From: Sphingopyxis sp. 113P3
GTDB taxonomy: Bacteria > Pseudomonadota > Alphaproteobacteria > Sphingomonadales > Sphingomonadaceae
Length of the DNA stretch: 64,000 nucleotides
NCBI RefSeq assembly: GCF_001278035.1
Contig: NZ_CP009452.1
Span: forward strand, 343,501-407,500
Reading direction: 5' to 3'
The notes below the pieces were generated by a model. The model saw nothing but the letters and a program-made list of their open reading frames with translations, was not told where the DNA came from and did no database searches. The first letter of the stretch is position 1; every line of letters starts with the position of its first letter. Of this stretch, positions 1 to 64,000 are shown one piece after another. A program made the position numbers and the translations under genes.

Positions 1-493
1 CAAGCATCCGCAGCGCCGCCTTGGCGCCTGAGAAGGCGGCGTAGCCCGATCCCCCACGCAGGCTCGCCGTCGCGCCGGTGAAGAGGATCGTGCCGCGGCC
101 GCGCGGGGTCATGCGCTTTGCAGCCTCGCGGCCGGTCAGGAATCCCGCGAGGCACGCCATTTCCCATACCTTGGTGTAAATACGCACCGTTGTGTCGCTG
201 ATGGGGAAGTTCACATTGGCACCGATATTGAACACCGCCACCTCGACCGGGCCGACCTCGGCTTCGACCTGGTCGAACAGGGCGATGATCGCGGCTTCGT
301 CGCGGGCATCGGCGGGGAAGGCACGTGCCTCATGCCCCGCACCGCGAATCGATTGCGCCAGGCTTTCAAGCGCCTCGGCGCCGCGCGCGCGCCGGGTGAC
401 ACAGGCGGTCAGCCCTTCGGCGGCAAAGGCGCGGGCGATGGCCCCTCCCGTGGCGTCGCCTGCGCCGACGATGATGGCAGCTCCGTTCTCCAT
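1..493 (-). CDS. SDR-family oxidoreductase, 3' end cut by window edge
   Basis: The reverse strand reads without a stop from an ATG at 493 to the left edge (164 codons). It starts MENGAAIIVGAGDATGGAIA, a Rossmann glycine-rich GxGxxxG-type nucleotide site. It then shows the NIGAN segment, equivalent to the NNAG motif of short-chain dehydrogenases/reductases, and near the edge GSGYAAFSGAK, where Y and K fit the catalytic YxxxK pair. These point to an NAD(P)-dependent cytoplasmic oxidoreductase; the substrate cannot be read. It is divergent from the HxlR-type regulator starting near 576, with a palindrome between them, so that regulator may control it. The C-terminus is outside the window. Confidence 0.85.
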   Translation of the reverse strand, partial: MENGAAIIVGAGDATGGAIARAFAAEGLTACVTRRARGAEALESLAQSIRGAGHEARAFPADARDEAAIIALFDQVEAEVGPVEVAVFNIGANVNFPISDTTVRIYTKVWEMACLAGFLTGREAAKRMTPRGRGTILFTGATASLRGGSGYAAFSGAKAALRML

Positions 494-524
494 CGCGACT
501 CTCCTGTTGGAGGGTCATTGTAGA

Positions 525-537
525 TATGATAATCATA
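525..537. promoter_or_regulatory. Palindromic operator candidate between SDR gene and HxlR regulator
   Basis: A 13-bp perfect palindrome, TATGAT-A-ATCATA, lies in the 82-bp gap between two divergent starts. HxlR/DUF24 regulators bind short AT-rich inverted repeats next to the oxidoreductase genes they control, so this is the natural site for the adjacent regulator. Function is inferred from position and symmetry only. Confidence 0.5.
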
Positions 538-575
538 GTCACAAGAAAAAACGCCGGGTCTTCGCATTCGGCGGG

Positions 576-1094
576 ATGGAGCATTTGCGATGGGAACCCC
601 TCATGCCGCGGCGCGCCGATCTGTCGGATACCTTCTGCCCCATCGGCCGGGCGGCCGAGCTGCTCGGCGACCGCGCAGTGCTCCTCATCCTGCGCGAGCT
701 GTTCTTCGGGCGCGGACGGTTCGAGGCGATCACGGCAAGCAGCGGCCTCGGGCCGCAGCTCGTTTCGGCGCGGCTCAAGCGACTGGTGGCGGAAGGCGTG
801 GTTGAACGCGAAGCCTATCAGGAGCGGCCACCGCGCTACGGATATCGGCTGACCGAAAAGGGGAAGGACCTGTTCGACATCCTCTATGCGATGCGCTGCT
901 GGGCCGAACGTTGGGCCTATCGCGACGGCGAAACCGGCGGCGGTCCGGCGATGCGCTATTTTCACCGCGCCTGCGGCGCCGACGTCGGTACCGCGACGGT
1001 CTGCCCGGGCTGCGGCGAGCTGCTCCGCTATGGCGAGCTGAAAGGGGAGCCATCGCCTGCGCTCAGAGCCGAGCGGGCGAGGAAGGCGGGCTGA
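576..1094 (+). CDS. HxlR (DUF24) family winged-helix transcriptional regulator
   Basis: The product carries the HxlR signature at its N-terminus: CPIGRAAELLGDRAVLLILR, followed by a winged-helix region (FGRGRFEAI..., LVSARLKRLV, PRYGYRLTEKG). It has a C-terminal extension with cysteines (CPGCG) that could bind metal or sense redox. HxlR proteins act as dimeric cytoplasmic regulators of adjacent, usually oxidoreductase, genes. The frame is open further upstream, but that part overlaps the divergent SDR gene and lacks family character. ATG 576 or ATG 603 is the likely start; 576 is used. The divergent SDR gene and the palindrome at 525-537 suggest local control. Confidence 0.85.
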   Translation: MEHLRWEPLMPRRADLSDTFCPIGRAAELLGDRAVLLILRELFFGRGRFEAITASSGLGPQLVSARLKRLVAEGVVEREAYQERPPRYGYRLTEKGKDLFDILYAMRCWAERWAYRDGETGGGPAMRYFHRACGADVGTATVCPGCGELLRYGELKGEPSPALRAERARKAG

Positions 1095-1421
1095 TCAGGC
1101 CTTTTCGAGTGTGCACTGCAAGGGGTGCTGATTCTGCCGCGCGGCGTCCATCACCTGATTCACCTTGGTTTCGGCGACCTCATAGCTGAAAACGCCGCAC
1201 ACGCCGACACCTTGCTGGTGGACGTGAAGCATGACCTGCGTTGCCCGCTCGATATCCATGTTGAAGAAGCGCTGCAGCACCATCACGACAAATTCCATCG
1301 GGGTATAATCGTCGTTGAGCAGCAGCACCTTGTACATCGACGGCTTCTTGGGCTTCGCGCGCGTGCGCGTTGCGATGCCGACCCCGGGGGCTCCGGGCGC
1401 GTCATCGTCCTTGTCCGCCAT
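1095..1421 (-). CDS. clpS: ATP-dependent Clp protease adaptor ClpS
   Basis: About 108 residues with the ClpS core: [20 protein letters not shown], then [26 protein letters not shown] and a C-terminal segment rich in K and Q. ClpS binds the ClpA N-domain and delivers N-end-rule substrates to ClpAP. The start at 1421 (MADKDDD) leaves a disordered acidic N-terminal tail typical of the family. An in-frame cluster of three Met codons at 1457-1463 is an alternative; neither has a strong ribosome binding site. No clpA lies alongside in the window. Confidence 0.93.
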
Positions 1422-1563
1422 GGCGCGAACGGGACTGGAGAGCGGAAAAGAGAACATCATCATATGGAATATCGCACGCGGCGGCGGAATCGCAAGAGGG
1501 AGGGAAGGCATTAACCTGCTTTTCCCGGCGCACCCGCGCCAAGCGGATCGTGCCCAAGCAAGA

Positions 1564-1595
1564 ACCGCCCGCATCCCGAAAAGGATGCGAGCGGT
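1564..1595 (-). terminator. Strong hairpin downstream of the phasin gene
   Basis: ACCGCCCGCATCC pairs with GGATGCGAGCGGT (13-bp stem, one G-U) around a 6-nt loop, about 70 bp past the phasin stop. On the reverse strand it is followed by a weak T-rich stretch (TTCTTG). This fits an intrinsic terminator for the pha genes, though the U-tract is poor. Confidence 0.55.
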
Positions 1596-1662
1596 CCTGG
1601 TGTCGTCGGCGCAGGCGGGGAGGAGGGGAGAGAGTGCCCGCGCCAACGGGAAGAAAAGGCCC

Positions 1663-2397
1663 TTAGGCTGCCTTCATCTTCGAGCTGATGACCGATACGC
1701 GGTTCGAGATCGGCGCGAAGCTGTCGTTCGCCATCTTGACCACGAGTTCGCTGGTCTTCGAGGTCTGCGCAACAGCGGCGTCGAACGCCTTCTTGCTGTT
1801 CTCGGCATAGAGCTTGAAAAACTCGGCGGGCGACTTGACGGCGGTGTAGCCCTTCAGCGCAGCCGAGGTCTCTTCGAAGCTCTTGCGGGCGAAGGCGACG
1901 CCTTCCTGGCCGAGGGTCTCGAAGTTCTTGGCCGCGATCTTGCCGGCTTCGACAAGCGCCTCAACATTGGCCTTGTTAAATTCGACGGCTTCCTCCGCGA
2001 GCTTGCTCGACTTGGCGAGCGCCTCCTTCGAGCGTTCCTGAAGGTCGGCGGTGAGCGCTTCCGCGCGAGCCTTGGCGTCTTCGGCGAACTTCTTGACGGT
2101 GTCGTTCATGGTCTGGAATCCTTTGGTGGCGGCGGCGACGGGCTTGGGCGCGGCCTTGATCTTGGGGGTAATCGTCTTCGCAGCCGGCTTTTTGTGAGCG
2201 GCCTTCACGGCGGACTTTGCCGCCTTCTTTTGGACCGGCTTGGCATTCGCCTTCACGGTCCGGGTCTTCGGCGCCGCGGCCTTGGCTGCGACTGGGGCTT
2301 CGGCCACGGCCGGAGCAGCAGGAGTCGCCGGCTGGGCGGCGGTTTCCAGCGTTGCGGCTTCGAAAGCCGTTTCAGCACTGTCCATCTTGGTAGCCAT
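1663..2397 (-). CDS. phaP: Phasin family protein (PHA granule-associated)
   Basis: The 244-residue product has an Ala/Pro/Lys-rich N-terminal region (about residues 15-95, with [19 protein letters not shown]) followed by the helical phasin_2 domain ([20 protein letters not shown]..., [20 protein letters not shown]). Phasins coat polyhydroxyalkanoate granules and control their size and number. A clear AGGAG sits 8 nt before ATG 2397. It is transcribed in the same direction as the PHA synthase just upstream (gap 123 bp). The basic, histone H1-like N-terminus resembles phasins suspected of binding DNA and helping granule segregation; that part is inference. Confidence 0.9.
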
Positions 2398-2413
2398 GGA
2401 ACAACTCCTTTAT

Positions 2414-2480
2414 GTTGCACTGCACAATATAGGAGCCGCTGAGCGATTTCAAGAGAATTTTTGTGCAGCGCACAAAATTC
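2414..2480. promoter_or_regulatory. Two TGC-N3-GCA sites ahead of the phasin gene (PhaR-type operator candidate)
   Basis: One site (2416-2424, TGC-ACT-GCA) is just upstream of the phasin ribosome binding site. The second (2464-2472, TGC-AGC-GCA) sits inside a longer inverted repeat, GAATTTTTGTGC / GCACAAAATTC, at 2455-2480. PhaR repressors of alphaproteobacteria bind TGC-N3-GCA-like sequences upstream of phaP and are released by PHA. The repeat and spacing are seen directly; assignment to PhaR is inference, as no phaR gene lies in the window. Confidence 0.5.
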
Positions 2481-2520
2481 CCTTCGGAAGCGCGCGCGAT
2501 CGCAGGAAATTCGCGTGATA

Positions 2521-4308
2521 TTATCGCTGTTTGACGTAGCGGCCGGGCGCGTCCTCGATCGCCTTTTTCTTGCCCCTGCCAGGGATGCGCGCGCCTTTCG
2601 CCGGCGTTTTGGCGCTGTCCTGCGCGGCGATCCACTCGATCCAGTGCGGCCACCAGCTTCCCTTGGTCTCGGTCGCAGAGGCCAGGAAGTCATCGAGGCT
2701 GGCGGCGGTGTTGTCGCCGGTCCAATATTGATATTTGCCGGCCGCGGGCGGGTTCACCACGCCCGCGATGTGTCCTGAGCCTGCAAGGAGGAATGTCCTG
2801 GGTCCCGAAAGATGGTCCATCAGCCGCCAGACGCTGGCGAGCGGCGCGATATGGTCCTCGCGGCCCGCCTGGATATAGGCGGGCGTGCGGATCTTTCTGA
2901 GGTCGATGGAGACGCCGCATACCGCGAGGCTGTTCGGAATGACGAGGCGGTTGTCGCGGTAGAGATCAACCAGGTACTGCCGATGCCACTTCGCTGGCAG
3001 ATTGGTGACGTCGCCGTTCCAGTAGAGGAGATCGAACGGCGGATAGTCGTTGCCGAGCAGATAATTGTTGACGACATAGTTCCAGATGAGGTCGCGTCCC
3101 CGCAGGGCGTTGAAGGTCGCGGCCATATAGCGGCCGTCAAGATAGCCCTGCGCTGACAGCTGCTGGAGCAACGCAAGATAAGTGTCATCGACGAACAGCT
3201 TGAGATCGCCCGCAAGCTCGAAATCGACCTGTGCGGTAAAGAAGGTGGCCGACTTGACCTTGTCCGCTTCGCCGTTCGCTGCGAGCATGGCGAGGGTCGC
3301 GGCCAGGGTGGTGCCCGCGACGCAATAGCCGATCGCGTGGACGTGCGGCACCCCAAGCAGGTCGCGGATCGTGTCGATCGCATCGACCTGCGCTTCGACA
3401 TAATCGTCCCACACCAGGTCCTTCATCGAGGCGTCGGCCGATTTCCAGGACACAATGAACACCGAGAGGCCCTGTTCGATGGCCCATTTGACGAAGCTTT
3501 TTTGCGGATTGAGGTCGAGGATGTAGAAGCGGTTGATCCACGGCGGGAAAATGACGAGCGGGACGGTGAACACCTCCTTTGTCACCGGCGCGTAGTGAAT
3601 GAGCTGATAGAGCTTGGTCTCGTGGATCACCTTGCCCGGCGTCGTCGCAATGGTCACGCCGACCTCGAAGGCATCGGGGTCGACGTGGCTGAGCTGCCCG
3701 CGCGCGAGGTCGGCCAGCATGTGGCGGAGACCCTTTAGAAGGCTCTCGCCGCGCGTCTCGACGGCGCGTTTGATGACCTCCGGATTGGTGACCGCAAGGT
3801 TGGTGGGCGATAGCGCCTCGGTCATCGACCTGGCTGCAAACTCCAATTTTGCGCGCGCCGCCTCGTCGAGCCCCTGCACCTGCCTTGCGGTCGAGAGCAG
3901 CTGGTCCGACAACAGGCCATAGGTCTGGCGGATCAGCGCAAACACAGGGTTCGCGGTCCAGTCAGGATCGGCAAAGCGTCGGTCCTTGGCGTTGTCGGCG
4001 GGCGGGGGCGGGGTGAAGCCCGGAGCGAGTGCGGCGAGCGAAGTCCAGAAAGCAGCGCCTTGTTCCCACATCTTGGCGCCTTGCTCGGCCCATAGCCCGG
4101 CGCCGTCGTTGCCCAGCCAATGGGCGGGATCGAGCAGCGGCGCACCCGCCTTGTGGGCGTCGACCTGACCAAGCGCGAAGTCGACCATCATCTGCTGCGC
4201 GCGCGCCATCACGCTGGCCCAATGCTGGAGATCCTCCGCCGAGGGTAGAAAGGGGCTGCGCGTGATGGTCGCCTCGTCTTCGCCCTTGCCGCTACCCGCA
4301 TCGCTCAT
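2521..4308 (-). CDS. phaC: Class I poly(3-hydroxyalkanoate) synthase
   Basis: The 595-residue protein has the size of class I PhaC, which polymerises (R)-3-hydroxyacyl-CoA into PHA on granules. The N-terminal PhaC domain is followed by an alpha/beta-hydrolase core with the lipase-like box GYCVAG and nucleophile Cys329. Also present are PPWINRFYILDL (about 255-266), a catalytic-Asp region AGREDHIAPL and the His segment GSGHIAGVVNPP. It precedes the phasin gene on the same strand and probably forms one pha locus with it. The start at 4308 (MSDAGSGKGE) is divergent from the aminotransferase gene. Confidence 0.96.
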   Translation of the reverse strand: MSDAGSGKGEDEATITRSPFLPSAEDLQHWASVMARAQQMMVDFALGQVDAHKAGAPLLDPAHWLGNDGAGLWAEQGAKMWEQGAAFWTSLAALAPGFTPPPPADNAKDRRFADPDWTANPVFALIRQTYGLLSDQLLSTARQVQGLDEAARAKLEFAARSMTEALSPTNLAVTNPEVIKRAVETRGESLLKGLRHMLADLARGQLSHVDPDAFEVGVTIATTPGKVIHETKLYQLIHYAPVTKEVFTVPLVIFPPWINRFYILDLNPQKSFVKWAIEQGLSVFIVSWKSADASMKDLVWDDYVEAQVDAIDTIRDLLGVPHVHAIGYCVAGTTLAATLAMLAANGEADKVKSATFFTAQVDFELAGDLKLFVDDTYLALLQQLSAQGYLDGRYMAATFNALRGRDLIWNYVVNNYLLGNDYPPFDLLYWNGDVTNLPAKWHRQYLVDLYRDNRLVIPNSLAVCGVSIDLRKIRTPAYIQAGREDHIAPLASVWRLMDHLSGPRTFLLAGSGHIAGVVNPPAAGKYQYWTGDNTAASLDDFLASATETKGSWWPHWIEWIAAQDSAKTPAKGARIPGRGKKKAIEDAPGRYVKQR

Positions 4309-4424
4309 GTTCGTTCCCGCTGGTCAGTGCCGTCAATTTGCCTATAACAAGCCGCGATGCGGCTGGCGAGATTGCCGCTCGCATCCATTCAAACGCACAC
4401 GAAAAGGAGTTGTTCTAGTCTCCC

Positions 4425-5642
4425 ATGTCCGAAGATGAATTCTATCGCATCAAGCGCCTGCCGCCCTACGTCATCGCCGAAGTGAATGCGATGCGAGCAG
4501 CAGCACGCGCCGCGGGCGAGGACATCATCGACCTCGGGATGGGCAACCCCGACCTGCCGCCGCCGCAGCATGTGATCGACAAGCTGTGCGAAGTGGCGCA
4601 GAAACCCAACGCACACGGCTATTCGCAGTCAAAAGGCATTCCAGGCCTCCGCCGCGCGCAGGCCAACTATTATGCCCGCCGTTTCAATGTCGAACTCGAC
4701 CCCGAAACCGAGGTGGTCGTGACGATGGGGTCCAAGGAAGGGCTTGCGAGCCTCGCGACCGCGATCACCGGCCCGGGCGATGTGGTCCTCGCGCCCAACC
4801 CCAGCTATCCGATCCACACCTTCGGTTTCATCATCGCCGGAGCGACGATCCGCAGCGTCCCGACCACCCCGGACGAGAATTACTGGCGCGCACTCGACCG
4901 CGCGATGGCCTTCACTGTGCCGCGCCCGTCAATCCTGGTGGTCAATTATCCGTCGAACCCGACCGCTGAGGCGGTCGATCTTGCGTTCTACGAGCGGCTC
5001 GTCGCATGGGCGAAGGAGAACAAGGTCTGGGTCTTGAGCGACCTTGCCTATTCGGAGCTATACTACGATGGCAATCCGACCCCTTCCATTTTGCAGGTGC
5101 CGGGAGCGAAAGATGTCGCGATCGAGTTCACTTCCATGTCGAAGACCTACTCGATGGCGGGCTGGCGCATGGGCTTTGCGGTCGGCAACAAGCGGCTGAT
5201 CGCCGCGATGACGCGGGTCAAATCCTATCTCGACTATGGCGCTTTCACGCCGATCCAGGCCGCAGCCTGCGCGGCGCTCAACGGCCCGCAGGACATCGTT
5301 GCCAGGAATCGCGAACTGTATCAGAAGCGCCGCGATGTCATGGTCGAAAGCTTCGGCCGCGCCGGCTGGGAAATCCCGAGCCCGCCCGCCTCGATGTTCG
5401 CCTGGGCGCCGCTGCCGCCCGCGCTCAAGGATATGGGAAGCCTTGAATTTTCAAAGCAGCTGCTGACCCATGCCAAGGTCGCGGTTGCACCGGGCGTCGG
5501 CTATGGCGAGGACGGCGAAGGCTTTGTGCGCATTGCGATGGTGGAGAATGAGCAGCGCATCCGTCAGGCCGCGCGCAACATCCGCAAATTCCTGTCGATG
5601 CACGGCGTCAACACGCCGTCGGTCGCTGCGAGCGGGAACTGA
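4425..5642 (+). CDS. alaC: AlaC-type PLP-dependent class I/II aminotransferase
   Basis: The 405-residue fold type I aminotransferase has DLGMGNPDLPPP near the N-terminus, NYPSNPTAE, a PLP-anchoring SMSKTYSMAGWRMGF (Schiff-base Lys) and a C-terminal VRIAMVENEQRIRQA. Overall it resembles the AlaC / LL-diaminopimelate aminotransferase-like group, which makes alanine or related amino acids from 2-oxo acids and glutamate. Substrate choice cannot be settled from motifs. A good AGGAG lies upstream of ATG 4425. The DUF2721 gene follows after 7 bases and may be cotranscribed. Confidence 0.85.
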   Translation: MSEDEFYRIKRLPPYVIAEVNAMRAAARAAGEDIIDLGMGNPDLPPPQHVIDKLCEVAQKPNAHGYSQSKGIPGLRRAQANYYARRFNVELDPETEVVVTMGSKEGLASLATAITGPGDVVLAPNPSYPIHTFGFIIAGATIRSVPTTPDENYWRALDRAMAFTVPRPSILVVNYPSNPTAEAVDLAFYERLVAWAKENKVWVLSDLAYSELYYDGNPTPSILQVPGAKDVAIEFTSMSKTYSMAGWRMGFAVGNKRLIAAMTRVKSYLDYGAFTPIQAAACAALNGPQDIVARNRELYQKRRDVMVESFGRAGWEIPSPPASMFAWAPLPPALKDMGSLEFSKQLLTHAKVAVAPGVGYGEDGEGFVRIAMVENEQRIRQAARNIRKFLSMHGVNTPSVAASGN

Positions 5643-5649
5643 CCCGCGG

Positions 5650-6132
5650 GTGCAGGACTTGGATGCGAGTGCGATAGCCCAGACGATCCAGTTGTCGGTC
5701 ACGCCGGTGTTTTTGCTGGTGGCAACCGGCAGCTTGCTCAACGTTCTCGCGGGCCGGCTGTCGCGTGTAGTCGACCGCTCGCGGGTGTTGATGGCGCGCT
5801 GGCCGGAGACCGAGGGCGAGGAGCATGCGCGGGTGGTCGCCGAGCTGCGCTCCGCCGACCGGCGGATGCGGGTCATCAATGACTCAATCCTCGCAGCAGT
5901 CGCCTGCGGCATCGTCGTCTGTCTGCTCGTCGCGCTGCTTTTCACACAGGCCTTTACCGGGCTCAACCTCGGTGTCGCCGCGTCGTGGGCCTTCGCGCTC
6001 GCGATGCTGCTGCTTCTCGTGTCTCTGCTACTCTTCCTCGTCGAGGTCCGCCTCGCCATCCGCGCGATCCAGGTTCCGATGGATCTTCTCGAGGGGGAGG
6101 AAATGGGCTGGCTGCGGCGGCAGCGGCGGTAA
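5650..6132 (+). CDS. DUF2721 family membrane protein
   Basis: About 160 residues with three predicted hydrophobic segments: an N-terminal IQLSVTPVFLLVATGSLLNV, then two long helices (ILAAVACGIVVCLLVALLF and AMLLLLVSLLLFLVEV). The polar loop between them includes RLSRVVDRSR. This is the layout of DUF2721 inner-membrane proteins, whose role is unknown. GTG 5650 (or TTG 5659) fits the family start and lies just after the aminotransferase stop; upstream Met codons in the frame overlap that gene and are unlikely. It converges on the amidase gene. Confidence 0.75.
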   Translation: MQDLDASAIAQTIQLSVTPVFLLVATGSLLNVLAGRLSRVVDRSRVLMARWPETEGEEHARVVAELRSADRRMRVINDSILAAVACGIVVCLLVALLFTQAFTGLNLGVAASWAFALAMLLLLVSLLLFLVEVRLAIRAIQVPMDLLEGEEMGWLRRQRR

Positions 6133-6229
6133 CACCCTTTCTCGGTTCGTTCGCGGCGAGCGACTCTAAAGGCCCCTCTCAACAGCGAGGGTGAACTCGG
6201 CCACGCTCGGTGCACAGAGGGGGATGGCG

Positions 6230-7816
6230 CTATGGTGCCAGACCCACTCGGTAGGTTGGCGCCATCCGCTTGGCGCTTGCCTGCTCATAGGCATGTCCAG
6301 CCGCAAGCACCGTGCCGTCGGACCATTTCGGTCCTATGAAGGAAAGGCCCACTGGGAGACCCTCGATAGCGCCCATCGGCACTGTGAGGTGCGGATAGCC
6401 GGCGACCGCGGGAAGGTCGCTCACGCTCGGGCCTGTATAATGGTCGCCGTTCACGAGGTCGCTGGTCCAGGCGGGACCGTTGGTCACGCCGACGAGCAGG
6501 TCGACGCCGTGATCCTTCAGCAGCTTGTCGATCCCCTCAGGACCGGCGAGCCGAGCGGCCCTTGCCTTGGCGGCAAGATAGGCGGGACTATCGAGGCCGC
6601 CCCTGGTCTCGGCGAGTTCGAATAGCGATTGATCGAACCAGCGCAGTTCCTCGGGGTGAGCCTTGTTGAAGGCGATCAGATCGGCGAGGTTCTTAGGGCC
6701 CTCTCGCGCGGGCAAGCTCGCCAGATAGGCGTTCATGTCGGCCTTGAGTTCGGTCATCAGCACCTCGAATTCGGCGTCGCCCAACCCCTCGATACCCGAC
6801 TGGCTGTCCTTGATCTCGACGATCGTGGCGCCAAGATCGGCAATCTGCAGAAGCGCCGCATCGAACAGCGCGGCGATGTCGGCGCGCGAACCGATGCGGT
6901 CGCGCAGCACGCCGATGCGCTTGCCCCGGAGCGCGTCGGGCGAAAGCGCGGCCGCGAAATCGGTCTTGTGCGCATCAGCCTCGGCGGTCGCGGGGTCGGC
7001 AGGATCGCTGCCCGCGATGATGCTCAGCATGGCGGCGGCATCGCGCACACTCAGCGTCATAGGCCCCGCCGTGTCCTGACTGTGGCTGATCGGTACGATG
7101 AAGGTGCGGCTGACGAGCCCGACCGTGGGCTTGAAGCCGACAACGCCGTTCAGCCCCGACGGGCAGGTTATCGAACCGTCGGTTTCGGTCCCCACCGTCA
7201 GCGCCGCAAGGCTCGCCGCCATCGCCGCACCGCTTCCTGCCGAAGACCCGCAGGTGTTGCGATCGAGCGCGTACGGGTTTTTTGTCAGTCCGCCAACCGC
7301 ACTCCAGCCGCTCGTCGAGTTGTTCGAGCGAATGTTCGCCCATTCCGAAAGATTGGTCTTGCCCAGAATCACTGCACCCGCCTCGCGCAGCCGCGCGACG
7401 AGCGGCGCGTCGCGGCCCGTGACATTGTCCTTGAGCGCCAGCGAGCCCGCGGTGGTGGGAACGGGTCCTGCCGCCTCGATATTATCCTTGAGCAGAACCG
7501 GGATGCCGTGGAGCGGGCTGCGAACCTTTCCCTCGCGGCGCTCGGCATCGAGCCGGCGGGCCTCGGCGAGCGCGTCGGGAAAGGTTGCGATCACGGCATT
7601 CAGCTTGGGCCCATTGTCGTCAATCTTCAGGATGCGGTCGAGGTAGATGCTCGTGATGAGTTGGCTGTCGATCGATCCCGCGGTCATTTCGGCCTGCAGC
7701 GTTGCAGCATCCTTGCCCGCGATGTCGGGGAGCGGCGGCGGGATCGCGGAGGCCGGGACGAGCGGCAGGATGGCGGCAGCCGCCGTCAGCGCGGCGAGCG
7801 AGGAAAAAATTTTCAT
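6230..7816 (-). CDS. Secreted amidase (amidase-signature family)
   Basis: The 528-residue product starts with a Sec signal peptide (MKIFSSLAALTAAAAILPL...ASA). The amidase-signature core follows: HGIPVLLKDNIE contains the catalytic Lys, NTCGSSAGSGAAMAA is the Gly/Ser-rich box, and TETDGSITCPSGLNG carries the cis-Ser/Ser pair. Such enzymes hydrolyse amide bonds by a Ser-cisSer-Lys triad; the signal peptide puts this one in the periplasm. It is longer than a GatA subunit and lies away from gatBC, so it is not the tRNA amidotransferase. It is divergent from the MFS gene across 111 bp. Confidence 0.9.
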   Translation of the reverse strand: MKIFSSLAALTAAAAILPLVPASAIPPPLPDIAGKDAATLQAEMTAGSIDSQLITSIYLDRILKIDDNGPKLNAVIATFPDALAEARRLDAERREGKVRSPLHGIPVLLKDNIEAAGPVPTTAGSLALKDNVTGRDAPLVARLREAGAVILGKTNLSEWANIRSNNSTSGWSAVGGLTKNPYALDRNTCGSSAGSGAAMAASLAALTVGTETDGSITCPSGLNGVVGFKPTVGLVSRTFIVPISHSQDTAGPMTLSVRDAAAMLSIIAGSDPADPATAEADAHKTDFAAALSPDALRGKRIGVLRDRIGSRADIAALFDAALLQIADLGATIVEIKDSQSGIEGLGDAEFEVLMTELKADMNAYLASLPAREGPKNLADLIAFNKAHPEELRWFDQSLFELAETRGGLDSPAYLAAKARAARLAGPEGIDKLLKDHGVDLLVGVTNGPAWTSDLVNGDHYTGPSVSDLPAVAGYPHLTVPMGAIEGLPVGLSFIGPKWSDGTVLAAGHAYEQASAKRMAPTYRVGLAP

Positions 7817-7927
7817 GGCGAGCAGGCTCGGACGCCGTAAGGGCAATTGCAAGCGGCAATTTTTGTGCCGGCGCCCCGGCATTGACAGGCCTGACCCAGC
7901 TCTGCTCTGTCGCCGCCGGAGACAAGA

Positions 7928-9238
7928 ATGAACGAAAAACCTGCCCTTGCCGCAGGGCCCGGGTCGCCCCTTGCCCACGGCCCTTCCGCGCAGACGCGGA
8001 CCATGCTGTGGATTCTGCTGGTTGTTTATATCTTCAACTTCCTCGACCGGCAGATCGTGAACATTCTCGCCGAGCCGATCAAGACCAGTCTGCGCCTCAG
8101 CGACACCCAATTGGGATTGCTCGCAGGGCCTGCGTTCGCGGTCTTTTATGCGCTGCTCGGCATCCCGATCGCGCGCCACGCAGACAAGGAGGGTACAAAC
8201 CGGGTAAGACTCATCGCGGCCGCGCTCGCGATCTGGTCGGCAATGACCGCGGTTTGCGGCCTTGCACAGAATTTTGTTCAACTGCTCTTTGCGCGGATCG
8301 GTGTGGGCGTGGGGGAGGCGGGCTGTACGCCGGCCGCGCATTCGCTGATCACCGACAGTGTGCCGGCCGAGAAGCGCTCGTCGGCGATCGCCTTCTACGG
8401 ACTTGGCGTCCCGGTCGGCTCGCTGCTCGGATTGATACTCGGCGGTGTGGTCAACGACCTCTACGGCTGGCGCATCGCGCTGATGCTGGTGGGCGCACCG
8501 GGGCTGCTGCTTGCGCTGATCGTCCTCGTCTTCATGCGTGAGCCGCGGCACCATCGCGTGGCCGAGACCGTTAAGACAGCGCCGGTGCAGCTTCCCGCCA
8601 GCGCGGCGCTGCGCGAGATCTTTGCCTCGCGCGCCTTCGTCTACATCCTTATCGCCGCATCGGTCACCGCCTTTCTCGGCTATGGCAAGGCGCTGTGGAC
8701 GATCAGTTTCTTCATCCGCAGCCACGGCCTGTCGACCACGGAAGCGGGGCTGTCGATGGCGGTGGTTCTCGGACTGGCGGCGGCGTTCGGAACATGGCTC
8801 GGCGGCAAGGCGGCCGACGTCTTCGGGCGGCGCGACAAGCGGCATATATTGACCCTGCCGGCTTATGGGATGGCGCTCGTCGCGCCCCTGCTGTTCCTGG
8901 GATATGTGATGGAGGATTGGCGGATCGCGATGGCGCTGCTGATCGTGCCGAGCGTCATCAATGCGGCCTATTACGGTCCCGCCTATGCTTGCGTACAGGG
9001 GTTGGTTCGGCCGCAGGCGCGCGCGGTCGCGGCGTCGATCATGCTGTTCGGACAGAATCTCATCGGGCTCGGCTTCGGGCCGTTTCTCTTCGGGGTCTTT
9101 TCGGACGCGCTCGCGCCCGCATATGGCGAGGAGAGCGTGCGCTATGTTCTTTATGGCGCCGCGTGGCTCGGGCTGATCCCTGCCTTCTTCTTCTGGCGCG
9201 CCAGCTTGCGCCTCGAGCGCGAGCTCAAGTCGGGTTAG
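7928..9238 (+). CDS. MFS transporter (spinster-like)
   Basis: The 436-residue protein has about twelve hydrophobic segments. Spinster-type features include YIFNFLDRQIVNILAEPIK in the first helix, GIPIARHADK in the loop 2-3 position and RIGVGVGEAGCTPAAHSLI in helix 4-5. This subfamily is frequent in sphingomonads, where it is often annotated as a proton-coupled exporter or importer of organic compounds. The substrate is not readable. It is divergent from the amidase, and its last four bases overlap the convergent FMN reductase gene. Confidence 0.88.
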   Translation: MNEKPALAAGPGSPLAHGPSAQTRTMLWILLVVYIFNFLDRQIVNILAEPIKTSLRLSDTQLGLLAGPAFAVFYALLGIPIARHADKEGTNRVRLIAAALAIWSAMTAVCGLAQNFVQLLFARIGVGVGEAGCTPAAHSLITDSVPAEKRSSAIAFYGLGVPVGSLLGLILGGVVNDLYGWRIALMLVGAPGLLLALIVLVFMREPRHHRVAETVKTAPVQLPASAALREIFASRAFVYILIAASVTAFLGYGKALWTISFFIRSHGLSTTEAGLSMAVVLGLAAAFGTWLGGKAADVFGRRDKRHILTLPAYGMALVAPLLFLGYVMEDWRIAMALLIVPSVINAAYYGPAYACVQGLVRPQARAVAASIMLFGQNLIGLGFGPFLFGVFSDALAPAYGEESVRYVLYGAAWLGLIPAFFFWRASLRLERELKSG

Positions 9239-9825
9239 AAAGGCGGGTCGACGAGCGCGCGCTGCGAGCGCGCGGCGTCGATCCACCAGCAAAGGTCGTC
9301 GGCAAAGCGCGGAAAGGCCTTCGCGATCCTGGCCCCGTCTTCGCCCGCCGGCGTGCCCTCGTCGTCGAAGGCGCCGCCGATCCGCGCGAGGCTGAGCGGC
9401 GTCGCCGTCACCACCATGCCCATCGCGCCCAGCGTGGTGCGCCACGCGGTCGCGGCGCGGATGCCCGCGAAAGGGCCTGCCGAGTAGGAAGCGATCGCTG
9501 CGGGCCGCCACGCGAATTGCGGCAGATAATGGTCGACCAGGTTCTTGAGGCCGGGCTGGAGTCCGCCATTATATTCGCCGGCGACAAAGACGAAGCCGTC
9601 GGCCGCCGCGATGCGATCGGCCAGCGAGTTCATCGCCGCGGGGGCTTGTCCTGCACCATAGTCGCTGTGGCGCCGGTCGAGCATCGGCAGATCGACCGCC
9701 TTCGCGTCGATCAGCTCGGCGTCATCGCCGCGTGCGGCGATGGCCTTGACGATCCAGCGCGCGAGCTTGATGCCCTGTCGGTCGCGGCGGTAGCTTCCGT
9801 AGAAGACGAGAATAGAGCGGCGCAT
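9235..9825 (-). CDS. NADPH-dependent FMN reductase family flavoprotein
   Basis: The 196-residue flavodoxin-like protein has the N-terminal phosphate-binding GSYRRDRQG, followed by the FMN-ring loop VAGEYNGGLQPGLKNLVDH (family pattern PEYNxxxPxxLKNxxD). These proteins transfer electrons from NAD(P)H to FMN, quinones, azo dyes or metals; the specific acceptor is unknown. It is convergent with the MFS gene (4-base overlap) and divergent from the dehalogenase gene. Confidence 0.85.
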   Translation of the reverse strand: MRRSILVFYGSYRRDRQGIKLARWIVKAIAARGDDAELIDAKAVDLPMLDRRHSDYGAGQAPAAMNSLADRIAAADGFVFVAGEYNGGLQPGLKNLVDHYLPQFAWRPAAIASYSAGPFAGIRAATAWRTTLGAMGMVVTATPLSLARIGGAFDDEGTPAGEDGARIAKAFPRFADDLCWWIDAARSQRALVDPPF

Positions 9826-9920
9826 ATCCTGCTAGGTGCCATGCGGCATGCAAAAACGGAAGCGCTTGCGCACACAGCCCCGTACCCTAAGCTGGCCGCG
9901 CCGAAGAGGGGGGAGATATC

Positions 9921-10805
9921 ATGCGCATCTACCGCACGCCGGACGCGCGCTTTGCGGCGCTGCCGGACTGGCCTTATGCGCCGAACTACCTGGAAATTGG
10001 AGGCGGACTGCGCGTCCATTATGCGGACGAAGGGGCGCGCGCTGCGCAGCCGGTCCTGATGCTGCACGGCGAACCCACATGGGGCTATCTCTACCGCCGC
10101 ATGATCGGACCGGTCGTGGCGGCAGGCTTTCGCGCCGTGGTGCCCGACCTCATCGGATTCGGCCGTTCGGACAAGCCGCTCGACCGTACCGCCTACAGCT
10201 ACGCGGCCGAGGTCGCATGGATGCGACAGTGGATCGAGGCGCTGGATCTTGAGGATATCATCCTCGCCTGTCAGGACTGGGGGTCGCTGATCGGTCTGCG
10301 GCTCGTTGCCGAAATGCCCGGGCGCTTCGCCGGTGTCGCGCTGTCGAACGGCGGCCTGCCGGAGGGTCAGCCGGCGCCGCGCGCCTTTGCAATCTGGCGC
10401 GCTTTCGCGCGCTACAGCCCGGTCTTCCCGATCGGGCGGATCGTCCATGCGGGCGCAAAAAAGCGGCTGACCGCGGCGGAGATCGCCGCCTATGACGCGC
10501 CCTTTCCGACGCGCGCGTCGATGGTCGCTGCGCGCCTCTTCCCGTCCTTGGTCCCGCTCGGCGCCAATATAGCGGTGCCCGATCAGAAGCGCGCGTGGGA
10601 GGCACTTGAACGATTCGAAAAGCCTTTCCTTTGCTGCTTTGCCGATGGCGATCCCATCACGCGCGGCGGCGATGCGCTGTTTGTCGAACGCGTGCCGGGC
10701 GCACGCGGCATGGCGCATCGCACGCTGCATGGCGGGCATTTCATCCAGGAGAATGATCCGGCGGGCTTCGTCGCTGCGATCTGCGACGTCGCGGGGGCCC
10801 GCTAA
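9921..10805 (+). CDS. dhmA: Haloalkane dehalogenase (alpha/beta-hydrolase, HLD-I/DhmA-like)
   Basis: The 294-residue product shows every hallmark of haloalkane dehalogenases. HGEPTW (49-54) forms the oxyanion hole, and CQDWGS carries nucleophile Asp119 with halide-binding Trp120. ADGDPITRG supplies a catalytic acid at Asp244 and GGHFIQEND the catalytic His273. Trp159 could be the second halide ligand. These enzymes hydrolyse carbon-halogen bonds of haloalkanes to alcohol plus halide. Asp after the beta-6 strand and Glu after HG suit the HLD-I group of DhlA/DhmA. A GGGGGAG-like ribosome binding site precedes ATG 9921. Some HLD-like proteins have other true substrates. Confidence 0.85.
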   Translation: MRIYRTPDARFAALPDWPYAPNYLEIGGGLRVHYADEGARAAQPVLMLHGEPTWGYLYRRMIGPVVAAGFRAVVPDLIGFGRSDKPLDRTAYSYAAEVAWMRQWIEALDLEDIILACQDWGSLIGLRLVAEMPGRFAGVALSNGGLPEGQPAPRAFAIWRAFARYSPVFPIGRIVHAGAKKRLTAAEIAAYDAPFPTRASMVAARLFPSLVPLGANIAVPDQKRAWEALERFEKPFLCCFADGDPITRGGDALFVERVPGARGMAHRTLHGGHFIQENDPAGFVAAICDVAGAR

Positions 10806-11404
10806 GCGATCGCTCTCCGCCGAGCCGGAAGGAAACGGATGGCGGCAGCTGCAATGAGCAGCAGCGCCAGCGGGATATAGTTGGGGTTGACCGCGGCGCG
10901 GCGGCCATAGCTGACCATGAAGATCAGCCAGATGTACCACACCCCGGCCTTGTGCAGCCGCTGCCAGTTCTTCGCGCCCAGCCTTCCAACGGCACCGTCG
11001 AACGAGGTCGCGGCGAGCAGGGTGATGAAGACATAGGCGAGTCCTCCGCCGACGAGGGTCGAGATCGGGGGTGGAGGCGCCTGGTCGGCTTGGACGCCGA
11101 ACAGCCAGAGGATGGCGAGCAGGTGAAGAAGGTGGGAAAATGCGAAAGCCAGCCCGAACCAGCGCCGGTTACGCATGGCCCAGCGTGTCGCGGGCGCGGG
11201 TCGTAGGCGGAGGAGCGCGCTTGCCATGAAGGCGGCGGCGAAGAGGACAAGCGAGGAGCGCGCCGTCGCGCGGATGAGCATGCGTGTGCCGTCGATTCCG
11301 CTGCCCGTGGTGGCGATGATCGTCGCGCTCATGACGAGCAGCGCTGCTGTCAGCAGGATCAGCAGCCGTCCGCCTTCGTTCCATCCGTCGGTTCGCGCCG
11401 CCAT
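10802..11404 (-). CDS. Ferric reductase-like transmembrane protein (MsrQ-like)
   Basis: The 200-residue protein has about five or six hydrophobic segments and histidines inside the membrane (FSHLLHLLAILW), plus the family feature WQRLHKAGVWYIWL near the C-terminus. MsrQ proteins are haem-binding membrane partners that pass electrons to MsrP for periplasmic methionine sulfoxide repair. Here no msrP lies alongside, and the last family His in the C-terminal helix seems replaced (FMVSYG). I therefore call it a ferric-reductase-like domain protein rather than MsrQ. Its stop overlaps the convergent dehalogenase gene by four bases. Confidence 0.7.
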   Translation of the reverse strand: MAARTDGWNEGGRLLILLTAALLVMSATIIATTGSGIDGTRMLIRATARSSLVLFAAAFMASALLRLRPAPATRWAMRNRRWFGLAFAFSHLLHLLAILWLFGVQADQAPPPPISTLVGGGLAYVFITLLAATSFDGAVGRLGAKNWQRLHKAGVWYIWLIFMVSYGRRAAVNPNYIPLALLLIAAAAIRFLPARRRAIA

Positions 11405-11449
11405 AGGCCCCTCCCGATGGAAGGATTATAGCGGGCGTGCCTGGCTTTC

Positions 11450-12739
<1,290 letters not shown>

Positions 12740-12838
12740 GATGCTGTCCTGCTGTGTGCGGGCTCCAAGGCCCGCGCGGCTTTAGCCGATTCCTTCGTGG
12801 AGGCAAGGGTCGCGGGGGGCATTATTCTCGGGGACGCG

Positions 12839-13954
12839 TCAGGCCTCCGCCGGCCCTTCAGCGCTCAGCACCCACCCGCAGCCGAGCCGCCTGGCATCCT
12901 CGGCATCGGTCAGCGCCGCAACCGTCTGCCAGCCGTCGGCGCGCAGGCTCGCGGCGATCGCTGGGTCGTGGCCGAGCGGCAGAAAGATGCGGCGCTCGGA
13001 AATGTCCTCTCCGCCCAGGCCCGTGTCGATCAGCGGATCGGGGTAAAGCGAAAATCCGACCGCGGGTTCTTCCTGGCCGCCCCCGACCGGGATGGCATAG
13101 CTGCCGCCGAGCCCGATATGCGCGCCTTGTCCGGCAACGAAGATCGAGAAGCCGAACCAGCTTTGATAAGCAAAGCCGTGGCGTTCGGTCGGATCGAGAG
13201 TGAGGTTTACGCGCTCGCGCACCGGGGCGGCGATCGCCTCGATCGCATCGAGGCGCCGGGCCAGCACGCTCCCGGTGTCGAAGGCCCGCAGGTCAGCAAT
13301 CGCCCGGTCGAATGGCCCCGTTGCACGCAGCAGCGGCAGATAGGCCTCCGCGCCCAGCCGCACGAGCGCGCCAGCGTCCTTGGCGTCGAGTGCGTCGCGC
13401 AGTGCCTCGATATCGCCCGTCACCGGCAGCGGTCCGCCCGCGAGCAGGTCGACAAGGTCGGGCATGGTGAAGTCGAAGGTGACTCGGCCGATTCCTGCCG
13501 CCTCGATCGCGTCGATGGCGACGGTCACGATTTCGCGTGCCGCGGCAACGCTGTCGCTGCCGATCAACTCGGCACCGACCTGCAGCATCTCGCGCGCCGG
13601 ACGCAGCTGGCTCGCCCGCAGCTTGACCACCTGGCCCGCATAGCAAAGGCGCAGTGGCCGGGGGGCCTGCGCCAACAGCGAAGTCGCGATACGCCCGACC
13701 TGCCGCGTGATGTCGGGGCGGAGCGCGAGCGTTCGCTGGGACACGGGATCGGTGAAGCGCAGAAGGTCGCGCGCCGATCGTTCGTCGTCGCCGCCCAGTG
13801 TCTCGCGAAACTCAGCGAGGGGCGGCGCGACGCGGCCATATCCGTGCGAGCGCATCGCATCGACGAGCGCGCGCGTAACGCGCGATGCCGCTTCTGCCTG
13901 GCGGGGGAGCCGGTCGCGAAGGCCTTCGGGCAGCAGGGCGGGAGCCTTGGTCAT
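12839..13954 (-). CDS. hisZ: ATP phosphoribosyltransferase regulatory subunit HisZ
   Basis: The 371-residue paralogue of histidyl-tRNA synthetase starts MTKAPALLPEGLRDRLPRQA. It keeps class II synthetase-like segments (FTDPVSQRTLALRPDITRQV, LRLCYAGQVVKL) but lacks the anticodon-binding domain. HisZ forms a complex with the short form of HisG and makes its activity responsive to histidine. The start at 13954 matches the family; the frame extends upstream into an intergenic repeat and that part is not coding. It sits between serA and purA. Confidence 0.93.
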   Translation of the reverse strand: MTKAPALLPEGLRDRLPRQAEAASRVTRALVDAMRSHGYGRVAPPLAEFRETLGGDDERSARDLLRFTDPVSQRTLALRPDITRQVGRIATSLLAQAPRPLRLCYAGQVVKLRASQLRPAREMLQVGAELIGSDSVAAAREIVTVAIDAIEAAGIGRVTFDFTMPDLVDLLAGGPLPVTGDIEALRDALDAKDAGALVRLGAEAYLPLLRATGPFDRAIADLRAFDTGSVLARRLDAIEAIAAPVRERVNLTLDPTERHGFAYQSWFGFSIFVAGQGAHIGLGGSYAIPVGGGQEEPAVGFSLYPDPLIDTGLGGEDISERRIFLPLGHDPAIAASLRADGWQTVAALTDAEDARRLGCGWVLSAEGPAEA

Positions 13955-14002
13955 TGCGGTGGCCTTAGGATGGTGGAGGCAGGGATTCAACCAGCCTCGA
14001 AG

Positions 14003-14086
14003 TCCGTTCGCGCCGAGCGTCGTCGAGATACGCTGAAGGGGAGAGCGTCTTCGATGGCTATCTCGACTTCGCTCGACGCGAACGGA
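14003..14086. repeat. Intergenic inverted repeat between serA and hisZ
   Basis: A 28-bp arm beginning TCCGTTCGCGCCGAGC (14003-14030) is nearly the reverse complement of 14059-14086 (ending GACGCGAACGGA), with about three mismatches. It could form a long hairpin in the serA-hisZ gap. The words (GTTCGCG, GTCGAGATA, CGCTGAAGGG) belong to the dispersed palindromic repeats of sphingomonad intergenic spaces; a related unit is at 15703-15790. It may attenuate readthrough or stabilise RNA ends. Confidence 0.6.
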
Positions 14087-14100
14087 GGGCAGGGGCGGGT

Positions 14101-15687
14101 CTAGAACGTCAGCCCCTTCACCGTCTTCACGCCGGGCAGCTGGCATATCTGCCAGAGCATCGGTTCGGGCAGAGGCGAGTCGAGCGACAGCAGCAAAACC
14201 GCTTCGCCGCCTGCGGCCCGGCGGCCGAGATGGAAGGTGCCGATATTGAGTCCGGCCTCGCCGAGCGCGGTGCCGATGCGGCCGATGAAGCCCGGCGCGT
14301 CTTCGTTGACGATATAGAGCATGTGTCCATCGAGATCGGCCTCGACCTTGATCCCGAACATTTCGACGAGACGCGGCTCATTATTGCCGAACAGCGTTCC
14401 CGCGACCGAGCGGTCGCCCTGGCTGGTCGCGACCGTGACGCGGACGAGGGTGTGATAATCGCCCTCGCGGTCATGGCGCACTTCGCGCACGTCGAGCCCG
14501 CGCTCGCGTGCGAGGTGCGGGGCATTAACCATGTTCACGCTGTCCGAATAGCGGCGCATCAGCCCGGTGAGCACCGCAGCGGTGATCGGTTTCAGATTGA
14601 GTTCGGCGGCGGCGCCTTCGACTTCGACCGAGATGGTCGTGAGATTGTCGTGCGCGAGCTGGCCAACGAGGCTGCCGAGCTTTTCGGCGAGGCTCATATA
14701 GGGACGCAGTTTCGGCGCCTCCTCGGCCGACAGGCTCGGTACGTTGAGCGCATTGGTGATGCCGCCGGTGAGCAGATAGTCCGAAATCTGTTCGGCAACC
14801 TGGATCGCGACATTGACCTGCGCCTCGTCGGTCGAGGCGCCGAGATGCGGTGTGCAGATGAAGTTGGGAGTGCCGAACAGCGGATGATCTGCCGCCGGCG
14901 GTTCGGTTTGGAACACATCGAGCGCCGCGCCCGCGACATGGCCGCTGTCGAGCGCCTCCTTGAGCGCTGTTTCGTCAATGAGCCCGCCGCGCGCGCAGTT
15001 GATGATCCGCACGCCCTTCTTGGTCCTGGCGAGATTCTCCTTGGACAGGATGTTGCGGGTCTGGTCCGTCAGCGGCGTATGCAAGGTGATGAAGTCGGCC
15101 TTGGCGAGCAAGGTGTCGAGATCGGCCTTTTCGACGCCGAGCTCGACCGCTCGCTCGGGGGTCAGGAAGGGGTCGAAGGCGACGACCTTCATGCGCAGGC
15201 CAAGGGCGCGCTCGGCAACGATGCTGCCGATATTGCCGCAGCCGATCAGGCCGAGCGTCTTTTGCGTGAGCTCAACCCCCATGAAGTCGTTCTTCGGCCA
15301 TTTGCCTGCCTGCGTGCCGGCGTTCGCCTCGGGAATCTGGCGGGCGAGCGCGAACATCATCGCGATCGCATGTTCGGCAGTGGTGATGCTGTTGCCGAAA
15401 GGCGTGTTCATCACGATGACGCCCTTCTTCGACGCCTCGGGAATGTCGACATTGTCGACGCCGATACCGGCACGGCCGACGACCTTCAGATTCGTGGCCG
15501 CGGCAAGCACGTCGGCGGTGACCTTGGTCGCCGAGCGGATCGCGAGGCCATCATAGTTGCCGATGATGGCGATGAGTTCCTCCTTGGTCTTGCCGGTGAT
15601 CACGTCGACGTCGATGCCGCGTTCCTTGAAGATCGCGGCAGCCCGGGGATCCATCTTGTCGGAAATCAGTACTTTGGGTGCAGTCAT
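14101..15687 (-). CDS. serA: D-3-phosphoglycerate dehydrogenase
   Basis: The 528-residue enzyme of the long SerA type oxidises 3-phosphoglycerate to phosphohydroxypyruvate with NAD. Visible are VVGRAGIGVDNVD, the nucleotide-binding GLIGCGNIGS, NCARGGLIDE with catalytic Arg, TPHLGASTDEAQ with catalytic His, an intervening domain, and a C-terminal ACT domain (MLYIVNEDAPGFIGRIGTAL) for serine feedback. The start at 15687 (MTAPKVLISD) fits the family; five upstream codons in frame are unlikely. It follows serC in the probable serine operon, with a repeat unit in the gap. Confidence 0.97.
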   Translation of the reverse strand: MTAPKVLISDKMDPRAAAIFKERGIDVDVITGKTKEELIAIIGNYDGLAIRSATKVTADVLAAATNLKVVGRAGIGVDNVDIPEASKKGVIVMNTPFGNSITTAEHAIAMMFALARQIPEANAGTQAGKWPKNDFMGVELTQKTLGLIGCGNIGSIVAERALGLRMKVVAFDPFLTPERAVELGVEKADLDTLLAKADFITLHTPLTDQTRNILSKENLARTKKGVRIINCARGGLIDETALKEALDSGHVAGAALDVFQTEPPAADHPLFGTPNFICTPHLGASTDEAQVNVAIQVAEQISDYLLTGGITNALNVPSLSAEEAPKLRPYMSLAEKLGSLVGQLAHDNLTTISVEVEGAAAELNLKPITAAVLTGLMRRYSDSVNMVNAPHLARERGLDVREVRHDREGDYHTLVRVTVATSQGDRSVAGTLFGNNEPRLVEMFGIKVEADLDGHMLYIVNEDAPGFIGRIGTALGEAGLNIGTFHLGRRAAGGEAVLLLSLDSPLPEPMLWQICQLPGVKTVKGLTF

Positions 15688-15702
15688 GGCAATAGCTTTC
15701 AA

Positions 15703-15790
15703 AAATCCGTTCGTGCCGATTTGTCGAAGCTCTACTCTTTCGCGATGGCACGAAGAAGGAACGGCCCTTCGGCAAGCTCAGGGCGAAGGG
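15703..15790. repeat. Intergenic palindromic repeat between serC and serA
   Basis: CCGTTCGTGCC near 15705 pairs imperfectly with GGCACGAAGAAGGAACGG near 15750. The stretch ending CTTCGGCAAGCTCAGGGCGA (from about 15766) is the word of a well-known dispersed proteobacterial intergenic repeat. It is related to the repeat at 14003-14086. Confidence 0.5.
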
Positions 15791-15802
15791 GAAGGGGCCA
15801 GG

Positions 15803-16930
15803 TCAGGCCGACAGGCTGGCGTAGGCCCAGTCGAGCCACGGGCCGAGCGCTTCGATATCGGCGGCGTCGACGGTTGCCCCGCACCAGATACGCAGACCCG
15901 GAGGGGCGTCGCGGTAGCCAGCGATGTCATAGGCTGCACCCTCGGCTTCGAGCAGGCCCGCGAACTTCTTGATAAAATCCGCGTCGGCGCCCGCAACCGA
16001 AAGGCACACCGACGTTTTCGACCGGCTCGCGGGATCGTGGGCGAGGTGGCTTAGCCACTCGCGTTCCGAAACGATCCTGTCGAGCGCAGCCGCATTCGCG
16101 TCACTACGTGCCTTCAGCCCATCGAGGCCGCCCAGGGATTGGGCCCATTCGAGCGCGAAGATCGCATCCTCGACGGCGAGCATCGAGGGGGTGTTGATCG
16201 TCTCGCCCTTGAACACGCCTTCGACAAGCTTGCCGCCCTTTGTAAGACGGAAAACCTTCGGAAGGGGCCAGGTGGGGCTATGGGTTTCGAGCCGTTCGAC
16301 GGCGCGGGGCCCGAGGATCAGCACACCGTGACCGCCTTCGCCGCCGAGCACTTTCTGCCAGCTGAAGGTTGCAACGTCGATCTTGTCCCACGGCAGGTCG
16401 TAGGCGAACACCGCCGATGTCGCGTCAGCAAAGCTCAGCCCCTCGCGGTCGTCGGCGATCCAGTCGCCATCGGGGACGCGGACACCGCTCGTGGTGCCAT
16501 TCCAGGTGAAGAGCACATCGTTCGACCAGTCGACCTGGCTAAGGTCGGGAAGCGCGCCATAGTCGGCGCGGATGACAGTCGGATCGAGCTTGAGCTGCTT
16601 GGCAACGTCGGTGACCCAGCCCTCGCCGAAGCTTTCCCACGCGAGCGCCGTGACGGGACGGGCGCCGAGCATCGTCCACATCGCCATCTCGAAGGCGCCG
16701 GTGTCCGATCCAGGCACGATGCCGATTCGGTGGGTGTCGGGAAGCTGCAGCACCTCGCGCGTCAGGTCGATGCAATATTGAAGGCGCGTCTTGCCGATCT
16801 TGGCACGGTGCGAGCGGCCCAGCGATTCGGTCGCAAGTTTCTCGGGGGACCAGACCGGCGGCTTGGCGCAGGGTCCGGAAGAAAAATAGGGGCGCGTCGG
16901 GCGCACCTGTGGCGTCGTCACTTCAGTCAT
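15803..16930 (-). CDS. serC: Phosphoserine aminotransferase
   Basis: The 375-residue class V aminotransferase converts phosphohydroxypyruvate plus glutamate to phosphoserine. It begins MTEVTTPQVRPTRPYFSSGP. GIVPGSDTGAFEMAMW lies in the substrate/PLP region, and TFSWQKVLGGEGGHG holds the PLP Lys. It is the alphaproteobacterial form, somewhat longer than the E. coli enzyme. ATG 16930 has an AAGGAG seven to eight bases upstream. That site is enclosed in a small hairpin (see the leader entry), suggesting control at translation. It heads the serC-serA-hisZ-purA gene order. Confidence 0.96.
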   Translation of the reverse strand: MTEVTTPQVRPTRPYFSSGPCAKPPVWSPEKLATESLGRSHRAKIGKTRLQYCIDLTREVLQLPDTHRIGIVPGSDTGAFEMAMWTMLGARPVTALAWESFGEGWVTDVAKQLKLDPTVIRADYGALPDLSQVDWSNDVLFTWNGTTSGVRVPDGDWIADDREGLSFADATSAVFAYDLPWDKIDVATFSWQKVLGGEGGHGVLILGPRAVERLETHSPTWPLPKVFRLTKGGKLVEGVFKGETINTPSMLAVEDAIFALEWAQSLGGLDGLKARSDANAAALDRIVSEREWLSHLAHDPASRSKTSVCLSVAGADADFIKKFAGLLEAEGAAYDIAGYRDAPPGLRIWCGATVDAADIEALGPWLDWAYASLSA

Positions 16931-16935
16931 GTAGT

Positions 16936-16986
16936 CTCTCCTTGCAGAGAGCGCGCGCGGCGTTGGGACCGCGTGGCCCGGCGCCG
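16936..16986 (-). ncRNA. Candidate serC leader RNA motif
   Basis: On the serC mRNA strand two hairpins lie just before the start. The first (16986-16958) pairs CGGCG with CGCCG and an inner GGG with CCC. The second (16951-16936) is CTCTC-TGCAAG-GAGAG, so the AAGGAG ribosome binding site is partly inside loop and stem. A two-hairpin 'serC' element upstream of serC-serA is an established alphaproteobacterial RNA motif of unknown ligand. Position and shape fit; I could not score it against the covariance model. Confidence 0.5.
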
Positions 16987-17100
16987 CGTTTAGGGCGGAC
17001 CGCGAAACTGTCAAATAAATTGCGCAGGCCGCGCGAAATTATCGGTGAGCCGAATAAATGGTTAAGAGCTTCTTTACCAATTTGCCGGTATTTTGACGCG

Positions 17101-17805
17101 ATGACCATCCCGATGCCCCTCAAGCCCCGGATGCTCCTCGCAGTCGCCGCAGCGCTCGCGCTTTCTGCCTGCTTCGGTGCGCCCGAGGCGATGAAGCAAT
17201 ATGGCGGCAAAAAGCGGACAAGCGCCTCGAGACCCGACCGCCCTCAAGCGGTGGGCACGCCCTCCTTTACCAGTGCAGAGGCGAAGCAGTGCGCGGTGGA
17301 CCTTCAGCGCGCGGGTGTGCGCTTCACTCCGCTGCCCAATCAGGATCATGGCGGCGGCTGCACCTCGATCGATTCGGTGAAGCTTCTCGACATCGGCACG
17401 CCGGTTACCAATCTGGGCGCCATGACGTGTCCGCTGGCGCGCAACTTCGCCGCCTGGGCCCAATATGCGGTGCGCCCCGCGGCGCGCGCCTATTTCGGCA
17501 CTGAAGTGGTGAAGATCGAGACCTTCGGCACCTATAGCTGCCGCAACATCTATGGCGGCCGTTCGGGGCGGCTCTCGCAGCATGCCTCGTCGAACGCAGT
17601 CGATGTCGCGGGCTTCGTGTTGGCAGACGGTCGGCGGATCATGCTCGATGGCGGTTGGCACGGCGACAAGGCGTCGCAGGATTTTCTTCGCGCGCTCCAC
17701 AAATCGGCCTGCCGGCGCTTCGGAACGGTGCTCAGCCCCGATTACAACGCCGCTCATTACAACCATTTCCATCTCGACATGAGCGGCAACGGATACTGCC
17801 GGTGA
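17101..17805 (+). CDS. Extensin-like family lipoprotein
   Basis: The 234-residue product begins with a lipoprotein signal (LLAVAAALALSACFG, lipid Cys after LSA). A polar linker is followed by an extensin-like C-terminal domain: QHASSNAVDVAGFVLADG and YNAAHYNHFHLDM provide His and Asp residues arranged as in LAS-type (VanY/MepA-like) zinc peptidases. Several conserved Cys (GGGCTS, MTCPLA, YSCRN, KSACR, GYCR) probably form disulfides. It is probably a periplasmic cell-wall protein. It is divergent from serC; ATG 17101 is chosen because the signal peptide begins there, not at upstream in-frame starts. Confidence 0.82.
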   Translation: MTIPMPLKPRMLLAVAAALALSACFGAPEAMKQYGGKKRTSASRPDRPQAVGTPSFTSAEAKQCAVDLQRAGVRFTPLPNQDHGGGCTSIDSVKLLDIGTPVTNLGAMTCPLARNFAAWAQYAVRPAARAYFGTEVVKIETFGTYSCRNIYGGRSGRLSQHASSNAVDVAGFVLADGRRIMLDGGWHGDKASQDFLRALHKSACRRFGTVLSPDYNAAHYNHFHLDMSGNGYCR

Positions 17806-17842
17806 CTTGGCAAAGCGCGGGGAAATCGCTAGCCGCTCCCCA

Positions 17843-18712
17843 ATGACAAAAGAGAAAACCTATCGTTCGCGGTTCCACAAGGCCAAGGACGACGCCGAAT
17901 TCGCCCAGCAGGCGACTACCACGCCCCAGACCGCGAGCGCTGCGTATCGGCTTGCGTTCCAGGACACCGACTTTCTGCTCCGCGAGGACCTGCGCCCGGT
18001 CCGCTTCCAGCTCGAACTGCTGAAGCCCGAACTGCTGCTCGACGAGGCAGGAATCGAGTCGACACTCGTCATCTATGGCTCGGCGCGAATTCCCGAACCC
18101 GTCGATGCCGACGCGCTCGAGACGGCGGCGACCGACGACAAGACTCGCAACATTGCGCGGCGGCTGAAGGCCAAGGCGAAATATTATGATGAAGCTCGGG
18201 CCCTTGCCCGCCTCGCAAGCCAGGTGCCGTGCGACGACAAGGGCTGCCGCCACTTCGTCGTCTGTTCGGGGGGCGGGCCGTCGATCATGGAGGCCGCCAA
18301 TCGCGGCGCCGCCGACGAAGGGCGCGATTCGATCGGTCTCAATATCGTGCTGCCGCACGAACAGGCGCCCAACCGTTATGTGACGCCGGAGCTGAGCTTC
18401 CAGTTTCACTATTTCGCGCTCAGGAAGATGCACTTCCTGCTACGCGCGCGCGCGGTCGCGGTGTTCCCGGGCGGGTTCGGCACGTTCGACGAAATGTTCG
18501 AGCTGCTGACGTTGATCCAGACCGGCAAGATCAAGCCGATCCCGATCGTGCTGTTCGGCAAATCCTTCTGGAACCGCGTCGTCAATTTCGAGGCACTGGT
18601 CGAGGAAGGCGTGGTCAGCGCTCGCGACCTCGACCTCTTCCGCTTCGTGGAAACGGCCGATGAGGCGTGGACGATCATCCAGGATTTCTACGCGAACGCC
18701 CCGCAACCTTGA
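17843..18712 (+). CDS. LOG family protein (Rossmann nucleotide-binding, PGGxGTxxE)
   Basis: The 289-residue protein has the family box FPGGFGTFDEMFE and an upstream SGGGPSIMEAANRGA loop. These are the nucleotide- and phosphate-binding elements of LOG / TIGR00730-like proteins, some of which cleave cytokinin ribotides or other nucleoside 5'-monophosphates. An extra N-terminal region (about 90 residues) precedes the core, as in the larger bacterial LOG type. ATG 17843 gives MTKEKTYRSRF and is preferred over an earlier TTG. It follows the extensin-like gene by 37 bases. Confidence 0.82.
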   Translation: MTKEKTYRSRFHKAKDDAEFAQQATTTPQTASAAYRLAFQDTDFLLREDLRPVRFQLELLKPELLLDEAGIESTLVIYGSARIPEPVDADALETAATDDKTRNIARRLKAKAKYYDEARALARLASQVPCDDKGCRHFVVCSGGGPSIMEAANRGAADEGRDSIGLNIVLPHEQAPNRYVTPELSFQFHYFALRKMHFLLRARAVAVFPGGFGTFDEMFELLTLIQTGKIKPIPIVLFGKSFWNRVVNFEALVEEGVVSARDLDLFRFVETADEAWTIIQDFYANAPQP

Positions 18713-18786
18713 CCCGCCCCGAGCAAAAGCTGGTGCCTAGACGGGGCTGAGCAATGGGGAGCGACTCCGAGTGCGCCGGGGTCGCG

Positions 18787-19215
18787 TCAGTTCGACTGGG
18801 CTTCCAGATAGAGGATAAGCGCCTTGCGGTCGGCAGGGTCCTTGACGCCCGCGAAAGCCATGCGGGTGCCAGGCACGTTCCTCATTGGGTCAGCGAGATA
18901 GGCGTCGAGCGCGGTCTCGTCCCAGTTTCCGCCTTTCGCCTTCATCGCCCCCGAATAGGAAAAACCCGGATGCGCCGCGACGGCGCGGCCGACGACGCCG
19001 TGAAGATTGGGGCCAATACCATTGGTGCCGCCCTTGTCGATCGTGTGGCAGGCAACGCAGCGCTTGAAGACCAGCTCGCCCATCGCTGCGGTAGGTTCGA
19101 TCGCCGCCGCGGGCACATCGGCGCCTGTGGTTTCGGCGCGAGGCGCGTCTTCGGGTTTTCCGCAACCAGCGAGCGTCAGAACGCCCGCCGCCAGAACGAC
19201 GGGCGCCCAGCGCAT
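18787..19215 (-). CDS. Small lipoprotein cytochrome c
   Basis: The 142-residue protein has a lipoprotein signal (VVLAAGVLTLAGCGK) and one haem-binding CVACH followed by the class I cytochrome c pattern NGIGPNLHGVVGR. The axial Met lies in GTRMAFAGVKDP. It would sit on the periplasmic face as a lipid-anchored electron carrier. Its ATG overlaps the stop of cycM by one base (TAATG), so the two are probably translationally coupled. The paired domains look like a tandem duplication. Confidence 0.88.
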   Translation of the reverse strand: MRWAPVVLAAGVLTLAGCGKPEDAPRAETTGADVPAAAIEPTAAMGELVFKRCVACHTIDKGGTNGIGPNLHGVVGRAVAAHPGFSYSGAMKAKGGNWDETALDAYLADPMRNVPGTRMAFAGVKDPADRKALILYLEAQSN

Positions 19216-19862
19216 TATTTATTGGCTTCGGCGGGGACCGGGGCAGCTGCGGCATCGGCGGGGGGCGCCGCCGCGTCGCCCTCGGCGGGTGCAGCCTCTG
19301 TATCGGCTGCCGCAGCCTCGGCATCGGCCGCGGGCGCGGCTTCGGGCGGCGGCAGCGGCAGGTTCGACCCCTGTGTATTCAGATAGGCGATCAGGTTGGC
19401 GCGGTCCTCGGGGTTGCTGAGACCCGCGAAGGACATCTTCGTGCCGGGGGCATATTTGCGTGGGCTGGTAAGCCAGGCGTCCATGCCTTCGAAGTCCCAG
19501 TTGCCGGGAACCGACTTCAGCGCATCCGAATAGGCGAAACCCGGGACATGACCATGCGGCTTGCCGAGCGCGCCATAGAGATTGGGACCGATGCCGTTGG
19601 CGCCGCCCGCATTGATCGTGTGGCACGCGGCGCATTTTGCGAACACCGCTTCACCCTTTGCCGGGTCGGCAGCGGCGAGGAGGTTGGCGAGCGGGACAGC
19701 CGATTCGCCCCCGCCTGCGCCGGCGTCGGCGTCTTCGATCGGGAAGCCGGGCTTTTCGGGATTGTGGCTCGCATTCAACATGCCGGTGCCGATCGACAGT
19801 CCAAGCGCGCAAATGCCCGCGAACAAGACCCACCCGGCAATTGTATTGTTGCGATTGTCCAT
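19215..19862 (-). CDS. cycM: Membrane-anchored cytochrome c (CycM/c552-like)
   Basis: The 215-residue product has an uncleaved N-terminal anchor (IAGWVLFAGICALGLSIGTG), a linker, and one class I cytochrome c domain with CAACH, NGIGPNLYGALG and axial Met in GTKMSFAGLSNPED. CycM-type proteins shuttle electrons from the bc1 complex to aa3 oxidase in alphaproteobacteria. The C-terminus is an unusual Ala/Pro/Glu/Asp-rich tail of roughly 45 residues. The start MDNRNN at 19862 is preferred over upstream in-frame codons because the anchor follows directly. It is divergent from pheA, a common alphaproteobacterial arrangement. Confidence 0.88.
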   Translation of the reverse strand: MDNRNNTIAGWVLFAGICALGLSIGTGMLNASHNPEKPGFPIEDADAGAGGGESAVPLANLLAAADPAKGEAVFAKCAACHTINAGGANGIGPNLYGALGKPHGHVPGFAYSDALKSVPGNWDFEGMDAWLTSPRKYAPGTKMSFAGLSNPEDRANLIAYLNTQGSNLPLPPPEAAPAADAEAAAADTEAAPAEGDAAAPPADAAAAPVPAEANK

Positions 19863-20029
19863 GCTTGCAGCCCCGTTCGCTGGCGCCCGCGGAGGGGGCG
19901 CATGATAGGAATTGGCCGCTCCCTTACTGGCGCGCGCGCGGCGGCGCAAGGGGATGAAGTCCGCTCGGCGCAGTTGCGCGCTGCGGACCGTCCGGCTATG
20001 CGCCGCCGCGCACCTGAGGGAAGGCAGAT

Positions 20030-20920
20030 ATGGGCAGTTATTCGGCTTCGGCGCAGCGGTTGGTCGATGAAATGAAGGCGGCGGCGCTCGCTGATCCTGC
20101 GCGCGGCCTTGCCTTTCAGGGCGCGCCTGGTGCGAACAGCGACCTTGCGGCGCGTCAATATGATCCTGCCGCGCTTCCGCTGCCCTGCTATGCCTTCGAG
20201 GACGCGATCGAGGCGGTGCGCGAGGGACGCGTCGACCGCGCGATCATCCCTATTGAAAACAGTCTGCACGGCCGCGTCGCCGACATTCATTTCCTGTTGC
20301 CCGAATCCGGCCTGTCGATCGTCGGCGAACATTTCCTGCCGATCCGCTACGGCCTCATGAGCCGCGATCTGGGCCCGGTCACGCGCGCGATGAGTCACGA
20401 ACAGGCGCTTGGGCAATGCCGCAATTGGCTGCGCGCGAACAATATCTCGCCGGTTGCCCACAGCGACACCGCGGGCGCCGCCGCGTGGGTCGCCGACAGC
20501 GATGAGGTGGGGCTAGCGGCGCTCGCACCGCCGCACGCGGCCGACCTTTACGGGCTGACGCTGCACGGCACCGGGATGGAGGATGCCGACCATAATATGA
20601 CGCGTTTCGTCGTCCTCGCGCGTGAGCCCCTCGCGACGCTGCCCGAGGGTGTACCCTTGATGACCACCTTCATCTTCGAGGTAAAGAATGTGCCCGCCGC
20701 GCTCTACAAGGCGCTCGGCGGCTTCGCGACCAACGGCGTCAACATGACCAAGCTGGAAAGCTATCAGGTGGGCGGAAGCTTCGCTGCGACAACCTTCTAC
20801 GCCGACATCGTCGGCGCTCCGGGCGAAGAGGCGGTTGACCTCGCACTCGAGGAGCTTGATTTCCAGACCAAGTCACTCCGCCTGCTCGGCACCTATCCGA
20901 TGGCGCGGGTGCGCGGCTGA
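20030..20920 (+). CDS. pheA: Prephenate dehydratase
   Basis: The 296-residue monofunctional enzyme converts prephenate to phenylpyruvate. It shows AFQGAPGANSDLAA, the IPIENSLHGRVAD catalytic-domain motif and DHNMTRFVVLAR with the essential Thr-Arg-Phe. The C-terminal ACT domain (FEVKNVPAALYKALGGFA, NMTKLESY) gives phenylalanine feedback; the usual ESRP is ESYQ here. There is no chorismate mutase domain. AGGGAAGG lies upstream of ATG 20030. It converges on the phosphatidyltransferase gene; a short CGGCGC hairpin (20921-20938) separates them. Confidence 0.96.
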   Translation: MGSYSASAQRLVDEMKAAALADPARGLAFQGAPGANSDLAARQYDPAALPLPCYAFEDAIEAVREGRVDRAIIPIENSLHGRVADIHFLLPESGLSIVGEHFLPIRYGLMSRDLGPVTRAMSHEQALGQCRNWLRANNISPVAHSDTAGAAAWVADSDEVGLAALAPPHAADLYGLTLHGTGMEDADHNMTRFVVLAREPLATLPEGVPLMTTFIFEVKNVPAALYKALGGFATNGVNMTKLESYQVGGSFAATTFYADIVGAPGEEAVDLALEELDFQTKSLRLLGTYPMARVRG

Positions 20921-20944
20921 CGGCGCCTCCCAGCGCCGCTGATC

Positions 20945-21634
20945 CTAACCCCCGCGCTGGCGGAGCAGGCGGGCGGTCGCGAAGCTCTGGACGATGAACA
21001 GCGTCACAAGGACGCTGGCGACGACGAGCCCGAACAGGTCGAAGGCTGAAAACTCAGTGCCGAACACCGGCGCGCCCCCTACCAAGGGCATGATCATCGT
21101 CATCGCCATCAGGACAAGGCGAAGTTCGGTCGGCCCGCCTGCCATGTAGGAAAGTCGGAACTCGCCGAGCACCTTCGCTGACAGGAAAGTGTGGATCGCG
21201 AGCAGCAGATAGCCGACCGCTCCCAGTAGCGCGACGTCGAGGCGGAAATAGGGGCTGGCGCCAAGGCCTCCCACGATCAGCACAATGGCAAGCCCGTCTA
21301 CGCTGTGATCGACGAAATAGCCATAAGAGGGGCGCTCGATGTGGCGCCATCGCGCAAGGCTGCCGTCGAGCGAGTCCCCGAACCAGTTCACGATATAGCC
21401 CGCAAGCGACAGCCCCAGCCATTCGTCGTCGATCCAGCTCAGCATGTAGCCCGCCGCGACGAGCACTGCGCCCGCAAAACCCAGCAGGGTCAGTTGGTCG
21501 GGGGTCACCCAGCGGGGAAGGCGCGCGCATAGCCAGTTCAGAATGCGCCGTTCATGGCGCGCGAGAATATTGTGTTGAATGCGCGTCGGCGGCTGGACTG
21601 TCGCCGCCGCGGAACCGGGTAATTTGTCGTGCAT
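20945..21634 (-). CDS. CDP-alcohol phosphatidyltransferase family membrane protein
   Basis: The 229-residue protein contains the complete CDP-alcohol phosphotransferase signature: GDSLDGSLARW, then YGYFVDHSVDG after the standard spacing (D-x2-D-G-x2-A-R-x8-G-x3-D-x3-D). About six hydrophobic helices surround it. The family moves a phospho-substituent from a CDP-alcohol to a second alcohol in lipid synthesis. The acceptor is uncertain (phosphatidylglycerol, phosphatidylinositol-like or choline lipids are all possible). Confidence 0.85.
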   Translation of the reverse strand: MHDKLPGSAAATVQPPTRIQHNILARHERRILNWLCARLPRWVTPDQLTLLGFAGAVLVAAGYMLSWIDDEWLGLSLAGYIVNWFGDSLDGSLARWRHIERPSYGYFVDHSVDGLAIVLIVGGLGASPYFRLDVALLGAVGYLLLAIHTFLSAKVLGEFRLSYMAGGPTELRLVLMAMTMIMPLVGGAPVFGTEFSAFDLFGLVVASVLVTLFIVQSFATARLLRQRGG

Positions 21635-21777
21635 GTCGACCTTTCGTCGATGGCCGTCACATCTGTGTCAGCCAGACGTCACCCGCCGGTCATAGGCCCG
21701 AATGGCGGGCAAGGGAAGGGCGGGCCCTTCCTGCCCTGTCGGCTCGTCCGCCCTGCATGGCGGTTCAACGTTTATCG

Positions 21778-22272
21778 CTAGTCGCGCCAGGGCCCGATTT
21801 CGCCGACTTCCCCCACGGTGCGATAGCGGACTGCGCCGTCGAGCCAAGCGACCTCCCACATCGGTGCGGGGCGTGTCCATTCGCCGATCACGAAGAGCGG
21901 CAGCCGGTTCGCCGCGACGAAGGCGAGATCGTCGTCGGTCGGTCCCGGCATGACAACGCTGGGCTTTTGATGGAGGCGCAAGACGGCCAGCGTGCCGGCC
22001 GGGGGGGCGGGCAGCGATTCGCGGACCGGAAAGCCAAAGCTCGCGCCGACCACCGGATTGCCCCGGTCATCGCGCGCGATGATCAAAATCTTGTCGGCGC
22101 TGCCGAATGGACCCGCCACGGGCTTGCCCACGGCCTTGCGCCCGACGATTGCCGCATATTCGCGGATATCGCTGTCCGCGACCGGTGCGGGCGGCACGGG
22201 CGCCGCTTCGGCGGGGGGCGGGGCGGGCGCGGGAGGCGGGTCGGCAGCAAGGAGAAGCAGAGCCGCGATCAA
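21778..22272 (-). CDS. Small exported protein of unknown function downstream of polA
   Basis: This 164-residue product has a short hydrophobic N-terminus (MIAALLLLAA) followed by a Pro/Ala-rich linker and a compact C-terminal domain (AAIVGRKAVGKPV, GASFGFPVRESL, FVIGEWTRPAPMWEVAWLDG). It looks periplasmic. I do not recognise the family with certainty; the C-terminal domain vaguely recalls DUF4329-type folds. Its ATG overlaps the polA stop (ATGA, 22269-22272), so it is probably translated from the polA message. Confidence 0.6.
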   Translation of the reverse strand: MIAALLLLAADPPPAPAPPPAEAAPVPPAPVADSDIREYAAIVGRKAVGKPVAGPFGSADKILIIARDDRGNPVVGASFGFPVRESLPAPPAGTLAVLRLHQKPSVVMPGPTDDDLAFVAANRLPLFVIGEWTRPAPMWEVAWLDGAVRYRTVGEVGEIGPWRD

Positions 22273-25079
22273 TGCGCGTCGCCCCAGCTCTTGCCAATCC
22301 CGATCTCGACCTCCAGCGGAACCGAGAGGGTCAGGACGGGTTCGGCGGCGCCCATCATCACGCGGCGGATGATCTCGCCCGCCGCTTCGGCCTTCTCTTC
22401 GGGCGCCTCGAAGACGAGTTCGTCGTGGACCTGGAGCAGCATCCTGACATCCGATAGTCCCGCGTCGGCGAGCGCTGCCGGCATGCGCGCCATCGCGCGC
22501 TTGATGAGATCGGCGCTGGTGCCCTGGATCGGCGCGTTGATCGCGGCGCGCTCGCTTCCTGCGCGCTCGTTCTGGCTCGCCGCCTTGATGCGCGGAAACC
22601 AGGTCTTCCGCCCGAAAAGTGTCTCGGTATAGCCCTTGGCGCGCGCGCTCTCGAGCGTGTCGGCGATATAGTCCGAAATGCCGGGAAAGCGCTCGAAATA
22701 GCGGGCGATCAGCGCCTGCGCCTCGTCGGGCGTGATCTCGAGCCGTCCGGCAAGACCCCAGCGCGAGATGCCGTAGAGGATTGAGAAGTTGACGGTCTTG
22801 GCCTTGCCGCGCGTGTCGCGGTTGACCTCGCCGAACAATTCGATCGCGGTCGCGGCATGAATGTCCTGCCCCTGCGCGAAGGCCTCCTTGAGTTCGGGCA
22901 CGTCAGCCATATGCGCAGCGAGGCGCAGCTCGATCTGGCTATAGTCCGCCGCCATCAGCACATGGCCCGGCGCTGCGATGAAGGCATCGCGAATCTGGCG
23001 CCCGATCTCGGTCCGGATCGGAATATTCTGCAGATTGGGGTCGGTCGAGGACAGCCGCCCGGTCTGCGCGCCGACGAGGCTGTAGCTTGTATGGACGCGC
23101 CCGGTCACCGGGTTGATCTGTTCCTGAAGCGCGTCGGTATAGGTCGACTTGAGCTTGGCGAGCTGGCGCCACTCGAGGATCTTGCGCGCAATCGGTACGC
23201 CGTCGCGTTCGAGTCGCTCGAGTTCAGTCTGGTCGGTCGACCAAACCCCGGACTTGCCCTTGCGCCCGCCCTTCAGTCCCAGCTTGTCGAAAAGGATCTC
23301 GCCGAGTTGCTTCGGGCTGCCGATCGCAAAGGGCTGACCGGCCAGGGCGTGGATCTCGCCCTCCATGCGCAACATGTCGTTCGCGAACTCGCCTGACAGG
23401 CGCGCAAGATAGTCGCGGTCGACCATGATGCCCGCGCGTTCCATCCCTTCGACGATTGTCGCCAGAGGGCGGTCGACCATTTCGTAGATGCGGGTGCCGC
23501 CCTCGATCGGCAGACGCAGCTTGAGCAACCGCCACAGCCGCCAGGCGACCTCGGCGTCCTCGGCGGCATAGGCGGTCGCACGGTCGAGTGGTACCTCGGC
23601 GAAGCTGATCTGCGCCTTGCCAGTCCCGCAGATCTCCTTGAAACTCAAACATGTGTGCTCAAGATGAAGCTTGGCGAGCTCGTCGAGTCCGTGCTGGTGC
23701 TTGCCTGCGTCAAGAGCGAAGCTCATCACCAGCGTATCGTCGTAGGGCGCGATGCCGATCCCATGCTGCGCGAGCACGCCGATGTCGTATTTAAGATTGT
23801 GCCCAACCTTCAGCACCGCCTCGTCGGTGAAAAGCGCGTGAAGACGGCCGAGCGCGTCGGACACGGGTATCTGATCGGGTCTTTCGGCGAACATGTCGGT
23901 GCCGCCATGGCCGAGCGGAATGTAGCATGCCTTGCCCGGTCCGGTGGACAGGCTCACCCCCACAAGGGTGCCGGTGACGCTGTCGAGGCTTGCTGTCTCG
24001 GTGTCGACCGCGACGACATGCGCCGCCCGCGCTGCGTCGATCCAGCGATCGAGCGCCTCGATCGTCGTGACGGTCTCGTAGAGCGAGCGATCGATCGCCG
24101 GCATCAGCGGCAGGGCAGGTGTCGATGGCACGGCCGAAGCGGTAAGTGGCGCGGCGTCCTTTCGCGGGAGCGTCGGCGGACCCGAGGGCGCCGTGCCGTT
24201 GTCGAGCTTCGCCGAAAGCGACCGGAAGCCATGTTCGTCGAGGAACCGCTTGAGCGGCTCCGGCGGGATCGCGCCAAGTTTCAGCGCGTCGAGGGGGTCG
24301 GGGAGCGGGCAGTCGCGCTTGAGGTCGACGAGAATGCGGGACAATTCGGCCAAGGCGCGATGTTCGATAAGATTGTCGCGAAGCTTGCTGGGCTTCATCG
24401 TCGCTGCACCGTCGAGTGCTGCGGTCAGGCTGCCATATTCCTGGATCAGCTTGGTTGCGGTCTTGGGCCCGACGCCCCGCACGCCGGGAACATTGTCGAC
24501 GCTGTCGCCCATCAGCGCGAGCACGTCGCCGACGAGTTCGGGGGGGACGCCGAACTTCTCGTTCACCGCCTCCAGCCCGATATGGGCATTCTTCATCGTG
24601 TCGAGCATGTCCACGCGCGGTCCCTCGGCGGGCTCGCGAACGAGCTGCATCAGGTCCTTGTCCGATGACACGATGGTCACGTCCCAGCCCTCGCGTACCG
24701 CGGCCTCGGCATAGCTTGCGATCAGATCGTCGGCCTCGAAGCCCTCCATCTCGATGCAAGGGAGTGAAAATGCGCGCGTCGCGTCACGGATCAGCGGGAA
24801 TTGCGGGACCAGGTCCTCAGGCGGCGGCGGCCGGTTCGCCTTATACTGGTCGTAAATCTCGTTGCGGAACGACTGGCTCGAATGGTCGAGGATGACGGCG
24901 AGGTGAGTGGGCTCTTCGGCGTCATTCAGGTCCTTGGCCAGCTTCCATAACATGGTGGTGTAGCCATAGACCGCGCCGACGGGCACGCCATGGGGGTTCG
25001 TCAACGGCGGCAGGCGGTGATAGGCGCGAAAGATATAGCTGGAGCCATCGACCAGATAGAGATGATTCTTATCGGACAT
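22269..25079 (-). CDS. polA: DNA polymerase I
   Basis: The 936-residue family A polymerase has all three domains. The N-terminal 5'-3' exonuclease (residues 1 to about 290) shows LYLVDGSSYIFRAYHRL, MEGFEADDLIASYA and GPKTATKLIQEYGS. The 3'-5' exonuclease keeps its DEDD residues (VAVDTETASLD, VGHNLKYDIG, AAEDAEVAW), so proofreading looks intact. The polymerase domain has AADYSQIELRLAAHM, RGKAKTVNFSILYGI and LQVHDELVFEAP. It acts in Okazaki maturation and repair. The small exported-protein gene overlaps its stop. Confidence 0.98.
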   Translation of the reverse strand: MSDKNHLYLVDGSSYIFRAYHRLPPLTNPHGVPVGAVYGYTTMLWKLAKDLNDAEEPTHLAVILDHSSQSFRNEIYDQYKANRPPPPEDLVPQFPLIRDATRAFSLPCIEMEGFEADDLIASYAEAAVREGWDVTIVSSDKDLMQLVREPAEGPRVDMLDTMKNAHIGLEAVNEKFGVPPELVGDVLALMGDSVDNVPGVRGVGPKTATKLIQEYGSLTAALDGAATMKPSKLRDNLIEHRALAELSRILVDLKRDCPLPDPLDALKLGAIPPEPLKRFLDEHGFRSLSAKLDNGTAPSGPPTLPRKDAAPLTASAVPSTPALPLMPAIDRSLYETVTTIEALDRWIDAARAAHVVAVDTETASLDSVTGTLVGVSLSTGPGKACYIPLGHGGTDMFAERPDQIPVSDALGRLHALFTDEAVLKVGHNLKYDIGVLAQHGIGIAPYDDTLVMSFALDAGKHQHGLDELAKLHLEHTCLSFKEICGTGKAQISFAEVPLDRATAYAAEDAEVAWRLWRLLKLRLPIEGGTRIYEMVDRPLATIVEGMERAGIMVDRDYLARLSGEFANDMLRMEGEIHALAGQPFAIGSPKQLGEILFDKLGLKGGRKGKSGVWSTDQTELERLERDGVPIARKILEWRQLAKLKSTYTDALQEQINPVTGRVHTSYSLVGAQTGRLSSTDPNLQNIPIRTEIGRQIRDAFIAAPGHVLMAADYSQIELRLAAHMADVPELKEAFAQGQDIHAATAIELFGEVNRDTRGKAKTVNFSILYGISRWGLAGRLEITPDEAQALIARYFERFPGISDYIADTLESARAKGYTETLFGRKTWFPRIKAASQNERAGSERAAINAPIQGTSADLIKRAMARMPAALADAGLSDVRMLLQVHDELVFEAPEEKAEAAGEIIRRVMMGAAEPVLTLSVPLEVEIGIGKSWGDAH

Positions 25080-25112
25080 GGCGCGGGGTGTAGCAGGGGC
25101 GGGCGAGGGGGC

Positions 25113-25610
25113 CTAGCGCGATGTTCCCGGTTTCTTCCGTTCTTCCCGGGCGCGCGGAGCGATGTCGAAATGCATCACGTCCTCGCGCGCGCCGAGCTTG
25201 GTGTAGAGCGCGGTCGCGGGGTCGTCTCCATAGTCGGCCTGGACGAAAATGACCCAGGCTCCAGTCTCTGCGGCGATGTGCTGGAGTTCACCGATCAGGG
25301 CGGTTGCGATGCCGCGGCGACGATCAGGCTCACTCACCGCGAGGTCATAGAGATAGATTTCGCTACGTGCCTGTTCGAGCTTGGGGAGTTCGTAGGCGGT
25401 CAGGCCTCCAACGACTGCGCCTTTCTGTTCGGCAACGAGTATGATGACTGCGTTGTTGCCGAGCTGGCGCGTGAGCCAATTGTCGTCCGGCCGATCGGGC
25501 GCATAGGTCTCGCTATCGCCGAATGCCTCGGCGTAGAGGCAATTGAGCGCGCGCATCGCGGCCGCGTCGGCAGGACCTAAGCGGCGGATCGAGAAATTCA
25601 CGGTGGCCAA
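25113..25610 (-). CDS. GNAT acetyltransferase of the AAC(3)-I type
   Basis: The 165-residue GNAT protein carries the acetyl-CoA loop RRRGIATALIGELQHIA. Its pattern closely follows aminoglycoside 3-N-acetyltransferase I: YELPKLEQARSEIYLYDLAV, then VQADYGDDPATALYTKLG and a terminal EDVMHFDIAP. In resistant bacteria such enzymes acetylate gentamicin-type drugs; chromosomal homologues may have other substrates. The neighbourhood (polA and a GFA gene, before the island) shows no integron or IS, so it looks native. Its start overlaps the GFA gene's end by 13 bases, suggesting cotranscription. Confidence 0.82.
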   Translation of the reverse strand: MATVNFSIRRLGPADAAAMRALNCLYAEAFGDSETYAPDRPDDNWLTRQLGNNAVIILVAEQKGAVVGGLTAYELPKLEQARSEIYLYDLAVSEPDRRRGIATALIGELQHIAAETGAWVIFVQADYGDDPATALYTKLGAREDVMHFDIAPRAREERKKPGTSR

Positions 25611-26083
25611 TTCTCGGTGTCGTGATCGGGATGCTGATGACGGCTCGCGCGAATGGCTTCGGCCTCGGAGGGCATCACCTCTTCGGTCGCGCTGTCGCCG
25701 GGCAGCGCGGCGAGGCTGTCGAACCAGGACAGGCGTGCCTCTACGCCATATTGTCGGCGGGGGGCAAAGCGTGCGGGTTCGTCGAGCGAGCCGGTCGTCA
25801 CGTTCAGATAATCGGCGCCAAGATAATTATAGTAGAGCGGCGTCCCGCAGTCGCGGCAAAAGCCGCGTTCGACCGGATCGGAACTCTTGAAGGCCGCGGG
25901 CTTGCCTCGTGTCCAGGCCAGCGCGTCGCGGGGTATCCCGACGAGCGCGGCGAAGTAATTGCCGACCGCTTTTTGACACATGCGACAGTGACAGATGTGC
26001 GAGGTGTCGAGCACCGCGGTGGCATGATAGCGCACCGCCCCGCACTGGCACCCGCCCGAGACTTCGATTTCGATCCTCTTCAT
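25598..26083 (-). CDS. GFA family glutathione-dependent/zinc-binding protein
   Basis: The 161-residue protein has the GFA/CENP-V zinc-binding pattern: GGCQCGAVRYH, then HCRMCQKAVGNYFAALVGIP and a second CRDCGTPLYYNY. Family members bind zinc and are called S-(hydroxymethyl)glutathione synthase-like, though most have no proven reaction. ATG 26083 is used because the family starts just before the first Cys pair. It is probably cotranscribed with the acetyltransferase downstream. This is the last recognisably core gene before the island. Confidence 0.85.
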   Translation of the reverse strand: MKRIEIEVSGGCQCGAVRYHATAVLDTSHICHCRMCQKAVGNYFAALVGIPRDALAWTRGKPAAFKSSDPVERGFCRDCGTPLYYNYLGADYLNVTTGSLDEPARFAPRRQYGVEARLSWFDSLAALPGDSATEEVMPSEAEAIRASRHQHPDHDTENWPP

Positions 26084-26360
26084 GGACGCGCATGCTACCA
26101 GAGGCGGCGGTCGCTCACAATCTGCCGCACGGCAAACCGGCCTGGCGGCGGTATCGGCCCATCGTCTCGCCGGCGTCGTCGCCGCCTGACCACTCCCATA
26201 TCCTAAGCGGCTGAACGGGAGATATCGACGTGCCTGAGGGGCAAGGCCGTGCGGTTCGAGCAAGCGGCCGGACTTTCGAGATAGGGCCTATAGAGATAGC
26301 TGCCGCGTCTCGGTCGATATCCCCGACGACCCTGTCGCATGGCTTTCGCACGCCTTGAAC
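26084..26360. other. Non-coding stretch between core genes and first island end
   Basis: I see no convincing gene here. Open frames crossing it lack start signals and family features. The sequence leads into the repeated island end at 26361. Confidence 0.5.
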
Positions 26361-26491
26361 CCGCTTTCAGGATTCGAGGCGCCTTAGCGGTCAGAGATTC
26401 ATGAGCCTTGTCAGCAAGCCTTTCCTGTGTCCAACCCGGCAAGGTGGTGCATTGTGGGTGGCGTCCGAAGGGCCTTGTATCATTCCCACTC
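26361..26491. repeat. Island end / attachment-site repeat, copy A (guaA 3' end)
   Basis: A 131-bp stretch is repeated at 33181-33313; the last ~67 bp differ at only one position. At 26480-26497 the reverse strand reads ACG ATT GAG TGG GAA TGA (T-I-E-W-E-stop), the conserved C-terminus of GMP synthetase. No other guaA sequence is present, as expected when an element that targets the guaA 3' end leaves a short core copy at its far end. The 3' end of guaA is a known hotspot for genomic islands. Confidence 0.65.
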
Positions 26492-26772
26492 AATCGTGCA
26501 AACCCACCTTAAGCCATTGATATCCCATAAAATTATTGCCTTCGGGCGCACAAAAACCGACTACTGGCTAGTCAAAATGTTACGCTATTGATTTTAAAGG
26601 GAAAAAGGGTCGAAAAAAAATTTGTGGGTTTCAAGAACAATCGGCGTCTATCGCCCGTTTGGACCCTGTGAAGGCCACCCCACGGAATAGCCGATTTGTA
26701 TCAGAAAACACCGCTGACCACAATGAGCGACCTGCCTCGAACAAGAGGTCAGTTTGCGTTTGTGCGGATTTG
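26492..26772. other. AT-rich non-coding island end after att copy A
   Basis: This is markedly more AT-rich than the flanks, with no gene. Parts (TTGATTTT near 26590, ATCGGCGTCTATCG near 26640) recur in the equivalent place after copy B (33410-33475), so it belongs to the element end. It finishes at the IS701 target duplication CTAA (26773-26776). Confidence 0.55.
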
Positions 26773-26776
26773 CTAA

Positions 26777-28210
26777 CACTACTTTGGCAGATTATTCGGA
26801 TCGGTCGCTGTAACCAGTTTATTGCAGTGAGGGCAGATCGTCGGTGGCGGTCTTGCGAAGAGGTTGATTATCGCCTGCCTGACGGCAGGCATGGTCGGTT
26901 GCGGCGGCGGTCCCGAGTTTCTTTTTTTTCCGCCCCGCTGCGCTTAGACGGCGGGACTGAAGAAAGGCATAGGCGATCATCGTCATCAGCGCGTGTCGGT
27001 GTAGTCCGGTCCATGATCGGCCCTCAAAGTGGTCGAGACCGAGTTCCTCCTTCAGCTGCTGATGCGCCTGCTCGCAGATCCACCGCGCCTTGATGGCACC
27101 GGCGAGCGCCTTGATCGGCGTGTCGGCTGGCAAGTTCGAGAGATAGTATTTTTGCTCTCCGCTTTCGCGCCGTTCCCCCACCAGCCAGACTTCCTCCTCG
27201 CTGGGCATGGCCTGGACCCGCCCGTCACTCATGCGGTGCCTGTGGCCATCGGCCACCCGGACGCGGCATGCCGCAAATTTACAGGTCAGCTTGCCTTTGG
27301 TCCCGCGTCGCCAGCTGATTTTCTTCCATTTTTCTTCTCCCAGCATCTTTTCGGCAGAAACGGCGGTGCGGTCGGGGACGTGATATTTGCGGCGCCTGCC
27401 TGTTGCTGCCTCGGGAAAGATCAGCCCGGTGTCTGCCGGATAGACATTCTGACGCCGTGACATGCCCACCGCCCACCGCAAACCACGCTCGCTCAGAGCC
27501 TGGCGGAAGGGGCCGCTCGCCCCGTAGCCGGCGTCGGCTAGAACGCAGCCGAACCGAGTGCCCGAGGCAATGACCCGATCGATCTCCTCGATAGCGATCT
27601 CCGGCTTTGTGCGAGCGACTTGTCGCTCCTGGGGGACACGGGCGCGCTCCATGCGGGGGGCGTCGTCCGTCCAGCTTTCAGGCAAAAAGAGCCGCAGGCC
27701 CACCATCACCGGAACCTCCCCGGACGCTAGCGTCACCGAAACGAGGGATTGGCAGTTCGAGGTCTTGCCAAGGGAGGAGGCGTATTGCGCAGCCACGCCG
27801 ACCGAATGACGGCCCTTCTTCGGCAAGGCAGTATCGTCAATGACCAGATATCCCGCTTCGTCTCCAACCAGACGATCGGCTTCCTTCAGAAGAACAGCCT
27901 CGAGCGGCGCACTATCCCACACCCCGTCCGCGACGAAATGATGCAGTTGGTCGTAGCCAAACTCACCATCACGAGCCGCCATCGGCTGCACGCTCTTGCG
28001 GTCACCGGGGCCGATCAATCCCGCGATATAGGCCGGGCACACACGCTTCCGCGCCTTGTGCCGCAACGCCGACAAAAATGGCGTCAGCCAAACCTCAAGA
28101 TCATTGCGCCAATCCTCTGACATCGCCAGCCTCCATAAAAGCTGGCTCCCCATGAATCAGGGAAATCTCCTTTTGGGAATCCCAAAAATCACATTTCTGC
28201 CAAAGTAGTG
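26777..28210 (-). mobile_element. IS701-family insertion sequence, copy 1 (1434 bp)
   Basis: Ends are CACTACTTTGGCAGA at 26777 and its exact inverted form TCTGCCAAAGTAGTG at 28210. It is flanked by a 4-bp duplication CTAA (26773-26776 and 28211-28214), matching the YTAR target habit of IS701. A second copy with an identical transposase lies at 50857-52290 in opposite orientation. It sits upstream of the abiEi promoter. The homologous sequence near the abiEi relic (TTTGCTAA at about 36393) suggests what the site looked like before insertion. Confidence 0.93.
26819..28153 (-). CDS. IS701-family DDE transposase, copy 1
   Basis: The 444-residue transposase has acidic-triad regions (LVIDDTALPKKG, VLADAGYGASG) and a C-terminal QAHQQLKEELGLDHFEGRSW holding the Glu of the YREK-like segment. 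It fills nearly the whole element. The reading frame is intact and the protein is identical to that encoded at 50914-52248, so both copies are probably recent and may be active. MSEDWRND, ten codons in, is an alternative start. Confidence 0.93.
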   Translation of the reverse strand: MGSQLLWRLAMSEDWRNDLEVWLTPFLSALRHKARKRVCPAYIAGLIGPGDRKSVQPMAARDGEFGYDQLHHFVADGVWDSAPLEAVLLKEADRLVGDEAGYLVIDDTALPKKGRHSVGVAAQYASSLGKTSNCQSLVSVTLASGEVPVMVGLRLFLPESWTDDAPRMERARVPQERQVARTKPEIAIEEIDRVIASGTRFGCVLADAGYGASGPFRQALSERGLRWAVGMSRRQNVYPADTGLIFPEAATGRRRKYHVPDRTAVSAEKMLGEEKWKKISWRRGTKGKLTCKFAACRVRVADGHRHRMSDGRVQAMPSEEEVWLVGERRESGEQKYYLSNLPADTPIKALAGAIKARWICEQAHQQLKEELGLDHFEGRSWTGLHRHALMTMIAYAFLQSRRLSAAGRKKKKLGTAAATDHACRQAGDNQPLRKTATDDLPSLQ

Positions 28211-28239
28211 CTAACTACAGCGCAGCAAACCGAGGCTCC

Positions 28240-28262
28240 TTCAAACTGGCGCATAGTTTGAA
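28240..28262. promoter_or_regulatory. Inverted-repeat operator upstream of abiEi
   Basis: TTCAAAC-N9-GTTTGAA, perfect 7-bp arms, ends 20 bases before the abiEi start. The same arms and the same N9 spacing recur before the abiEi relic (36421-36443), while the spacer bases differ. AbiEi antitoxins are known to repress their own promoter through inverted repeats, so this is the probable binding site. Confidence 0.7.
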
Positions 28263-28282
28263 ATCATGCTAAAACACTCACC

Positions 28283-29131
28283 ATGAGTGAGCAAACGACG
28301 GGGAAATTAAAGCAGCTGGAACACCTCCTGCCAGAGGGATTGCTCGTCGATGCCGCGTGGCTTTCTGCTCACGGCTACTCAACCTCACTGCGCACCAAAT
28401 ATGTCGCCTCGGGTTGGCTCGAACAGCCGGCTCGCCGTGTCTATCGGCGCCCTCGCGGACAGCTTGGCTGGCAGCAGGTGGTCATCTCCCTGCAGACGCT
28501 TCTAGGCTATCGTCTCACCGTTGGCGGCCGGACAGCCCTCGAGCTGCAAGGCTATGCCCATTACCTCTCACAGGATCGTTCCGAGATCCACCTTCACGGT
28601 CCAGCAAGGCCACCCAGCTGGCTCACGACGCTGCCGCTGACGGAACGGTTCGTGTATCATAACGGCACGCCGCTTTTCGGGGCCGACCTGGAGGATATCA
28701 GCTTCCCTTCCCTCGTTTCGGACCGCGCACCTGATGCGAGAGATGCGGGATCTTTTCAGGACGCCGGATTGCGCGCTCTGCCCTGGGGGCAATGGGATTG
28801 GCCGTTGACGGTATCGACGCCCGAACGGGCGGTTCTCGAACTTCTCGATGAACTCCCGCAACATGAAAGTTTCGATCAGGTCGACGTGCTGATGGAAGGT
28901 CTGAGCGATCTTGCGCCGAGGCGGCTCCAGAAGCTGCTTGTCCGCTGCCGCAGTGTGAAGGTGAAACGCCTGTTCTTCTTCTTTGCCGATCGGCACCGCC
29001 ATGCATGGCTCAAGCATGTCGACCGGACCGCAATCGATCTGGGATCGGGCAAGCGCATGCTGGTCAAGGATGGCAGGTACGACCCGACCTACGAGATCAC
29101 TATCCCCAAGGAACTGGTCGAGGCGTATTGA
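28283..29131 (+). CDS. abiEi: AbiEi family antitoxin/regulator (type IV toxin-antitoxin)
   Basis: The 282-residue protein has the AbiEi layout: an N-terminal winged-helix region (LEHLLPEGLLVDAAWLSAHG, VASGWLEQPARRVYRRPRG) and a C-terminal antitoxin domain (VGGRTALELQGYAHYL, WPLTVSTPERAVLELLDELP). AbiEi autoregulates and neutralises the AbiEii nucleotidyltransferase without binding it, in phage abortive infection. It ends TGATG, overlapping the next start by one base, so antitoxin and toxin genes are coupled. The inverted repeat at 28240-28262 is the likely operator. The toxin gene downstream is truncated, so the pair is probably non-functional for killing. Confidence 0.85.
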   Translation: MSEQTTGKLKQLEHLLPEGLLVDAAWLSAHGYSTSLRTKYVASGWLEQPARRVYRRPRGQLGWQQVVISLQTLLGYRLTVGGRTALELQGYAHYLSQDRSEIHLHGPARPPSWLTTLPLTERFVYHNGTPLFGADLEDISFPSLVSDRAPDARDAGSFQDAGLRALPWGQWDWPLTVSTPERAVLELLDELPQHESFDQVDVLMEGLSDLAPRRLQKLLVRCRSVKVKRLFFFFADRHRHAWLKHVDRTAIDLGSGKRMLVKDGRYDPTYEITIPKELVEAY

Positions 29132-29412
29132 TGGCATTTGCGGACACTTACCGAAATCAGGTCGCACTACTGATCCGCACACTACCTTCGGTGGCGGCGG
29201 AAGAATGCTTCGCGATGAAGGGCGGCACGGCGATCAATCTGTTCGTGCGCGACCTGCCGCGTCTCTCGGTCGATATCGACCTCACCTACCTGCCAGTGCA
29301 GGATCGCGCGACCTCGCTTGCAACGATCGATGCGGCGATGGCGCGTATCGCCGAGCGCATTAACCGTGTCCCGCGCCCGATCGTGCTCTTCAGATCATCT
29401 CCGAGAAGCTGA
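29131..29412 (+). pseudogene. abiEii: Truncated AbiEii nucleotidyltransferase toxin
   Basis: Starts MAFADTYRNQVALLIRTLPS and shows the toxin's nucleotidyltransferase core, FAMKGGTAINLFVRDLPRLS-VDIDLTY (GG...D-x-D). The reading then leaves the family after about residue 85 (near 29385) and stops at 93 residues, against roughly 300 in complete AbiEii. The catalytic Asp pair is present, but the C-terminal half is gone, replaced by sequence belonging to the convergent WYL gene's end. This is a deletion-type remnant. Confidence 0.8.
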
Positions 29413-29418
29413 GAGGTA

Positions 29419-30285
29419 TTATCGATAATTTTCATCGACCACCTCCCTGTTCAACAAAACGATCTGTTGTTCCTCAGGCCTTCGCGCGTTCGGATCGGTA
29501 TCAAGCCCGAGACGCCTCTGGGCGTCGTAGAGCAACGCCCTGTGCACCTTGATCTTCGTCTTGCCACGCATGCTGTAATCGAGTGCAATCACCTTAGCCT
29601 GCGGCTCGGACAGCTCGGAATGCGACCCGATCTCCAGCGTGATTTCCTCTTTCCAATCGGTATCGCTACCGGGCTCAACGTCATTGGGCTTAAAACCACG
29701 CACGTCGACATCCCGAGCGAGGAGGAAGTCTTTGTAGGATTGGTCGATCTGACAGAAGGCCCGAGCATGCCACCGAAAGCCATCGAAGCCGATGGCATGC
29801 GGCGCAATCCACCGCCAGCGCGGCTCCGGCCGCGAAAGCGTCTGATATTTGATCTCGATGGCAAGGTTGTTGCGAATGGCGCTGAGAACGGTCCGCGGCG
29901 TTTCTTTCGTGACATCCCGTGTGGGGACAGGTGGGCCACTGTAAGACGGGAAATGCGCAATCCACGAGGCTGCGGCCGGCAATATGTCTTCGGCGACAGA
30001 TCGTAGCTGCGTGAGATAATGGGCTGCGTCAGGCTTTAAAAAGCAAGGCCGGAACGTCTCGCTCGCCACGTATCGTTTGGCAATTTTGTCGTAGACGGCG
30101 TTGTGCGGAGCGCGTTCGCGATAAAGCATCAGATCTTTCGGCGCTTGCGGCACCGACCCGTCAAAGGCCTCGACGATATCGGAACGGTTGACCCTGCCTT
30201 CCCAATAAAGTCGAAACTCAATGAATTCGAGCCGGCGCTCTACACCCCATTTCGGCACCGTATTGCCCCCCGGCATCGCAAGCAT
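29419..30285 (-). CDS. WYL-domain transcriptional regulator (BrxR/CapW-like)
   Basis: The 288-residue protein starts with a winged-helix segment (WGVERRLEFIEFRLYWEGRV, residues 13-32). The WYL domain centres on RWRWIAPHAIGFDGFRWHAR (156-175), and a C-terminal WCX-like region includes KVIALDYSMRG. Proteins of this layout repress defence operons (BREX, CBASS and others). The usual clients are absent. The divergent gene, 286 bp away, is the interrupted MNT-HEPN protein, which may be its target. No clear operator repeat was found in the gap (30286-30571), which otherwise holds nothing recognisable. Either Met 30285 or Met 30276 could be the start. Confidence 0.8.
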   Translation of the reverse strand: MLAMPGGNTVPKWGVERRLEFIEFRLYWEGRVNRSDIVEAFDGSVPQAPKDLMLYRERAPHNAVYDKIAKRYVASETFRPCFLKPDAAHYLTQLRSVAEDILPAAASWIAHFPSYSGPPVPTRDVTKETPRTVLSAIRNNLAIEIKYQTLSRPEPRWRWIAPHAIGFDGFRWHARAFCQIDQSYKDFLLARDVDVRGFKPNDVEPGSDTDWKEEITLEIGSHSELSEPQAKVIALDYSMRGKTKIKVHRALLYDAQRRLGLDTDPNARRPEEQQIVLLNREVVDENYR

Positions 30286-31112
30286 CCCAAAGTCGATAGA
30301 AATAAAGACGCGATGGGAATGTCAACGTGCCCGCTGAGTTGTTATTCTTATCTAAAGGGCGGGTCAATCTACGAGGGTGGCGAATCAGCGCAATTGCTTC
30401 AGGTTAACATTTGTGGTGGCGATTATGCAAAACGCGCAATTACGCCGAGCGGGCGTCGGGTGCGCCCTGTTTCCCATAGCTTCGCGGCGACCGGCTCGGC
30501 GCAGGTCGTAGTGTCCAATCTTCGACGACCGGCGCAGTTTTAGCGCGATGAGGCCTTGCCACAAGGTGTGAATGTGCGAGACTCCCAGAATGAAGAATGA
30601 CGTCGATCATCTGCCCGCGGTGCATCAGGAAGAGCTGGCCCTGGCAACGCGGATTTTGATGGACGAGTTTACCGCCGCGATCTCGCGGGCAACGCAGCCG
30701 TGGAAGAAGAACGGCAAGATCCAGAAGATTATTCTGTTCGGTAGCTTCAGTCGCGGCGACTGGGTCGACGAACCAGAAAGCGGCTATCAGTCGGATTATG
30801 ACCTGCTGGTCATCGTCAGCCATAAGGATCTGACCGAAATCGCGGACTATTGGTATGTGGCTGAGGACAAGATCATGCGCGATTTGGCGATCGCGCGACC
30901 GGTGAACATCATCGTCCACACACTCGACGAGGTGAATCGCGGACTGAAGCGCGGCGAATATTTTTGGGTCGATATCGCCCGTGACGGGATCATATTGTAC
31001 GATCTTCCCGGCAGCGAACTGGCCACTCCGATGCCGCTGACGGCAGAAGATGCCTTTGGAATGGCGAGTGAATATCTTTCCAAGCAACTTCCAGCGGTTG
31101 ATCGGTGGCTAA

Positions 31113-32757
31113 CCGCTCTTATGCACCAAGGGGTGTCTGAGCGGTAGGCGGGAGTAGCGTAAAGCTCTGTTCTGAAGTAAGAAATTGGGTGTCTAAGCCG
31201 TCCCTGCTCCGGGACAGAAATTGCCATAGGCTACACCCGCCATGACCGACGTTACCTCAAGCTCATTTCGATTTCCAGCGGTCCAACGCAAGAAAGTCAC
31301 GGCTGCCTTCGACGGCGGTCGCATCACGTCGGACGGCGGGGTTCTGCTATTGGCGCAGGCCGAGCGCGAGATGGACATCTGCAGGCAGCTGGCCACCTGC
31401 ATCGCCGATCGGCGCGATCCTTCGCGGGTGGTCCACAAGCTGGATGACATCCTGCGGGCTCGGGTTCTGGCGATTGCCTGCGGCTACGAGGACGCCGACG
31501 ACCTCGACGCCCTGCGTGACGATCCCGGCTTCCGCCTGGCGCTGGGCAAGCTACCGGGTTCGGGCGCGGGCCTTGCCAGCCAACCGACGATGAGCCGCTG
31601 GGAAAACGCACCCACCACGCGCGAGCTGGCCCGCATGATGGCCGCGATGGTCGACATCTACTGCGCCAGTTATCCATCCCCGCCCGAGGCGGTGACGCTG
31701 GACATCGATGACACCTGCGATGTCGTGCACGGCTACCAGCAGTTATCGTTCTGGAACGGGCATCACGGTGAGCGCTGTTTCCTGCCGATCCACGTCTACG
31801 ACACGGCAACGGGGCGGCCGGTCGCCATGCTGCTGCGCACCGGCAAGACGCCGAGCGGCGCGGAGGCCGCGGGCCATATCCGTCGCCTGGTGCGGCAGAT
31901 CCAGAGGCACTGGCCCACGACCCACATCACGATCCGGGGCGACGGCCACTACGGCAGACCCGAGGTCATGAACTTCTGCGAGGCACAGGGCATCGATTAT
32001 GTCTTCGGCCTGCCCACCAACGCTGTGCTGCGCGCCGATCCACAGATCGTGAAGATTGCCGATGCCTGCGCGGTCAAGCGGGCCGAGGAACAGCACGTGG
32101 TCCTGCGAAATTATGCCCAGACCCGCTACGGGGCGAAAAGCTGGAAATGCCAGCGCCGTGTCGTCGCCCGGATCGAGGCCAGCACGCTCGGCATGGATAT
32201 CCGCTACGTCGTCACCTCGCTCGAGCAGGGCTCGGCCGAGCACATCTACGACACACTCTACTGCGCCCGCGGCCAGGCCGAAAACCTCATCAAGTTGCAC
32301 AAGGCCCAGCTCGCCAGCGATCGCACGTCATGCCGATCAGCCAACGCCAATCAGATGCGGCTGATCCTGCACACCGCCGCATTCTGGCTGATGTGGCGCA
32401 TCCAGCAGGCCATCCCCAAGGCAGCCGCGCTTGCCAACGCTGAGTTCGCGACCCTGCGCCTGCGGCTCCTCAAAGTCGCCGCACGCGTCATCGAGACCGC
32501 CTCCCGCATCCGCGTCGCCTTCGCTTCCGCCTGTCCCGACGCCGCCCTGTTCCGGATCATCGCCGCCGCCCTCAGGCCCGCCCCGACATAGCCAGTGCGG
32601 CCGTGCCGCTGAACGTCCGAGCCCCTCCATCAAACCCGCAAGCCTCTCGATCCCACGCGATGAAATAGACGCAGCGGAGGCACTCGGCCTGCTCAAACGC
32701 CCGCTGCCGCCAACGATTGATCTTCCCCAAGAACAACATCGTCACGAATAAGAGCGG
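31113..32757 (+). mobile_element. IS1380-family insertion sequence (1645 bp)
   Basis: Ends are CCGCTCTTAT at 31113 and ATAAGAGCGG at 32757 (10-bp perfect inverted repeats). They are flanked by the 4-bp duplication CTAA (31109-31112, 32758-32761). Size and target duplication fit IS1380. It splits the MNT-HEPN gene; the precise duplication lets the parent gene be rebuilt. Confidence 0.92.
31242..32591 (+). CDS. IS1380-family transposase
   Basis: The 449-residue transposase has the IS1380 N-terminus (AAFDGGRITSDGGVLLLAQA), first acidic segment VTLDIDDTCDVVHGYQQLSF, a second near ITIRGDGHYGRPEVM, and YCARGQAENLIKLHKAQLAS holding the catalytic Glu. The frame is complete from ATG 31242 to 32591, so the element may still move. 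Confidence 0.93.
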   Translation: MTDVTSSSFRFPAVQRKKVTAAFDGGRITSDGGVLLLAQAEREMDICRQLATCIADRRDPSRVVHKLDDILRARVLAIACGYEDADDLDALRDDPGFRLALGKLPGSGAGLASQPTMSRWENAPTTRELARMMAAMVDIYCASYPSPPEAVTLDIDDTCDVVHGYQQLSFWNGHHGERCFLPIHVYDTATGRPVAMLLRTGKTPSGAEAAGHIRRLVRQIQRHWPTTHITIRGDGHYGRPEVMNFCEAQGIDYVFGLPTNAVLRADPQIVKIADACAVKRAEEQHVVLRNYAQTRYGAKSWKCQRRVVARIEASTLGMDIRYVVTSLEQGSAEHIYDTLYCARGQAENLIKLHKAQLASDRTSCRSANANQMRLILHTAAFWLMWRIQQAIPKAAALANAEFATLRLRLLKVAARVIETASRIRVAFASACPDAALFRIIAAALRPAPT

Positions 32758-33180
32758 CTAAAGCTTGCCGCAGTATCCTGCGCCGAAAGTGAAACTGATC
32801 CCGAGTGGGCCAATAATGCAGCGTTCAATTTGCATCAGGCGGCCGAAACTGCCTACACTTGTTACCTGCTTGTTCGCAGCCAGTATGTCCCGCGTTCGCA
32901 TAATCTGAAGTTCTTGCGTTCGCTGGCGGAGGACCGGGAACCACGACTTGTAGAGGCATGGCCGAGGGCGACGAAACTCGACCGCCGGCGCTTCGAGTTG
33001 ACGAAACGCGCTTATGTCGAGGCGCGCTACTCGGCGGCATATGTTATAGACAACGATGATCTGCAGGCGATCAGGGCAGCAGTGACGAGCTTGCGCGACA
33101 TGGTGGCGACAGTGTCACGCGAGTGGCTTGAGGGCCTCCGGCAGAAGGCAGAGCTCTGATAGCCTTCGTACAGTTTAAGG

Positions 33181-33313
33181 CCGCTTTTCGGATTCAAGGC
33201 CCCTAAGCGCGATCAGAGATACATGAGCCTTGTCAGCAAGTCTTCCCTGTGTCCAACCCGGCAAGGTGGTGCATTGTGGGTGGCGTCCAAAGGGCCTTGT
33301 ATCATTCCCACTC
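33181..33313. repeat. Island end / attachment-site repeat, copy B
   Basis: Second copy of the 26361-26491 sequence, close to 90 percent or better identity overall, with an almost identical right half ending ATCATTCCCACTC. The guaA-like tail reads GAG TGG GAA TGA on the reverse strand (E-W-E-stop); the preceding ATT codon is altered. It follows the MNT-HEPN gene directly and marks the junction between two stacked elements. Confidence 0.65.
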
Positions 33314-33512
33314 TAATATTTTTTCTTCCCTAAGTATCTGATATGTTTGCGAAAAATAAATTCAACGGTTGAGAATACCGTCGCCTGTACCGTCAAAAAC
33401 CTAGCCTTTTGATTTTGTTGGATTTTCAGGGGGGAACCTAGCTGGAAAAATTCTGTGAACTATCGGCATCTATCGGCTGCTTCCCAGTGAGGAATAGATG
33501 GCAAGCTGGAGT
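33314..33512. other. AT-rich non-coding island end after att copy B
   Basis: No gene. The AT-rich sequence shares recognisable blocks (TTTTGATTTT, ATCGGCATCTATCGGC) with 26492-26700, so the two element ends are related. It stops at the IS3 end at 33513. Confidence 0.5.
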
Positions 33513-34819
33513 TGCCCCTTAAAAACCGGACATTTTCAGGATTGAGCATTTCGGCTCAGGAACTCTCGTGGAGATTGATATCCTAAAGCCTTGTGCGGGT
33601 GAAGATTGTTATAGTGCTCGAACCATGATGGCAGTTGAGCCATGACAGTTTCGGCGTCCGGCGTCGGGTTGATCCGGACATAATCGCGCTTGAATGTTTT
33701 GACGAAAGCCTCAGCCATTCCATTTGACTGCGGGCTGCGCACTGGTGTTCTGCACTGTTCCATACCGATATCCCGGAGCAGGGACGCGGTGTTTTTCGCA
33801 ATGAAGCATGAACCATTGTCGGTAAGCCACTGGATGGGCTCTGCCAGCATATTGATGCGCCCGAAGCGGTTTTCTACCGCCGTGATGACAAGATCCTGTA
33901 CGTCTTCGCTCTTGATGCCTTCTGTCGTGGCCACATGAGCGATTGCTTCCCGATCACAGCAGTCGAGCGCAAATGCAACGCGGACCTTTTCCTTGTTGTC
34001 GCACGTGATCTCGAAGCCATCGGAGCACCATCTGGTATTGGAGCGCTCGACGGTGACTTGGCCGTCGTGTCTGCGTTCACCGGCAGCTCCGGTATGGCGC
34101 TGAAGGAGCAGATCATGCCGCTTCATCACGCGATAAACACGTTTGGCGTTCGGCCATGAACAGCCCTGTTCACGGGCTTTGCGCCGCAGAATGGCATGAA
34201 CGCGCCGATAGCCATAGGTCGACATTTCTTCAATGACCGCCTTGATCTGAGCAACCAGATCAGCGTCGGGAAGCGGAGGTCTCCCTCGGGCTCTGGAAAG
34301 GGTGCCTGTGGCGCGTGCAGCGATATTCGACCGGGCAACACCTAGCGTCTCGCATACCGCTTTCATCGCAAAACGTCCTTCGGCAGCGAGATTGAGTGCA
34401 GCATGCGTTTTTTTGGGCCGCTGGCGATTTCGAGGGCCTCCTTGAGAATTTCCCCTTCCATCGTCTTCTTGCCCAGCAGGCGCTGTAATTCCTTCACCTG
34501 AGCCTGAAGCGCCCGGTATTCCGAGGCAGGGACAACCTCCTCTTCGGCTGCCGTTGCGACCAATGCACCCTGTGACGCAAGCTTGCGCCACGCGAACAGC
34601 TGGTTAGGCGCAATGCCATGACGACGGGCGACCAGACTGACCGTTGCGTCCGCCTCGTAGGTTTCGTGGACAATCGCAAGTTTCTCCGCGGTACTCCAGC
34701 GTCGACGCCGCTCAGGGCCGGAAAGAATTTCCATCTTAATGCTATTACCAGTCATAATGTGAACAGTAGTCCTATCACTTATTTAAGTGGCAGAAACTGT
34801 CCGGGCAATTAGGGGGCTA
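33513..34819 (-). mobile_element. IS3-family insertion sequence (about 1307 bp)
   Basis: Imperfect terminal repeats: TGCCCCTTAAAAACCGGACA at 33513, and at 34819 the inverse of TAGCCCCCTAATTGCCCGGA. Two overlapping frames encode orfA and orfB. I found no clear target duplication, so the exact ends carry an uncertainty of a few bases, or one flank has been rearranged. Confidence 0.8.
33536..34755 (-). CDS. IS3-family transposase OrfAB (programmed -1 frameshift)
   Basis: OrfA (34755-34363, 130 residues) has an HTH (RRRRWSTAEKLAIVHETYEA) and leucine-zipper-like segment. OrfB, in the -1 frame down to 33536, has the rve integrase domain with RWCSDGFEIT, WLTDNGSCF and SPQSNGMAEAFVKTFKRDYV (DDE). 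The frames meet at a run of seven A on the coding strand (34408-34414). There a -1 slip changes PKKRMLH to PKKTHAALN and fuses the proteins, as in other IS3 elements. The IS2-like subgroup is likely. The frame is otherwise intact. Confidence 0.87.
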
Positions 34820-34952
34820 TTCCACAAGCGTCGAATCTGGCGCCCCAATAAAGTACCGTCAAAACTGGCGAAATCAACACACCCGACTCGGTCCTTGGAT
34901 CGTCGGGATGGCGGGCGGAAATCACAGTGCATGGACGACAGAGGTTGAGAGG

Positions 34953-36290
34953 GTGAAGACAGTTTCTCGGCAAGAGCTTTACGAGCAGGTTTGGTCCAAA
35001 CCCATGACCAAAGTTGCCGCAGATTATGGCGTTACGGGTACCGCGTTGAAGAAGACGTGTGATCGCCACCACATTCCAACACCAGAACGTGGGTACTGGG
35101 CGAAACTAGAATTCGGCAAGCGGGTCAACAAGGAAGCGCTGCCGCCGCTGACCGCGCCAAATTTGGCTATGGTCAGGATATCAGGAAGTTCCGAGCAGCA
35201 TCTGTCTCCGTCGGTCCGCGACGCCAAGGAAAAAGCCAGAGACAGGCTCCACAAGCACGCTGCGGCTAAGCCGCTTCTGGTCTCTGAATCCGAACCGACA
35301 CTGAGCATCGTTGAACCGCCGTCTCTCGCTGCTACAAGGCGCGCGATTTCAAAAGCGCGTCCTGATGACCAGGGCTTCGCCGCGGTCCGCTCGAAAGGCG
35401 TTGTCCCGCTCAAAATTGCTCCTGCTTCCATCGAACGGGGAATTCGGATTCTAAGCCAGTTGTTCACTCTTGCGGAAACCCAAGGCCATTTGCCCAAGGC
35501 GACTGAAGACGGGTTGGTGCTGATTGTTGAGAATGAGTCAATTGCGTTCGGCCTGGAGGAACAGCCCGAGAAGACCTTGCATCAACCAACACCCGCGGAA
35601 TTGAAGCGGCGGGATGAAAGGGCACGCTGGGGCTACACCACCGATCCGTGGCCCAAGTACGACCAATTTCCATCCGGCCGGTTCGCCATCGTCATTCACG
35701 CCAACCCATATTCAGGTCTTCGCCGCACTTACTCAGACGGAAAGACGCAAACCCTGGAAAGCATGCTGCCGGACATATTGGCAGGTTTCGTCGGGCACGC
35801 CGCCTACATTAGTGAGCGCAGGAGAGAATCCGACGAGCGGGAACGCCGCCACCGGGAGGCCGAGGCTCGACGCCAGCGTGAAGAGGCATTCAATAGTCGC
35901 GAGAAGCGCCGCATGGAGTTTGTGGATGCAGTCCATGAGCAACTGACCCAACGGGACAAACTTACTGCAGTGCTGCATCATCTCGAAAATGCAAGGTCTG
36001 AGGATGCTGCAAGAGTGAGTACAATGGCGACTTGGGTCCGGCAGCGTCTGAAACAGATTGATGCCCTAATCAGTCCCCATTTCCTCGACACTTCGGCGAG
36101 ATCGTCGAAAGTCGATTTCGCCGAGCCAGGTCCTGAACAGGAAGCTGAAAGGGGCAGCTATTACTATTATCCCCCCATCACCCTCCAACTCTGGTCTATC
36201 GACGACGCAAAGGGGCTGGCCACCTCGTGCACGCAGCTGGACTGGACAGACGCGTTGGCTTGTCCGATTGAGGGAGCCGAGACAGGCTAG
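34953..36290 (+). CDS. Putative DNA-binding coiled-coil protein of unknown function
   Basis: About 445 residues. The N-terminus (SRQELYEQVWSKPMTKVAAD, then CDRHHIPTPERGYWAKLEFG) looks like a helix-turn-helix of a kind often seen on mobile elements. A variable linker follows, then a conserved-looking middle (RFAIVIHANPYSGLRRTYSD) and a long charged coiled coil (ERRRESDERERRHREAEARR). GTG 34953 follows GAGAGG and matches the expected MKTVSRQEL-type start; ATG 34908 is an alternative. I do not know its role. It sits alone between IS3 and an abiEi relic. Confidence 0.65.
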   Translation: MKTVSRQELYEQVWSKPMTKVAADYGVTGTALKKTCDRHHIPTPERGYWAKLEFGKRVNKEALPPLTAPNLAMVRISGSSEQHLSPSVRDAKEKARDRLHKHAAAKPLLVSESEPTLSIVEPPSLAATRRAISKARPDDQGFAAVRSKGVVPLKIAPASIERGIRILSQLFTLAETQGHLPKATEDGLVLIVENESIAFGLEEQPEKTLHQPTPAELKRRDERARWGYTTDPWPKYDQFPSGRFAIVIHANPYSGLRRTYSDGKTQTLESMLPDILAGFVGHAAYISERRRESDERERRHREAEARRQREEAFNSREKRRMEFVDAVHEQLTQRDKLTAVLHHLENARSEDAARVSTMATWVRQRLKQIDALISPHFLDTSARSSKVDFAEPGPEQEAERGSYYYYPPITLQLWSIDDAKGLATSCTQLDWTDALACPIEGAETG

Positions 36291-36420
36291 ATCACTGAGC
36301 CGGGTTGATACGAAACCCCTGTTTTCAGCAATCAGAATTCGAGGGTTTGTGTCAAGGCGCGGAATACGAGTTTGCCATCGGCCAACTTTGCTAACCGACG
36401 TGACGCAAAAGGAGGTATTT

Positions 36421-36545
36421 TTCAAACGGACGCGCGGTTTGAAGATGGGCTAAAAAGTTCACCGTGATTGAGCAACGCGAAGGAAAAACTAACGCAGCTT
36501 GAGCGCTTCCTCCCGGAGGGCTTGATCGTCGATTCCGTGCCGATC
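36421..36545 (+). pseudogene. abiEi relic with conserved operator
   Basis: 36421-36443 repeats the abiEi operator (TTCAAAC-N9-GTTTGAA). From GTG 36463 the sequence matches the first ~25 codons of abiEi at 28283 (compare LEHLLPEGLLVDA with LERFLPEGLIVDS after a one- or two-base change), then breaks off near 36540. Only the promoter and 5' end remain. Confidence 0.7.
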
Positions 36546-36911
36546 TCTTATAAGGGGCCAGATTACAAACTATCTGGTCCTGGGCTGTAACTGAAAAATT
36601 CTGCCCATCTGCAACAAACCTACTTTCTGTCTTTGAATGGCTTTTCCGTGGGCTACGCTTACGGATAAGCCTGCCGTTCTGAGGCCCTCTAGAGAACTGT
36701 TCCTGACCGCCGCCGGAACGACCTGATGGTGCTGACTGCCATTGTGGCATCGACAACTCCTCTTGGGAGGGCAACTCGACGTGAGAAGCACCCATTTTGC
36801 TTCCAAGAGTTAACGATTCCATAGACCAAGCTGGAGTTGCTTTTCCAATTCTCTTCAGACAGGCTTTCTGCGTCGACTTCACCCCGAGGCAAGCCGTGCA
36901 TATCGAAACCC
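36546..36911. other. Unassigned stretch between abiEi relic and IS5
   Basis: No gene supported. One reverse-strand frame is open across most of it, but it also runs through the abiEi relic and lacks recognisable features. It is probably decayed DNA. Confidence 0.4.
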
Positions 36912-36913
36912 TA

Positions 36914-37767
36914 GGGTCGAGACTCAATCACAGCCAGAAGGCGACGGCAGCGGCGAGGCTTACGGCGGATAGGAAGTTGCGGGCGAGCTTGTCGTAACGA
37001 GTAGCGATGCGGCGGAAGTCCTTGAGGCGGCAGAACATGGCCTCGACCCGCCAGCGGTCCTTGTAGCGGCGTTCGTCATACTGGATCGGGCGCTTGCGGT
37101 TGCGCCGTCCGGGGATCACCGGGATCGTGCCCTGCTCTCGTAAGGCGGCCCTGATGCGGTTCGCGTCGTAGCCACGGTCGGCGATCACCCGCTTCATGCC
37201 GATAGTTTCACCGATCAGTAGGTCTGCGCCTTTCACATCAGATGTGTTGCCGGGCGTCAGGACGAGGCGCAGTGGTCTTCCGAGAACATCGACAAGCGCG
37301 TGGATCTTCGTTGTCCTGCCTCCACGCGAGATGCCAATGGCATTGGCCCGCGCCCCCCTTTTGCGCCACCGGCAGAGCGGTGAGCCTTGATGTAGCTGCT
37401 GTCGATCTGGCCGGTCTCCGCGATCCAGCCTTGCTCGGTCAGCGCCGCCAGGATGCGCGTCCAGATGCCGCGGCGGCTCCACCGGTTCCAGCGATTGTAG
37501 ACCGTCGTCGAAGGGCCGTATTCGGACGGGCAGTCCGCCCAGCGGCCACCACACTTGAGCATGTGGATGATGCCCGAGATCACCCTGCGATCATCGACCC
37601 GCCGCGCTCCGGGCTGGTTCTTCGGCAGGTGGGGCTCGATCGCCCGCCATGCTTCATCCGACAGCCAGAACAACGAACGCGACATCTCCAACAGCCTCCT
37701 GCTTCAGTGGAGACTCCCTGAATCAATGTACACGCCGATTTTCAAGAGGCTGATTGAGTTTGGACCC
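36914..37767 (-). mobile_element. IS5-family (IS427-group) insertion sequence (854 bp)
   Basis: Ends GGGTCGAGACTCAATCA at 36914 and the inverse of GGGTCCAAACTCAATCA at 37767 (15 of 17 matching), flanked by TA on both sides (36912-36913, 37768-37769). Length, ends and the TA duplication fit the IS427 group of IS5. Confidence 0.88.
36928..37691 (-). CDS. IS5-family transposase (two frames joined by -1 frameshift)
   Basis: The upstream frame (37691-37257) starts MEMSRSLFWLSDEAWRAIEP and carries DRRVISGIIHMLKCGGRW. The downstream frame (to 36928) carries TKIHALVDVLGRPLRLVLTP, VIADRGYDANRIRAALREQG and YKDRWRVEAMFCRLKDFRRI with the DDE residues. They overlap around A4G6 on the coding strand (37353-37364), where GCA AAA GGG can slip by -1. 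This is the usual expression mode of IS427 elements. Otherwise it looks intact. Confidence 0.87.
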
Positions 37768-37807
37768 TAAGATTTGACCGCGTGTTAAGCAGCGGGCCTC
37801 TCCGGCA

Positions 37808-38131
37808 TCATACAGCCGCGCCGCCTCGCGCTCCGCGCACGTGCCCTCTCGCCCAAGGGACATTTCGCGGGCCGTGGCTGGGCCAACTAACCTTGCCGCC
37901 TCCGGGCAATAGCCTTGCCAAAGCCCGGCCGCCCTTCACGAGCAAATAGCTAAGGAGACGCGCGCCTAAAATCGCTGGCGCTTCTCTTGCCCGCAGCGCT
38001 GTGCCCTTCAGAAATTGCCGCCGCGACAATTTTCTATACAACCTAAGTTCGATGGCCCCTAAGTCCTGGCGGCACTCTACCTTCAAGTACCGACCTTCCA
38101 ACGAAAACAGCGGAAAGTCTTCGCGCACCAA
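37808..38131 (-). CDS. Small hypothetical open frame
   Basis: A 107-residue frame starting MVREDFPLFSLEGRYLKVEC; the first half looks protein-like, the Arg/Gly/Ala-rich second half does not. No family recognised. It lies between IS5 and the TIR stub in decayed DNA and may not be a gene. The rest of 37770-38145 shows nothing else. Confidence 0.25.
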   Translation of the reverse strand: MVREDFPLFSLEGRYLKVECRQDLGAIELRLYRKLSRRQFLKGTALRAREAPAILGARLLSYLLVKGGRALARLLPGGGKVSWPSHGPRNVPWARGHVRGARGGAAV

Positions 38132-38145
38132 TTGCGCCGCCCTTG

Positions 38146-38397
38146 CTAGGCGTTAAGGGTATAAATAGACGTCAGATTGAGTGGAATACGAAGAGGCGAA
38201 CCGGATGAGGCGTATATACAGACGAGGGCCGCCTGCTTTTCTCTCTTCTGAGATCGTGCTTGCCGAAAAACAGCGCTTACTTGAGTATCTTCGTCGCGAG
38301 CCCGTTGAGAAGCGGTCGCGAGCCACAGCACGAATTGGTCATCGCCGGGCGTTGCCTTAGAGATAAAGATCAGATCTCGTTGAGCGGCTTCGCTCAT
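38146..38397 (-). pseudogene. N-terminal stub of a TIR-domain protein
   Basis: The first ~30 codons (RDLIFISKATPGDDQFVLWL) match the start of bacterial TIR proteins, whose first strand reads DxFISxA-like and is followed by helix A ending WLA. From about 38308 the frame continues into unrelated sequence and ends at 83 residues. A complete TIR domain needs about 130 residues with a catalytic Glu, so this is a truncated relic of an NAD-hydrolase-type defence effector. Confidence 0.6.
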
Positions 38398-38542
38398 ATC
38401 CTGAGCTCCGTTCGTTTTTCACTCCGGCCGCTAACTACAGAACACACGTTGGATAGCAGAGGATTGCCGCCGCGCCGCTTAATACGCGCGGTCTGGCTCA
38501 AAACCTCCAGGACAAGTGTTAGAACCCGTGCCACCGCCCCTC

Positions 38543-39736
38543 CTATGCACCAGCTCGGACAAGCGCCGCGGTCTGTGGGTCATAGATGTACCCAGTGATG
38601 GTTCCGTCCCTGATCTTCTCGATGGCTTGGTCGATTACAAACAGCGGGACGAGGAACCATTCGCGAGGGATGACGGGATTTCCGAACCTGTCCTTGATCT
38701 CGATGTCGAGCCTGGCCGGACCGAGGATGCGATGGATCAGGTTCTCAAGCCGCGTGCGATTGATGTTGAACAGCTCGTAGGTGGCCACAACCTCGACATC
38801 GGCCATGAGGAAGGTCGGATCGAGCTTCGCATTGGCAAGGCGGCGCGCAACATCGCCTCCGGTCACGCCGATCTTGTGCAGCACGTTGCGGTGGGCTGCG
38901 ACCGCAGGATGCTCCGATTTGCTCCGCAGCACATAGACAATGCCGCTGGCCTCGTCGCCTTCCTCATTGTCCTCGGCAAACAGCGGGCCGGCCGCAGGTT
39001 CGACGATCCGCCGTCCGGCCGGGTCTTGTTGCAGCGCCTTTTGGAGCGACCGCATGAGCAGATTGCTTTCGGTACCGTTGTCGAAGATCACACGTAGCCG
39101 GGCGTCGATATTGCCGTGCTCATTGACGCTCGGTTGCTCCATCGACGCGACATAGGCTTTCTGACCGCCAAGGATGTAAAACCGGCCGGGTGCGATCTCC
39201 GACTTGCGTTCGAAGCGGCGGGTTTGCCGCAGACCGGCACCAAGCTCCTTTTGCACCTGTTCGAACAGCGGCTTGAACTCGTCGAAGTCCTCGCATTTCT
39301 GGCGGTTGGCGATCTCCTCGGCGGCGCGTTTGTCGGCGGCGGAACGGACATGCCGCAATTGGGTGATATCGCTCGGCTCAGCGTCCACACCGAGCTGCGC
39401 CAGAAGCTCATCATCGTCGATGTCGTCGGGCACGCTGACCGAAGCGGGCGCCACATCGGCCAGAAGCCCCTGATGGTCGAGGGGTTCGATCACGGCGCGA
39501 CACTCGGCCAGCTCGCGCAAGCGATCTAGCCGCACGGCATAAAGCCGCTCGAAAATGTCGCGGTCCTCGCCATGCTGCGGGAAGCGGCCGTGCTGCTCGA
39601 CGAAACGCTGAATCTCCTCGAAGCCTGCGATGATGCGTTCCTCGCGCGGCGTCCTGCTTGACTCCTTCTTCGCCTCGGCCTCGACGCCAAGCTCGGCCAG
39701 AAGAGCATCGTCCTCGTCGGTGAAGCCCTTAGCCAC
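38543..39736 (-). CDS. GIY-YIG nuclease family protein of a methylase-helicase operon
   Basis: The 397-residue product has acidic, repeated N-terminal segments (DDALLAELGVEAEA near 9-22 and DDELLAQLGVDAEP near 107-120). A C-terminal GIY-YIG domain of the T5orf172/MUG113 kind follows: GIVYVLRSKS, LHKIGVTGGDVARRLANAKL, and RLENLIHRILGPARL with the catalytic-Glu helix. It is last of four genes; its start overlaps the helicase stop by 8 bases. The domain would supply the cutting activity that the methylase seems to lack. Duplicated ELGV segments may be docking motifs (inference). Confidence 0.8.
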   Translation of the reverse strand: MAKGFTDEDDALLAELGVEAEAKKESSRTPREERIIAGFEEIQRFVEQHGRFPQHGEDRDIFERLYAVRLDRLRELAECRAVIEPLDHQGLLADVAPASVSVPDDIDDDELLAQLGVDAEPSDITQLRHVRSAADKRAAEEIANRQKCEDFDEFKPLFEQVQKELGAGLRQTRRFERKSEIAPGRFYILGGQKAYVASMEQPSVNEHGNIDARLRVIFDNGTESNLLMRSLQKALQQDPAGRRIVEPAAGPLFAEDNEEGDEASGIVYVLRSKSEHPAVAAHRNVLHKIGVTGGDVARRLANAKLDPTFLMADVEVVATYELFNINRTRLENLIHRILGPARLDIEIKDRFGNPVIPREWFLVPLFVIDQAIEKIRDGTITGYIYDPQTAALVRAGA

Positions 39737-41792
39737 GCGCGGCCTCCGCCTTCATGCGTTGAAGGAAGGCCACCCCCTCGGCCATGCGCTTTTCCCAGGC
39801 GTCGACCGAGGTGATCGAAGGCAGCCGGCCGCGCTCTTGCTTGAACTTCAAGGCCCGTTTGGCAAGCTCCCGCGCCTCCTCGATTGTGAGGTTGACGCGT
39901 TTGGCCCCGATCACGGCGGCGACTTGCTTTAGGCTTTCCTCGCTCATGGTCTTGGCGAGGATGGCATAGGCTTCGCCGAAGGGGTTGATGCGATCGATCA
40001 GGTCGATGTCCAGCTCGCGCACATCCATTGCGTATTTGCGGACGCCCTCGATGAACGCGGTGTTGAGGCTCTTTTCGCCGTCACCCTCGGCTCCCCCAAG
40101 CGCGACCTCCTTGGCCTTCTGTGTGAGATTCAGTGCGGCGACGGCGTGCTGGCGCACCGCCTCCTGATCCTCCTCGTCCAGTTCGGGATACTTGTCCTTG
40201 ATGATTTTTCCCATGCGGAGCTGGGTCAGTTCTTCCGGCACCAGCTCGGGATCGAACAGGCCGCGCTCGATTGTGGTCTTGTCCTGCACGAAGGCGGCGA
40301 TGACCTCGTTCAGGTCTTGCTGGCAGATGCGTTGTGCCTCCGGGCTCTTCGGCTCGACGAGGCCCTTGATCTCGATCTGGAACTGGCCGGTTTCCTCGTT
40401 GAAGCCGACATTGGTCTTGTTGGGGTCGTACCCGCCTTCACCGTAGTCAAAGCCCGGCGTCGGGCCACTCTGCGGATCCTTCGGCTTGAATTCGAAGCGC
40501 GGCGCAAGCACCTGTTCCATGAGAAGGCTGGCGGCGATGGCCTTCAGCGTGTCATTGACGGCCTCGGTGACGGCCTCTTCCGATGCATCCGGCTCGGCGA
40601 TCAGGTTGGTGAAGCGGGCGCGCAGCTTGCCCGGCGCGTCGCGGGTGGCGCGGCCGATGATCTGCACGATCTCGGTGAGGCTCGACCGATAGCCGACCGT
40701 CAGCGCGTGCTCGCACCAGATCCAGTCGAAGCCCTCCTTAGCCATGCCGAGCGCGATGATGATGTCCACATGATCGCGGTTGTTCTTTTGCGCCGGGTCC
40801 TTCAGCGCGGCGGTCACGCGGTCGCGCTTGGCGGGATCGTCGTCCACCAAGTCGGCGATACGAAGGATGCGGCCGTCGGGAGTCCTGACCAATTGGAAGC
40901 CGGTCGCAGGATCACGGCCCTGCCAATCGCCCAACTCGTGGAGGATGTGTTCCACCTCCTTGATCTTGTCTCCCATACTTTCGCGGGAATTGACGTTCGG
41001 GATGTGGACGATGGTTTTCTCGGCCGGGTTGAGCACCTTCAGGATGTCGTCCGTATACGGGCCGTTGTAGAAGAAGTAACCGATGTCGAGTTGCTTGAGA
41101 TATTCGTAGCCGTTGAGCTGTTCGTAGTAGGTGTAGGTGACGGTGTCGAACTTCGACTCGTCCTGCGGGGCGAGCACGGCCTCGGCGTCGCCCCGGAAAT
41201 AGGAGCCCGTCATCGCCACGATATGCACGCGGTCGCGGGCGATGAACTGGCCGAGATGCAGGCCGAGCTTGTTGTCGGGGTTGGCCGAGACGTGATGGAA
41301 CTCGTCAACCGCGATCAGCCGGTCGTCGAAGGCTTCCACCCCTAACCTGTCCACGGCGAAGCGGAAGGTGGCATGGGTGCAGACCAGCACCTTGTCGTCG
41401 CTTTTCAGGAAAGCCTCGACCGAATTGACCTTGCCGCCGCTGTCCGTGCCAGGGGCGTTACAGAGGTTCCATTTCGGCACGACGGTCCAGTCCGTCCAGA
41501 AGCCGAACTTGGACAGCGGCTCGTCGTTGAAGCTCGCGCCGATGGACTTTTCCGGCACCACGATGATTGCCTGTCTCAAGCCCTGATTGTGCAGCTTGTC
41601 GAGCGCGATGAACATGAGCGCGCGGCTCTTGCCGGAAGCTGGCGGCGACTTGATGAGAAGGTATTGCTCGCCGCGCTTCTCATAGGCGCGCTCCTGCATC
41701 GGCCTCATGCCGAGCGCATTAGCTTTGGTCGAGCTGCCATTGCGCGCATAGGTGACGGAGACAGAGGGGACAGATTTCTTCTCGTCGGTCAT
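39729..41792 (-). CDS. DEAD/DEAH-box superfamily 2 helicase (Res-like)
   Basis: The 687-residue SF2 helicase has Q-like region GMRPMQERAYEKRGEQYLLI, motif I SPPASGKSRALM (50-60), motif II AVDEFHHV, motif III MTGSYFRG, motif V GMAKEGFDW and motif VI QIIGRATRD. The fold resembles the Res/translocase subunits of restriction systems. It overlaps the methylase gene by ATGA (41789-41792) and the GIY-YIG gene by 8 bases, so the three are tightly coupled. It probably moves on DNA at unmethylated sites and licenses cleavage by the GIY-YIG partner. Confidence 0.88.
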   Translation of the reverse strand: MTDEKKSVPSVSVTYARNGSSTKANALGMRPMQERAYEKRGEQYLLIKSPPASGKSRALMFIALDKLHNQGLRQAIIVVPEKSIGASFNDEPLSKFGFWTDWTVVPKWNLCNAPGTDSGGKVNSVEAFLKSDDKVLVCTHATFRFAVDRLGVEAFDDRLIAVDEFHHVSANPDNKLGLHLGQFIARDRVHIVAMTGSYFRGDAEAVLAPQDESKFDTVTYTYYEQLNGYEYLKQLDIGYFFYNGPYTDDILKVLNPAEKTIVHIPNVNSRESMGDKIKEVEHILHELGDWQGRDPATGFQLVRTPDGRILRIADLVDDDPAKRDRVTAALKDPAQKNNRDHVDIIIALGMAKEGFDWIWCEHALTVGYRSSLTEIVQIIGRATRDAPGKLRARFTNLIAEPDASEEAVTEAVNDTLKAIAASLLMEQVLAPRFEFKPKDPQSGPTPGFDYGEGGYDPNKTNVGFNEETGQFQIEIKGLVEPKSPEAQRICQQDLNEVIAAFVQDKTTIERGLFDPELVPEELTQLRMGKIIKDKYPELDEEDQEAVRQHAVAALNLTQKAKEVALGGAEGDGEKSLNTAFIEGVRKYAMDVRELDIDLIDRINPFGEAYAILAKTMSEESLKQVAAVIGAKRVNLTIEEARELAKRALKFKQERGRLPSITSVDAWEKRMAEGVAFLQRMKAEAARG

Positions 41793-44566
41793 GCACGCGC
41801 CTCCGCCTTGCTTTTCTTCGCCGCGCCAGGTGAGGCGGCCATTTTGGTATAAAGCTCGAACAGCTTTTCCAGCCGCTCGGTGTCGTTGCGGAACCGGCGG
41901 CCGATATAGATGCGCTCAAGCACTTCATCGTTGCGCTCATGGGCGTCGCGCAAATCGGCGGGCATCTTGTCGGGGTCATAGAGGTCGGCGATGGTCGCTG
42001 GGAAATGCGCCTCGCGCGCCAGCAGGATGTCCTCCGCGCAACGGGTCAGGTCAGCCTTGTTCTTTTCGGTGAGCGTGGGAACGGGGAAGGTATTCCAGCC
42101 GAGCGTGTTGGAATAGCGGAAATCGGTTTTCAGCTTGCCGCAGACGGTGGCGATCCAGACCAAGTGCAGGCGCGAGGCGATCAGCGCCATGCTCCAGAGT
42201 GGGGCGTCGTAAAGGGCAAAGGCTTGGTTGGTCGTCACCGCGCTTGCGTGCTTAAGATCAGCAGGAATAAACTCTCGTCGCTCGGAAGACACTGTGGGCA
42301 CAAGGATCGAGTGCCGAACGGCAACGTTCCGGTCACGATATTGATGAGAGCGGACCGCAAGCTTGTTTAACGACTTGTCGCGACTGGTTGTGCGAGTGTT
42401 GTAGACCGCTGCTATCCTGCGGGCGACTTCGGGATCGCTTTCGGCGAGCGGCAAATCGTCGTCATCTATCCAGAGGCAGTAGCGAGAAAGCCCCTTGATA
42501 AATTCCTGTGCGCCATAAACAGGGCGGATTAATCTGGACAGGTCGGGTCGACGCGACAAAATCTCTGTCCGGTCCGTGGAGTAGAGTGTGAGATGGTTCC
42601 CGTCGCCCGGATAGTTCCCGTAGCTCATCTCCACGAGTTCGGCTAACGGCTTAGTGCGGGGCGTTACTATGAAGTCTTCCGCCGGGACTAAGTAGGCGTT
42701 GATGTGATGTGCCTCTCTGATGGCGACCGAGCCGTCAGCCGACAACGAATACAGTTTCCGAAATGGCTTCGGCGTTCTGGAGATCGCGACAATTGCGACG
42801 GTCACTCCGGCATTGTGGCTGGCCAGATTGGACCATTTGAAGCTCGTGTGGGCGAAGGCGATTTGGTGACCGGTTTGAAATATGAGCGGCCATAGCAACG
42901 GCACCTGCTGGCCTTGGCAAATCGAGTTGGTGGTAACGAAAGCGGCAACGGCGTCCGTATGCTCGCCGTAGTCAGCGGCCTTCATGAACCATCCGGCCAC
43001 ATAGTCGAGAGTCTTCCAACTTGCTGTGCGCCCCTCAAATATCCGAGCTAAATCCTCCTTTTGCTCGGGCAATTGCTCGCGGGAACCCTGATAAGGAGGA
43101 TTCCCGCAGATATAGGTCTCGCCTCCTTCGTTCTCGAAGTCGATCTGGGATTGATCGAGTGGCGTGTGAAACAGGTCATCGGCCCGATGCTTCACACCTG
43201 TCCCGGTCGGCGGGCAAATGCTCAGCCAGTCCAGCCGCAGGGCATTGCCACAGGTGATCCAGTTCTCGGCGTCGAGCGGCAGGAAGTCACGCAGGGCTTC
43301 CTTCTGGCCGCGATAAAGCACGTCGCATTGATACTCGGCGATGATGAGGGCGAGGCGCGCGATCTCGGCCGGGAAGCTGCGGAGCTCGATCCCACGGAAG
43401 TTTGTCAGCGGGATTTCGCTCCGCCTGTCCGGCTCGCCCCGCCGCTTGTTGATCTCGGCCTCGATCTCCCGCATTTGCTTGTAGGCAATGACAAGAAAGT
43501 TGCCCGAGCCGCAGGCCGGATCGAAGACCCTGATCCGCGACATGCGCTTGCGCAGGTTCAACAACATGCGGGGATTGTCGCCGGCCTCGTCGAGCCGCGC
43601 CCGCAGGTCGTCGAGGAAAAGCGGATTGAGCACTTTCAGGATGTTCGGGACACTGGTGTAGTGCATCCCGAGCGCGCCGCGCTCCTCGTCATCTGCTACG
43701 GCCTGAATCATCGACCCGAAGATGTCCGGGTTGATCTTCTTCCAGTCGAGGCCGCCGATATGGATGAGGTAGGAGCGCGCGATCCGGCTGAAGCGCGGCA
43801 CGTCCATGGTGCCGGAAAACAGCCCGCCATTCACATAGGGAAACTGATCGGCCCAGCGGGGGGTGTTGGCTGCCTTACGTTCCGCGTCCCTCATGTTCAT
43901 GGCGCGGAACAAGGTCCCGATCACCTCATGGGTGTTCGACGAGTCCTTGGCGCTCAACTGCTCGACGGTCGAGGTGAACAGGAGCGGCTTGGCGAAGATG
44001 TCGGTGTCCTCGGCGAAGAAGCAGAAAATCAGCCGCGCCATGAAGTGATTCATATCGGGGCGGCGCGCGGCCGTGCCCCAGTCTGGGTTGTCCTTCAGAA
44101 GCTCGACATAGAGCCGGTTCAGGCGGCTGGTGGCACGGATGTCGAAGGAGCTGTCGCGCACCTGCTTGACGGTGGTGATGCCCGCAAGGGGCAGGAAGAA
44201 GCCGAAATGGTCGGGGAAGTCGGCATAGGCGCAGGCGACCGTTTCGCCCGACGCCAAATCCTCGGCCTCGAAGGTATCACCGTCCGTCGCCAGCACGAAT
44301 TTCGCCTTGGCCCGCGTCGTCGCCGGGCTGGCCTTAAGGGCGGCAAGCGTGCTTGTCACCGCGCCGGGGGCGGCGACGGCGATATGGATATTATTGGTCT
44401 GAAGAACGCCGCCAACGTCGGACTTGTTCGACTCACCCTTGCGAAGCCGCTTGAGGGTCGTTTCCTTGTTACCAAAGGCTTGCAGGAAGAGATACGGGAA
44501 CTCCTCGGGGTCGAACGGCTGCTCGGCAAGCTTCGATATAGCCTCTTCAATCTCGACGGCGTTCAT
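41789..44566 (-). CDS. MmeI-like class I SAM-dependent DNA methyltransferase
   Basis: The 925-residue N6-adenine methylase has motif I DPACGSGNFLVIAYKQM (349-365) and motif IV CGNPPYQG (487-494). The surrounding architecture is MmeI-like: helical domain (NPDIFGSMIQAV, RGALGMHYTSVPNILKVLNP), LTNFRGIELRSFPAEIARLA, and a C-terminal specificity domain. The N-terminal 130 residues show no evident PD-(D/E)xK nuclease, unlike true type IIG enzymes, so it looks like modification plus recognition only. Its start overlaps the HigA-like gene by 20 bases and its stop overlaps the helicase start. Confidence 0.88.
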   Translation of the reverse strand: MNAVEIEEAISKLAEQPFDPEEFPYLFLQAFGNKETTLKRLRKGESNKSDVGGVLQTNNIHIAVAAPGAVTSTLAALKASPATTRAKAKFVLATDGDTFEAEDLASGETVACAYADFPDHFGFFLPLAGITTVKQVRDSSFDIRATSRLNRLYVELLKDNPDWGTAARRPDMNHFMARLIFCFFAEDTDIFAKPLLFTSTVEQLSAKDSSNTHEVIGTLFRAMNMRDAERKAANTPRWADQFPYVNGGLFSGTMDVPRFSRIARSYLIHIGGLDWKKINPDIFGSMIQAVADDEERGALGMHYTSVPNILKVLNPLFLDDLRARLDEAGDNPRMLLNLRKRMSRIRVFDPACGSGNFLVIAYKQMREIEAEINKRRGEPDRRSEIPLTNFRGIELRSFPAEIARLALIIAEYQCDVLYRGQKEALRDFLPLDAENWITCGNALRLDWLSICPPTGTGVKHRADDLFHTPLDQSQIDFENEGGETYICGNPPYQGSREQLPEQKEDLARIFEGRTASWKTLDYVAGWFMKAADYGEHTDAVAAFVTTNSICQGQQVPLLWPLIFQTGHQIAFAHTSFKWSNLASHNAGVTVAIVAISRTPKPFRKLYSLSADGSVAIREAHHINAYLVPAEDFIVTPRTKPLAELVEMSYGNYPGDGNHLTLYSTDRTEILSRRPDLSRLIRPVYGAQEFIKGLSRYCLWIDDDDLPLAESDPEVARRIAAVYNTRTTSRDKSLNKLAVRSHQYRDRNVAVRHSILVPTVSSERREFIPADLKHASAVTTNQAFALYDAPLWSMALIASRLHLVWIATVCGKLKTDFRYSNTLGWNTFPVPTLTEKNKADLTRCAEDILLAREAHFPATIADLYDPDKMPADLRDAHERNDEVLERIYIGRRFRNDTERLEKLFELYTKMAASPGAAKKSKAEARA

Positions 44567-44855
44567 CGTTCCCCCCGCCTTCCGTGGCTGTAGGCCGGAA
44601 AGGCTCCACCTTGATCTTCTTGGCCCGTCGCATGACCTCGGCCAGTTCGTAGTCGAGCTGGCGAATCAGCCATTCGCGTGCCGGGGTGCCGAACGCCATT
44701 TCCAGCCGGACGGCCATCTCTGGCGAGATGCCAGACCTGGCGTTCAGCAAGTTGCTGAGGGTTTGCCGATCGACACCGAGTATCCTAGCGGCGTCGGTCA
44801 CACTCAGCCCGTTCTTCTCAATACAGTCCTGCCGGACGCTCGTTCCTGGGTGCAT
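44547..44855 (-). CDS. HigA-type HTH protein heading the methylase-helicase operon
   Basis: The 102-residue protein has the HigA/VapA antidote pattern: MHPGTSVRQ, an HTH (LSVTDAARILGVDRQTLSNL), and ISPEMAVRLEMAFGTPAREWL. No HigB-type toxin lies upstream (44856-45001 is non-coding). It overlaps the methylase gene by 20 bases, so it probably works as the operon's controller, as C proteins do in restriction-modification systems, rather than as half of a toxin-antitoxin pair. The C-terminal extension (VEPFRPTATEGGG) goes beyond typical HigA. Confidence 0.82.
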   Translation of the reverse strand: MHPGTSVRQDCIEKNGLSVTDAARILGVDRQTLSNLLNARSGISPEMAVRLEMAFGTPAREWLIRQLDYELAEVMRRAKKIKVEPFRPTATEGGGNDERRRD

Positions 44856-44884
44856 TGCCTGTCGAATCGTCTGGGCCCCTTGAG

Positions 44885-44908
44885 GTCGACGCTATAGTGA
44901 TAATCGAC
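44885..44908. promoter_or_regulatory. Inverted-repeat candidate operator before HigA-type gene
   Basis: GTCGA-N14-TCGAC lies 30 bases upstream of the HigA-type start; the spacer contains TATAGT and GATAAT, which could overlap a -10 box. Controllers of this family bind such repeats to limit their own operon. Short arms make this tentative. Confidence 0.35.
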
Positions 44909-45001
44909 ACTCGACAAGATGAGTCGGGGCCGCGTCCACAACGGCCGCAGCGCAGCGAAAAGTGACGACGCCGAGGTGAAAGAACTGAAGCCCAGCCGCC
45001 G

Positions 45002-47464
45002 TTACGAGGCCGGGATCGGCACCGCGAGCTGATTTGCGATCGGCGTATAGATGTCGATGTTTGCGCCTGGCGCGCGAACCGACACCAGCAGCGAGTATCG
45101 GGCCGAGCGATCCCAGCGCTGCAAGCCGGGCTTCTCTTTCCACCACCCGCTCACCGGGAAAACACCGATGGCATCCCGGTCTGCAAGCGCCGCGGCGCTC
45201 CCACGCCAGATGTCTGAGTGGATGGAGCCCCGATCCCGGATCGGTCCGAGCACCCAGTCGTCCCCGCCGGCGGCGCCGCCGATCTGCCCAGCTTCCTCGG
45301 CCTCGGCAGCCTTATTGATGCGCTGCCTGAACTGCTGAAGGCTCTCGAGTGAACGCTTCACCGCAAAGCGCAGGGAATGAGAAGCGTAGCGATGCCGGCG
45401 GGTCCAGCCGCGTTCCCCGGGGTTGGGTTCAACGAAATAGGACAGCGTCACTCTTAGCTCAACGTCCTGATCGCCGAGAGCGAGGAGCGCGTCCCGAGGC
45501 CACGGTAGCTGATGCAAATTCATGTTGCGCGTCTTGATGACGGACCCATCACGACGGAAGGGAAGCAGCGCGTCCTCTACCATCAACGTTGCGTCATCCG
45601 CCGCGCTCCACAGCGCACGACCAAGATCGGGAACACCCCAGCCGTACCGGCGCAGCATCGCCATCTTCTGCGCTTGCGATGCTGCCGCATCGAAGCGCTC
45701 ACGCATCGCCGGCGTCCATTCTGCGGAATGCACCAGCAGCCCCCGCACCGTTTCCGGCCAGAGCTCCGGCCGAGCAGCAATGACGCCCGCCGCCAAATTC
45801 GCGCCAAGAGCCGCCGCCGCGCTTGTGTCTCCGAAGGTTTCGAAGAGGCGCATCTGTGGCCGGTAATGAGTGGTGATCAGTTGCAGGTCATCGATTGCCG
45901 AGGCCGCATTGATTCCGTCATGCGCAAAGTTGCCACCCTCGAAGACCACGTCCGGGCGGATCGGCCACTGGCGCTCCCAAATTCCGGACGTGCGGCTTGC
46001 CGGCGATAGGTCTCCCGCCGGTGCGACGGGATCCCAGCCTACATAGTCCGGGTGCGTGATGGTGATCTTGTCAGTGTAAGCTCCGACGACCAAGGGGTTC
46101 CAAGCCTGGGCTGGGCTCTCCACCTCTTCCAGATCGTTGCGATCCGGATAGCCGTCCACCTCGATGTCGCCGCGCAGGTTGCCCGCCGCGAGGACCATCA
46201 GGCGACGACGGTCGCCGCCGCCATAGCAAAGCTGGTCGACCGCTGCGGACCACGATGAGGGTCGGCCCCGCGCCAGCCCGACTTCGCTGGTCACTGCCAA
46301 GCAGAAGACGCGGCGGCGCCGAGATGCGCGCGCCTCGGCCTTTGTGATGCCCACCTCGGTGATCGCACCGTAGAGCTCCGGATCATTCTGGCCTGCCGGT
46401 GGAAGGATCTTCACGGTTTCGAGGCGGTGGCGCAATTCCACGGGCTCAGCATGGCTGAGTGCTGCCTCGATATCGCCGTAGAGAGCAACGCCGGCCATCG
46501 CCGTGCCGTGGCCATTCCAGAACGCGCTGTCACCGACACCCCATGCATCGTCATAGGCATGCTGATCAGCCGCTTCCAGGCCGGGCTCCAACAATGGATG
46601 GGCCCGGTTCGCTCCGCTGTCGAGGATGCATACTGCCGGCGCGACGGCATCCGGAGCTTCTACCCTGTCGACCAGGTCTTCTGCCCAGTCGGCCTGCTCG
46701 ATCGGCCGCATTTCCAGGAAAAGCGTGGGCGCGTCCTTTGCTATGCGTAGCTCGGCCACGGCGTCGCTGTTTTCCACCAGCCGCGCCATCGTCTCCTCGG
46801 TCGCGAGCGCCAGCACAACATCTCGCTCGGGAAAACTGATCGCATGATCTTTCACAGCGACGTTGAGCCGCTCTGCCACGTGGCGGAAAGTCTCCAGACG
46901 CCCATCGCGAATCCAGACCTCCCACCAAGCCGCGCGACCGGCCTCCGGAAACAGCGCCATATCGTCGGTGAACAAGGAACGCACCGCCGCCAGGCGAATG
47001 TCCTCGATCCTCGCGACAAGCGCTTCGTTCTTTGGCTTTCCGGATTTGGTGTCCTCATCACGGTAGGCGGTGATCTTCCGGGAAAAGAACTCTGCCGACC
47101 GCTCCGGCACAAAGACCGTTGCTGCAACAGTCTCGTCCCCCTCCGCGGTCGGACGGACCGCTACGAGCTCGATAGCCGCGGGCTTGTTCTCCAAACCCTC
47201 AACGGCTGCGCGCTCCGCTGCAAGGATCTCGAATTCGAGGTAGAACCCCCGCTCGCCTTCGGCGATTGCCTCATCACGGGCGGCCAGCTTGCGCCGCGCC
47301 TCCACCACCGCCGACCCGATGGCCCGCTCGAGCTTTTGGGCGTGCGCCGCTCGCACGCGAGCTGGCGGCAAGCCGCTGATGACCAGTCGTGGTGAAGTGT
47401 AGGGTTCTGCTTGGCCGCCCCCTTCGACATGAAAGTGCGGCCGATCGCGCGGTGCTCTGGCCAT
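45002..47464 (-). CDS. S8 (subtilisin-like) peptidase paired with an AAA ATPase
   Basis: The 820-residue protein has an N-terminal region of about 270 residues with no signal peptide. The subtilase triad follows: Asp282 in CILDSGANRAHP, His319 in NGHGTAMAG, oxyanion Asn429 in AAGN and Ser548 in GDTSAAAA. A long C-terminal domain (about 600-820) is unassigned. The absence of a signal suggests it acts in the cytoplasm. It starts 15 bases after the AAA gene on the same strand. The arrangement suggests that ATPase-sensed stress unleashes proteolysis; its substrates are unknown. Confidence 0.87.
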   Translation of the reverse strand: MARAPRDRPHFHVEGGGQAEPYTSPRLVISGLPPARVRAAHAQKLERAIGSAVVEARRKLAARDEAIAEGERGFYLEFEILAAERAAVEGLENKPAAIELVAVRPTAEGDETVAATVFVPERSAEFFSRKITAYRDEDTKSGKPKNEALVARIEDIRLAAVRSLFTDDMALFPEAGRAAWWEVWIRDGRLETFRHVAERLNVAVKDHAISFPERDVVLALATEETMARLVENSDAVAELRIAKDAPTLFLEMRPIEQADWAEDLVDRVEAPDAVAPAVCILDSGANRAHPLLEPGLEAADQHAYDDAWGVGDSAFWNGHGTAMAGVALYGDIEAALSHAEPVELRHRLETVKILPPAGQNDPELYGAITEVGITKAEARASRRRRVFCLAVTSEVGLARGRPSSWSAAVDQLCYGGGDRRRLMVLAAGNLRGDIEVDGYPDRNDLEEVESPAQAWNPLVVGAYTDKITITHPDYVGWDPVAPAGDLSPASRTSGIWERQWPIRPDVVFEGGNFAHDGINAASAIDDLQLITTHYRPQMRLFETFGDTSAAAALGANLAAGVIAARPELWPETVRGLLVHSAEWTPAMRERFDAAASQAQKMAMLRRYGWGVPDLGRALWSAADDATLMVEDALLPFRRDGSVIKTRNMNLHQLPWPRDALLALGDQDVELRVTLSYFVEPNPGERGWTRRHRYASHSLRFAVKRSLESLQQFRQRINKAAEAEEAGQIGGAAGGDDWVLGPIRDRGSIHSDIWRGSAAALADRDAIGVFPVSGWWKEKPGLQRWDRSARYSLLVSVRAPGANIDIYTPIANQLAVPIPAS

Positions 47465-47479
47465 TTAGCGACGACTACC

Positions 47480-48463
47480 TCAACTCATGGCGGCCCGGCG
47501 CTCCGCCAATGTCGAGAGCAGCGTCAGCGTTTTGATCTCATCTGAATCCGCCAGCACCGCGACTTTCGCCGCCTCGTCGGCGGCTCGGAAGACTTCGGCC
47601 TGACTCAGCCCGGTTGTGGCCTCAAGAACTCGTGACCAATCCAGGTCTTTCAGATCGAAGCCGGTCAAATGCGATTCGAGAATCCCGCGCGCGATCTCCG
47701 GGTCGGGCAAGCCATAGGTGATGACGTCGTCAAACCGCCGGAAGACTGCCTTGTCGAGCAGCTCAGGATGATTGGTCGCCGCGACAATGAGGCTCGGGCC
47801 ATCGTCATTCTCCAGGAACTGGAGGAAGGAATTCAGCACACGCCGAATCTCGCCCACGTCGTTGGGGCCAGACCGCTGCGCGCCGATGGCATCGAATTCG
47901 TCGAAGAAATAGACGCCGCGTTGAACGGCGATCGCGTCGAATACCATGCGGAGCCGCGTCGCTGTCTCGCCCATCAGTTTACCAATAAGCCCGTCGTACA
48001 GGACTGTGAAGAGCGGCAGCTTCAGCTCGCCGGCGAGTGCGGCCGCCGTCATGGTCTTCCCACAACCGGGAGGGCCGACGAGAAGCAGCTTGCGGCGCGG
48101 CGTGAGACCCCGCGCTCGCAGGCGCGCCTGTTGGCGCTGCTCGGTGACCACCCGTGCGAGCCGGTCCTCCAGTTCGGGCGCGAGGACCATGCTGCTCAGC
48201 CGAATGTCCGAATAGCGCGCCGCGAGGAGGCTGCTGAGCTCGCCCTTGGGCTGAGCCAGCGGGACCGGGCCCGCACCACGTCGCGCGACGGTCGCGCCCT
48301 TTCCTTTGGCCGCGTCGATCAGCTCGCGGAGCTCTTGTGCGAGCTTCCCATGTCCCTGACGCGCCTCATGGGCGGCAAGCTGCGTCGCGACGGAGAGGAA
48401 ACGCTCTTCGTCCCCGTCGATATGGCTTCGCAGCAGTGCAACTATGTGGCGTGCAGTGGACAT
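47480..48463 (-). CDS. AAA-family ATPase upstream of the subtilase
   Basis: The 327-residue classic AAA ATPase has Walker A LLLVGPPGCGKT (126-137), pore-like LFTVLYDGLIGKLMGET, Walker B VYFFDEFDAIG, and sensor-1 LIVAATNHPELLD with an FRRFDD arginine-finger/SRH end. The N-terminal 80 residues are helical (LLRSHIDGDEERFLSVATQL). It resembles ATPases that unfold or present partners to proteases. With the subtilase directly downstream (gap 15 bp) it forms a two-gene unit inside a defence cluster. Confidence 0.87.
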   Translation of the reverse strand: MSTARHIVALLRSHIDGDEERFLSVATQLAAHEARQGHGKLAQELRELIDAAKGKGATVARRGAGPVPLAQPKGELSSLLAARYSDIRLSSMVLAPELEDRLARVVTEQRQQARLRARGLTPRRKLLLVGPPGCGKTMTAAALAGELKLPLFTVLYDGLIGKLMGETATRLRMVFDAIAVQRGVYFFDEFDAIGAQRSGPNDVGEIRRVLNSFLQFLENDDGPSLIVAATNHPELLDKAVFRRFDDVITYGLPDPEIARGILESHLTGFDLKDLDWSRVLEATTGLSQAEVFRAADEAAKVAVLADSDEIKTLTLLSTLAERRAAMS

Positions 48464-48661
48464 AATCTCCCTTCGGCGCGACCTGCGGCCGGCGCATCAA
48501 CATTAACGTTTCACGGCTCTGCTGTATCGAACAAATTTCTACTATCGCGCTCGATCCACAGCGTTCGCTCAGGTGATTCCGGCCGCATCAGTATACCAGA
48601 TAGGGCTTAACGCTTTCTCTGCCGCCCTCTTCGATTGCCTCTTGACTCTGCGGAGTCTATT

Positions 48662-48676
48662 GAACAAATGGAGAAC
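48662..48676. promoter_or_regulatory. LexA (SOS) box ahead of imuA relic
   Basis: GAAC-AAATGGA-GAAC is the exact GTTC-N7-GTTC consensus of alphaproteobacterial LexA, here read on the other strand. It sits about 40 bases before the imuA-like sequence, where imuA-imuB-dnaE2 cassettes carry their SOS box. It appears to have outlived the genes. Confidence 0.75.
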
Positions 48677-48713
48677 ATGGTGCCCGTCCCTGTTCAGGAG
48701 GTCAAGAACAAGC

Positions 48714-48921
48714 TTGCTGCCCGAGCCCGCCATAGAGTCTCTGCGCGCGCAAATCGAGAAGATCGGAGGCCGAGGCCAGCGGGCGAAATCGGTGCTCCCG
48801 TTCGGAATCGCCGAGCTGGACCATGACTCCCGGGCGGTGGGCTGGCGCGAGGCGCGCTTCATGAAGTCGCCGGCGGCGGCAACGGCGCCATAGCCGGCGC
48901 TGCGGCGGCGCTGGTCGGAGC
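48714..48921 (+). pseudogene. imuA: imuA relic (SOS mutagenesis)
   Basis: One frame reads LPEPAIESLRAQIEKIGGRG and QRAKSVLPFGIAELD, the typical ImuA N-terminus. After a one-base slip near 48828 another frame continues PGGGLARGALHEVAGGG-NGAIAGAAAAL, the ImuA Walker-like region. The homology then ends near 48921. ImuA is a RecA-like accessory to ImuB and the error-prone polymerase ImuC (DnaE2). Frameshifted and cut, it is not functional. Confidence 0.72.
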
Positions 48922-48924
48922 GAC

Positions 48925-49053
48925 CAGGTCCGCAATGGCGGCTCAGGCCAGGAACCGCGCGAACTGCCGCCGAAGGGCCTACGCACTCGCGACATCTATA
49001 TCCCTGACCTTCACATCGACTCGATCAAGGTCAAGGCGCGGAACTTCCATTGA
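48925..49053 (+). pseudogene. dnaE2: 3' tail of error-prone polymerase dnaE2 (imuC)
   Basis: The frame VRNGGSGQEPRELPPKGLRT, RDIYIPDLHIDSIKVKARNF-H-stop is the characteristic C-terminus of sphingomonad DnaE2. It directly follows the imuA remnant, so a deletion joined the start of imuA to the end of dnaE2 and removed imuB and most of dnaE2 (about 5 kb in complete cassettes). Confidence 0.65.
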
Positions 49054-49087
49054 TGGATGTCGACCCGACGGGCGAAGCGCCCACTTG

Positions 49088-49444
49088 CTACGTGGTACGC
49101 CCTTTTCGCCAGGACGGCGCATCGGCGTAGATGCTCACCCCCATCTGGCCGCGCGGGTTTTCGGCCGCCCACGCCAAAACGTCATCAGTCGGGACGACCA
49201 GCCTGGTCTGGCCCGTTGGCTCCCAGCAGTTCTTGCCGGACCTCATGTAGAAGTCGCCCACGCCTTCCACGTTGATCCGCCCGCTGCGCGTCCGACGAAG
49301 GACGAAAGTGGTCACCTGATAGGTCAAGATGCTGCCATGCGTGCGGCGGACGACTGCTGGCGACCGCTCGGGCTGGGTGCGGTAGTAGTTTTCAATCTCG
49401 GCCTCTGTCTGCCGAGCACATGGTGAAAGCTTGCGGTCTGGCAC
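49088..49444 (-). CDS. Hypothetical protein
   Basis: A 118-residue frame with protein-like composition (TEAEIENYYRTQPERSPAVV, GRINVEGVGDFYMRSGKNCW). No family recognised. It lies 49 bases after the larger unknown gene on the same strand, and the two may form an operon. A short protein with no signal peptide or membrane segment. Confidence 0.5.
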   Translation of the reverse strand: MPDRKLSPCARQTEAEIENYYRTQPERSPAVVRRTHGSILTYQVTTFVLRRTRSGRINVEGVGDFYMRSGKNCWEPTGQTRLVVPTDDVLAWAAENPRGQMGVSIYADAPSWRKGRTT

Positions 49445-49493
49445 CCCTGATCCTCTTGTTCGAACGCCAACGGCAAATCAGCGCGCTGCCCGG

Positions 49494-50156
49494 CTACTCT
49501 CTGGTCGCGAATACCTTTCGCATCCCATGAATATTGCCGTCTTTGTCCAAATAGCCATCCCTCACGTACCGCACCTGATCGTCGAGGAACGCATCGAAAA
49601 TCGACGCGATCTCATCCGGTGTGAAGTGAAAGAGCTGAGTCTTACTCTGCGTGTCTGACGCAATCAGCAAACCGTCGGGGACATAGCTATTACCTGAGAG
49701 CACGCCGATCACCCGCGCATGCAGCATCTTGTCGGAGATCACCTTCGGGGTACGCCTCTCCGCGTGGCGCGCGGTCAGGTCATGGTTGGTGAAGATGTCA
49801 CCCGCAGCGCGGCTTACGAATGGCTCGCGCCAATCTGCCTCTGCCTTCGCATGAACCTCGTGCACCTCAAGCGGCGTGTCGCGAAAGCGATCCGTTACCA
49901 GCCGGCATTCGATGAGCCGCCGCATGCAGACCGCAGCGACGCCGACCGCCCTTTCGAGCATGTGATAGGGGTTGTGCTCAGTCTGGGCGTCCGTCAGCGC
50001 CTCGCCAAGGTGCAGCACGATCCTGCGCTTTTGCTCGGCCAGTTCGTTCTTCCAGGTGTAAGACTGCCACTCCGCGGACCCGATGCTCCCCAGCTTGTCC
50101 GCTTCTTCTAAGCGCCTACTTACTTCGTCGTCTCGCACCACGAACCTTTGCCTCAT
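49494..50156 (-). CDS. Hypothetical protein
   Basis: The 220-residue soluble protein begins MRQRFVVRDDEVSRRLEEAD. A middle part is rich in His/Glu/Arg (HNPYHMLERAVGVAAVCMRR, VHEVHAKAEADWREPF), and the C-terminus has YVRDGYLDKDGNIHGMRKVF. Family not recognised. It heads a possible two-gene unit with 49088-49444 and is flanked by SOS-gene debris. Confidence 0.5.
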   Translation of the reverse strand: MRQRFVVRDDEVSRRLEEADKLGSIGSAEWQSYTWKNELAEQKRRIVLHLGEALTDAQTEHNPYHMLERAVGVAAVCMRRLIECRLVTDRFRDTPLEVHEVHAKAEADWREPFVSRAAGDIFTNHDLTARHAERRTPKVISDKMLHARVIGVLSGNSYVPDGLLIASDTQSKTQLFHFTPDEIASIFDAFLDDQVRYVRDGYLDKDGNIHGMRKVFATRE

Positions 50157-50181
50157 ACATCCGCGCTTGGCTTCATCCTAC

Positions 50182-50335
50182 CTACTCAACCATCAGTGCT
50201 CCAGGTGGGAGCGGTTTGATGAACGACTTCGCCGAGACAGAGGGATCGAGCCAGTCGGCCCAGGCCTCGCGCTCAAGAATGACGATCTGTCGGTCGTGAT
50301 ACGGTGCAATGTCGGGGCCGGGCTCCATGGTAGAG
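50182..50335 (-). pseudogene. C-terminal remnant of an SRAP (YedK/HMCES-type) protein
   Basis: The reverse strand reads MEPGPDIAPYHDRQIVILER, then AWADWLDPSVSAKSFIKPLP and PGALMVE-stop. This is the end of the SOS-response-associated peptidase domain, including the HDR segment that holds the catalytic His. SRAP proteins form a cross-link with abasic sites in single-stranded DNA through an N-terminal Cys, which is missing here. Upstream (50336-50638) nothing else of the gene remains. Confidence 0.65.
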
Positions 50336-50638
50336 ATTTGTGCGCGTTTTCAAACGCTTGCGCCGAAAAAAGTACCGTCAGAAGCCTCATTTCTCCTGAC
50401 GATACTTTCAAACTTGGCAGCGATCAATATGGGCAAGGGCCGTCACACGGTCCGGCAGGACCATCATGTACCCACCGATAGTCCTCGAAACGAGCCAAAG
50501 GAATTTTGGTGTTATCTCAAGGGCTTATGGCGTACCGCGGCGTAGAAACGGATACCGCCGGATAGTAGAACAAGGCGGGTGCAAACAGGGGGTAAGCCCC
50601 GCATTGATCCGGGCACCCTTCCCAGCTAAGCTGTCACA
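50336..50638. other. Non-coding debris between SRAP relic and HTH gene
   Basis: No gene supported. The stretch presumably carries the promoter of the HTH-methylase-nuclease operon that begins at 50639. Confidence 0.4.
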
Positions 50639-50856
50639 ATGCTTTACACTCAGAGCCAGATTCGGGAGCTACTTTCCATTTCAGTGGATGCCCTGCGCAC
50701 TTGGCGGGATGCGATCCCTGCATTGGCTGCGCATAAGGGTCATGCTCCGAGCTTCACGCCCGGGGACGTTGTCGCGATGGCGATCGTGGCCGAACTGGTC
50801 AGAGATTTCGGCGTCCGCGTCGGCACGGTCGGTAGTCGTTTCGATCAACTGTTTAG

Positions 50857-52290
50857 CACTACTTTGGCAGAAATGTGATTTTTGGGATTCCCAAAAGGAG
50901 ATTTCCCTGATTCATGGGGAGCCAGCTTTTATGGAGGCTGGCGATGTCAGAGGATTGGCGCAATGATCTTGAGGTTTGGCTGACGCCATTTTTGTCGGCG
51001 TTGCGGCACAAGGCGCGGAAGCGTGTGTGCCCGGCCTATATCGCGGGATTGATCGGCCCCGGTGACCGCAAGAGCGTGCAGCCGATGGCGGCTCGTGATG
51101 GTGAGTTTGGCTACGACCAACTGCATCATTTCGTCGCGGACGGGGTGTGGGATAGTGCGCCGCTCGAGGCTGTTCTTCTGAAGGAAGCCGATCGTCTGGT
51201 TGGAGACGAAGCGGGATATCTGGTCATTGACGATACTGCCTTGCCGAAGAAGGGCCGTCATTCGGTCGGCGTGGCTGCGCAATACGCCTCCTCCCTTGGC
51301 AAGACCTCGAACTGCCAATCCCTCGTTTCGGTGACGCTAGCGTCCGGGGAGGTTCCGGTGATGGTGGGCCTGCGGCTCTTTTTGCCTGAAAGCTGGACGG
51401 ACGACGCCCCCCGCATGGAGCGCGCCCGTGTCCCCCAGGAGCGACAAGTCGCTCGCACAAAGCCGGAGATCGCTATCGAGGAGATCGATCGGGTCATTGC
51501 CTCGGGCACTCGGTTCGGCTGCGTTCTAGCCGACGCCGGCTACGGGGCGAGCGGCCCCTTCCGCCAGGCTCTGAGCGAGCGTGGTTTGCGGTGGGCGGTG
51601 GGCATGTCACGGCGTCAGAATGTCTATCCGGCAGACACCGGGCTGATCTTTCCCGAGGCAGCAACAGGCAGGCGCCGCAAATATCACGTCCCCGACCGCA
51701 CCGCCGTTTCTGCCGAAAAGATGCTGGGAGAAGAAAAATGGAAGAAAATCAGCTGGCGACGCGGGACCAAAGGCAAGCTGACCTGTAAATTTGCGGCATG
51801 CCGCGTCCGGGTGGCCGATGGCCACAGGCACCGCATGAGTGACGGGCGGGTCCAGGCCATGCCCAGCGAGGAGGAAGTCTGGCTGGTGGGGGAACGGCGC
51901 GAAAGCGGAGAGCAAAAATACTATCTCTCGAACTTGCCAGCCGACACGCCGATCAAGGCGCTCGCCGGTGCCATCAAGGCGCGGTGGATCTGCGAGCAGG
52001 CGCATCAGCAGCTGAAGGAGGAACTCGGTCTCGACCACTTTGAGGGCCGATCATGGACCGGACTACACCGACACGCGCTGATGACGATGATCGCCTATGC
52101 CTTTCTTCAGTCCCGCCGTCTAAGCGCAGCGGGGCGGAAAAAAAAGAAACTCGGGACCGCCGCCGCAACCGACCATGCCTGCCGTCAGGCAGGCGATAAT
52201 CAACCTCTTCGCAAGACCGCCACCGACGATCTGCCCTCACTGCAATAAACTGGTTACAGCGACCGATCCGAATAATCTGCCAAAGTAGTG
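50857..52290 (+). mobile_element. IS701-family insertion sequence, copy 2 (1434 bp)
   Basis: Same length and same terminal CACTACTTTGGCAGA repeats as the element at 26777-28210, in opposite orientation, flanked by duplicated TTAG (50853-50856, 52291-52294). It disrupts the HTH gene. Relative to the element both copies chose the same target word, TTAG/CTAA. Confidence 0.93.
50914..52248 (+). CDS. IS701-family DDE transposase, copy 2
   Basis: This 444-residue frame is identical in protein sequence to the transposase of copy 1 and is complete. Its presence in two opposite copies 22.6 kb apart implies recent transposition within this genome. Confidence 0.93.
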   Translation: MGSQLLWRLAMSEDWRNDLEVWLTPFLSALRHKARKRVCPAYIAGLIGPGDRKSVQPMAARDGEFGYDQLHHFVADGVWDSAPLEAVLLKEADRLVGDEAGYLVIDDTALPKKGRHSVGVAAQYASSLGKTSNCQSLVSVTLASGEVPVMVGLRLFLPESWTDDAPRMERARVPQERQVARTKPEIAIEEIDRVIASGTRFGCVLADAGYGASGPFRQALSERGLRWAVGMSRRQNVYPADTGLIFPEAATGRRRKYHVPDRTAVSAEKMLGEEKWKKISWRRGTKGKLTCKFAACRVRVADGHRHRMSDGRVQAMPSEEEVWLVGERRESGEQKYYLSNLPADTPIKALAGAIKARWICEQAHQQLKEELGLDHFEGRSWTGLHRHALMTMIAYAFLQSRRLSAAGRKKKKLGTAAATDHACRQAGDNQPLRKTATDDLPSLQ

Positions 52291-52549
52291 TTAGGGAGTG
52301 TCGCGGCAAGTCATGGCTCTCGCTGGAAACCTGCGTCGTCCTCATCGAGGCTGATAGCATCCGTCTCGTTGACGCTGGCACGCCGGCGCGTCCGTCGCCC
52401 GACGCCTCCACCCTATGCGTTCCTTGTGGGCCCATTGTGTCGCGCTTGCAGACGGCGCTTACGGCTACCGAAGCCGATCTGGCCCAAGGCTATCTGCAGT
52501 TCCCCCCCACTGCGATCGGCTCGAAAACAGAACGACGTGGAAGACGAGC

Positions 52550-55500
52550 ATGACCGCCACTGGGCCATCAAAGTTGGCGCCGGAGTGGAAAGACCGATTG
52601 GGGCTTACACATCGGCGTTCGCCTGAACTCTACGAGTCAGCCGACGCCGTCAGCGACGTGCCGCATGCGCCGGCCATCCGAGCCGCTCTCACTGAAATGG
52701 GCGTATCAGCTATCTTCTGCGTCCAGGGCGTGCCAACTGTCGCGATCCTAGAAACCGAAAATTATGACCGCGCCGCAATACTCGACCTTCACGGTGCACT
52801 GTGGAATCAGGGCTTGGCGAGCCTGTTGCTGGTCATCGCCGAAGAGACGCTCAGAGCGTTTTCGCTCGCTCGCACTCCGCTTAGCGATCCAGGCGATGCG
52901 TTTGAGGCCCGTTGCCTTATCGATAGCCTAAACCTGACGACCGAAGCCCTGAGATTTCAAAATCTCATTTATGGTGCGGAATCCGGACGTCTCTGGAAGG
53001 ACTACGGCGAGTATTTCCCTCCAAAGGAACGCATCGATCAGGTACTCCTCGACAATCTGAATGCGTCTCACGACCTGCTGCAGAAGGCCGCGCTTGCCCC
53101 AGATGCGGCGCAAGCCCTGCTCATACAAGCGATGTTTATCGCCTATCTGGAAGACCGGGAGATCGTAACGCCCGCTTATTTTTCGGCCGTCTCCGACAGG
53201 AGAGCCGAGAGCTTCTCGGCGCTGCTAGAAACGGGCGACGTCGATCTCTTCCGATCCTTTTTCAGAACGCTCCATGCGGATTTCAACGGCGATCTGTTCG
53301 TCGCGCCGTGCTCATTTGAGCCCATGGGCGAGGCACCCGAGGTCACGCCCGCCCACCTGTCGATCCTGGCGCGGTTTCGGTCAGGCCGCGAAGAAATGGC
53401 GCATTCAGGCCAGCAGCGGTTCTGGGGCTATGACTTCCGCTATATCCCGATCGAACTAGTCAGCGCTGTCTACGATCGCTTCCTAGGTGAGCGCGAGGCT
53501 GAACGCCGCGCCAACGGCGCCTATTACACGCCTATGTTCCTCGCCGACACCATCGTTTCCCAAGCTTGGGAGATGTTGCCGGATGCGACACGGACGAACG
53601 GAAACTTTCTCGACCCCGCCTGCGGTTCAGGCGTTTTCCTCGTCCGCTCGTTCCAGCGGCTGTGTGAGCACTGGCGCGCCAAACACAAGACGCAGACAAT
53701 TTCCTGGGAGACGCTGCTGTCCTTGCTGAGCCAAATCCACGGCTGGGACTTAAACGGCGGCGCCGTTCGAGTAGCGGTATTCTCGCTCTACGTCGCCCTC
53801 CTTGAGGAGGTGTCGCCACGCGACATCCGTAAACTCATTAGCCGGGGAAAGATCCTCCCCGAACTCTGGGGCAAGACACTTGTCTGCCGCGACTTTTTCG
53901 AAGTGTCGCCGGACAGCGCCCAGTACGAGGTCATCATTGGCAATCCGCCATGGACCAGTCGGCGTGGTCCGGCACGTTCGTCCGTGCAGTGGAGCAAGAA
54001 GGCGGGGCATCCGATGCCCGGTGGCGAGGACGCTTGGGCATTCAGCTGGAAAGCACTATCGCATCTCGCCGATGGCGGACTGATTGCGTTCCTGTTGCCG
54101 GCGATGGGGTTTTTGCACAACCACGCTCAAAACACGGTTGAAGCGCGCGAGGCGTTCTTCCGGAAATCGCAGGTCCGCCGCATCATCAACTTCGCGGATC
54201 TCCGATTTCAGCTTTTCGAAAAGGCTCATCGCCCTGCTGCTCTGATCATCTACGGCAGCCCGAAGCCAGATAATTTCCCGTATCGTTTCGATTACTGGGC
54301 ACCAAAGGCCGACCTCAATCTGCGTATCAAGCGCGTCATCACGCTAAGCAGCGCCGACAAGGCCGCACTGGGTGTAGGTGCGGTCCTGGATAATCCGCTC
54401 ATCTTCAAGCAGCGCCTTTGGATGCGCGAGCCAGACGCCAAGCTCTTCGGCTACCTCGCGAGGCTACCCAAACTAGGAGCTTTCGTTAGCGACTACGGCA
54501 GCTTGAGCCGTCGCCGCGAAGAGCCGGGCGATCGCTGGGTGATCGGGCAAGGGTATCAGCCTTTCAATGAGGACAGCGAAAGCGACGCTCCGCCGCTCGC
54601 CAGCGAGTACGTCGGCCGACTACCCGACCTGCCAATCGCTGCCTATTCACGCTTGGCTCAGGCCACAGAAGGCTTGCAGCCGGCTAAGTCATCGACGGTT
54701 CGTCGACGCGGATTCGAGGCCGGGTTCAATGGCTCTCGCATCCTTATCCCGAGGGGGGTCGAAACGTCGCAAAACCGCCTTCGGGCCGCTTACTGCGATC
54801 AGCCGCTGACCTTCCAACATATCTTACAAGCGATTGTTGTGCCGCACGGCCAGAGCGATCGTGCGAAGGTGCTGACCGCGATACTCAATAGTCGCGTTGC
54901 GGTCTGGTACGCTTTTCATGGCACTGCTTCGTTCGGTTCGGATCGACCCGAGGTCCAACAGGCCGACCTGCTACGATTGCCCTTTCCATCGCCCGACGAT
55001 GTCCCCGATCGGGCTGCCGCCGCTCAAGCCGCCCTTGAGCTGATTGCAATTGTGGACGACGCACGGGAACGCTCCAGCGAACCTTTCTCGATGCAGATCG
55101 ACGACGGCGCGATCCTTCGAGCAATCGATCGGCTGGCGTACCAGTATTTTTGCCTGTCAGCTGATGAAATCGCGCTGATCGACGATGCTGTCGAAGCGAT
55201 CCTGCCTGCACTTCAGCCTCATGACGGCTATTACCCGAAGCTGTGGGGCGCACCGGACGAACAGCAACGGGCACAATACGCCTACACATTGGCAGCCAGC
55301 CTCCGAGACTGGTTCAAAGGCAAGAAGATCGATGCGCGACTCGTCGCTCGTGGCTCTGACCTAGCGATACTTCGACTGCGCCTGGGCGGCCAGGAGGACT
55401 ATGCCGAAGATCCGGCTGGCGAGCTCAGCGAAGTGCTCGGACAACTTGCAGCCCACATACACAGGCCCCTCGACGGCAATTTCCAACTAATGCCGGACAT

Positions 55501-55648
55501 GCGCGTCTTCGTCGGTGAATGCCTTTACCTCATTAAGCCTATGCAAATGCGCTTCTGGCTGCGCTCCACTGCGCTCGCCGATGCCGATGGAATAGCGCTC
55601 GACCTCCAGCAAGCCGCTGCCCTGCCGCAACAGCGGGGCGCGAACTAA
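52550..55648 (+). CDS. Eco57I-like N6-adenine DNA methyltransferase (defence operon)
   Basis: The 1032-residue protein has about 300 N-terminal residues of unknown fold. The methylase then begins at ANGAYYTPMFLADTIV, with motif I FLDPACGSGVFLVR (about residue 352) and motif IV VIIGNPPWTS (about 462), plus a long C-terminal recognition region (IAAYSRLAQATEGLQPAKSS, NRLRAAYCDQPLTFQ). This matches large Eco57I/PglX-like enzymes of restriction-type defence. Its start overlaps the interrupted HTH gene and its stop overlaps the nuclease-like gene (TAATG at 55646-55650). No nuclease motif was evident within it. Confidence 0.87.
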   Translation: MTATGPSKLAPEWKDRLGLTHRRSPELYESADAVSDVPHAPAIRAALTEMGVSAIFCVQGVPTVAILETENYDRAAILDLHGALWNQGLASLLLVIAEETLRAFSLARTPLSDPGDAFEARCLIDSLNLTTEALRFQNLIYGAESGRLWKDYGEYFPPKERIDQVLLDNLNASHDLLQKAALAPDAAQALLIQAMFIAYLEDREIVTPAYFSAVSDRRAESFSALLETGDVDLFRSFFRTLHADFNGDLFVAPCSFEPMGEAPEVTPAHLSILARFRSGREEMAHSGQQRFWGYDFRYIPIELVSAVYDRFLGEREAERRANGAYYTPMFLADTIVSQAWEMLPDATRTNGNFLDPACGSGVFLVRSFQRLCEHWRAKHKTQTISWETLLSLLSQIHGWDLNGGAVRVAVFSLYVALLEEVSPRDIRKLISRGKILPELWGKTLVCRDFFEVSPDSAQYEVIIGNPPWTSRRGPARSSVQWSKKAGHPMPGGEDAWAFSWKALSHLADGGLIAFLLPAMGFLHNHAQNTVEAREAFFRKSQVRRIINFADLRFQLFEKAHRPAALIIYGSPKPDNFPYRFDYWAPKADLNLRIKRVITLSSADKAALGVGAVLDNPLIFKQRLWMREPDAKLFGYLARLPKLGAFVSDYGSLSRRREEPGDRWVIGQGYQPFNEDSESDAPPLASEYVGRLPDLPIAAYSRLAQATEGLQPAKSSTVRRRGFEAGFNGSRILIPRGVETSQNRLRAAYCDQPLTFQHILQAIVVPHGQSDRAKVLTAILNSRVAVWYAFHGTASFGSDRPEVQQADLLRLPFPSPDDVPDRAAAAQAALELIAIVDDARERSSEPFSMQIDDGAILRAIDRLAYQYFCLSADEIALIDDAVEAILPALQPHDGYYPKLWGAPDEQQRAQYAYTLAASLRDWFKGKKIDARLVARGSDLAILRLRLGGQEDYAEDPAGELSEVLGQLAAHIHRPLDGNFQLMPDMRVFVGECLYLIKPMQMRFWLRSTALADADGIALDLQQAAALPQQRGAN

Positions 55649-56301
55649 TGCTGGTCGGCGATGTGCAGGAATGGGTCGAAAACTTTGTTTCGTTCGATGA
55701 CCGCTTCCTGGAAAGAATTGCGGCCGCATGGCCAGCCTGCATGGCGGTTCTCCCCGAACAGGCCAGTGAAGACGACATCACTATCAACCTCGTCGATCGC
55801 CTCTCTAAGGACGTCGTGGTGCGTCGGCTGTGCCACTGGGTCGAATATCAGTTCGAGCCGTTCGGTCTTGCTGCGGACGGGTCGAAATACAGTAAGGGCA
55901 TCATCGACATCGCTGTCCTCTTTGACTGGGAACGGGAGCGATATCTGGCCTATGAGTGCAAGCGGTTAAACGTGATCAACGGCGGAAGCCGCAGTTCCTT
56001 GGCTACCGTGTATGTCACTCAGGGCATGATGCGATTTCTCACCGAGCAGTACGCCGAGCAGCTGCCGGTGGGCTGTATGCTCGGTTATGTGCTCGACGGC
56101 GACTTGCCCTTCGCTCATTCGCGGATTGCAGACGCCATCGGCGGCCATGTTCCCCTCGCGCTCGCTGAAGGACCTACACCTCTTGCCGCGATCGAAAAGA
56201 TCGAGCGCTTCCGCACAAGGCACACTCGCCCAACCGGATCACAGATCGAACTTCGCCACGCACTATTTTCGAGGGAATCAGCTGCCGCGCCAACCGACTG
56301 A
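55648..56301 (+). CDS. PD-(D/E)xK nuclease-like partner of the Eco57I-like methylase
   Basis: This 217-residue protein shows a plausible PD-(D/E)xK core: an acidic residue in HWVEYQFEP (66 or 70), Asp87 in KGIIDIAVLF, and Glu103-Cys-Lys105 in YLAYECKRLN, with beta-strand-like context. It is translationally coupled to the methylase (TAATG), as restriction subunits often are. The C-terminal helix carries IEKIERFRTRHTR. The family is not recognised; the nuclease call rests on the motif and position. Confidence 0.65.
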   Translation: MLVGDVQEWVENFVSFDDRFLERIAAAWPACMAVLPEQASEDDITINLVDRLSKDVVVRRLCHWVEYQFEPFGLAADGSKYSKGIIDIAVLFDWERERYLAYECKRLNVINGGSRSSLATVYVTQGMMRFLTEQYAEQLPVGCMLGYVLDGDLPFAHSRIADAIGGHVPLALAEGPTPLAAIEKIERFRTRHTRPTGSQIELRHALFSRESAAAPTD

Positions 56302-56349
56302 TGAAAGCGGAGCGCGTGAAGTCCTTACCCTTTAAAGAATTAAGCGAAC

Positions 56350-56374
56350 CTTGTACTGACCCATGAGGTACAAG
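56350..56374. promoter_or_regulatory. Inverted repeat before the Gabija-like operon
   Basis: CTTGTAC-N11-GTACAAG, perfect 7-bp arms, lies 80 bases before the OLD-nuclease start in the 153-bp gap after the nuclease gene. It is placed as an operator or a short transcription-stopping hairpin; no T-run follows, favouring the former. Confidence 0.45.
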
Positions 56375-56454
56375 TGGAAAAATCATGAATGGGCGTGGCT
56401 GCCGATCAAAGGCAACCTGACGCGATAAGTCGACAATAAGGGGAAGGCGGAAAC

Positions 56455-58422
56455 ATGTTTATTGAGCGACTCAGTCTCACGAATTTCCGTTGCTTCGGAC
56501 CTAACGAGACAAGCGTCGACCTCACATCCGACCTTACCACATTTGTCGGCATCAATGGCGCGGGGAAGACGGCCCTGATGCAGGCTCTGCAGCGCCTCTT
56601 CGGTGTGACCGGCGATCAGCGAAGCCTACGGCGCCAGGATTTCCATGTACCTTCCACCGAGCTTGTCGCGCCCCTTCAGCGAAACTTCGTGCTGGAGGCG
56701 ATCATTGCTTTTCCGGAACTGGACGCGGACGGAGCCGGCGGCGCGGCGATTCCGGAATTCTTCCACCAGATGGCTGCTGACGAGGCGGGCAAGCTAAAAT
56801 GCCGCCTGCGTCTTGAGGCGACCTGGACCGATGACGGTTCGCTCGATGGAGTGATTGAACAGAAATATTGGGCGGTCAGGACTTTCGGGCCATTCAACGA
56901 CACCGATTGCACCGAGCTTAAAGCGGGCGACCGCGCCCGCATCCAGATGATTTACGTGCCGGCGACGCGGGACGGGGCCTCCCAGGTGACTGCCTTTTTG
57001 CGCGGCAGGCTGTGGCGCGCCATCAACTGGTCGCAGGGAGTCCGCGACACGTTCGCAGACGCCGGCACTGCCTTGAACGGCGCTTTCGCCGGAGAGCCGG
57101 CCGTCGATGTGATTGCCGCAGCGGTGACCCGGCGGTGGCAGGAAGTTTACACAGCCGGGACCGACACGACGCCGGTCTTCCGCCCGCTCGATCTGCGTTT
57201 TGAGCATTTCATCCGGAAGGTAGAGGTAGTCTTCCGCCCCGACGAGGCCGGCCGGGAGCGAGCCCTCGATGACCTGAGCGACGGCCAGCGGTCGCTCTTC
57301 CATTTGGCGATGACCGCGGCGACACTGGAGGTGGAAGCCGGGATCGTCGCCGATCCTGCTGGGGCCGGTTTCCAAGCTGGCGGCGTTCCGCTGCCGGCTC
57401 TCACGCTGATTGCGATCGAGGAGCCCGAGAACAACCTTGCTCCCTTTTATCTCTCCCGCATCATCCGCCAGATTCAGGATCTGACGAAGGCTCCGCAGGC
57501 GCAGGCCGTGGTCTCCAGTCATTCGCCAAGCATCCTCGCCCGGGTGGATCCGACGCAGGTCCGCTACTTCCGGCTCGATCCGAACGATCAAACGGCCCGC
57601 ATTCGCCCGATCAGCCTCCCCGTTGGCGAGGAAGAGGCATCGAAATTCATACGCGAGGCAGTGCGGACCTATCCCGAGCTCTATTTCGCGCGCTTCGTCG
57701 TCCTGGGAGAAGGTGCGTCCGAGGAGGTCGTTCTTCCCCGCATCGCCGAAGCGATGGGTCTCGACATCGATCGATCTTTCGTCGCGGTCGTTCCGTTGGG
57801 CGGTCGCCATGTGAACCACCTCTGGCGACTGCTGACCGATCTCGACATTCCCTACGCGACGCTGCTGGATCTCGACTGGGGCCGAGCCGGTGGCGGATGG
57901 GGGCGTATCAAGACGGCGTGTACGCAATTGCTCGCAAACAACGTCGCGCCTCAGGCTATTTTCGGACAGCACCTCAGTCCACAGGGTCCGGCCGCCAACC
58001 TGTTGGCCTTTGACGCTCTGCCGCCAGCGGATTTTGCGCACATTACGCAGTGGGTGCAGTGGCTGCGCCAATTCAACGTCTTCTTCTGCACACCCCTCGA
58101 CCTCGACTATTCGATGCTGAAGGCCCTCCCGCTCGCCTACCAAATCGTCGAACCCGGCCGCCAAGGGCCCTCGCCTGCAGGGGAGCCGCGCACGGCGGTT
58201 CTCGGTGACGACGGTTTGCCTCACCTTTACGCTGCCGACCAGGACGTTTTGATGCGTTGGTATCGCTATCTGTTCCTGGGGCGCGGCAAGCCTAGCACCC
58301 ACGTTCGGGTGTTGAGTGCACAAGACCCTGCTGCCCTCGCAGCTGCCGCTCCCGAAGAACTGGGCGCACTCCTGACCTCGATTGTCGCTCGTCTTACCCC
58401 ACCGCCTTCCGCGAGTGCCTGA
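56455..58422 (+). CDS. Gabija-like OLD-family ATPase/TOPRIM nuclease (GajA-like)
   Basis: The 655-residue protein has an ABC-type ATPase: SLTNFRCFGPNETS, Walker A GINGAGKT (32-39), signature LSDGQRSLFH, Walker B LIAIEEPENNLAPF and SSHSPSILARV. A TOPRIM domain follows: VVLGEGASEEVVLPRIAEAM (about 415, acidic Glu) and TLLDLDWGRAGGG (about 468, DxD). This is the OLD layout of GajA, which nicks DNA when nucleotide pools fall during phage attack. A UvrD-type helicase begins 2 bases after its stop, giving the Gabija pair. It is longer than the type GajA (578 residues). Confidence 0.85.
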   Translation: MFIERLSLTNFRCFGPNETSVDLTSDLTTFVGINGAGKTALMQALQRLFGVTGDQRSLRRQDFHVPSTELVAPLQRNFVLEAIIAFPELDADGAGGAAIPEFFHQMAADEAGKLKCRLRLEATWTDDGSLDGVIEQKYWAVRTFGPFNDTDCTELKAGDRARIQMIYVPATRDGASQVTAFLRGRLWRAINWSQGVRDTFADAGTALNGAFAGEPAVDVIAAAVTRRWQEVYTAGTDTTPVFRPLDLRFEHFIRKVEVVFRPDEAGRERALDDLSDGQRSLFHLAMTAATLEVEAGIVADPAGAGFQAGGVPLPALTLIAIEEPENNLAPFYLSRIIRQIQDLTKAPQAQAVVSSHSPSILARVDPTQVRYFRLDPNDQTARIRPISLPVGEEEASKFIREAVRTYPELYFARFVVLGEGASEEVVLPRIAEAMGLDIDRSFVAVVPLGGRHVNHLWRLLTDLDIPYATLLDLDWGRAGGGWGRIKTACTQLLANNVAPQAIFGQHLSPQGPAANLLAFDALPPADFAHITQWVQWLRQFNVFFCTPLDLDYSMLKALPLAYQIVEPGRQGPSPAGEPRTAVLGDDGLPHLYAADQDVLMRWYRYLFLGRGKPSTHVRVLSAQDPAALAAAAPEELGALLTSIVARLTPPPSASA

Positions 58423-58424
58423 CT

Positions 58425-60308
58425 ATGCGCCTTATTCGACGAGAGGACTGGCGCCCCAGCGGCATTAACGATCTCGAACCGGCGGCGTGGAACGCCCTCC
58501 GCCACGCCGGCTCAGCGTGCGTGGTCGCAGGCCCTGGCGCCGGCAAGACCGAGTTTCTGGCTCAACGCGCCAACTATCTGCTTGAGACGGGCCTCTGCCG
58601 GGCGCCGCACCGCGTACTGGCGATTTCATTCAAAACAGATGCAGCCAACAATCTCGCGTCGCGCGTCCGCCAGCGGTGCCCGCCAGAGTTCGCCAATCGG
58701 TTCGTGTCGGTCACCTTCGACGCCTTCACCAAAAGCCTGGTTGATCGCTTCCTAAACGCCATTCCCACCGACTGGCGCCCGACCCGGCCCTACGAAATCG
58801 CCTTCCCAAAGCACAAGGCGATAGATGGCTTCCTGACGCTCACCCGGCTCAGTGCACCGCAGGAATGGCAGGCCGAGATCGCCGGCTACAGCGCGAGCGA
58901 CTTCGAACCCAAGATCGTCGGCAGTTATCGCCTACCCATAGGACCCATCGTGCCCCAGAACGCCGCCGGGTTCGCCATTGCTCGCTGGTGGGCCACGCAA
59001 CTGCAGGCGGGCCAGCCCTCTACACTTACATTCGTCGGCATCAACCGGCTCGCCGAACTGCTGCTCCGGACCAATCCCCACATCCGTCGTGCGCTTGCTG
59101 CCACCTATCCTTTTGTTTTCGTAGATGAGTTTCAGGACACAACCTACGCGCAATACGATTTCCTGCTCTCGACCTTCTTGGGCGGACAGACGATCATCAC
59201 CGGCGTCGGTGACGACAAGCAGCGGATCATGGTCTTCGCTGGCGCGCGCCAGGACGCTTTTCAGCGGCTGCAGGCTGATTTCGGGGGAGCCCGCTTCCCT
59301 CTCCTCTTCAATTTCCGTTCCTCGCCCGACTTGGTCGCTATCCAGCACGTCGTCGCGCGCGCCCTCGATCCGAACACCGCCCCAACGGTCGCTCAGACCG
59401 CGCGCCAAGTCGATGGCGACGTAGCTCAGGTCTGGACCAGCCAAACCAAAGCGGCGGAAGCCACCCACTTGGCGCAATGGATCGCCAACGACATGGCCAC
59501 CCGCGGCCGAGCGCCGCGCGACTATGCGCTCCTCGTGAAGCAGAAATCCGATGATTATGAGCACGAACTCAGTGAAGCCTTCGCCGCTCACGGTCTGCGG
59601 ATCCGTAACGAGAGCCATGCTCTTGGAAAAACCTCGCTCCAGGATTTGCTTTCCGATGACATAAGCCAGCTCGCGATCGCGGTTTTCCGCCTCGGCGCGA
59701 CACGTCGTGCGCCGACCGCATGGCAGTTGGTCTCGTCTTCGGTCCTGGCGCTGCGCGCCATCGGGCAAGACGATGATGCGCGCGCGGCCAAAGTCGAGGT
59801 GGAACTCAGCGCGTTTCTTACTGCCTTGCGCACCGACATGGCGGCCACCGCCCCGTCGCGGCAGAGCGGCGCCGATTTCGTCAGACGAGTTTTCGAATAT
59901 CTGGATCTCGGGGCAATCGCCCGCACCTATCCCGAATATGGCGTTGGCGACCTGCTTCAGATCATCCTTGAAGCTTTTTGCATCCACTTCTTCGCTTCCG
60001 CCGATGGCGCCCAGAACTGGACGGCCTGCCTAGATGCGTTCGAGGGAGTCAATCAGATTCCGCTGATGACCGTCCATAAGAGTAAGGGGCTCGAATACGA
60101 CACCATCATCTTCGTTGGCCTCGACGACCGGGCGTGGTGGGCCCACACTCCCGGCGACCCCGAAGGCGTCGCCGCATTTTTCGTCGCCCTCTCGCGGGCG
60201 AGACAACGTGCAATCTTCGCCTTCTGCCAACAACGCGGAGAGCGAAATAACGTAGCTGAACTCTATCATCTTCTGACTGAAGCGGGCGTGCCAGAGATCC
60301 CAATATAA
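58425..60308 (+). CDS. Gabija-like UvrD/Rep-family helicase (GajB-like)
   Basis: The 627-residue SF1A helicase has a Q-like start (INDLEPAAWNALRHAGS), motif I VVAGPGAGKTEFLAQRANYL, motif Ia LAISFKTDAA, motif II FVFVDEFQDTTYAQYDFL (about 232), motif III GVGDDKQRIM, motif V TVHKSKGLEYDTIIFVGLDD and motif VI FVALSRARQRA. It follows the OLD-type nuclease with 2 bases between them, as gajB follows gajA. GajB cooperates with GajA in the defence complex. It is about 130 residues longer than the type GajB, so it belongs to a longer branch. Confidence 0.85.
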   Translation: MRLIRREDWRPSGINDLEPAAWNALRHAGSACVVAGPGAGKTEFLAQRANYLLETGLCRAPHRVLAISFKTDAANNLASRVRQRCPPEFANRFVSVTFDAFTKSLVDRFLNAIPTDWRPTRPYEIAFPKHKAIDGFLTLTRLSAPQEWQAEIAGYSASDFEPKIVGSYRLPIGPIVPQNAAGFAIARWWATQLQAGQPSTLTFVGINRLAELLLRTNPHIRRALAATYPFVFVDEFQDTTYAQYDFLLSTFLGGQTIITGVGDDKQRIMVFAGARQDAFQRLQADFGGARFPLLFNFRSSPDLVAIQHVVARALDPNTAPTVAQTARQVDGDVAQVWTSQTKAAEATHLAQWIANDMATRGRAPRDYALLVKQKSDDYEHELSEAFAAHGLRIRNESHALGKTSLQDLLSDDISQLAIAVFRLGATRRAPTAWQLVSSSVLALRAIGQDDDARAAKVEVELSAFLTALRTDMAATAPSRQSGADFVRRVFEYLDLGAIARTYPEYGVGDLLQIILEAFCIHFFASADGAQNWTACLDAFEGVNQIPLMTVHKSKGLEYDTIIFVGLDDRAWWAHTPGDPEGVAAFFVALSRARQRAIFAFCQQRGERNNVAELYHLLTEAGVPEIPI

Positions 60309-60471
60309 ATGCCGCAAAATCGGACCAAACCGGCCACCTTCGTCGCCGCCCGATACACGCCAAAACAGGAGTTACATGTGGCCGCGGATTGCATGCCGAT
60401 ATCGCCTCGCTGAACACCTGCTGGATTTCCCAGAACATGGAACCTGAATCTACCAAGAAGGCAAACCACGT

Positions 60472-61359
60472 ATGACCGCATGGACTTTAGATGATCTTCG
60501 CCAGCTTGACCTGAAATATGCGGAGGAAGGCATCCACGTCCATCAGCGGCCATTCCGTGCCGCGATGGAGCTTCTTGGCTGCAATTTCGTCATGGGCGTT
60601 GGTGGCAACCCCGAAGTCACTCGGATCATGGACGCTTATGCCGCCATGGTGCCCGAGGTCAATGCGAGCTGGCCAGGAGCGGGCATCGGACTCGCCGCAT
60701 CCGTCGATCAGGTCCGTAAGCTCACATTCCCAGTTGTGTTCGGCCAGGTGTCGCTCCAGCCTTGGCAAGTGGCAGGCTTTTCCAGTGCCGAGGAATGGTG
60801 GAAATGGTGTAGGCAAGATCGGGCAATCGCGGGCGAAGTTGCTCTCGCGGTCGCCGATCTCCACGATTTCACCAATGGCTTGAATGAAGTCGAACGCGGC
60901 ACTTCGTCCGCGATCACGCTGTGGCACATGGCACGGTCAAATCTCGAAGATGTGGCGAATACGCTTCCGACGACGTTCAGTCATGACTCGGTCATCCAGC
61001 CGATCTGCATGGTTGCCGAACTCTCGATGAAGGCCGCCCTTGTCTGGGATGGTGTCGATCCGGATTCCTTCCGAAAGGGCAAGGACGGTCATAATCTGCT
61101 GTCGCTTTCCCGCCGTATGGCGGATGCGCGCCCGCATCGCGACGACCAGCGTGTCCAAGCAGTTGTTGGCGCCCTGCCGCCCTACGTCGAAAGCCGATAC
61201 AAGCCAGCCGGATTGAAACGGCTGCAGGTCGTCAAACTTGCTTTGGGAGTGCAGTTCATCGCGGCATCCAGCCTGCGGCGCATCGCCAGTGCTGACCTCG
61301 CGCTCCAGATGGAAACCGACAGCGATTGGCCAGGTCCGCGCCCGGCTGTCGTCATTTAG
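60472..61359 (+). CDS. HEPN-like hypothetical protein after the Gabija-like pair
   Basis: The 295-residue soluble protein is mostly helical. Its middle recalls HEPN domains: CMVAELSMKAALVWDG followed by KGKDGHNLLSLSRRMA, the E..K..L and H-L-L-x-L pattern. A convincing R-x4-6-H RNase motif is not obvious. The N-terminus (RQLDLKYAEEGIHVHQRPFR) is unassigned. It starts 163 bases after the helicase on the same strand and could be a third member or a separate gene; the gap has no clear terminator. Confidence 0.5.
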   Translation: MTAWTLDDLRQLDLKYAEEGIHVHQRPFRAAMELLGCNFVMGVGGNPEVTRIMDAYAAMVPEVNASWPGAGIGLAASVDQVRKLTFPVVFGQVSLQPWQVAGFSSAEEWWKWCRQDRAIAGEVALAVADLHDFTNGLNEVERGTSSAITLWHMARSNLEDVANTLPTTFSHDSVIQPICMVAELSMKAALVWDGVDPDSFRKGKDGHNLLSLSRRMADARPHRDDQRVQAVVGALPPYVESRYKPAGLKRLQVVKLALGVQFIAASSLRRIASADLALQMETDSDWPGPRPAVVI

Positions 61360-61718
61360 AGACGCGCGACCAAAGGTGGCGATCAGGATGTCAGCATTTG
61401 CTTCGGGCCTAGGCTATCCCGCATGCTGATCCGGTTCATGCGCCCGGCCGCCGCTTCGCTCTGGCCGGGTCGATTGCTTGGGGGCTCTGCCCCCTAGCGC
61501 GGTGCAAGGGATCGCCGGCGCTCGACCGGGACGGTCTCCCCAGCCTTCCGTGCGGATGCGTGTTTCGCACCTTCGCCAAGAGCTTCGATCCGCTTGTGCA
61601 GGCCGGGTGATCCCCCTCCGTCCCGGTCGCCCTTGCACCTTGCACCCCCCGGTCTCGCCGACGGGCAGGGTTGCAGCGCAGCGCTGCGCTCCAACCCAGA
61701 CCCAAGGAAGGAAAGACC
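61360..61718. promoter_or_regulatory. Hairpin-rich leader upstream of the ParB-like gene
   Basis: This 359-bp non-coding stretch holds CCCGGCC/GGCCGGG (61443-61468), GGGGGC-TCT-GCCCCC (61480-61494) and the palindrome GCGCAGCGCTGCGC near 61676. Such GC-rich hairpins ahead of parB-like genes are common on sphingomonad and rhizobial plasmids and integrative elements. They may act as terminator for the defence genes and as leader or partition-related sites. Confidence 0.45.
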
Positions 61719-63800
61719 ATGACCACGACCGCAACCATCGCCCCGACCGTCGAACACGGTGCGACCGTCCTCATCCCGCTCAACAAGCTCAAGAAGCATC
61801 CGAGGAACGCCCGCAAGACCCCGCACAGCGAGGCGTCTATCGAAGCGAAGGCGGCGAGCATCGCCGCGAAGGGTATCCTGCAAAATCTCGTGGTGGAGCC
61901 GGAGGCGAATGCCGAGGGCGAGCCGACCGGCTTCTATCTCGTCAGCATCGGGGAAGGCCGCAGGCTCGCGCAGATGCTCCGCGTGAAGCGCAAGGAGATC
62001 AAGAAGAACGAGCCGATCCGCTGCGTCATCGACACGGCGAACGATGCAGCCGAGATCAGCCTTGACGAGAACGTGACGCGCGAAGACCTGCACCCCGCCG
62101 ACCAGTTCGAGCGCTTCCGCGAGCTTTCAGAGGATCGGGGATGGGGCGCGGAGGAAATCGCCGCCCGGTTCGGCGTGACCGCGCATGTCGTGAAGCAGCG
62201 GATGCGTCTCGGCGCGGTCAGCCCCAAGCTGTTGCAGGTCTATCGCGACGGCGAACTGACCTTGGACCAGTTGATGGCCTTCGCCATCACCGACGATCAC
62301 GCGCGGCAGGAACACGTCTATGAGAACCTGTCCTATAACCGCGACCCGTCCATCATTCGGCGCGACTTGACCAAGATGAACGTGCCCGCGACGGATCGCT
62401 GCGCGGTCTTTGTCGGCGCGCAAGCCTATGCCGAAGCGGGCGGCAATATCATCCGCGACCTGTTCACCGAGGATCGCGGCGGCTTCTTAGAAGACCCCGC
62501 GTTGCTGAACCGGCTTGCCGTCGAGAAGCTGGAGCGGATCGCTGCAGAGGTACAGCAGACCGAGGGGTGGAAGTGGACCGCCGCCTATCTCGATTTTCCC
62601 CACGCCCACGGATTGCGCCGCGTTTATCCGCATTCCGTGGAGCTTTCAGAGGAAGACGCCGCCACCTACGACGCCGCGCAGGACGAGCTTGAGCGCCTGT
62701 CAGCGGAATGGGAGGACGCCGGTATCGACCTCCCGCCCGAAGTAGATGCGCGGTTTGCGGAACTTCAAGCGGAGATCGAGCGGATCGACGCGAAGCGCTA
62801 CGCCTATGATCCCACCGAAATCGCGCGTGGCGGTGCGTTCGTCGTCGTCGCCCATAACGGCGAAACCCGTATCGAACGCGGCTTCATCCGCACTGAGGAT
62901 GAGACCTGGGAACCGGAACCTGCCGAGTGCGGCGAAACTGTCATTGATGGGGTGTGCGTCAACGCGGACGGCGAAATCCTCGATGGCGACAGAGAGGGCA
63001 ATGAAGGCGAGGATGGTTCCGCCACCGAACCGGAGCCGGAAGAAGAAGCCGGGGATGCTGGCAAGCCGCTGTCGGACTCGCTCATTCGCGACCTGACTGC
63101 GCATCGCACCCTTGGGCTGCGGCTCGCCCTTGGCGAGCAGCCGGATATGGCGTTGATCGCCGTGGTCCATGCGCTCGCCGCGCAGACCTACTATCGGGGC
63201 AGCACGGCCCATTGCCTCGAAATCAGCCCGACGAGCAACTATCTCGCGGTCCACGCGGACGGCATCGAGGACACGGCGGCAGCGAAGATGCTGAACGACC
63301 GTCATGCCGGATGGGCGGCGGACATGCCTCGCGACGTGGCGGACCTCTGGGGCTTCGTCGCCGGTCTGGACCATGCGAGCTTGATGGCATTGCTGGCGCA
63401 TTGCGCCTCGCTGACCGTCAATGCGGTGAAACTGCCTTGGGAGCAGAACAAGCTCCGCGTCCATGAAACGGCTGACAAGCTGGCGACGGCGGTGACGCTC
63501 GACATGACCGCGCACTGGACGCCGACCGTGCGGACCTATCTCGGGCGCGTCACCAAGGCCCATATCCTCGCCGCCGTGCGCGAATCCTGCGGCAACGAGA
63601 CGGCGGAGCGAATCGCGGACAAGAAGAAGGTGGAGATGGCGGAAAAGGCCGAGCAGCTTCTGGCCGGAACCGGCTGGCTCCCGCCTGTGCTGCGCACCGG
63701 ACGGCCCGCATGGCTCACCGATCAGCAGACCGATGCCTTCGCCACTGAAACCTCGCCGGAAACACAGAACAATGGCCATTTCGCCATCGCAGCGGAATGA
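61719..63800 (+). CDS. Large ParB/RepB-like protein of mobile elements
   Basis: The 693-residue protein has an N-terminal ParB domain: IPLNKLKKHPRNARK, GILQNLVVEP, YLVSIGEGRRLAQMLR, and LDENVTREDLHPADQFERFR (the ENxxRxDL box). A KorB/ParB-type HTH follows (GWGAEEIAARFGVTAHVVKQ). The long C-terminal region has an acidic linker (GDREGNEGEDGSATEPEPEE, about 425-445) and a helical end. Chromosomal ParB is about 300 residues. This long form is the plasmid/ICE version, often called a ParB-like nuclease, and travels with transfer or anti-restriction genes. AAGGAAGGAAAG precedes ATG 61719. No parA lies beside it. Confidence 0.88.
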   Translation: MTTTATIAPTVEHGATVLIPLNKLKKHPRNARKTPHSEASIEAKAASIAAKGILQNLVVEPEANAEGEPTGFYLVSIGEGRRLAQMLRVKRKEIKKNEPIRCVIDTANDAAEISLDENVTREDLHPADQFERFRELSEDRGWGAEEIAARFGVTAHVVKQRMRLGAVSPKLLQVYRDGELTLDQLMAFAITDDHARQEHVYENLSYNRDPSIIRRDLTKMNVPATDRCAVFVGAQAYAEAGGNIIRDLFTEDRGGFLEDPALLNRLAVEKLERIAAEVQQTEGWKWTAAYLDFPHAHGLRRVYPHSVELSEEDAATYDAAQDELERLSAEWEDAGIDLPPEVDARFAELQAEIERIDAKRYAYDPTEIARGGAFVVVAHNGETRIERGFIRTEDETWEPEPAECGETVIDGVCVNADGEILDGDREGNEGEDGSATEPEPEEEAGDAGKPLSDSLIRDLTAHRTLGLRLALGEQPDMALIAVVHALAAQTYYRGSTAHCLEISPTSNYLAVHADGIEDTAAAKMLNDRHAGWAADMPRDVADLWGFVAGLDHASLMALLAHCASLTVNAVKLPWEQNKLRVHETADKLATAVTLDMTAHWTPTVRTYLGRVTKAHILAAVRESCGNETAERIADKKKVEMAEKAEQLLAGTGWLPPVLRTGRPAWLTDQQTDAFATETSPETQNNGHFAIAAE

Positions 63801-63854
63801 AGAAAACAGGCCGGGGGCCCGTAAGCGGCCCCGGTCTCCCGCTGGAAAAAATCG

Positions 63855-63880
63855 CGGCCGCGCGGTTACCCGCGCGGCCG
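63855..63880 (-). terminator. Perfect 11-bp GC hairpin with T-tract on reverse strand
   Basis: CGGCCGCGCGG-TTAC-CCGCGCGGCCG, followed on the reverse strand by CGATTTTTT, is a textbook intrinsic terminator for leftward transcription. Yet no leftward gene ends here inside the window. It may stop antisense transcripts or act on the forward ParB message as a 3'-end-stabilising hairpin. A second imperfect hairpin (63809-63835) precedes it. Confidence 0.6.
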
Positions 63881-63954
63881 GATCACCTCGACTATCGCAA
63901 CAACAAGTCCTGTTAAGCATCGGAGGGCAAGCGGCTCCAGAGAGGAGAAGAACC

Positions 63955-64000
63955 ATGTTGCCGTCATGCTGATGAGCGCTGTGCTGATCGCCAGGCTTTG
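63955..64000 (+). other. Possible start of a next gene, cut by window edge
   Basis: A good GAGGAGAAG site precedes ATG 63955, but that frame ends after five codons (MLPSC). An overlapping ATG at 63966 (MLMSAVLIARL) stays open to the edge. The downstream gene could begin there, with the five-codon frame as a coupled mini-ORF. Too short to judge. Confidence 0.3.

Follow-up and report, generated by a model that had tools for sequence, protein, structure and literature searches.

The closest described relatives of the operon analysed here are the DnmA-YeeB-YeeC clusters of Bacillus subtilis and Vibrio crassostreae, which are described in PMC9973331 and PMC7261158 as encoding an MmeI-like m6A methylase without a nuclease motif, a helicase and a T5orf172/GIY-YIG protein, in that order and in a defence-island setting, an order and a setting shared with the window operon. 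The idea that the cluster is a Type I-like restriction-modification system goes back to Morgan et al. (2009, as cited in PMC7261158), and its neighbourhood is reported to be conserved in 368 loci (PMC9973331). DnmA is reported to have no endonuclease activity, and transformation of B. subtilis by a three-site plasmid was unchanged when dnmA was deleted (PMC7261158). According to PMC9973331, deletion of dnmA, yeeB or yeeC in B. subtilis had no effect on infection by the three phages tested, of which one carries 44 sites, phage genomes do not avoid the DnmA site, and B. subtilis YeeB and YeeC are without the C-terminal stretches found in V. crassostreae; the authors regard the B. subtilis cluster as a relic. 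In V. crassostreae, the same source reports that dnmA or yeeB deletions increased sensitivity to some phages.

Parts of this plan are found in other restriction systems. The Type ISP enzymes LlaBIII and LlaGI combine a nuclease, an SF2 motor, a gamma-methylase and a domain that recognises an asymmetric site (PMC3874165, PMC4666363), and both the problem posed by one-strand methylation and the idea of opposed sites are treated in PMC3874165. A Type I system with the repressor RptR couples a multi-subunit, ATP-dependent plan to a small protein that represses the promoter of the island (PMC12255303); PMC8432527 deals with other restriction systems.

Layout and conservation of the operon

The window (the whole 64,000-nucleotide stretch of Sphingopyxis sp. 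113P3 that was analysed) carries four overlapping ORFs on its minus strand: a HigA-family HTH gene (44547-44855, 102 aa), followed by the gene for a YeeA/DnmA-like MmeI-family adenine methylase with a target-recognition domain (41789-44566, 925 aa), a YeeB-like SF2 DExH helicase/translocase gene (39729-41792, 687 aa) and a YeeC-like GIY-YIG gene (38543-39736, 397 aa). The ORF coordinates reproduce the overlaps of 20 bases (HigA/methylase), 4 bases (methylase/helicase) and 8 bases (helicase/GIY-YIG) given in the original prediction for this reverse-strand run. That prediction had set the head of the operon at 44908; the HigA start codon lies at 44855, and the surplus 53 bp reach into a conserved block at 44892-44917. 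Between the HigA start and the end of the IetS gene there are 146 bp.

The original prediction did not recognise this combination as a named system, a view that fails for three of the four families (MmeI-like methylase, SF2 helicase and GIY-YIG/T5orf172) because the DnmA-YeeB-YeeC cluster had already been published (PMC9973331, PMC7261158). The fourth, HigA, lies outside the named system and has no mention in the main text of PMC9973331; among the open-licence PMC papers that literature searches listed, none gave another name for the gene set. In the window the three shared families lie in order on one strand and the methylase is missing the MmeI nuclease motif. We assign membership by families, order and missing motif, the likeness to the Bacillus and Vibrio proteins being drawn from their published description, and the Bacillota relatives compared belong to four genera other than Bacillus.

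Searches for the parts of other systems separated the operon from them. No HsdS or HsdR was found among the four operon proteins with Pfam, PADLOC or NCBIfam, which distinguishes the operon from Type I systems. PADLOC found no BREX or DISARM partners (PglZ, BrxC, DrmA/DrmB) in these proteins and 13 neighbouring ORFs, its DrmMI and PglX matches being parts of the methylase and of a Type IIG-like neighbour. Among the operon proteins, only the methylase scored convincingly against the PADLOC 2023 models.

The three-gene core recurs in relatives from several phyla, some known from metagenome bins alone, so the arrangement goes beyond chance. Among genome loci taken as the best 80 of 528 relatives by identity, and therefore not an even sample, the GIY-YIG gene adjoins the helicase gene in 78 of 79 and the methylase gene, in the same orientation, lies upstream in 77 of 77; the corresponding counts in viral-collection contigs are 26 of the 27 with room and 21 of 21. 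The exceptions to adjacency are a truncated helicase ORF (L137) and one viral locus (L054), and relatives with 45-53% identity also exist. In an even phylum sample of 398 genomes, the helicase was present in 24, the window's own genome included, and had a GIY-YIG neighbour in every one (24/24). Among 72,556 plasmid records, 260 had a helicase match, and in 153 of these the match spanned at least 80% of the helicase length. In 14 control genomes, MmeI_N was found only in B. subtilis, and T5orf172 in two, B. subtilis being one. Broken or partial loci were retained: L059 (methylase frameshifted and interrupted), L214 (a methylase remnant) and L215 (contig end).

New here is a slot between the methylase and helicase genes, occupied in 45 of 77 genome loci among the best 80 of 528, a count that includes short ORFs (69-100 aa), some perhaps not genes; the gap in L136 holds no ORF.

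A methylase with an altered nuclease domain

In a family profile search the methylase matched all five MmeI domains, including MmeI_N at 121.7 bits; it carries the motifs FDPACGSGNF (348) and NPPY (489), and it aligns with the MmeI structure PDB 5hr4 in two stretches spanning residues 85-913 (E 6.7e-133). Motif comparison located the lost nuclease site at 44384..44428 on the minus strand, where NKSDVGGVLQTNNIH replaces the D-x9-ExK of other MmeI-family proteins. That motif was present in 13 of 13 evaluable family members unlinked to a helicase, that is, from a genome without a helicase match or, for G150, from a locus about 175 kb away from the helicase; 14 had been picked, and L138 gave no residues. 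A stricter nuclease pattern was found in 11 of the 14. Among the matches listed, none of 81 helicase-linked methylases has D-x9-ExK, nor does the window's, and all 81 carry another motif, [SAT]D..G..VL...[IF]H in its loose form. The absence of an evident nuclease domain, as originally predicted, thus holds for the catalytic motif; the MmeI_N domain itself is kept, and the GIY-YIG gene is a nearly constant neighbour.

These observations bear on whether the methylase might act alone as a Type IIG enzyme, both methylating and cutting, with the other genes as unrelated neighbours. PADLOC does assign it to the model REase_MTase_IIG (927 bits), a Type IIG reading ruled out by the absent nuclease motif. 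With that motif missing in the window and in all the helicase-linked methylases listed, with the neighbours conserved, and with DnmA reported as having no endonuclease activity (PMC7261158), we regard such an enzyme as extremely improbable. MmeI and the Type IIL enzymes share the five domains and the 5hr4 match; their intact N-terminal D-x9-ExK is absent from the window methylase, for which motor and nuclease would come from two further proteins.

Across 80 relatives (best 80 of 528), the recognition domain shows a median identity of only 44.1% to the window's, the other four domains 71.2-87.0%, a divergence expected of a restriction system. In the same relatives the altered MmeI_N domain and the catalytic domain are conserved to a similar degree (medians 77.7% and 74.1%), which suggests that an interface on MmeI_N has been kept. 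The dN/dS of the methylase was 0.126-0.212 in four pairs.

Helicase and GIY-YIG protein

The helicase matched the Pfam families DEAD and ResIII, both barely over the cut-off, and its residues GKS, DEFH, TGS and QI-GR-TRD are invariant in 35 sequences (dN/dS 0.046-0.070, four pairs). A PDB sequence search with the helicase alignment gave no match. For its structural model, the first-ranked Foldseek hit was an RNA helicase in a ribosome precursor; Type ISP LlaBIII came second and third, a likeness that superposes poorly (rmsd about 20, TM 0.35-0.37 by query length). The 50 rows from VIA-align were led by Hef, RIG-I-like proteins, FANCM and Mfd, included translocases of forks and duplexes (Hef, FANCM and UvsW among them), and did not contain LlaBIII. 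As far as the model goes, the fold evidence is generic.

The GIY-YIG protein matched the profiles MUG113 (5.4e-15) and T5orf172 (2.8e-12). From its N-terminus it comprises an acidic LLxxLGV segment (about 39674-39724, minus strand), a helical part (residues ~30-86), a second acidic segment DDDELLAQLGVD (39377..39427, minus strand), an SH3-like barrel (~171-245) and a C-terminal GIY-YIG-type (T5orf172/MUG113) domain. The duplication of the acidic segment, already noticed in the original prediction, is borne out by LLxxLGV starting at residues 12 and 111. In the active-site region (38744..38944, minus strand), G265, Y268, K288, G290, R299 and E331, which we take to be the catalytic positions of the GIY-YIG fold, are invariant in 41 aligned sequences. 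The protein's dN/dS was 0.057-0.115 (four pairs), its model matched the GIY-YIG fold weakly, and a PDB sequence search returned no match.

An element F..E.GR.P...D..E may be common to the helicase C-terminus and the GIY-YIG N-terminus (hhalign E 6.5e-4 over 25 columns, with a probability no higher than 27%); the E-values of eight other helicase slices were 0.051 or higher, and those of two other parts of the GIY-YIG protein 0.063 and 0.42. We treat this as a lead only. A Pfam PMBR match in the same helicase C-terminal stretch was not trusted.

The signs of constraint speak to the possibility that the operon is a restriction relic, in which the methylase alone is functional, an orphan that acts on gene expression through m6A, and the helicase and GIY-YIG genes ride along. 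This has been argued for B. subtilis DnmA and is backed there by the deletion data (PMC9973331, PMC7261158). Against it, helicase and GIY-YIG protein are under tighter constraint than the methylase (dN/dS 0.046-0.115 vs 0.126-0.212), their motif residues are invariant and the recognition domain diverges as a restriction system's would; moreover, PMC9973331 describes B. subtilis YeeB and YeeC as shorter at the C-terminus than those of V. crassostreae. We therefore think a relic unlikely here.

Slightly less likely again is defence without site-guided cutting, with the methylase marking self and the helicase and GIY-YIG protein targeting some other feature of invading DNA, for example ends, forks or modified bases. 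Such a role would suit both a DnmA motif that phage genomes do not avoid, as PMC9973331 reports, and the presence of Hef, FANCM and UvsW among the VIA-align rows. It is harder to square with methylase, helicase and nuclease genes that stay nearly always together and in one order (genes may intervene between the first two) and with the similar conservation of the altered MmeI_N and catalytic domains.

We consider it probable that the window operon encodes a restriction-modification system that depends on ATP and belongs to the DnmA-YeeB-YeeC kind, its separate proteins corresponding to the parts of a Type I or Type ISP enzyme. Gene order, intact active-site residues, the replaced nuclease motif, the divergent recognition domain and the conserved block are plain in the DNA, and the original picture of a restriction-like machine with separated recognition, translocation and cutting fits them, except that its core set was already known and its controller, HigA, is not part of that core. 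Type ISP enzymes differ in being one chain rather than three proteins and in having an Mrr-like nuclease rather than GIY-YIG.

We infer complex formation, translocation and cutting along these lines. The MmeI-like methylase would recognise a short asymmetric site and methylate one adenine, its old nuclease domain, active site lost, probably serving as a docking surface. At an unmethylated site it would load the SF2 motor, which would travel along duplex DNA; the GIY-YIG protein, tethered through its helical and acidic N-terminal segments, would cut or nick the DNA, probably once motors that set out from opposed sites run into each other. Because methylation would be on one strand only, this opposed-site rule would prevent self-cutting after replication.

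HigA and the 26-bp block

HigA matched TIGR02607 at 73.1 bits against a cut-off of 47.7, and by eye no HigB-like ORF lies in the 146 bp between it and the IetS end, which agrees with the predicted HigA-type head without toxin and sets the gene apart from a HigBA module. Its dN/dS was 0.055-0.060 (two pairs). In L061, L063, L065, L066, L082 and the window, the overlap between toxin-less HigA and the methylase gene is 4 or 20 bases long. Among the best 80 of 528 genome loci, nine have a HigA-like match of some kind and six a strong, coupled, toxin-less copy; with the methylase start in view (and L059 left out), the count is 5 of 64. The family thus does not need HigA, which is ruled out as a core component and is an accessory of one variant.

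A conserved 26-bp block, TTGTCGAGTGTCGATTATCACTATAG, containing AGTG-N8-CACT, lies 36 bp upstream of the HigA start (44892..44917, minus strand) and is a candidate HigA operator/promoter. Toxin-less HigA overlapping the methylase and preceded by this block is new here. The block occurs in 11 loci with 0-2 mismatches, directly before HigA every time. A scan of 385 class genomes gave five matches with 0-2 mismatches (the window counted), all before HigA, and four with 3 mismatches, none before HigA; a reversed control pattern gave three. A role as general promoter element was rejected, since a search of the 4.66-Mb genome that tolerated as many as 3 mismatches found the block once. Consensus scanning found no sigma-70 promoter near HigA or the block, and a scan found no terminator near HigA. 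The block's 15-base core also occurs in 28 viral contigs; genes for the six query proteins are absent from the stretch of each that was examined. In L059 and L214 the HigA-block head precedes the broken or remnant methylase.

HigA could also be the remnant of a higBA pair that lay next to the operon and exerts no control over it, a somewhat unlikely account that is compatible with our reading of the core. Three loci (L086, L090, L114) do have a HigA-like gene 0.1-2.3 kb upstream of the methylase with a HigB-like ORF, judged so by eye, directly ahead of it; against a remnant stand the overlap of toxin-less HigA with the methylase in five loci and the window, its low dN/dS and the recurrence of the same block before it.

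As an active controller, HigA would act through the 26-bp block to repress the promoter from which it is itself expressed; on arrival in a cell without HigA the operon would be fully open, and it would then be throttled, as with Type II C proteins. The C proteins of Type II systems are small HTH regulators within the operon; HigA would resemble them in position and possibly in autoregulation, and is set apart by family, HigA not being a known C-protein family. The comparison with C proteins is also mentioned in PMC12255303, the source on RptR, a different repressor with a TAGCTA site; the RptR island has the foreign module DarTG2 embedded in it, a further likeness.

We tentatively propose, at a little short of even confidence, that a restriction machine, modular and ATP-dependent, took over the toxin-antitoxin repressor HigA as its dedicated controller and left the toxin behind; that the 26-bp operator of HigA travels with the operon among Alphaproteobacteria; and that the machine is a cassette platform in which a dead nuclease domain has become a docking site, the recognition domain diverges fast and the slot between methylase and motor takes in accessory defence genes that vary, as happens in Type I systems.

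The cluster is widespread and common among bacteria, little studied, and probably cuts foreign DNA; the only convincing label that PADLOC 2023 gives it is for its methylase, a Type IIG restriction enzyme-methylase in that scheme. No restriction was seen in B. subtilis, yet the Vibrio copy affected phage sensitivity (PMC9973331, PMC7261158), and conserved copies like the present one, with a predicted operator, together with the prediction of paired opposed sites, make restriction by this family testable. The HigA-type head may switch the window operon on and off, and a toxin-less antitoxin as controller, if true, would be an additional type of regulator for restriction systems.

The operon and its known core

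The four minus-strand genes occupy 38543–44855 and overlap by 20, 4 and 8 bases, as the original prediction had it, although the HigA start sits 53 bp short of the operon end proposed there (44908). First from the promoter side is the gene for a HigA-family protein (TIGR02607, 73.1 bits against a cut-off of 47.7), then that for a 925-aa methylase in which all five MmeI domains are present. An SF2 helicase of 687 aa follows, and last comes a protein of 397 aa with a C-terminal T5orf172/MUG113 domain, a domain of the GIY-YIG superfamily. The duplicated acidic segment reported in this last protein is present, as two LLxxLGV segments. Against the PADLOC models, the helicase matched only weakly (PbeA, 22.8 bits), and no match below E 0.01 was obtained for the GIY-YIG protein. 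For the methylase the PADLOC label is Type IIG restriction enzyme-methylase, which its lost nuclease motif contradicts.

The combination had been presented as unrecognised, but a core of methylase, helicase and T5orf172/GIY-YIG protein is already described in PMC9973331 and PMC7261158. There, DnmA (YeeA) of B. subtilis is an m6A methylase with the target GACGAG, 38% identical to MmeI and without the endonuclease motif, and its gene is followed by those for the helicase YeeB and the T5orf172/GIY-YIG protein YeeC; the absence of the motif and the suggestion of a Type I-like system are attributed to Morgan 2009, with Makarova 2011 cited on defence islands. Across 368 neighbourhoods of DnmA homologues, helicase and T5orf172/GIY-YIG genes were the commonest neighbours, in the first and second positions downstream (PMC9973331), so the gene co-occurrence itself is already published. 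The window operon is a member of this DnmA-YeeB-YeeC kind. Among 14 control genomes, MmeI_N matched only B. subtilis, and T5orf172 matched B. subtilis and one other. As these sources report, tests in B. subtilis found neither plasmid restriction nor protection against three phages (PMC9973331, PMC7261158); deletion of dnmA or yeeB in V. crassostreae increased sensitivity to some phages (PMC9973331, citing Piel et al.).

Conservation and the lost nuclease motif

In protein searches, at least 8,000 proteins matched the GIY-YIG protein and at least 8,000 the helicase. In an even sample of the phylum (398 genomes), 24, the window's own among them, carried the helicase, adjoined by GIY-YIG in all 24. 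The methylase lay within the 1.5-kb flank in 19 of 22 of these loci (L002–L023), and in the other three MmeI_N was found farther upstream on the same contig and strand; in two further helicase-bearing genomes the contig begins within the helicase. Among the best 80 of 528 relatives, chosen by identity, GIY-YIG adjoined the helicase in 78 of the 79 loci with room, and the methylase lay upstream on the same strand in 77/77. Contigs from a viral collection (27) gave 26/27 and 21/21, respectively. Of 72,556 plasmid records, 260 had a helicase match, which in 153 spanned 80% or more of the helicase, and three annotated plasmid regions had the order methylase, helicase, GIY-YIG, one with an additional gene after the methylase. 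Helicases in those best 80 loci were 79–96% identical to the window's, even in Bacillota isolates (e.g. Tumebacillus and Paenibacillus), which suggests horizontal transfer.

Low dN/dS values argue for maintenance of all four genes. Across four pairs per gene they were 0.046–0.070 (helicase), 0.057–0.115 (GIY-YIG) and 0.126–0.212 (methylase), and across two pairs 0.055–0.060 (HigA); all are rough values because synonymous distances were high (0.4–1.7).

The window methylase carries FDPACGSGNF, a pattern that 80 of 81 sequences have, and NPPY, shared by 78 of the 81. The MmeI-family nuclease motif D-x9-ExK was present in 13/13 evaluable family members not linked to the helicase and in 0/81 helicase-linked methylases, where an SDxGGVLQxxNIH-like motif replaces it in every case. 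Among 80 relatives, the altered nuclease domain and the catalytic domain had median identities to the window of 77.7% and 74.1%, whereas the recognition domain reached only 44.1%. This pattern fits a dead nuclease domain retained as a putative interface and DNA specificity that would be changing among relatives.

HigA and its upstream block

In an alignment of the window with six strong HigA matches (L059, L061, L063, L065, L066 and L082), a 26-bp block, TTGTCGAGTGTCGATTATCACTATAG (44892–44917), was the sole stretch standing out in the poorly aligned region upstream of HigA. Its 15-base core, with two degenerate positions, occurred in those six loci and in two copies of the window region, and in 0/160 of the remaining loci (168 scanned); a 19-base part occurred once in the window's own genome with up to three mismatches allowed. 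An independent test on 385 genomes of the class found four others with the core (0–2 mismatches), each preceding HigA and a methylase start: two in full four-gene operons, one with a methylase remnant only and one at a contig edge. Eleven block copies differed from the window's by 0–2 bases, and 30–37 bp separated block end from start codon in the eight loci placed with confidence, leaving out L066 and L213 (no placement) and L061 (doubtful). In the window and in five loci, the HigA and methylase genes share 20 or 4 bases.

Weaker HigA matches (L086, L090 and L114) carry a HigB-like open reading frame in front, as judged by eye, and lie 0.1–2.3 kb from the methylase, so a HigA that is coupled to the methylase, lacks a toxin and follows the block is an arrangement of its own. 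From sequence, this HigA is probably an autorepressor acting with the block. Scanning for the sigma-70 consensus turned up no promoter before HigA, leaving the promoter unplaced; this makes it somewhat likelier that HigA is a remnant of a higBA pair and not the operon's controller, a reading that we still consider unlikely. We found no description of a HigA head in the accessible literature on the cluster.

Neighbouring genes and the accessory slot

Directly upstream on the same strand lies an Ietas-like defence pair (45002–48463), comprising an IetS-like subtilase (45002–47464, PADLOC 107 bits) and an IetA-like AAA ATPase (47480–48463, 248 bits), both below the NCBIfam curated cut-offs. The window also holds a Type IIG-like restriction enzyme-methylase (1077 aa, 52415–55648, PADLOC 271 bits) followed by an unassigned 217-aa open reading frame (55648–56301), a PADLOC Gabija pair (56455–60308; GajA 796 bits, GajB 731 bits), an AbiEi-like antitoxin gene at 28283–29131 (PADLOC 329 bits) and, at 29419–30285, a gene whose product has a WYL domain; together these look like a defence island. 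Identical 1442-bp insertion-sequence copies (DDE_5 transposase; 26773–28214 and 50853–52294), in opposite orientation and about 22.6 kb apart, flank AbiEi, the operon and the Ietas-like genes in the manner of a composite transposon, but the 12-base sequences adjoining the ends showed no match. A 460-aa open reading frame (34908–36290) had no Pfam family above cut-off (a weak RWP-RK match) and no PADLOC match.

Among the best 80 of 528 relatives, the methylase–helicase gap exceeded 150 bp in 45/77 loci and was at most 60 bp in 32/77, as in the window. Of 14 representative genes from this slot scanned with Pfam (three from viral contigs), eight had a family: Schlafen/AlbA_2 with HATPase, RhuM, YhcG/DUF1016, BrnT, GmrSD_N, CoiA_N, PDDEXK_4 and DUF4258. 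Two genomes had the methylase about 7 kb from the helicase with several genes between. In L202, the genes between methylase and helicase include an open reading frame (7316–8074) that resembles a reverse transcriptase as judged by eye. PMC12255303 describes a similar plan, in which a toxin-antitoxin module and a repressor are part of a Type I system. Small genes before the methylase elsewhere matched RelB, Phd/YefM, HTH_17, PIN and, below threshold, ribbon-helix-helix (one representative each). At HigA's place, L034, L071, L079, L126 and L127 have small genes that differ from one another (antitoxin-like, HTH or PIN), and some of these overlap the start of the methylase. There may be a recurring, non-homologous controller slot before the methylase.

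The operon most likely encodes a restriction machine that is modular and Type I/ISP-like, and as a whole is reasonably well explained as ATP-dependent restriction of the DnmA-YeeB-YeeC type with a HigA repressor. More tentatively, and at somewhat short of even chances, the toxin-less HigA may have been recruited as a dedicated controller, the machine being a cassette platform with changing accessory genes; confidence in both readings is slightly lowered by the missing promoter consensus and a poor LlaBIII superposition.
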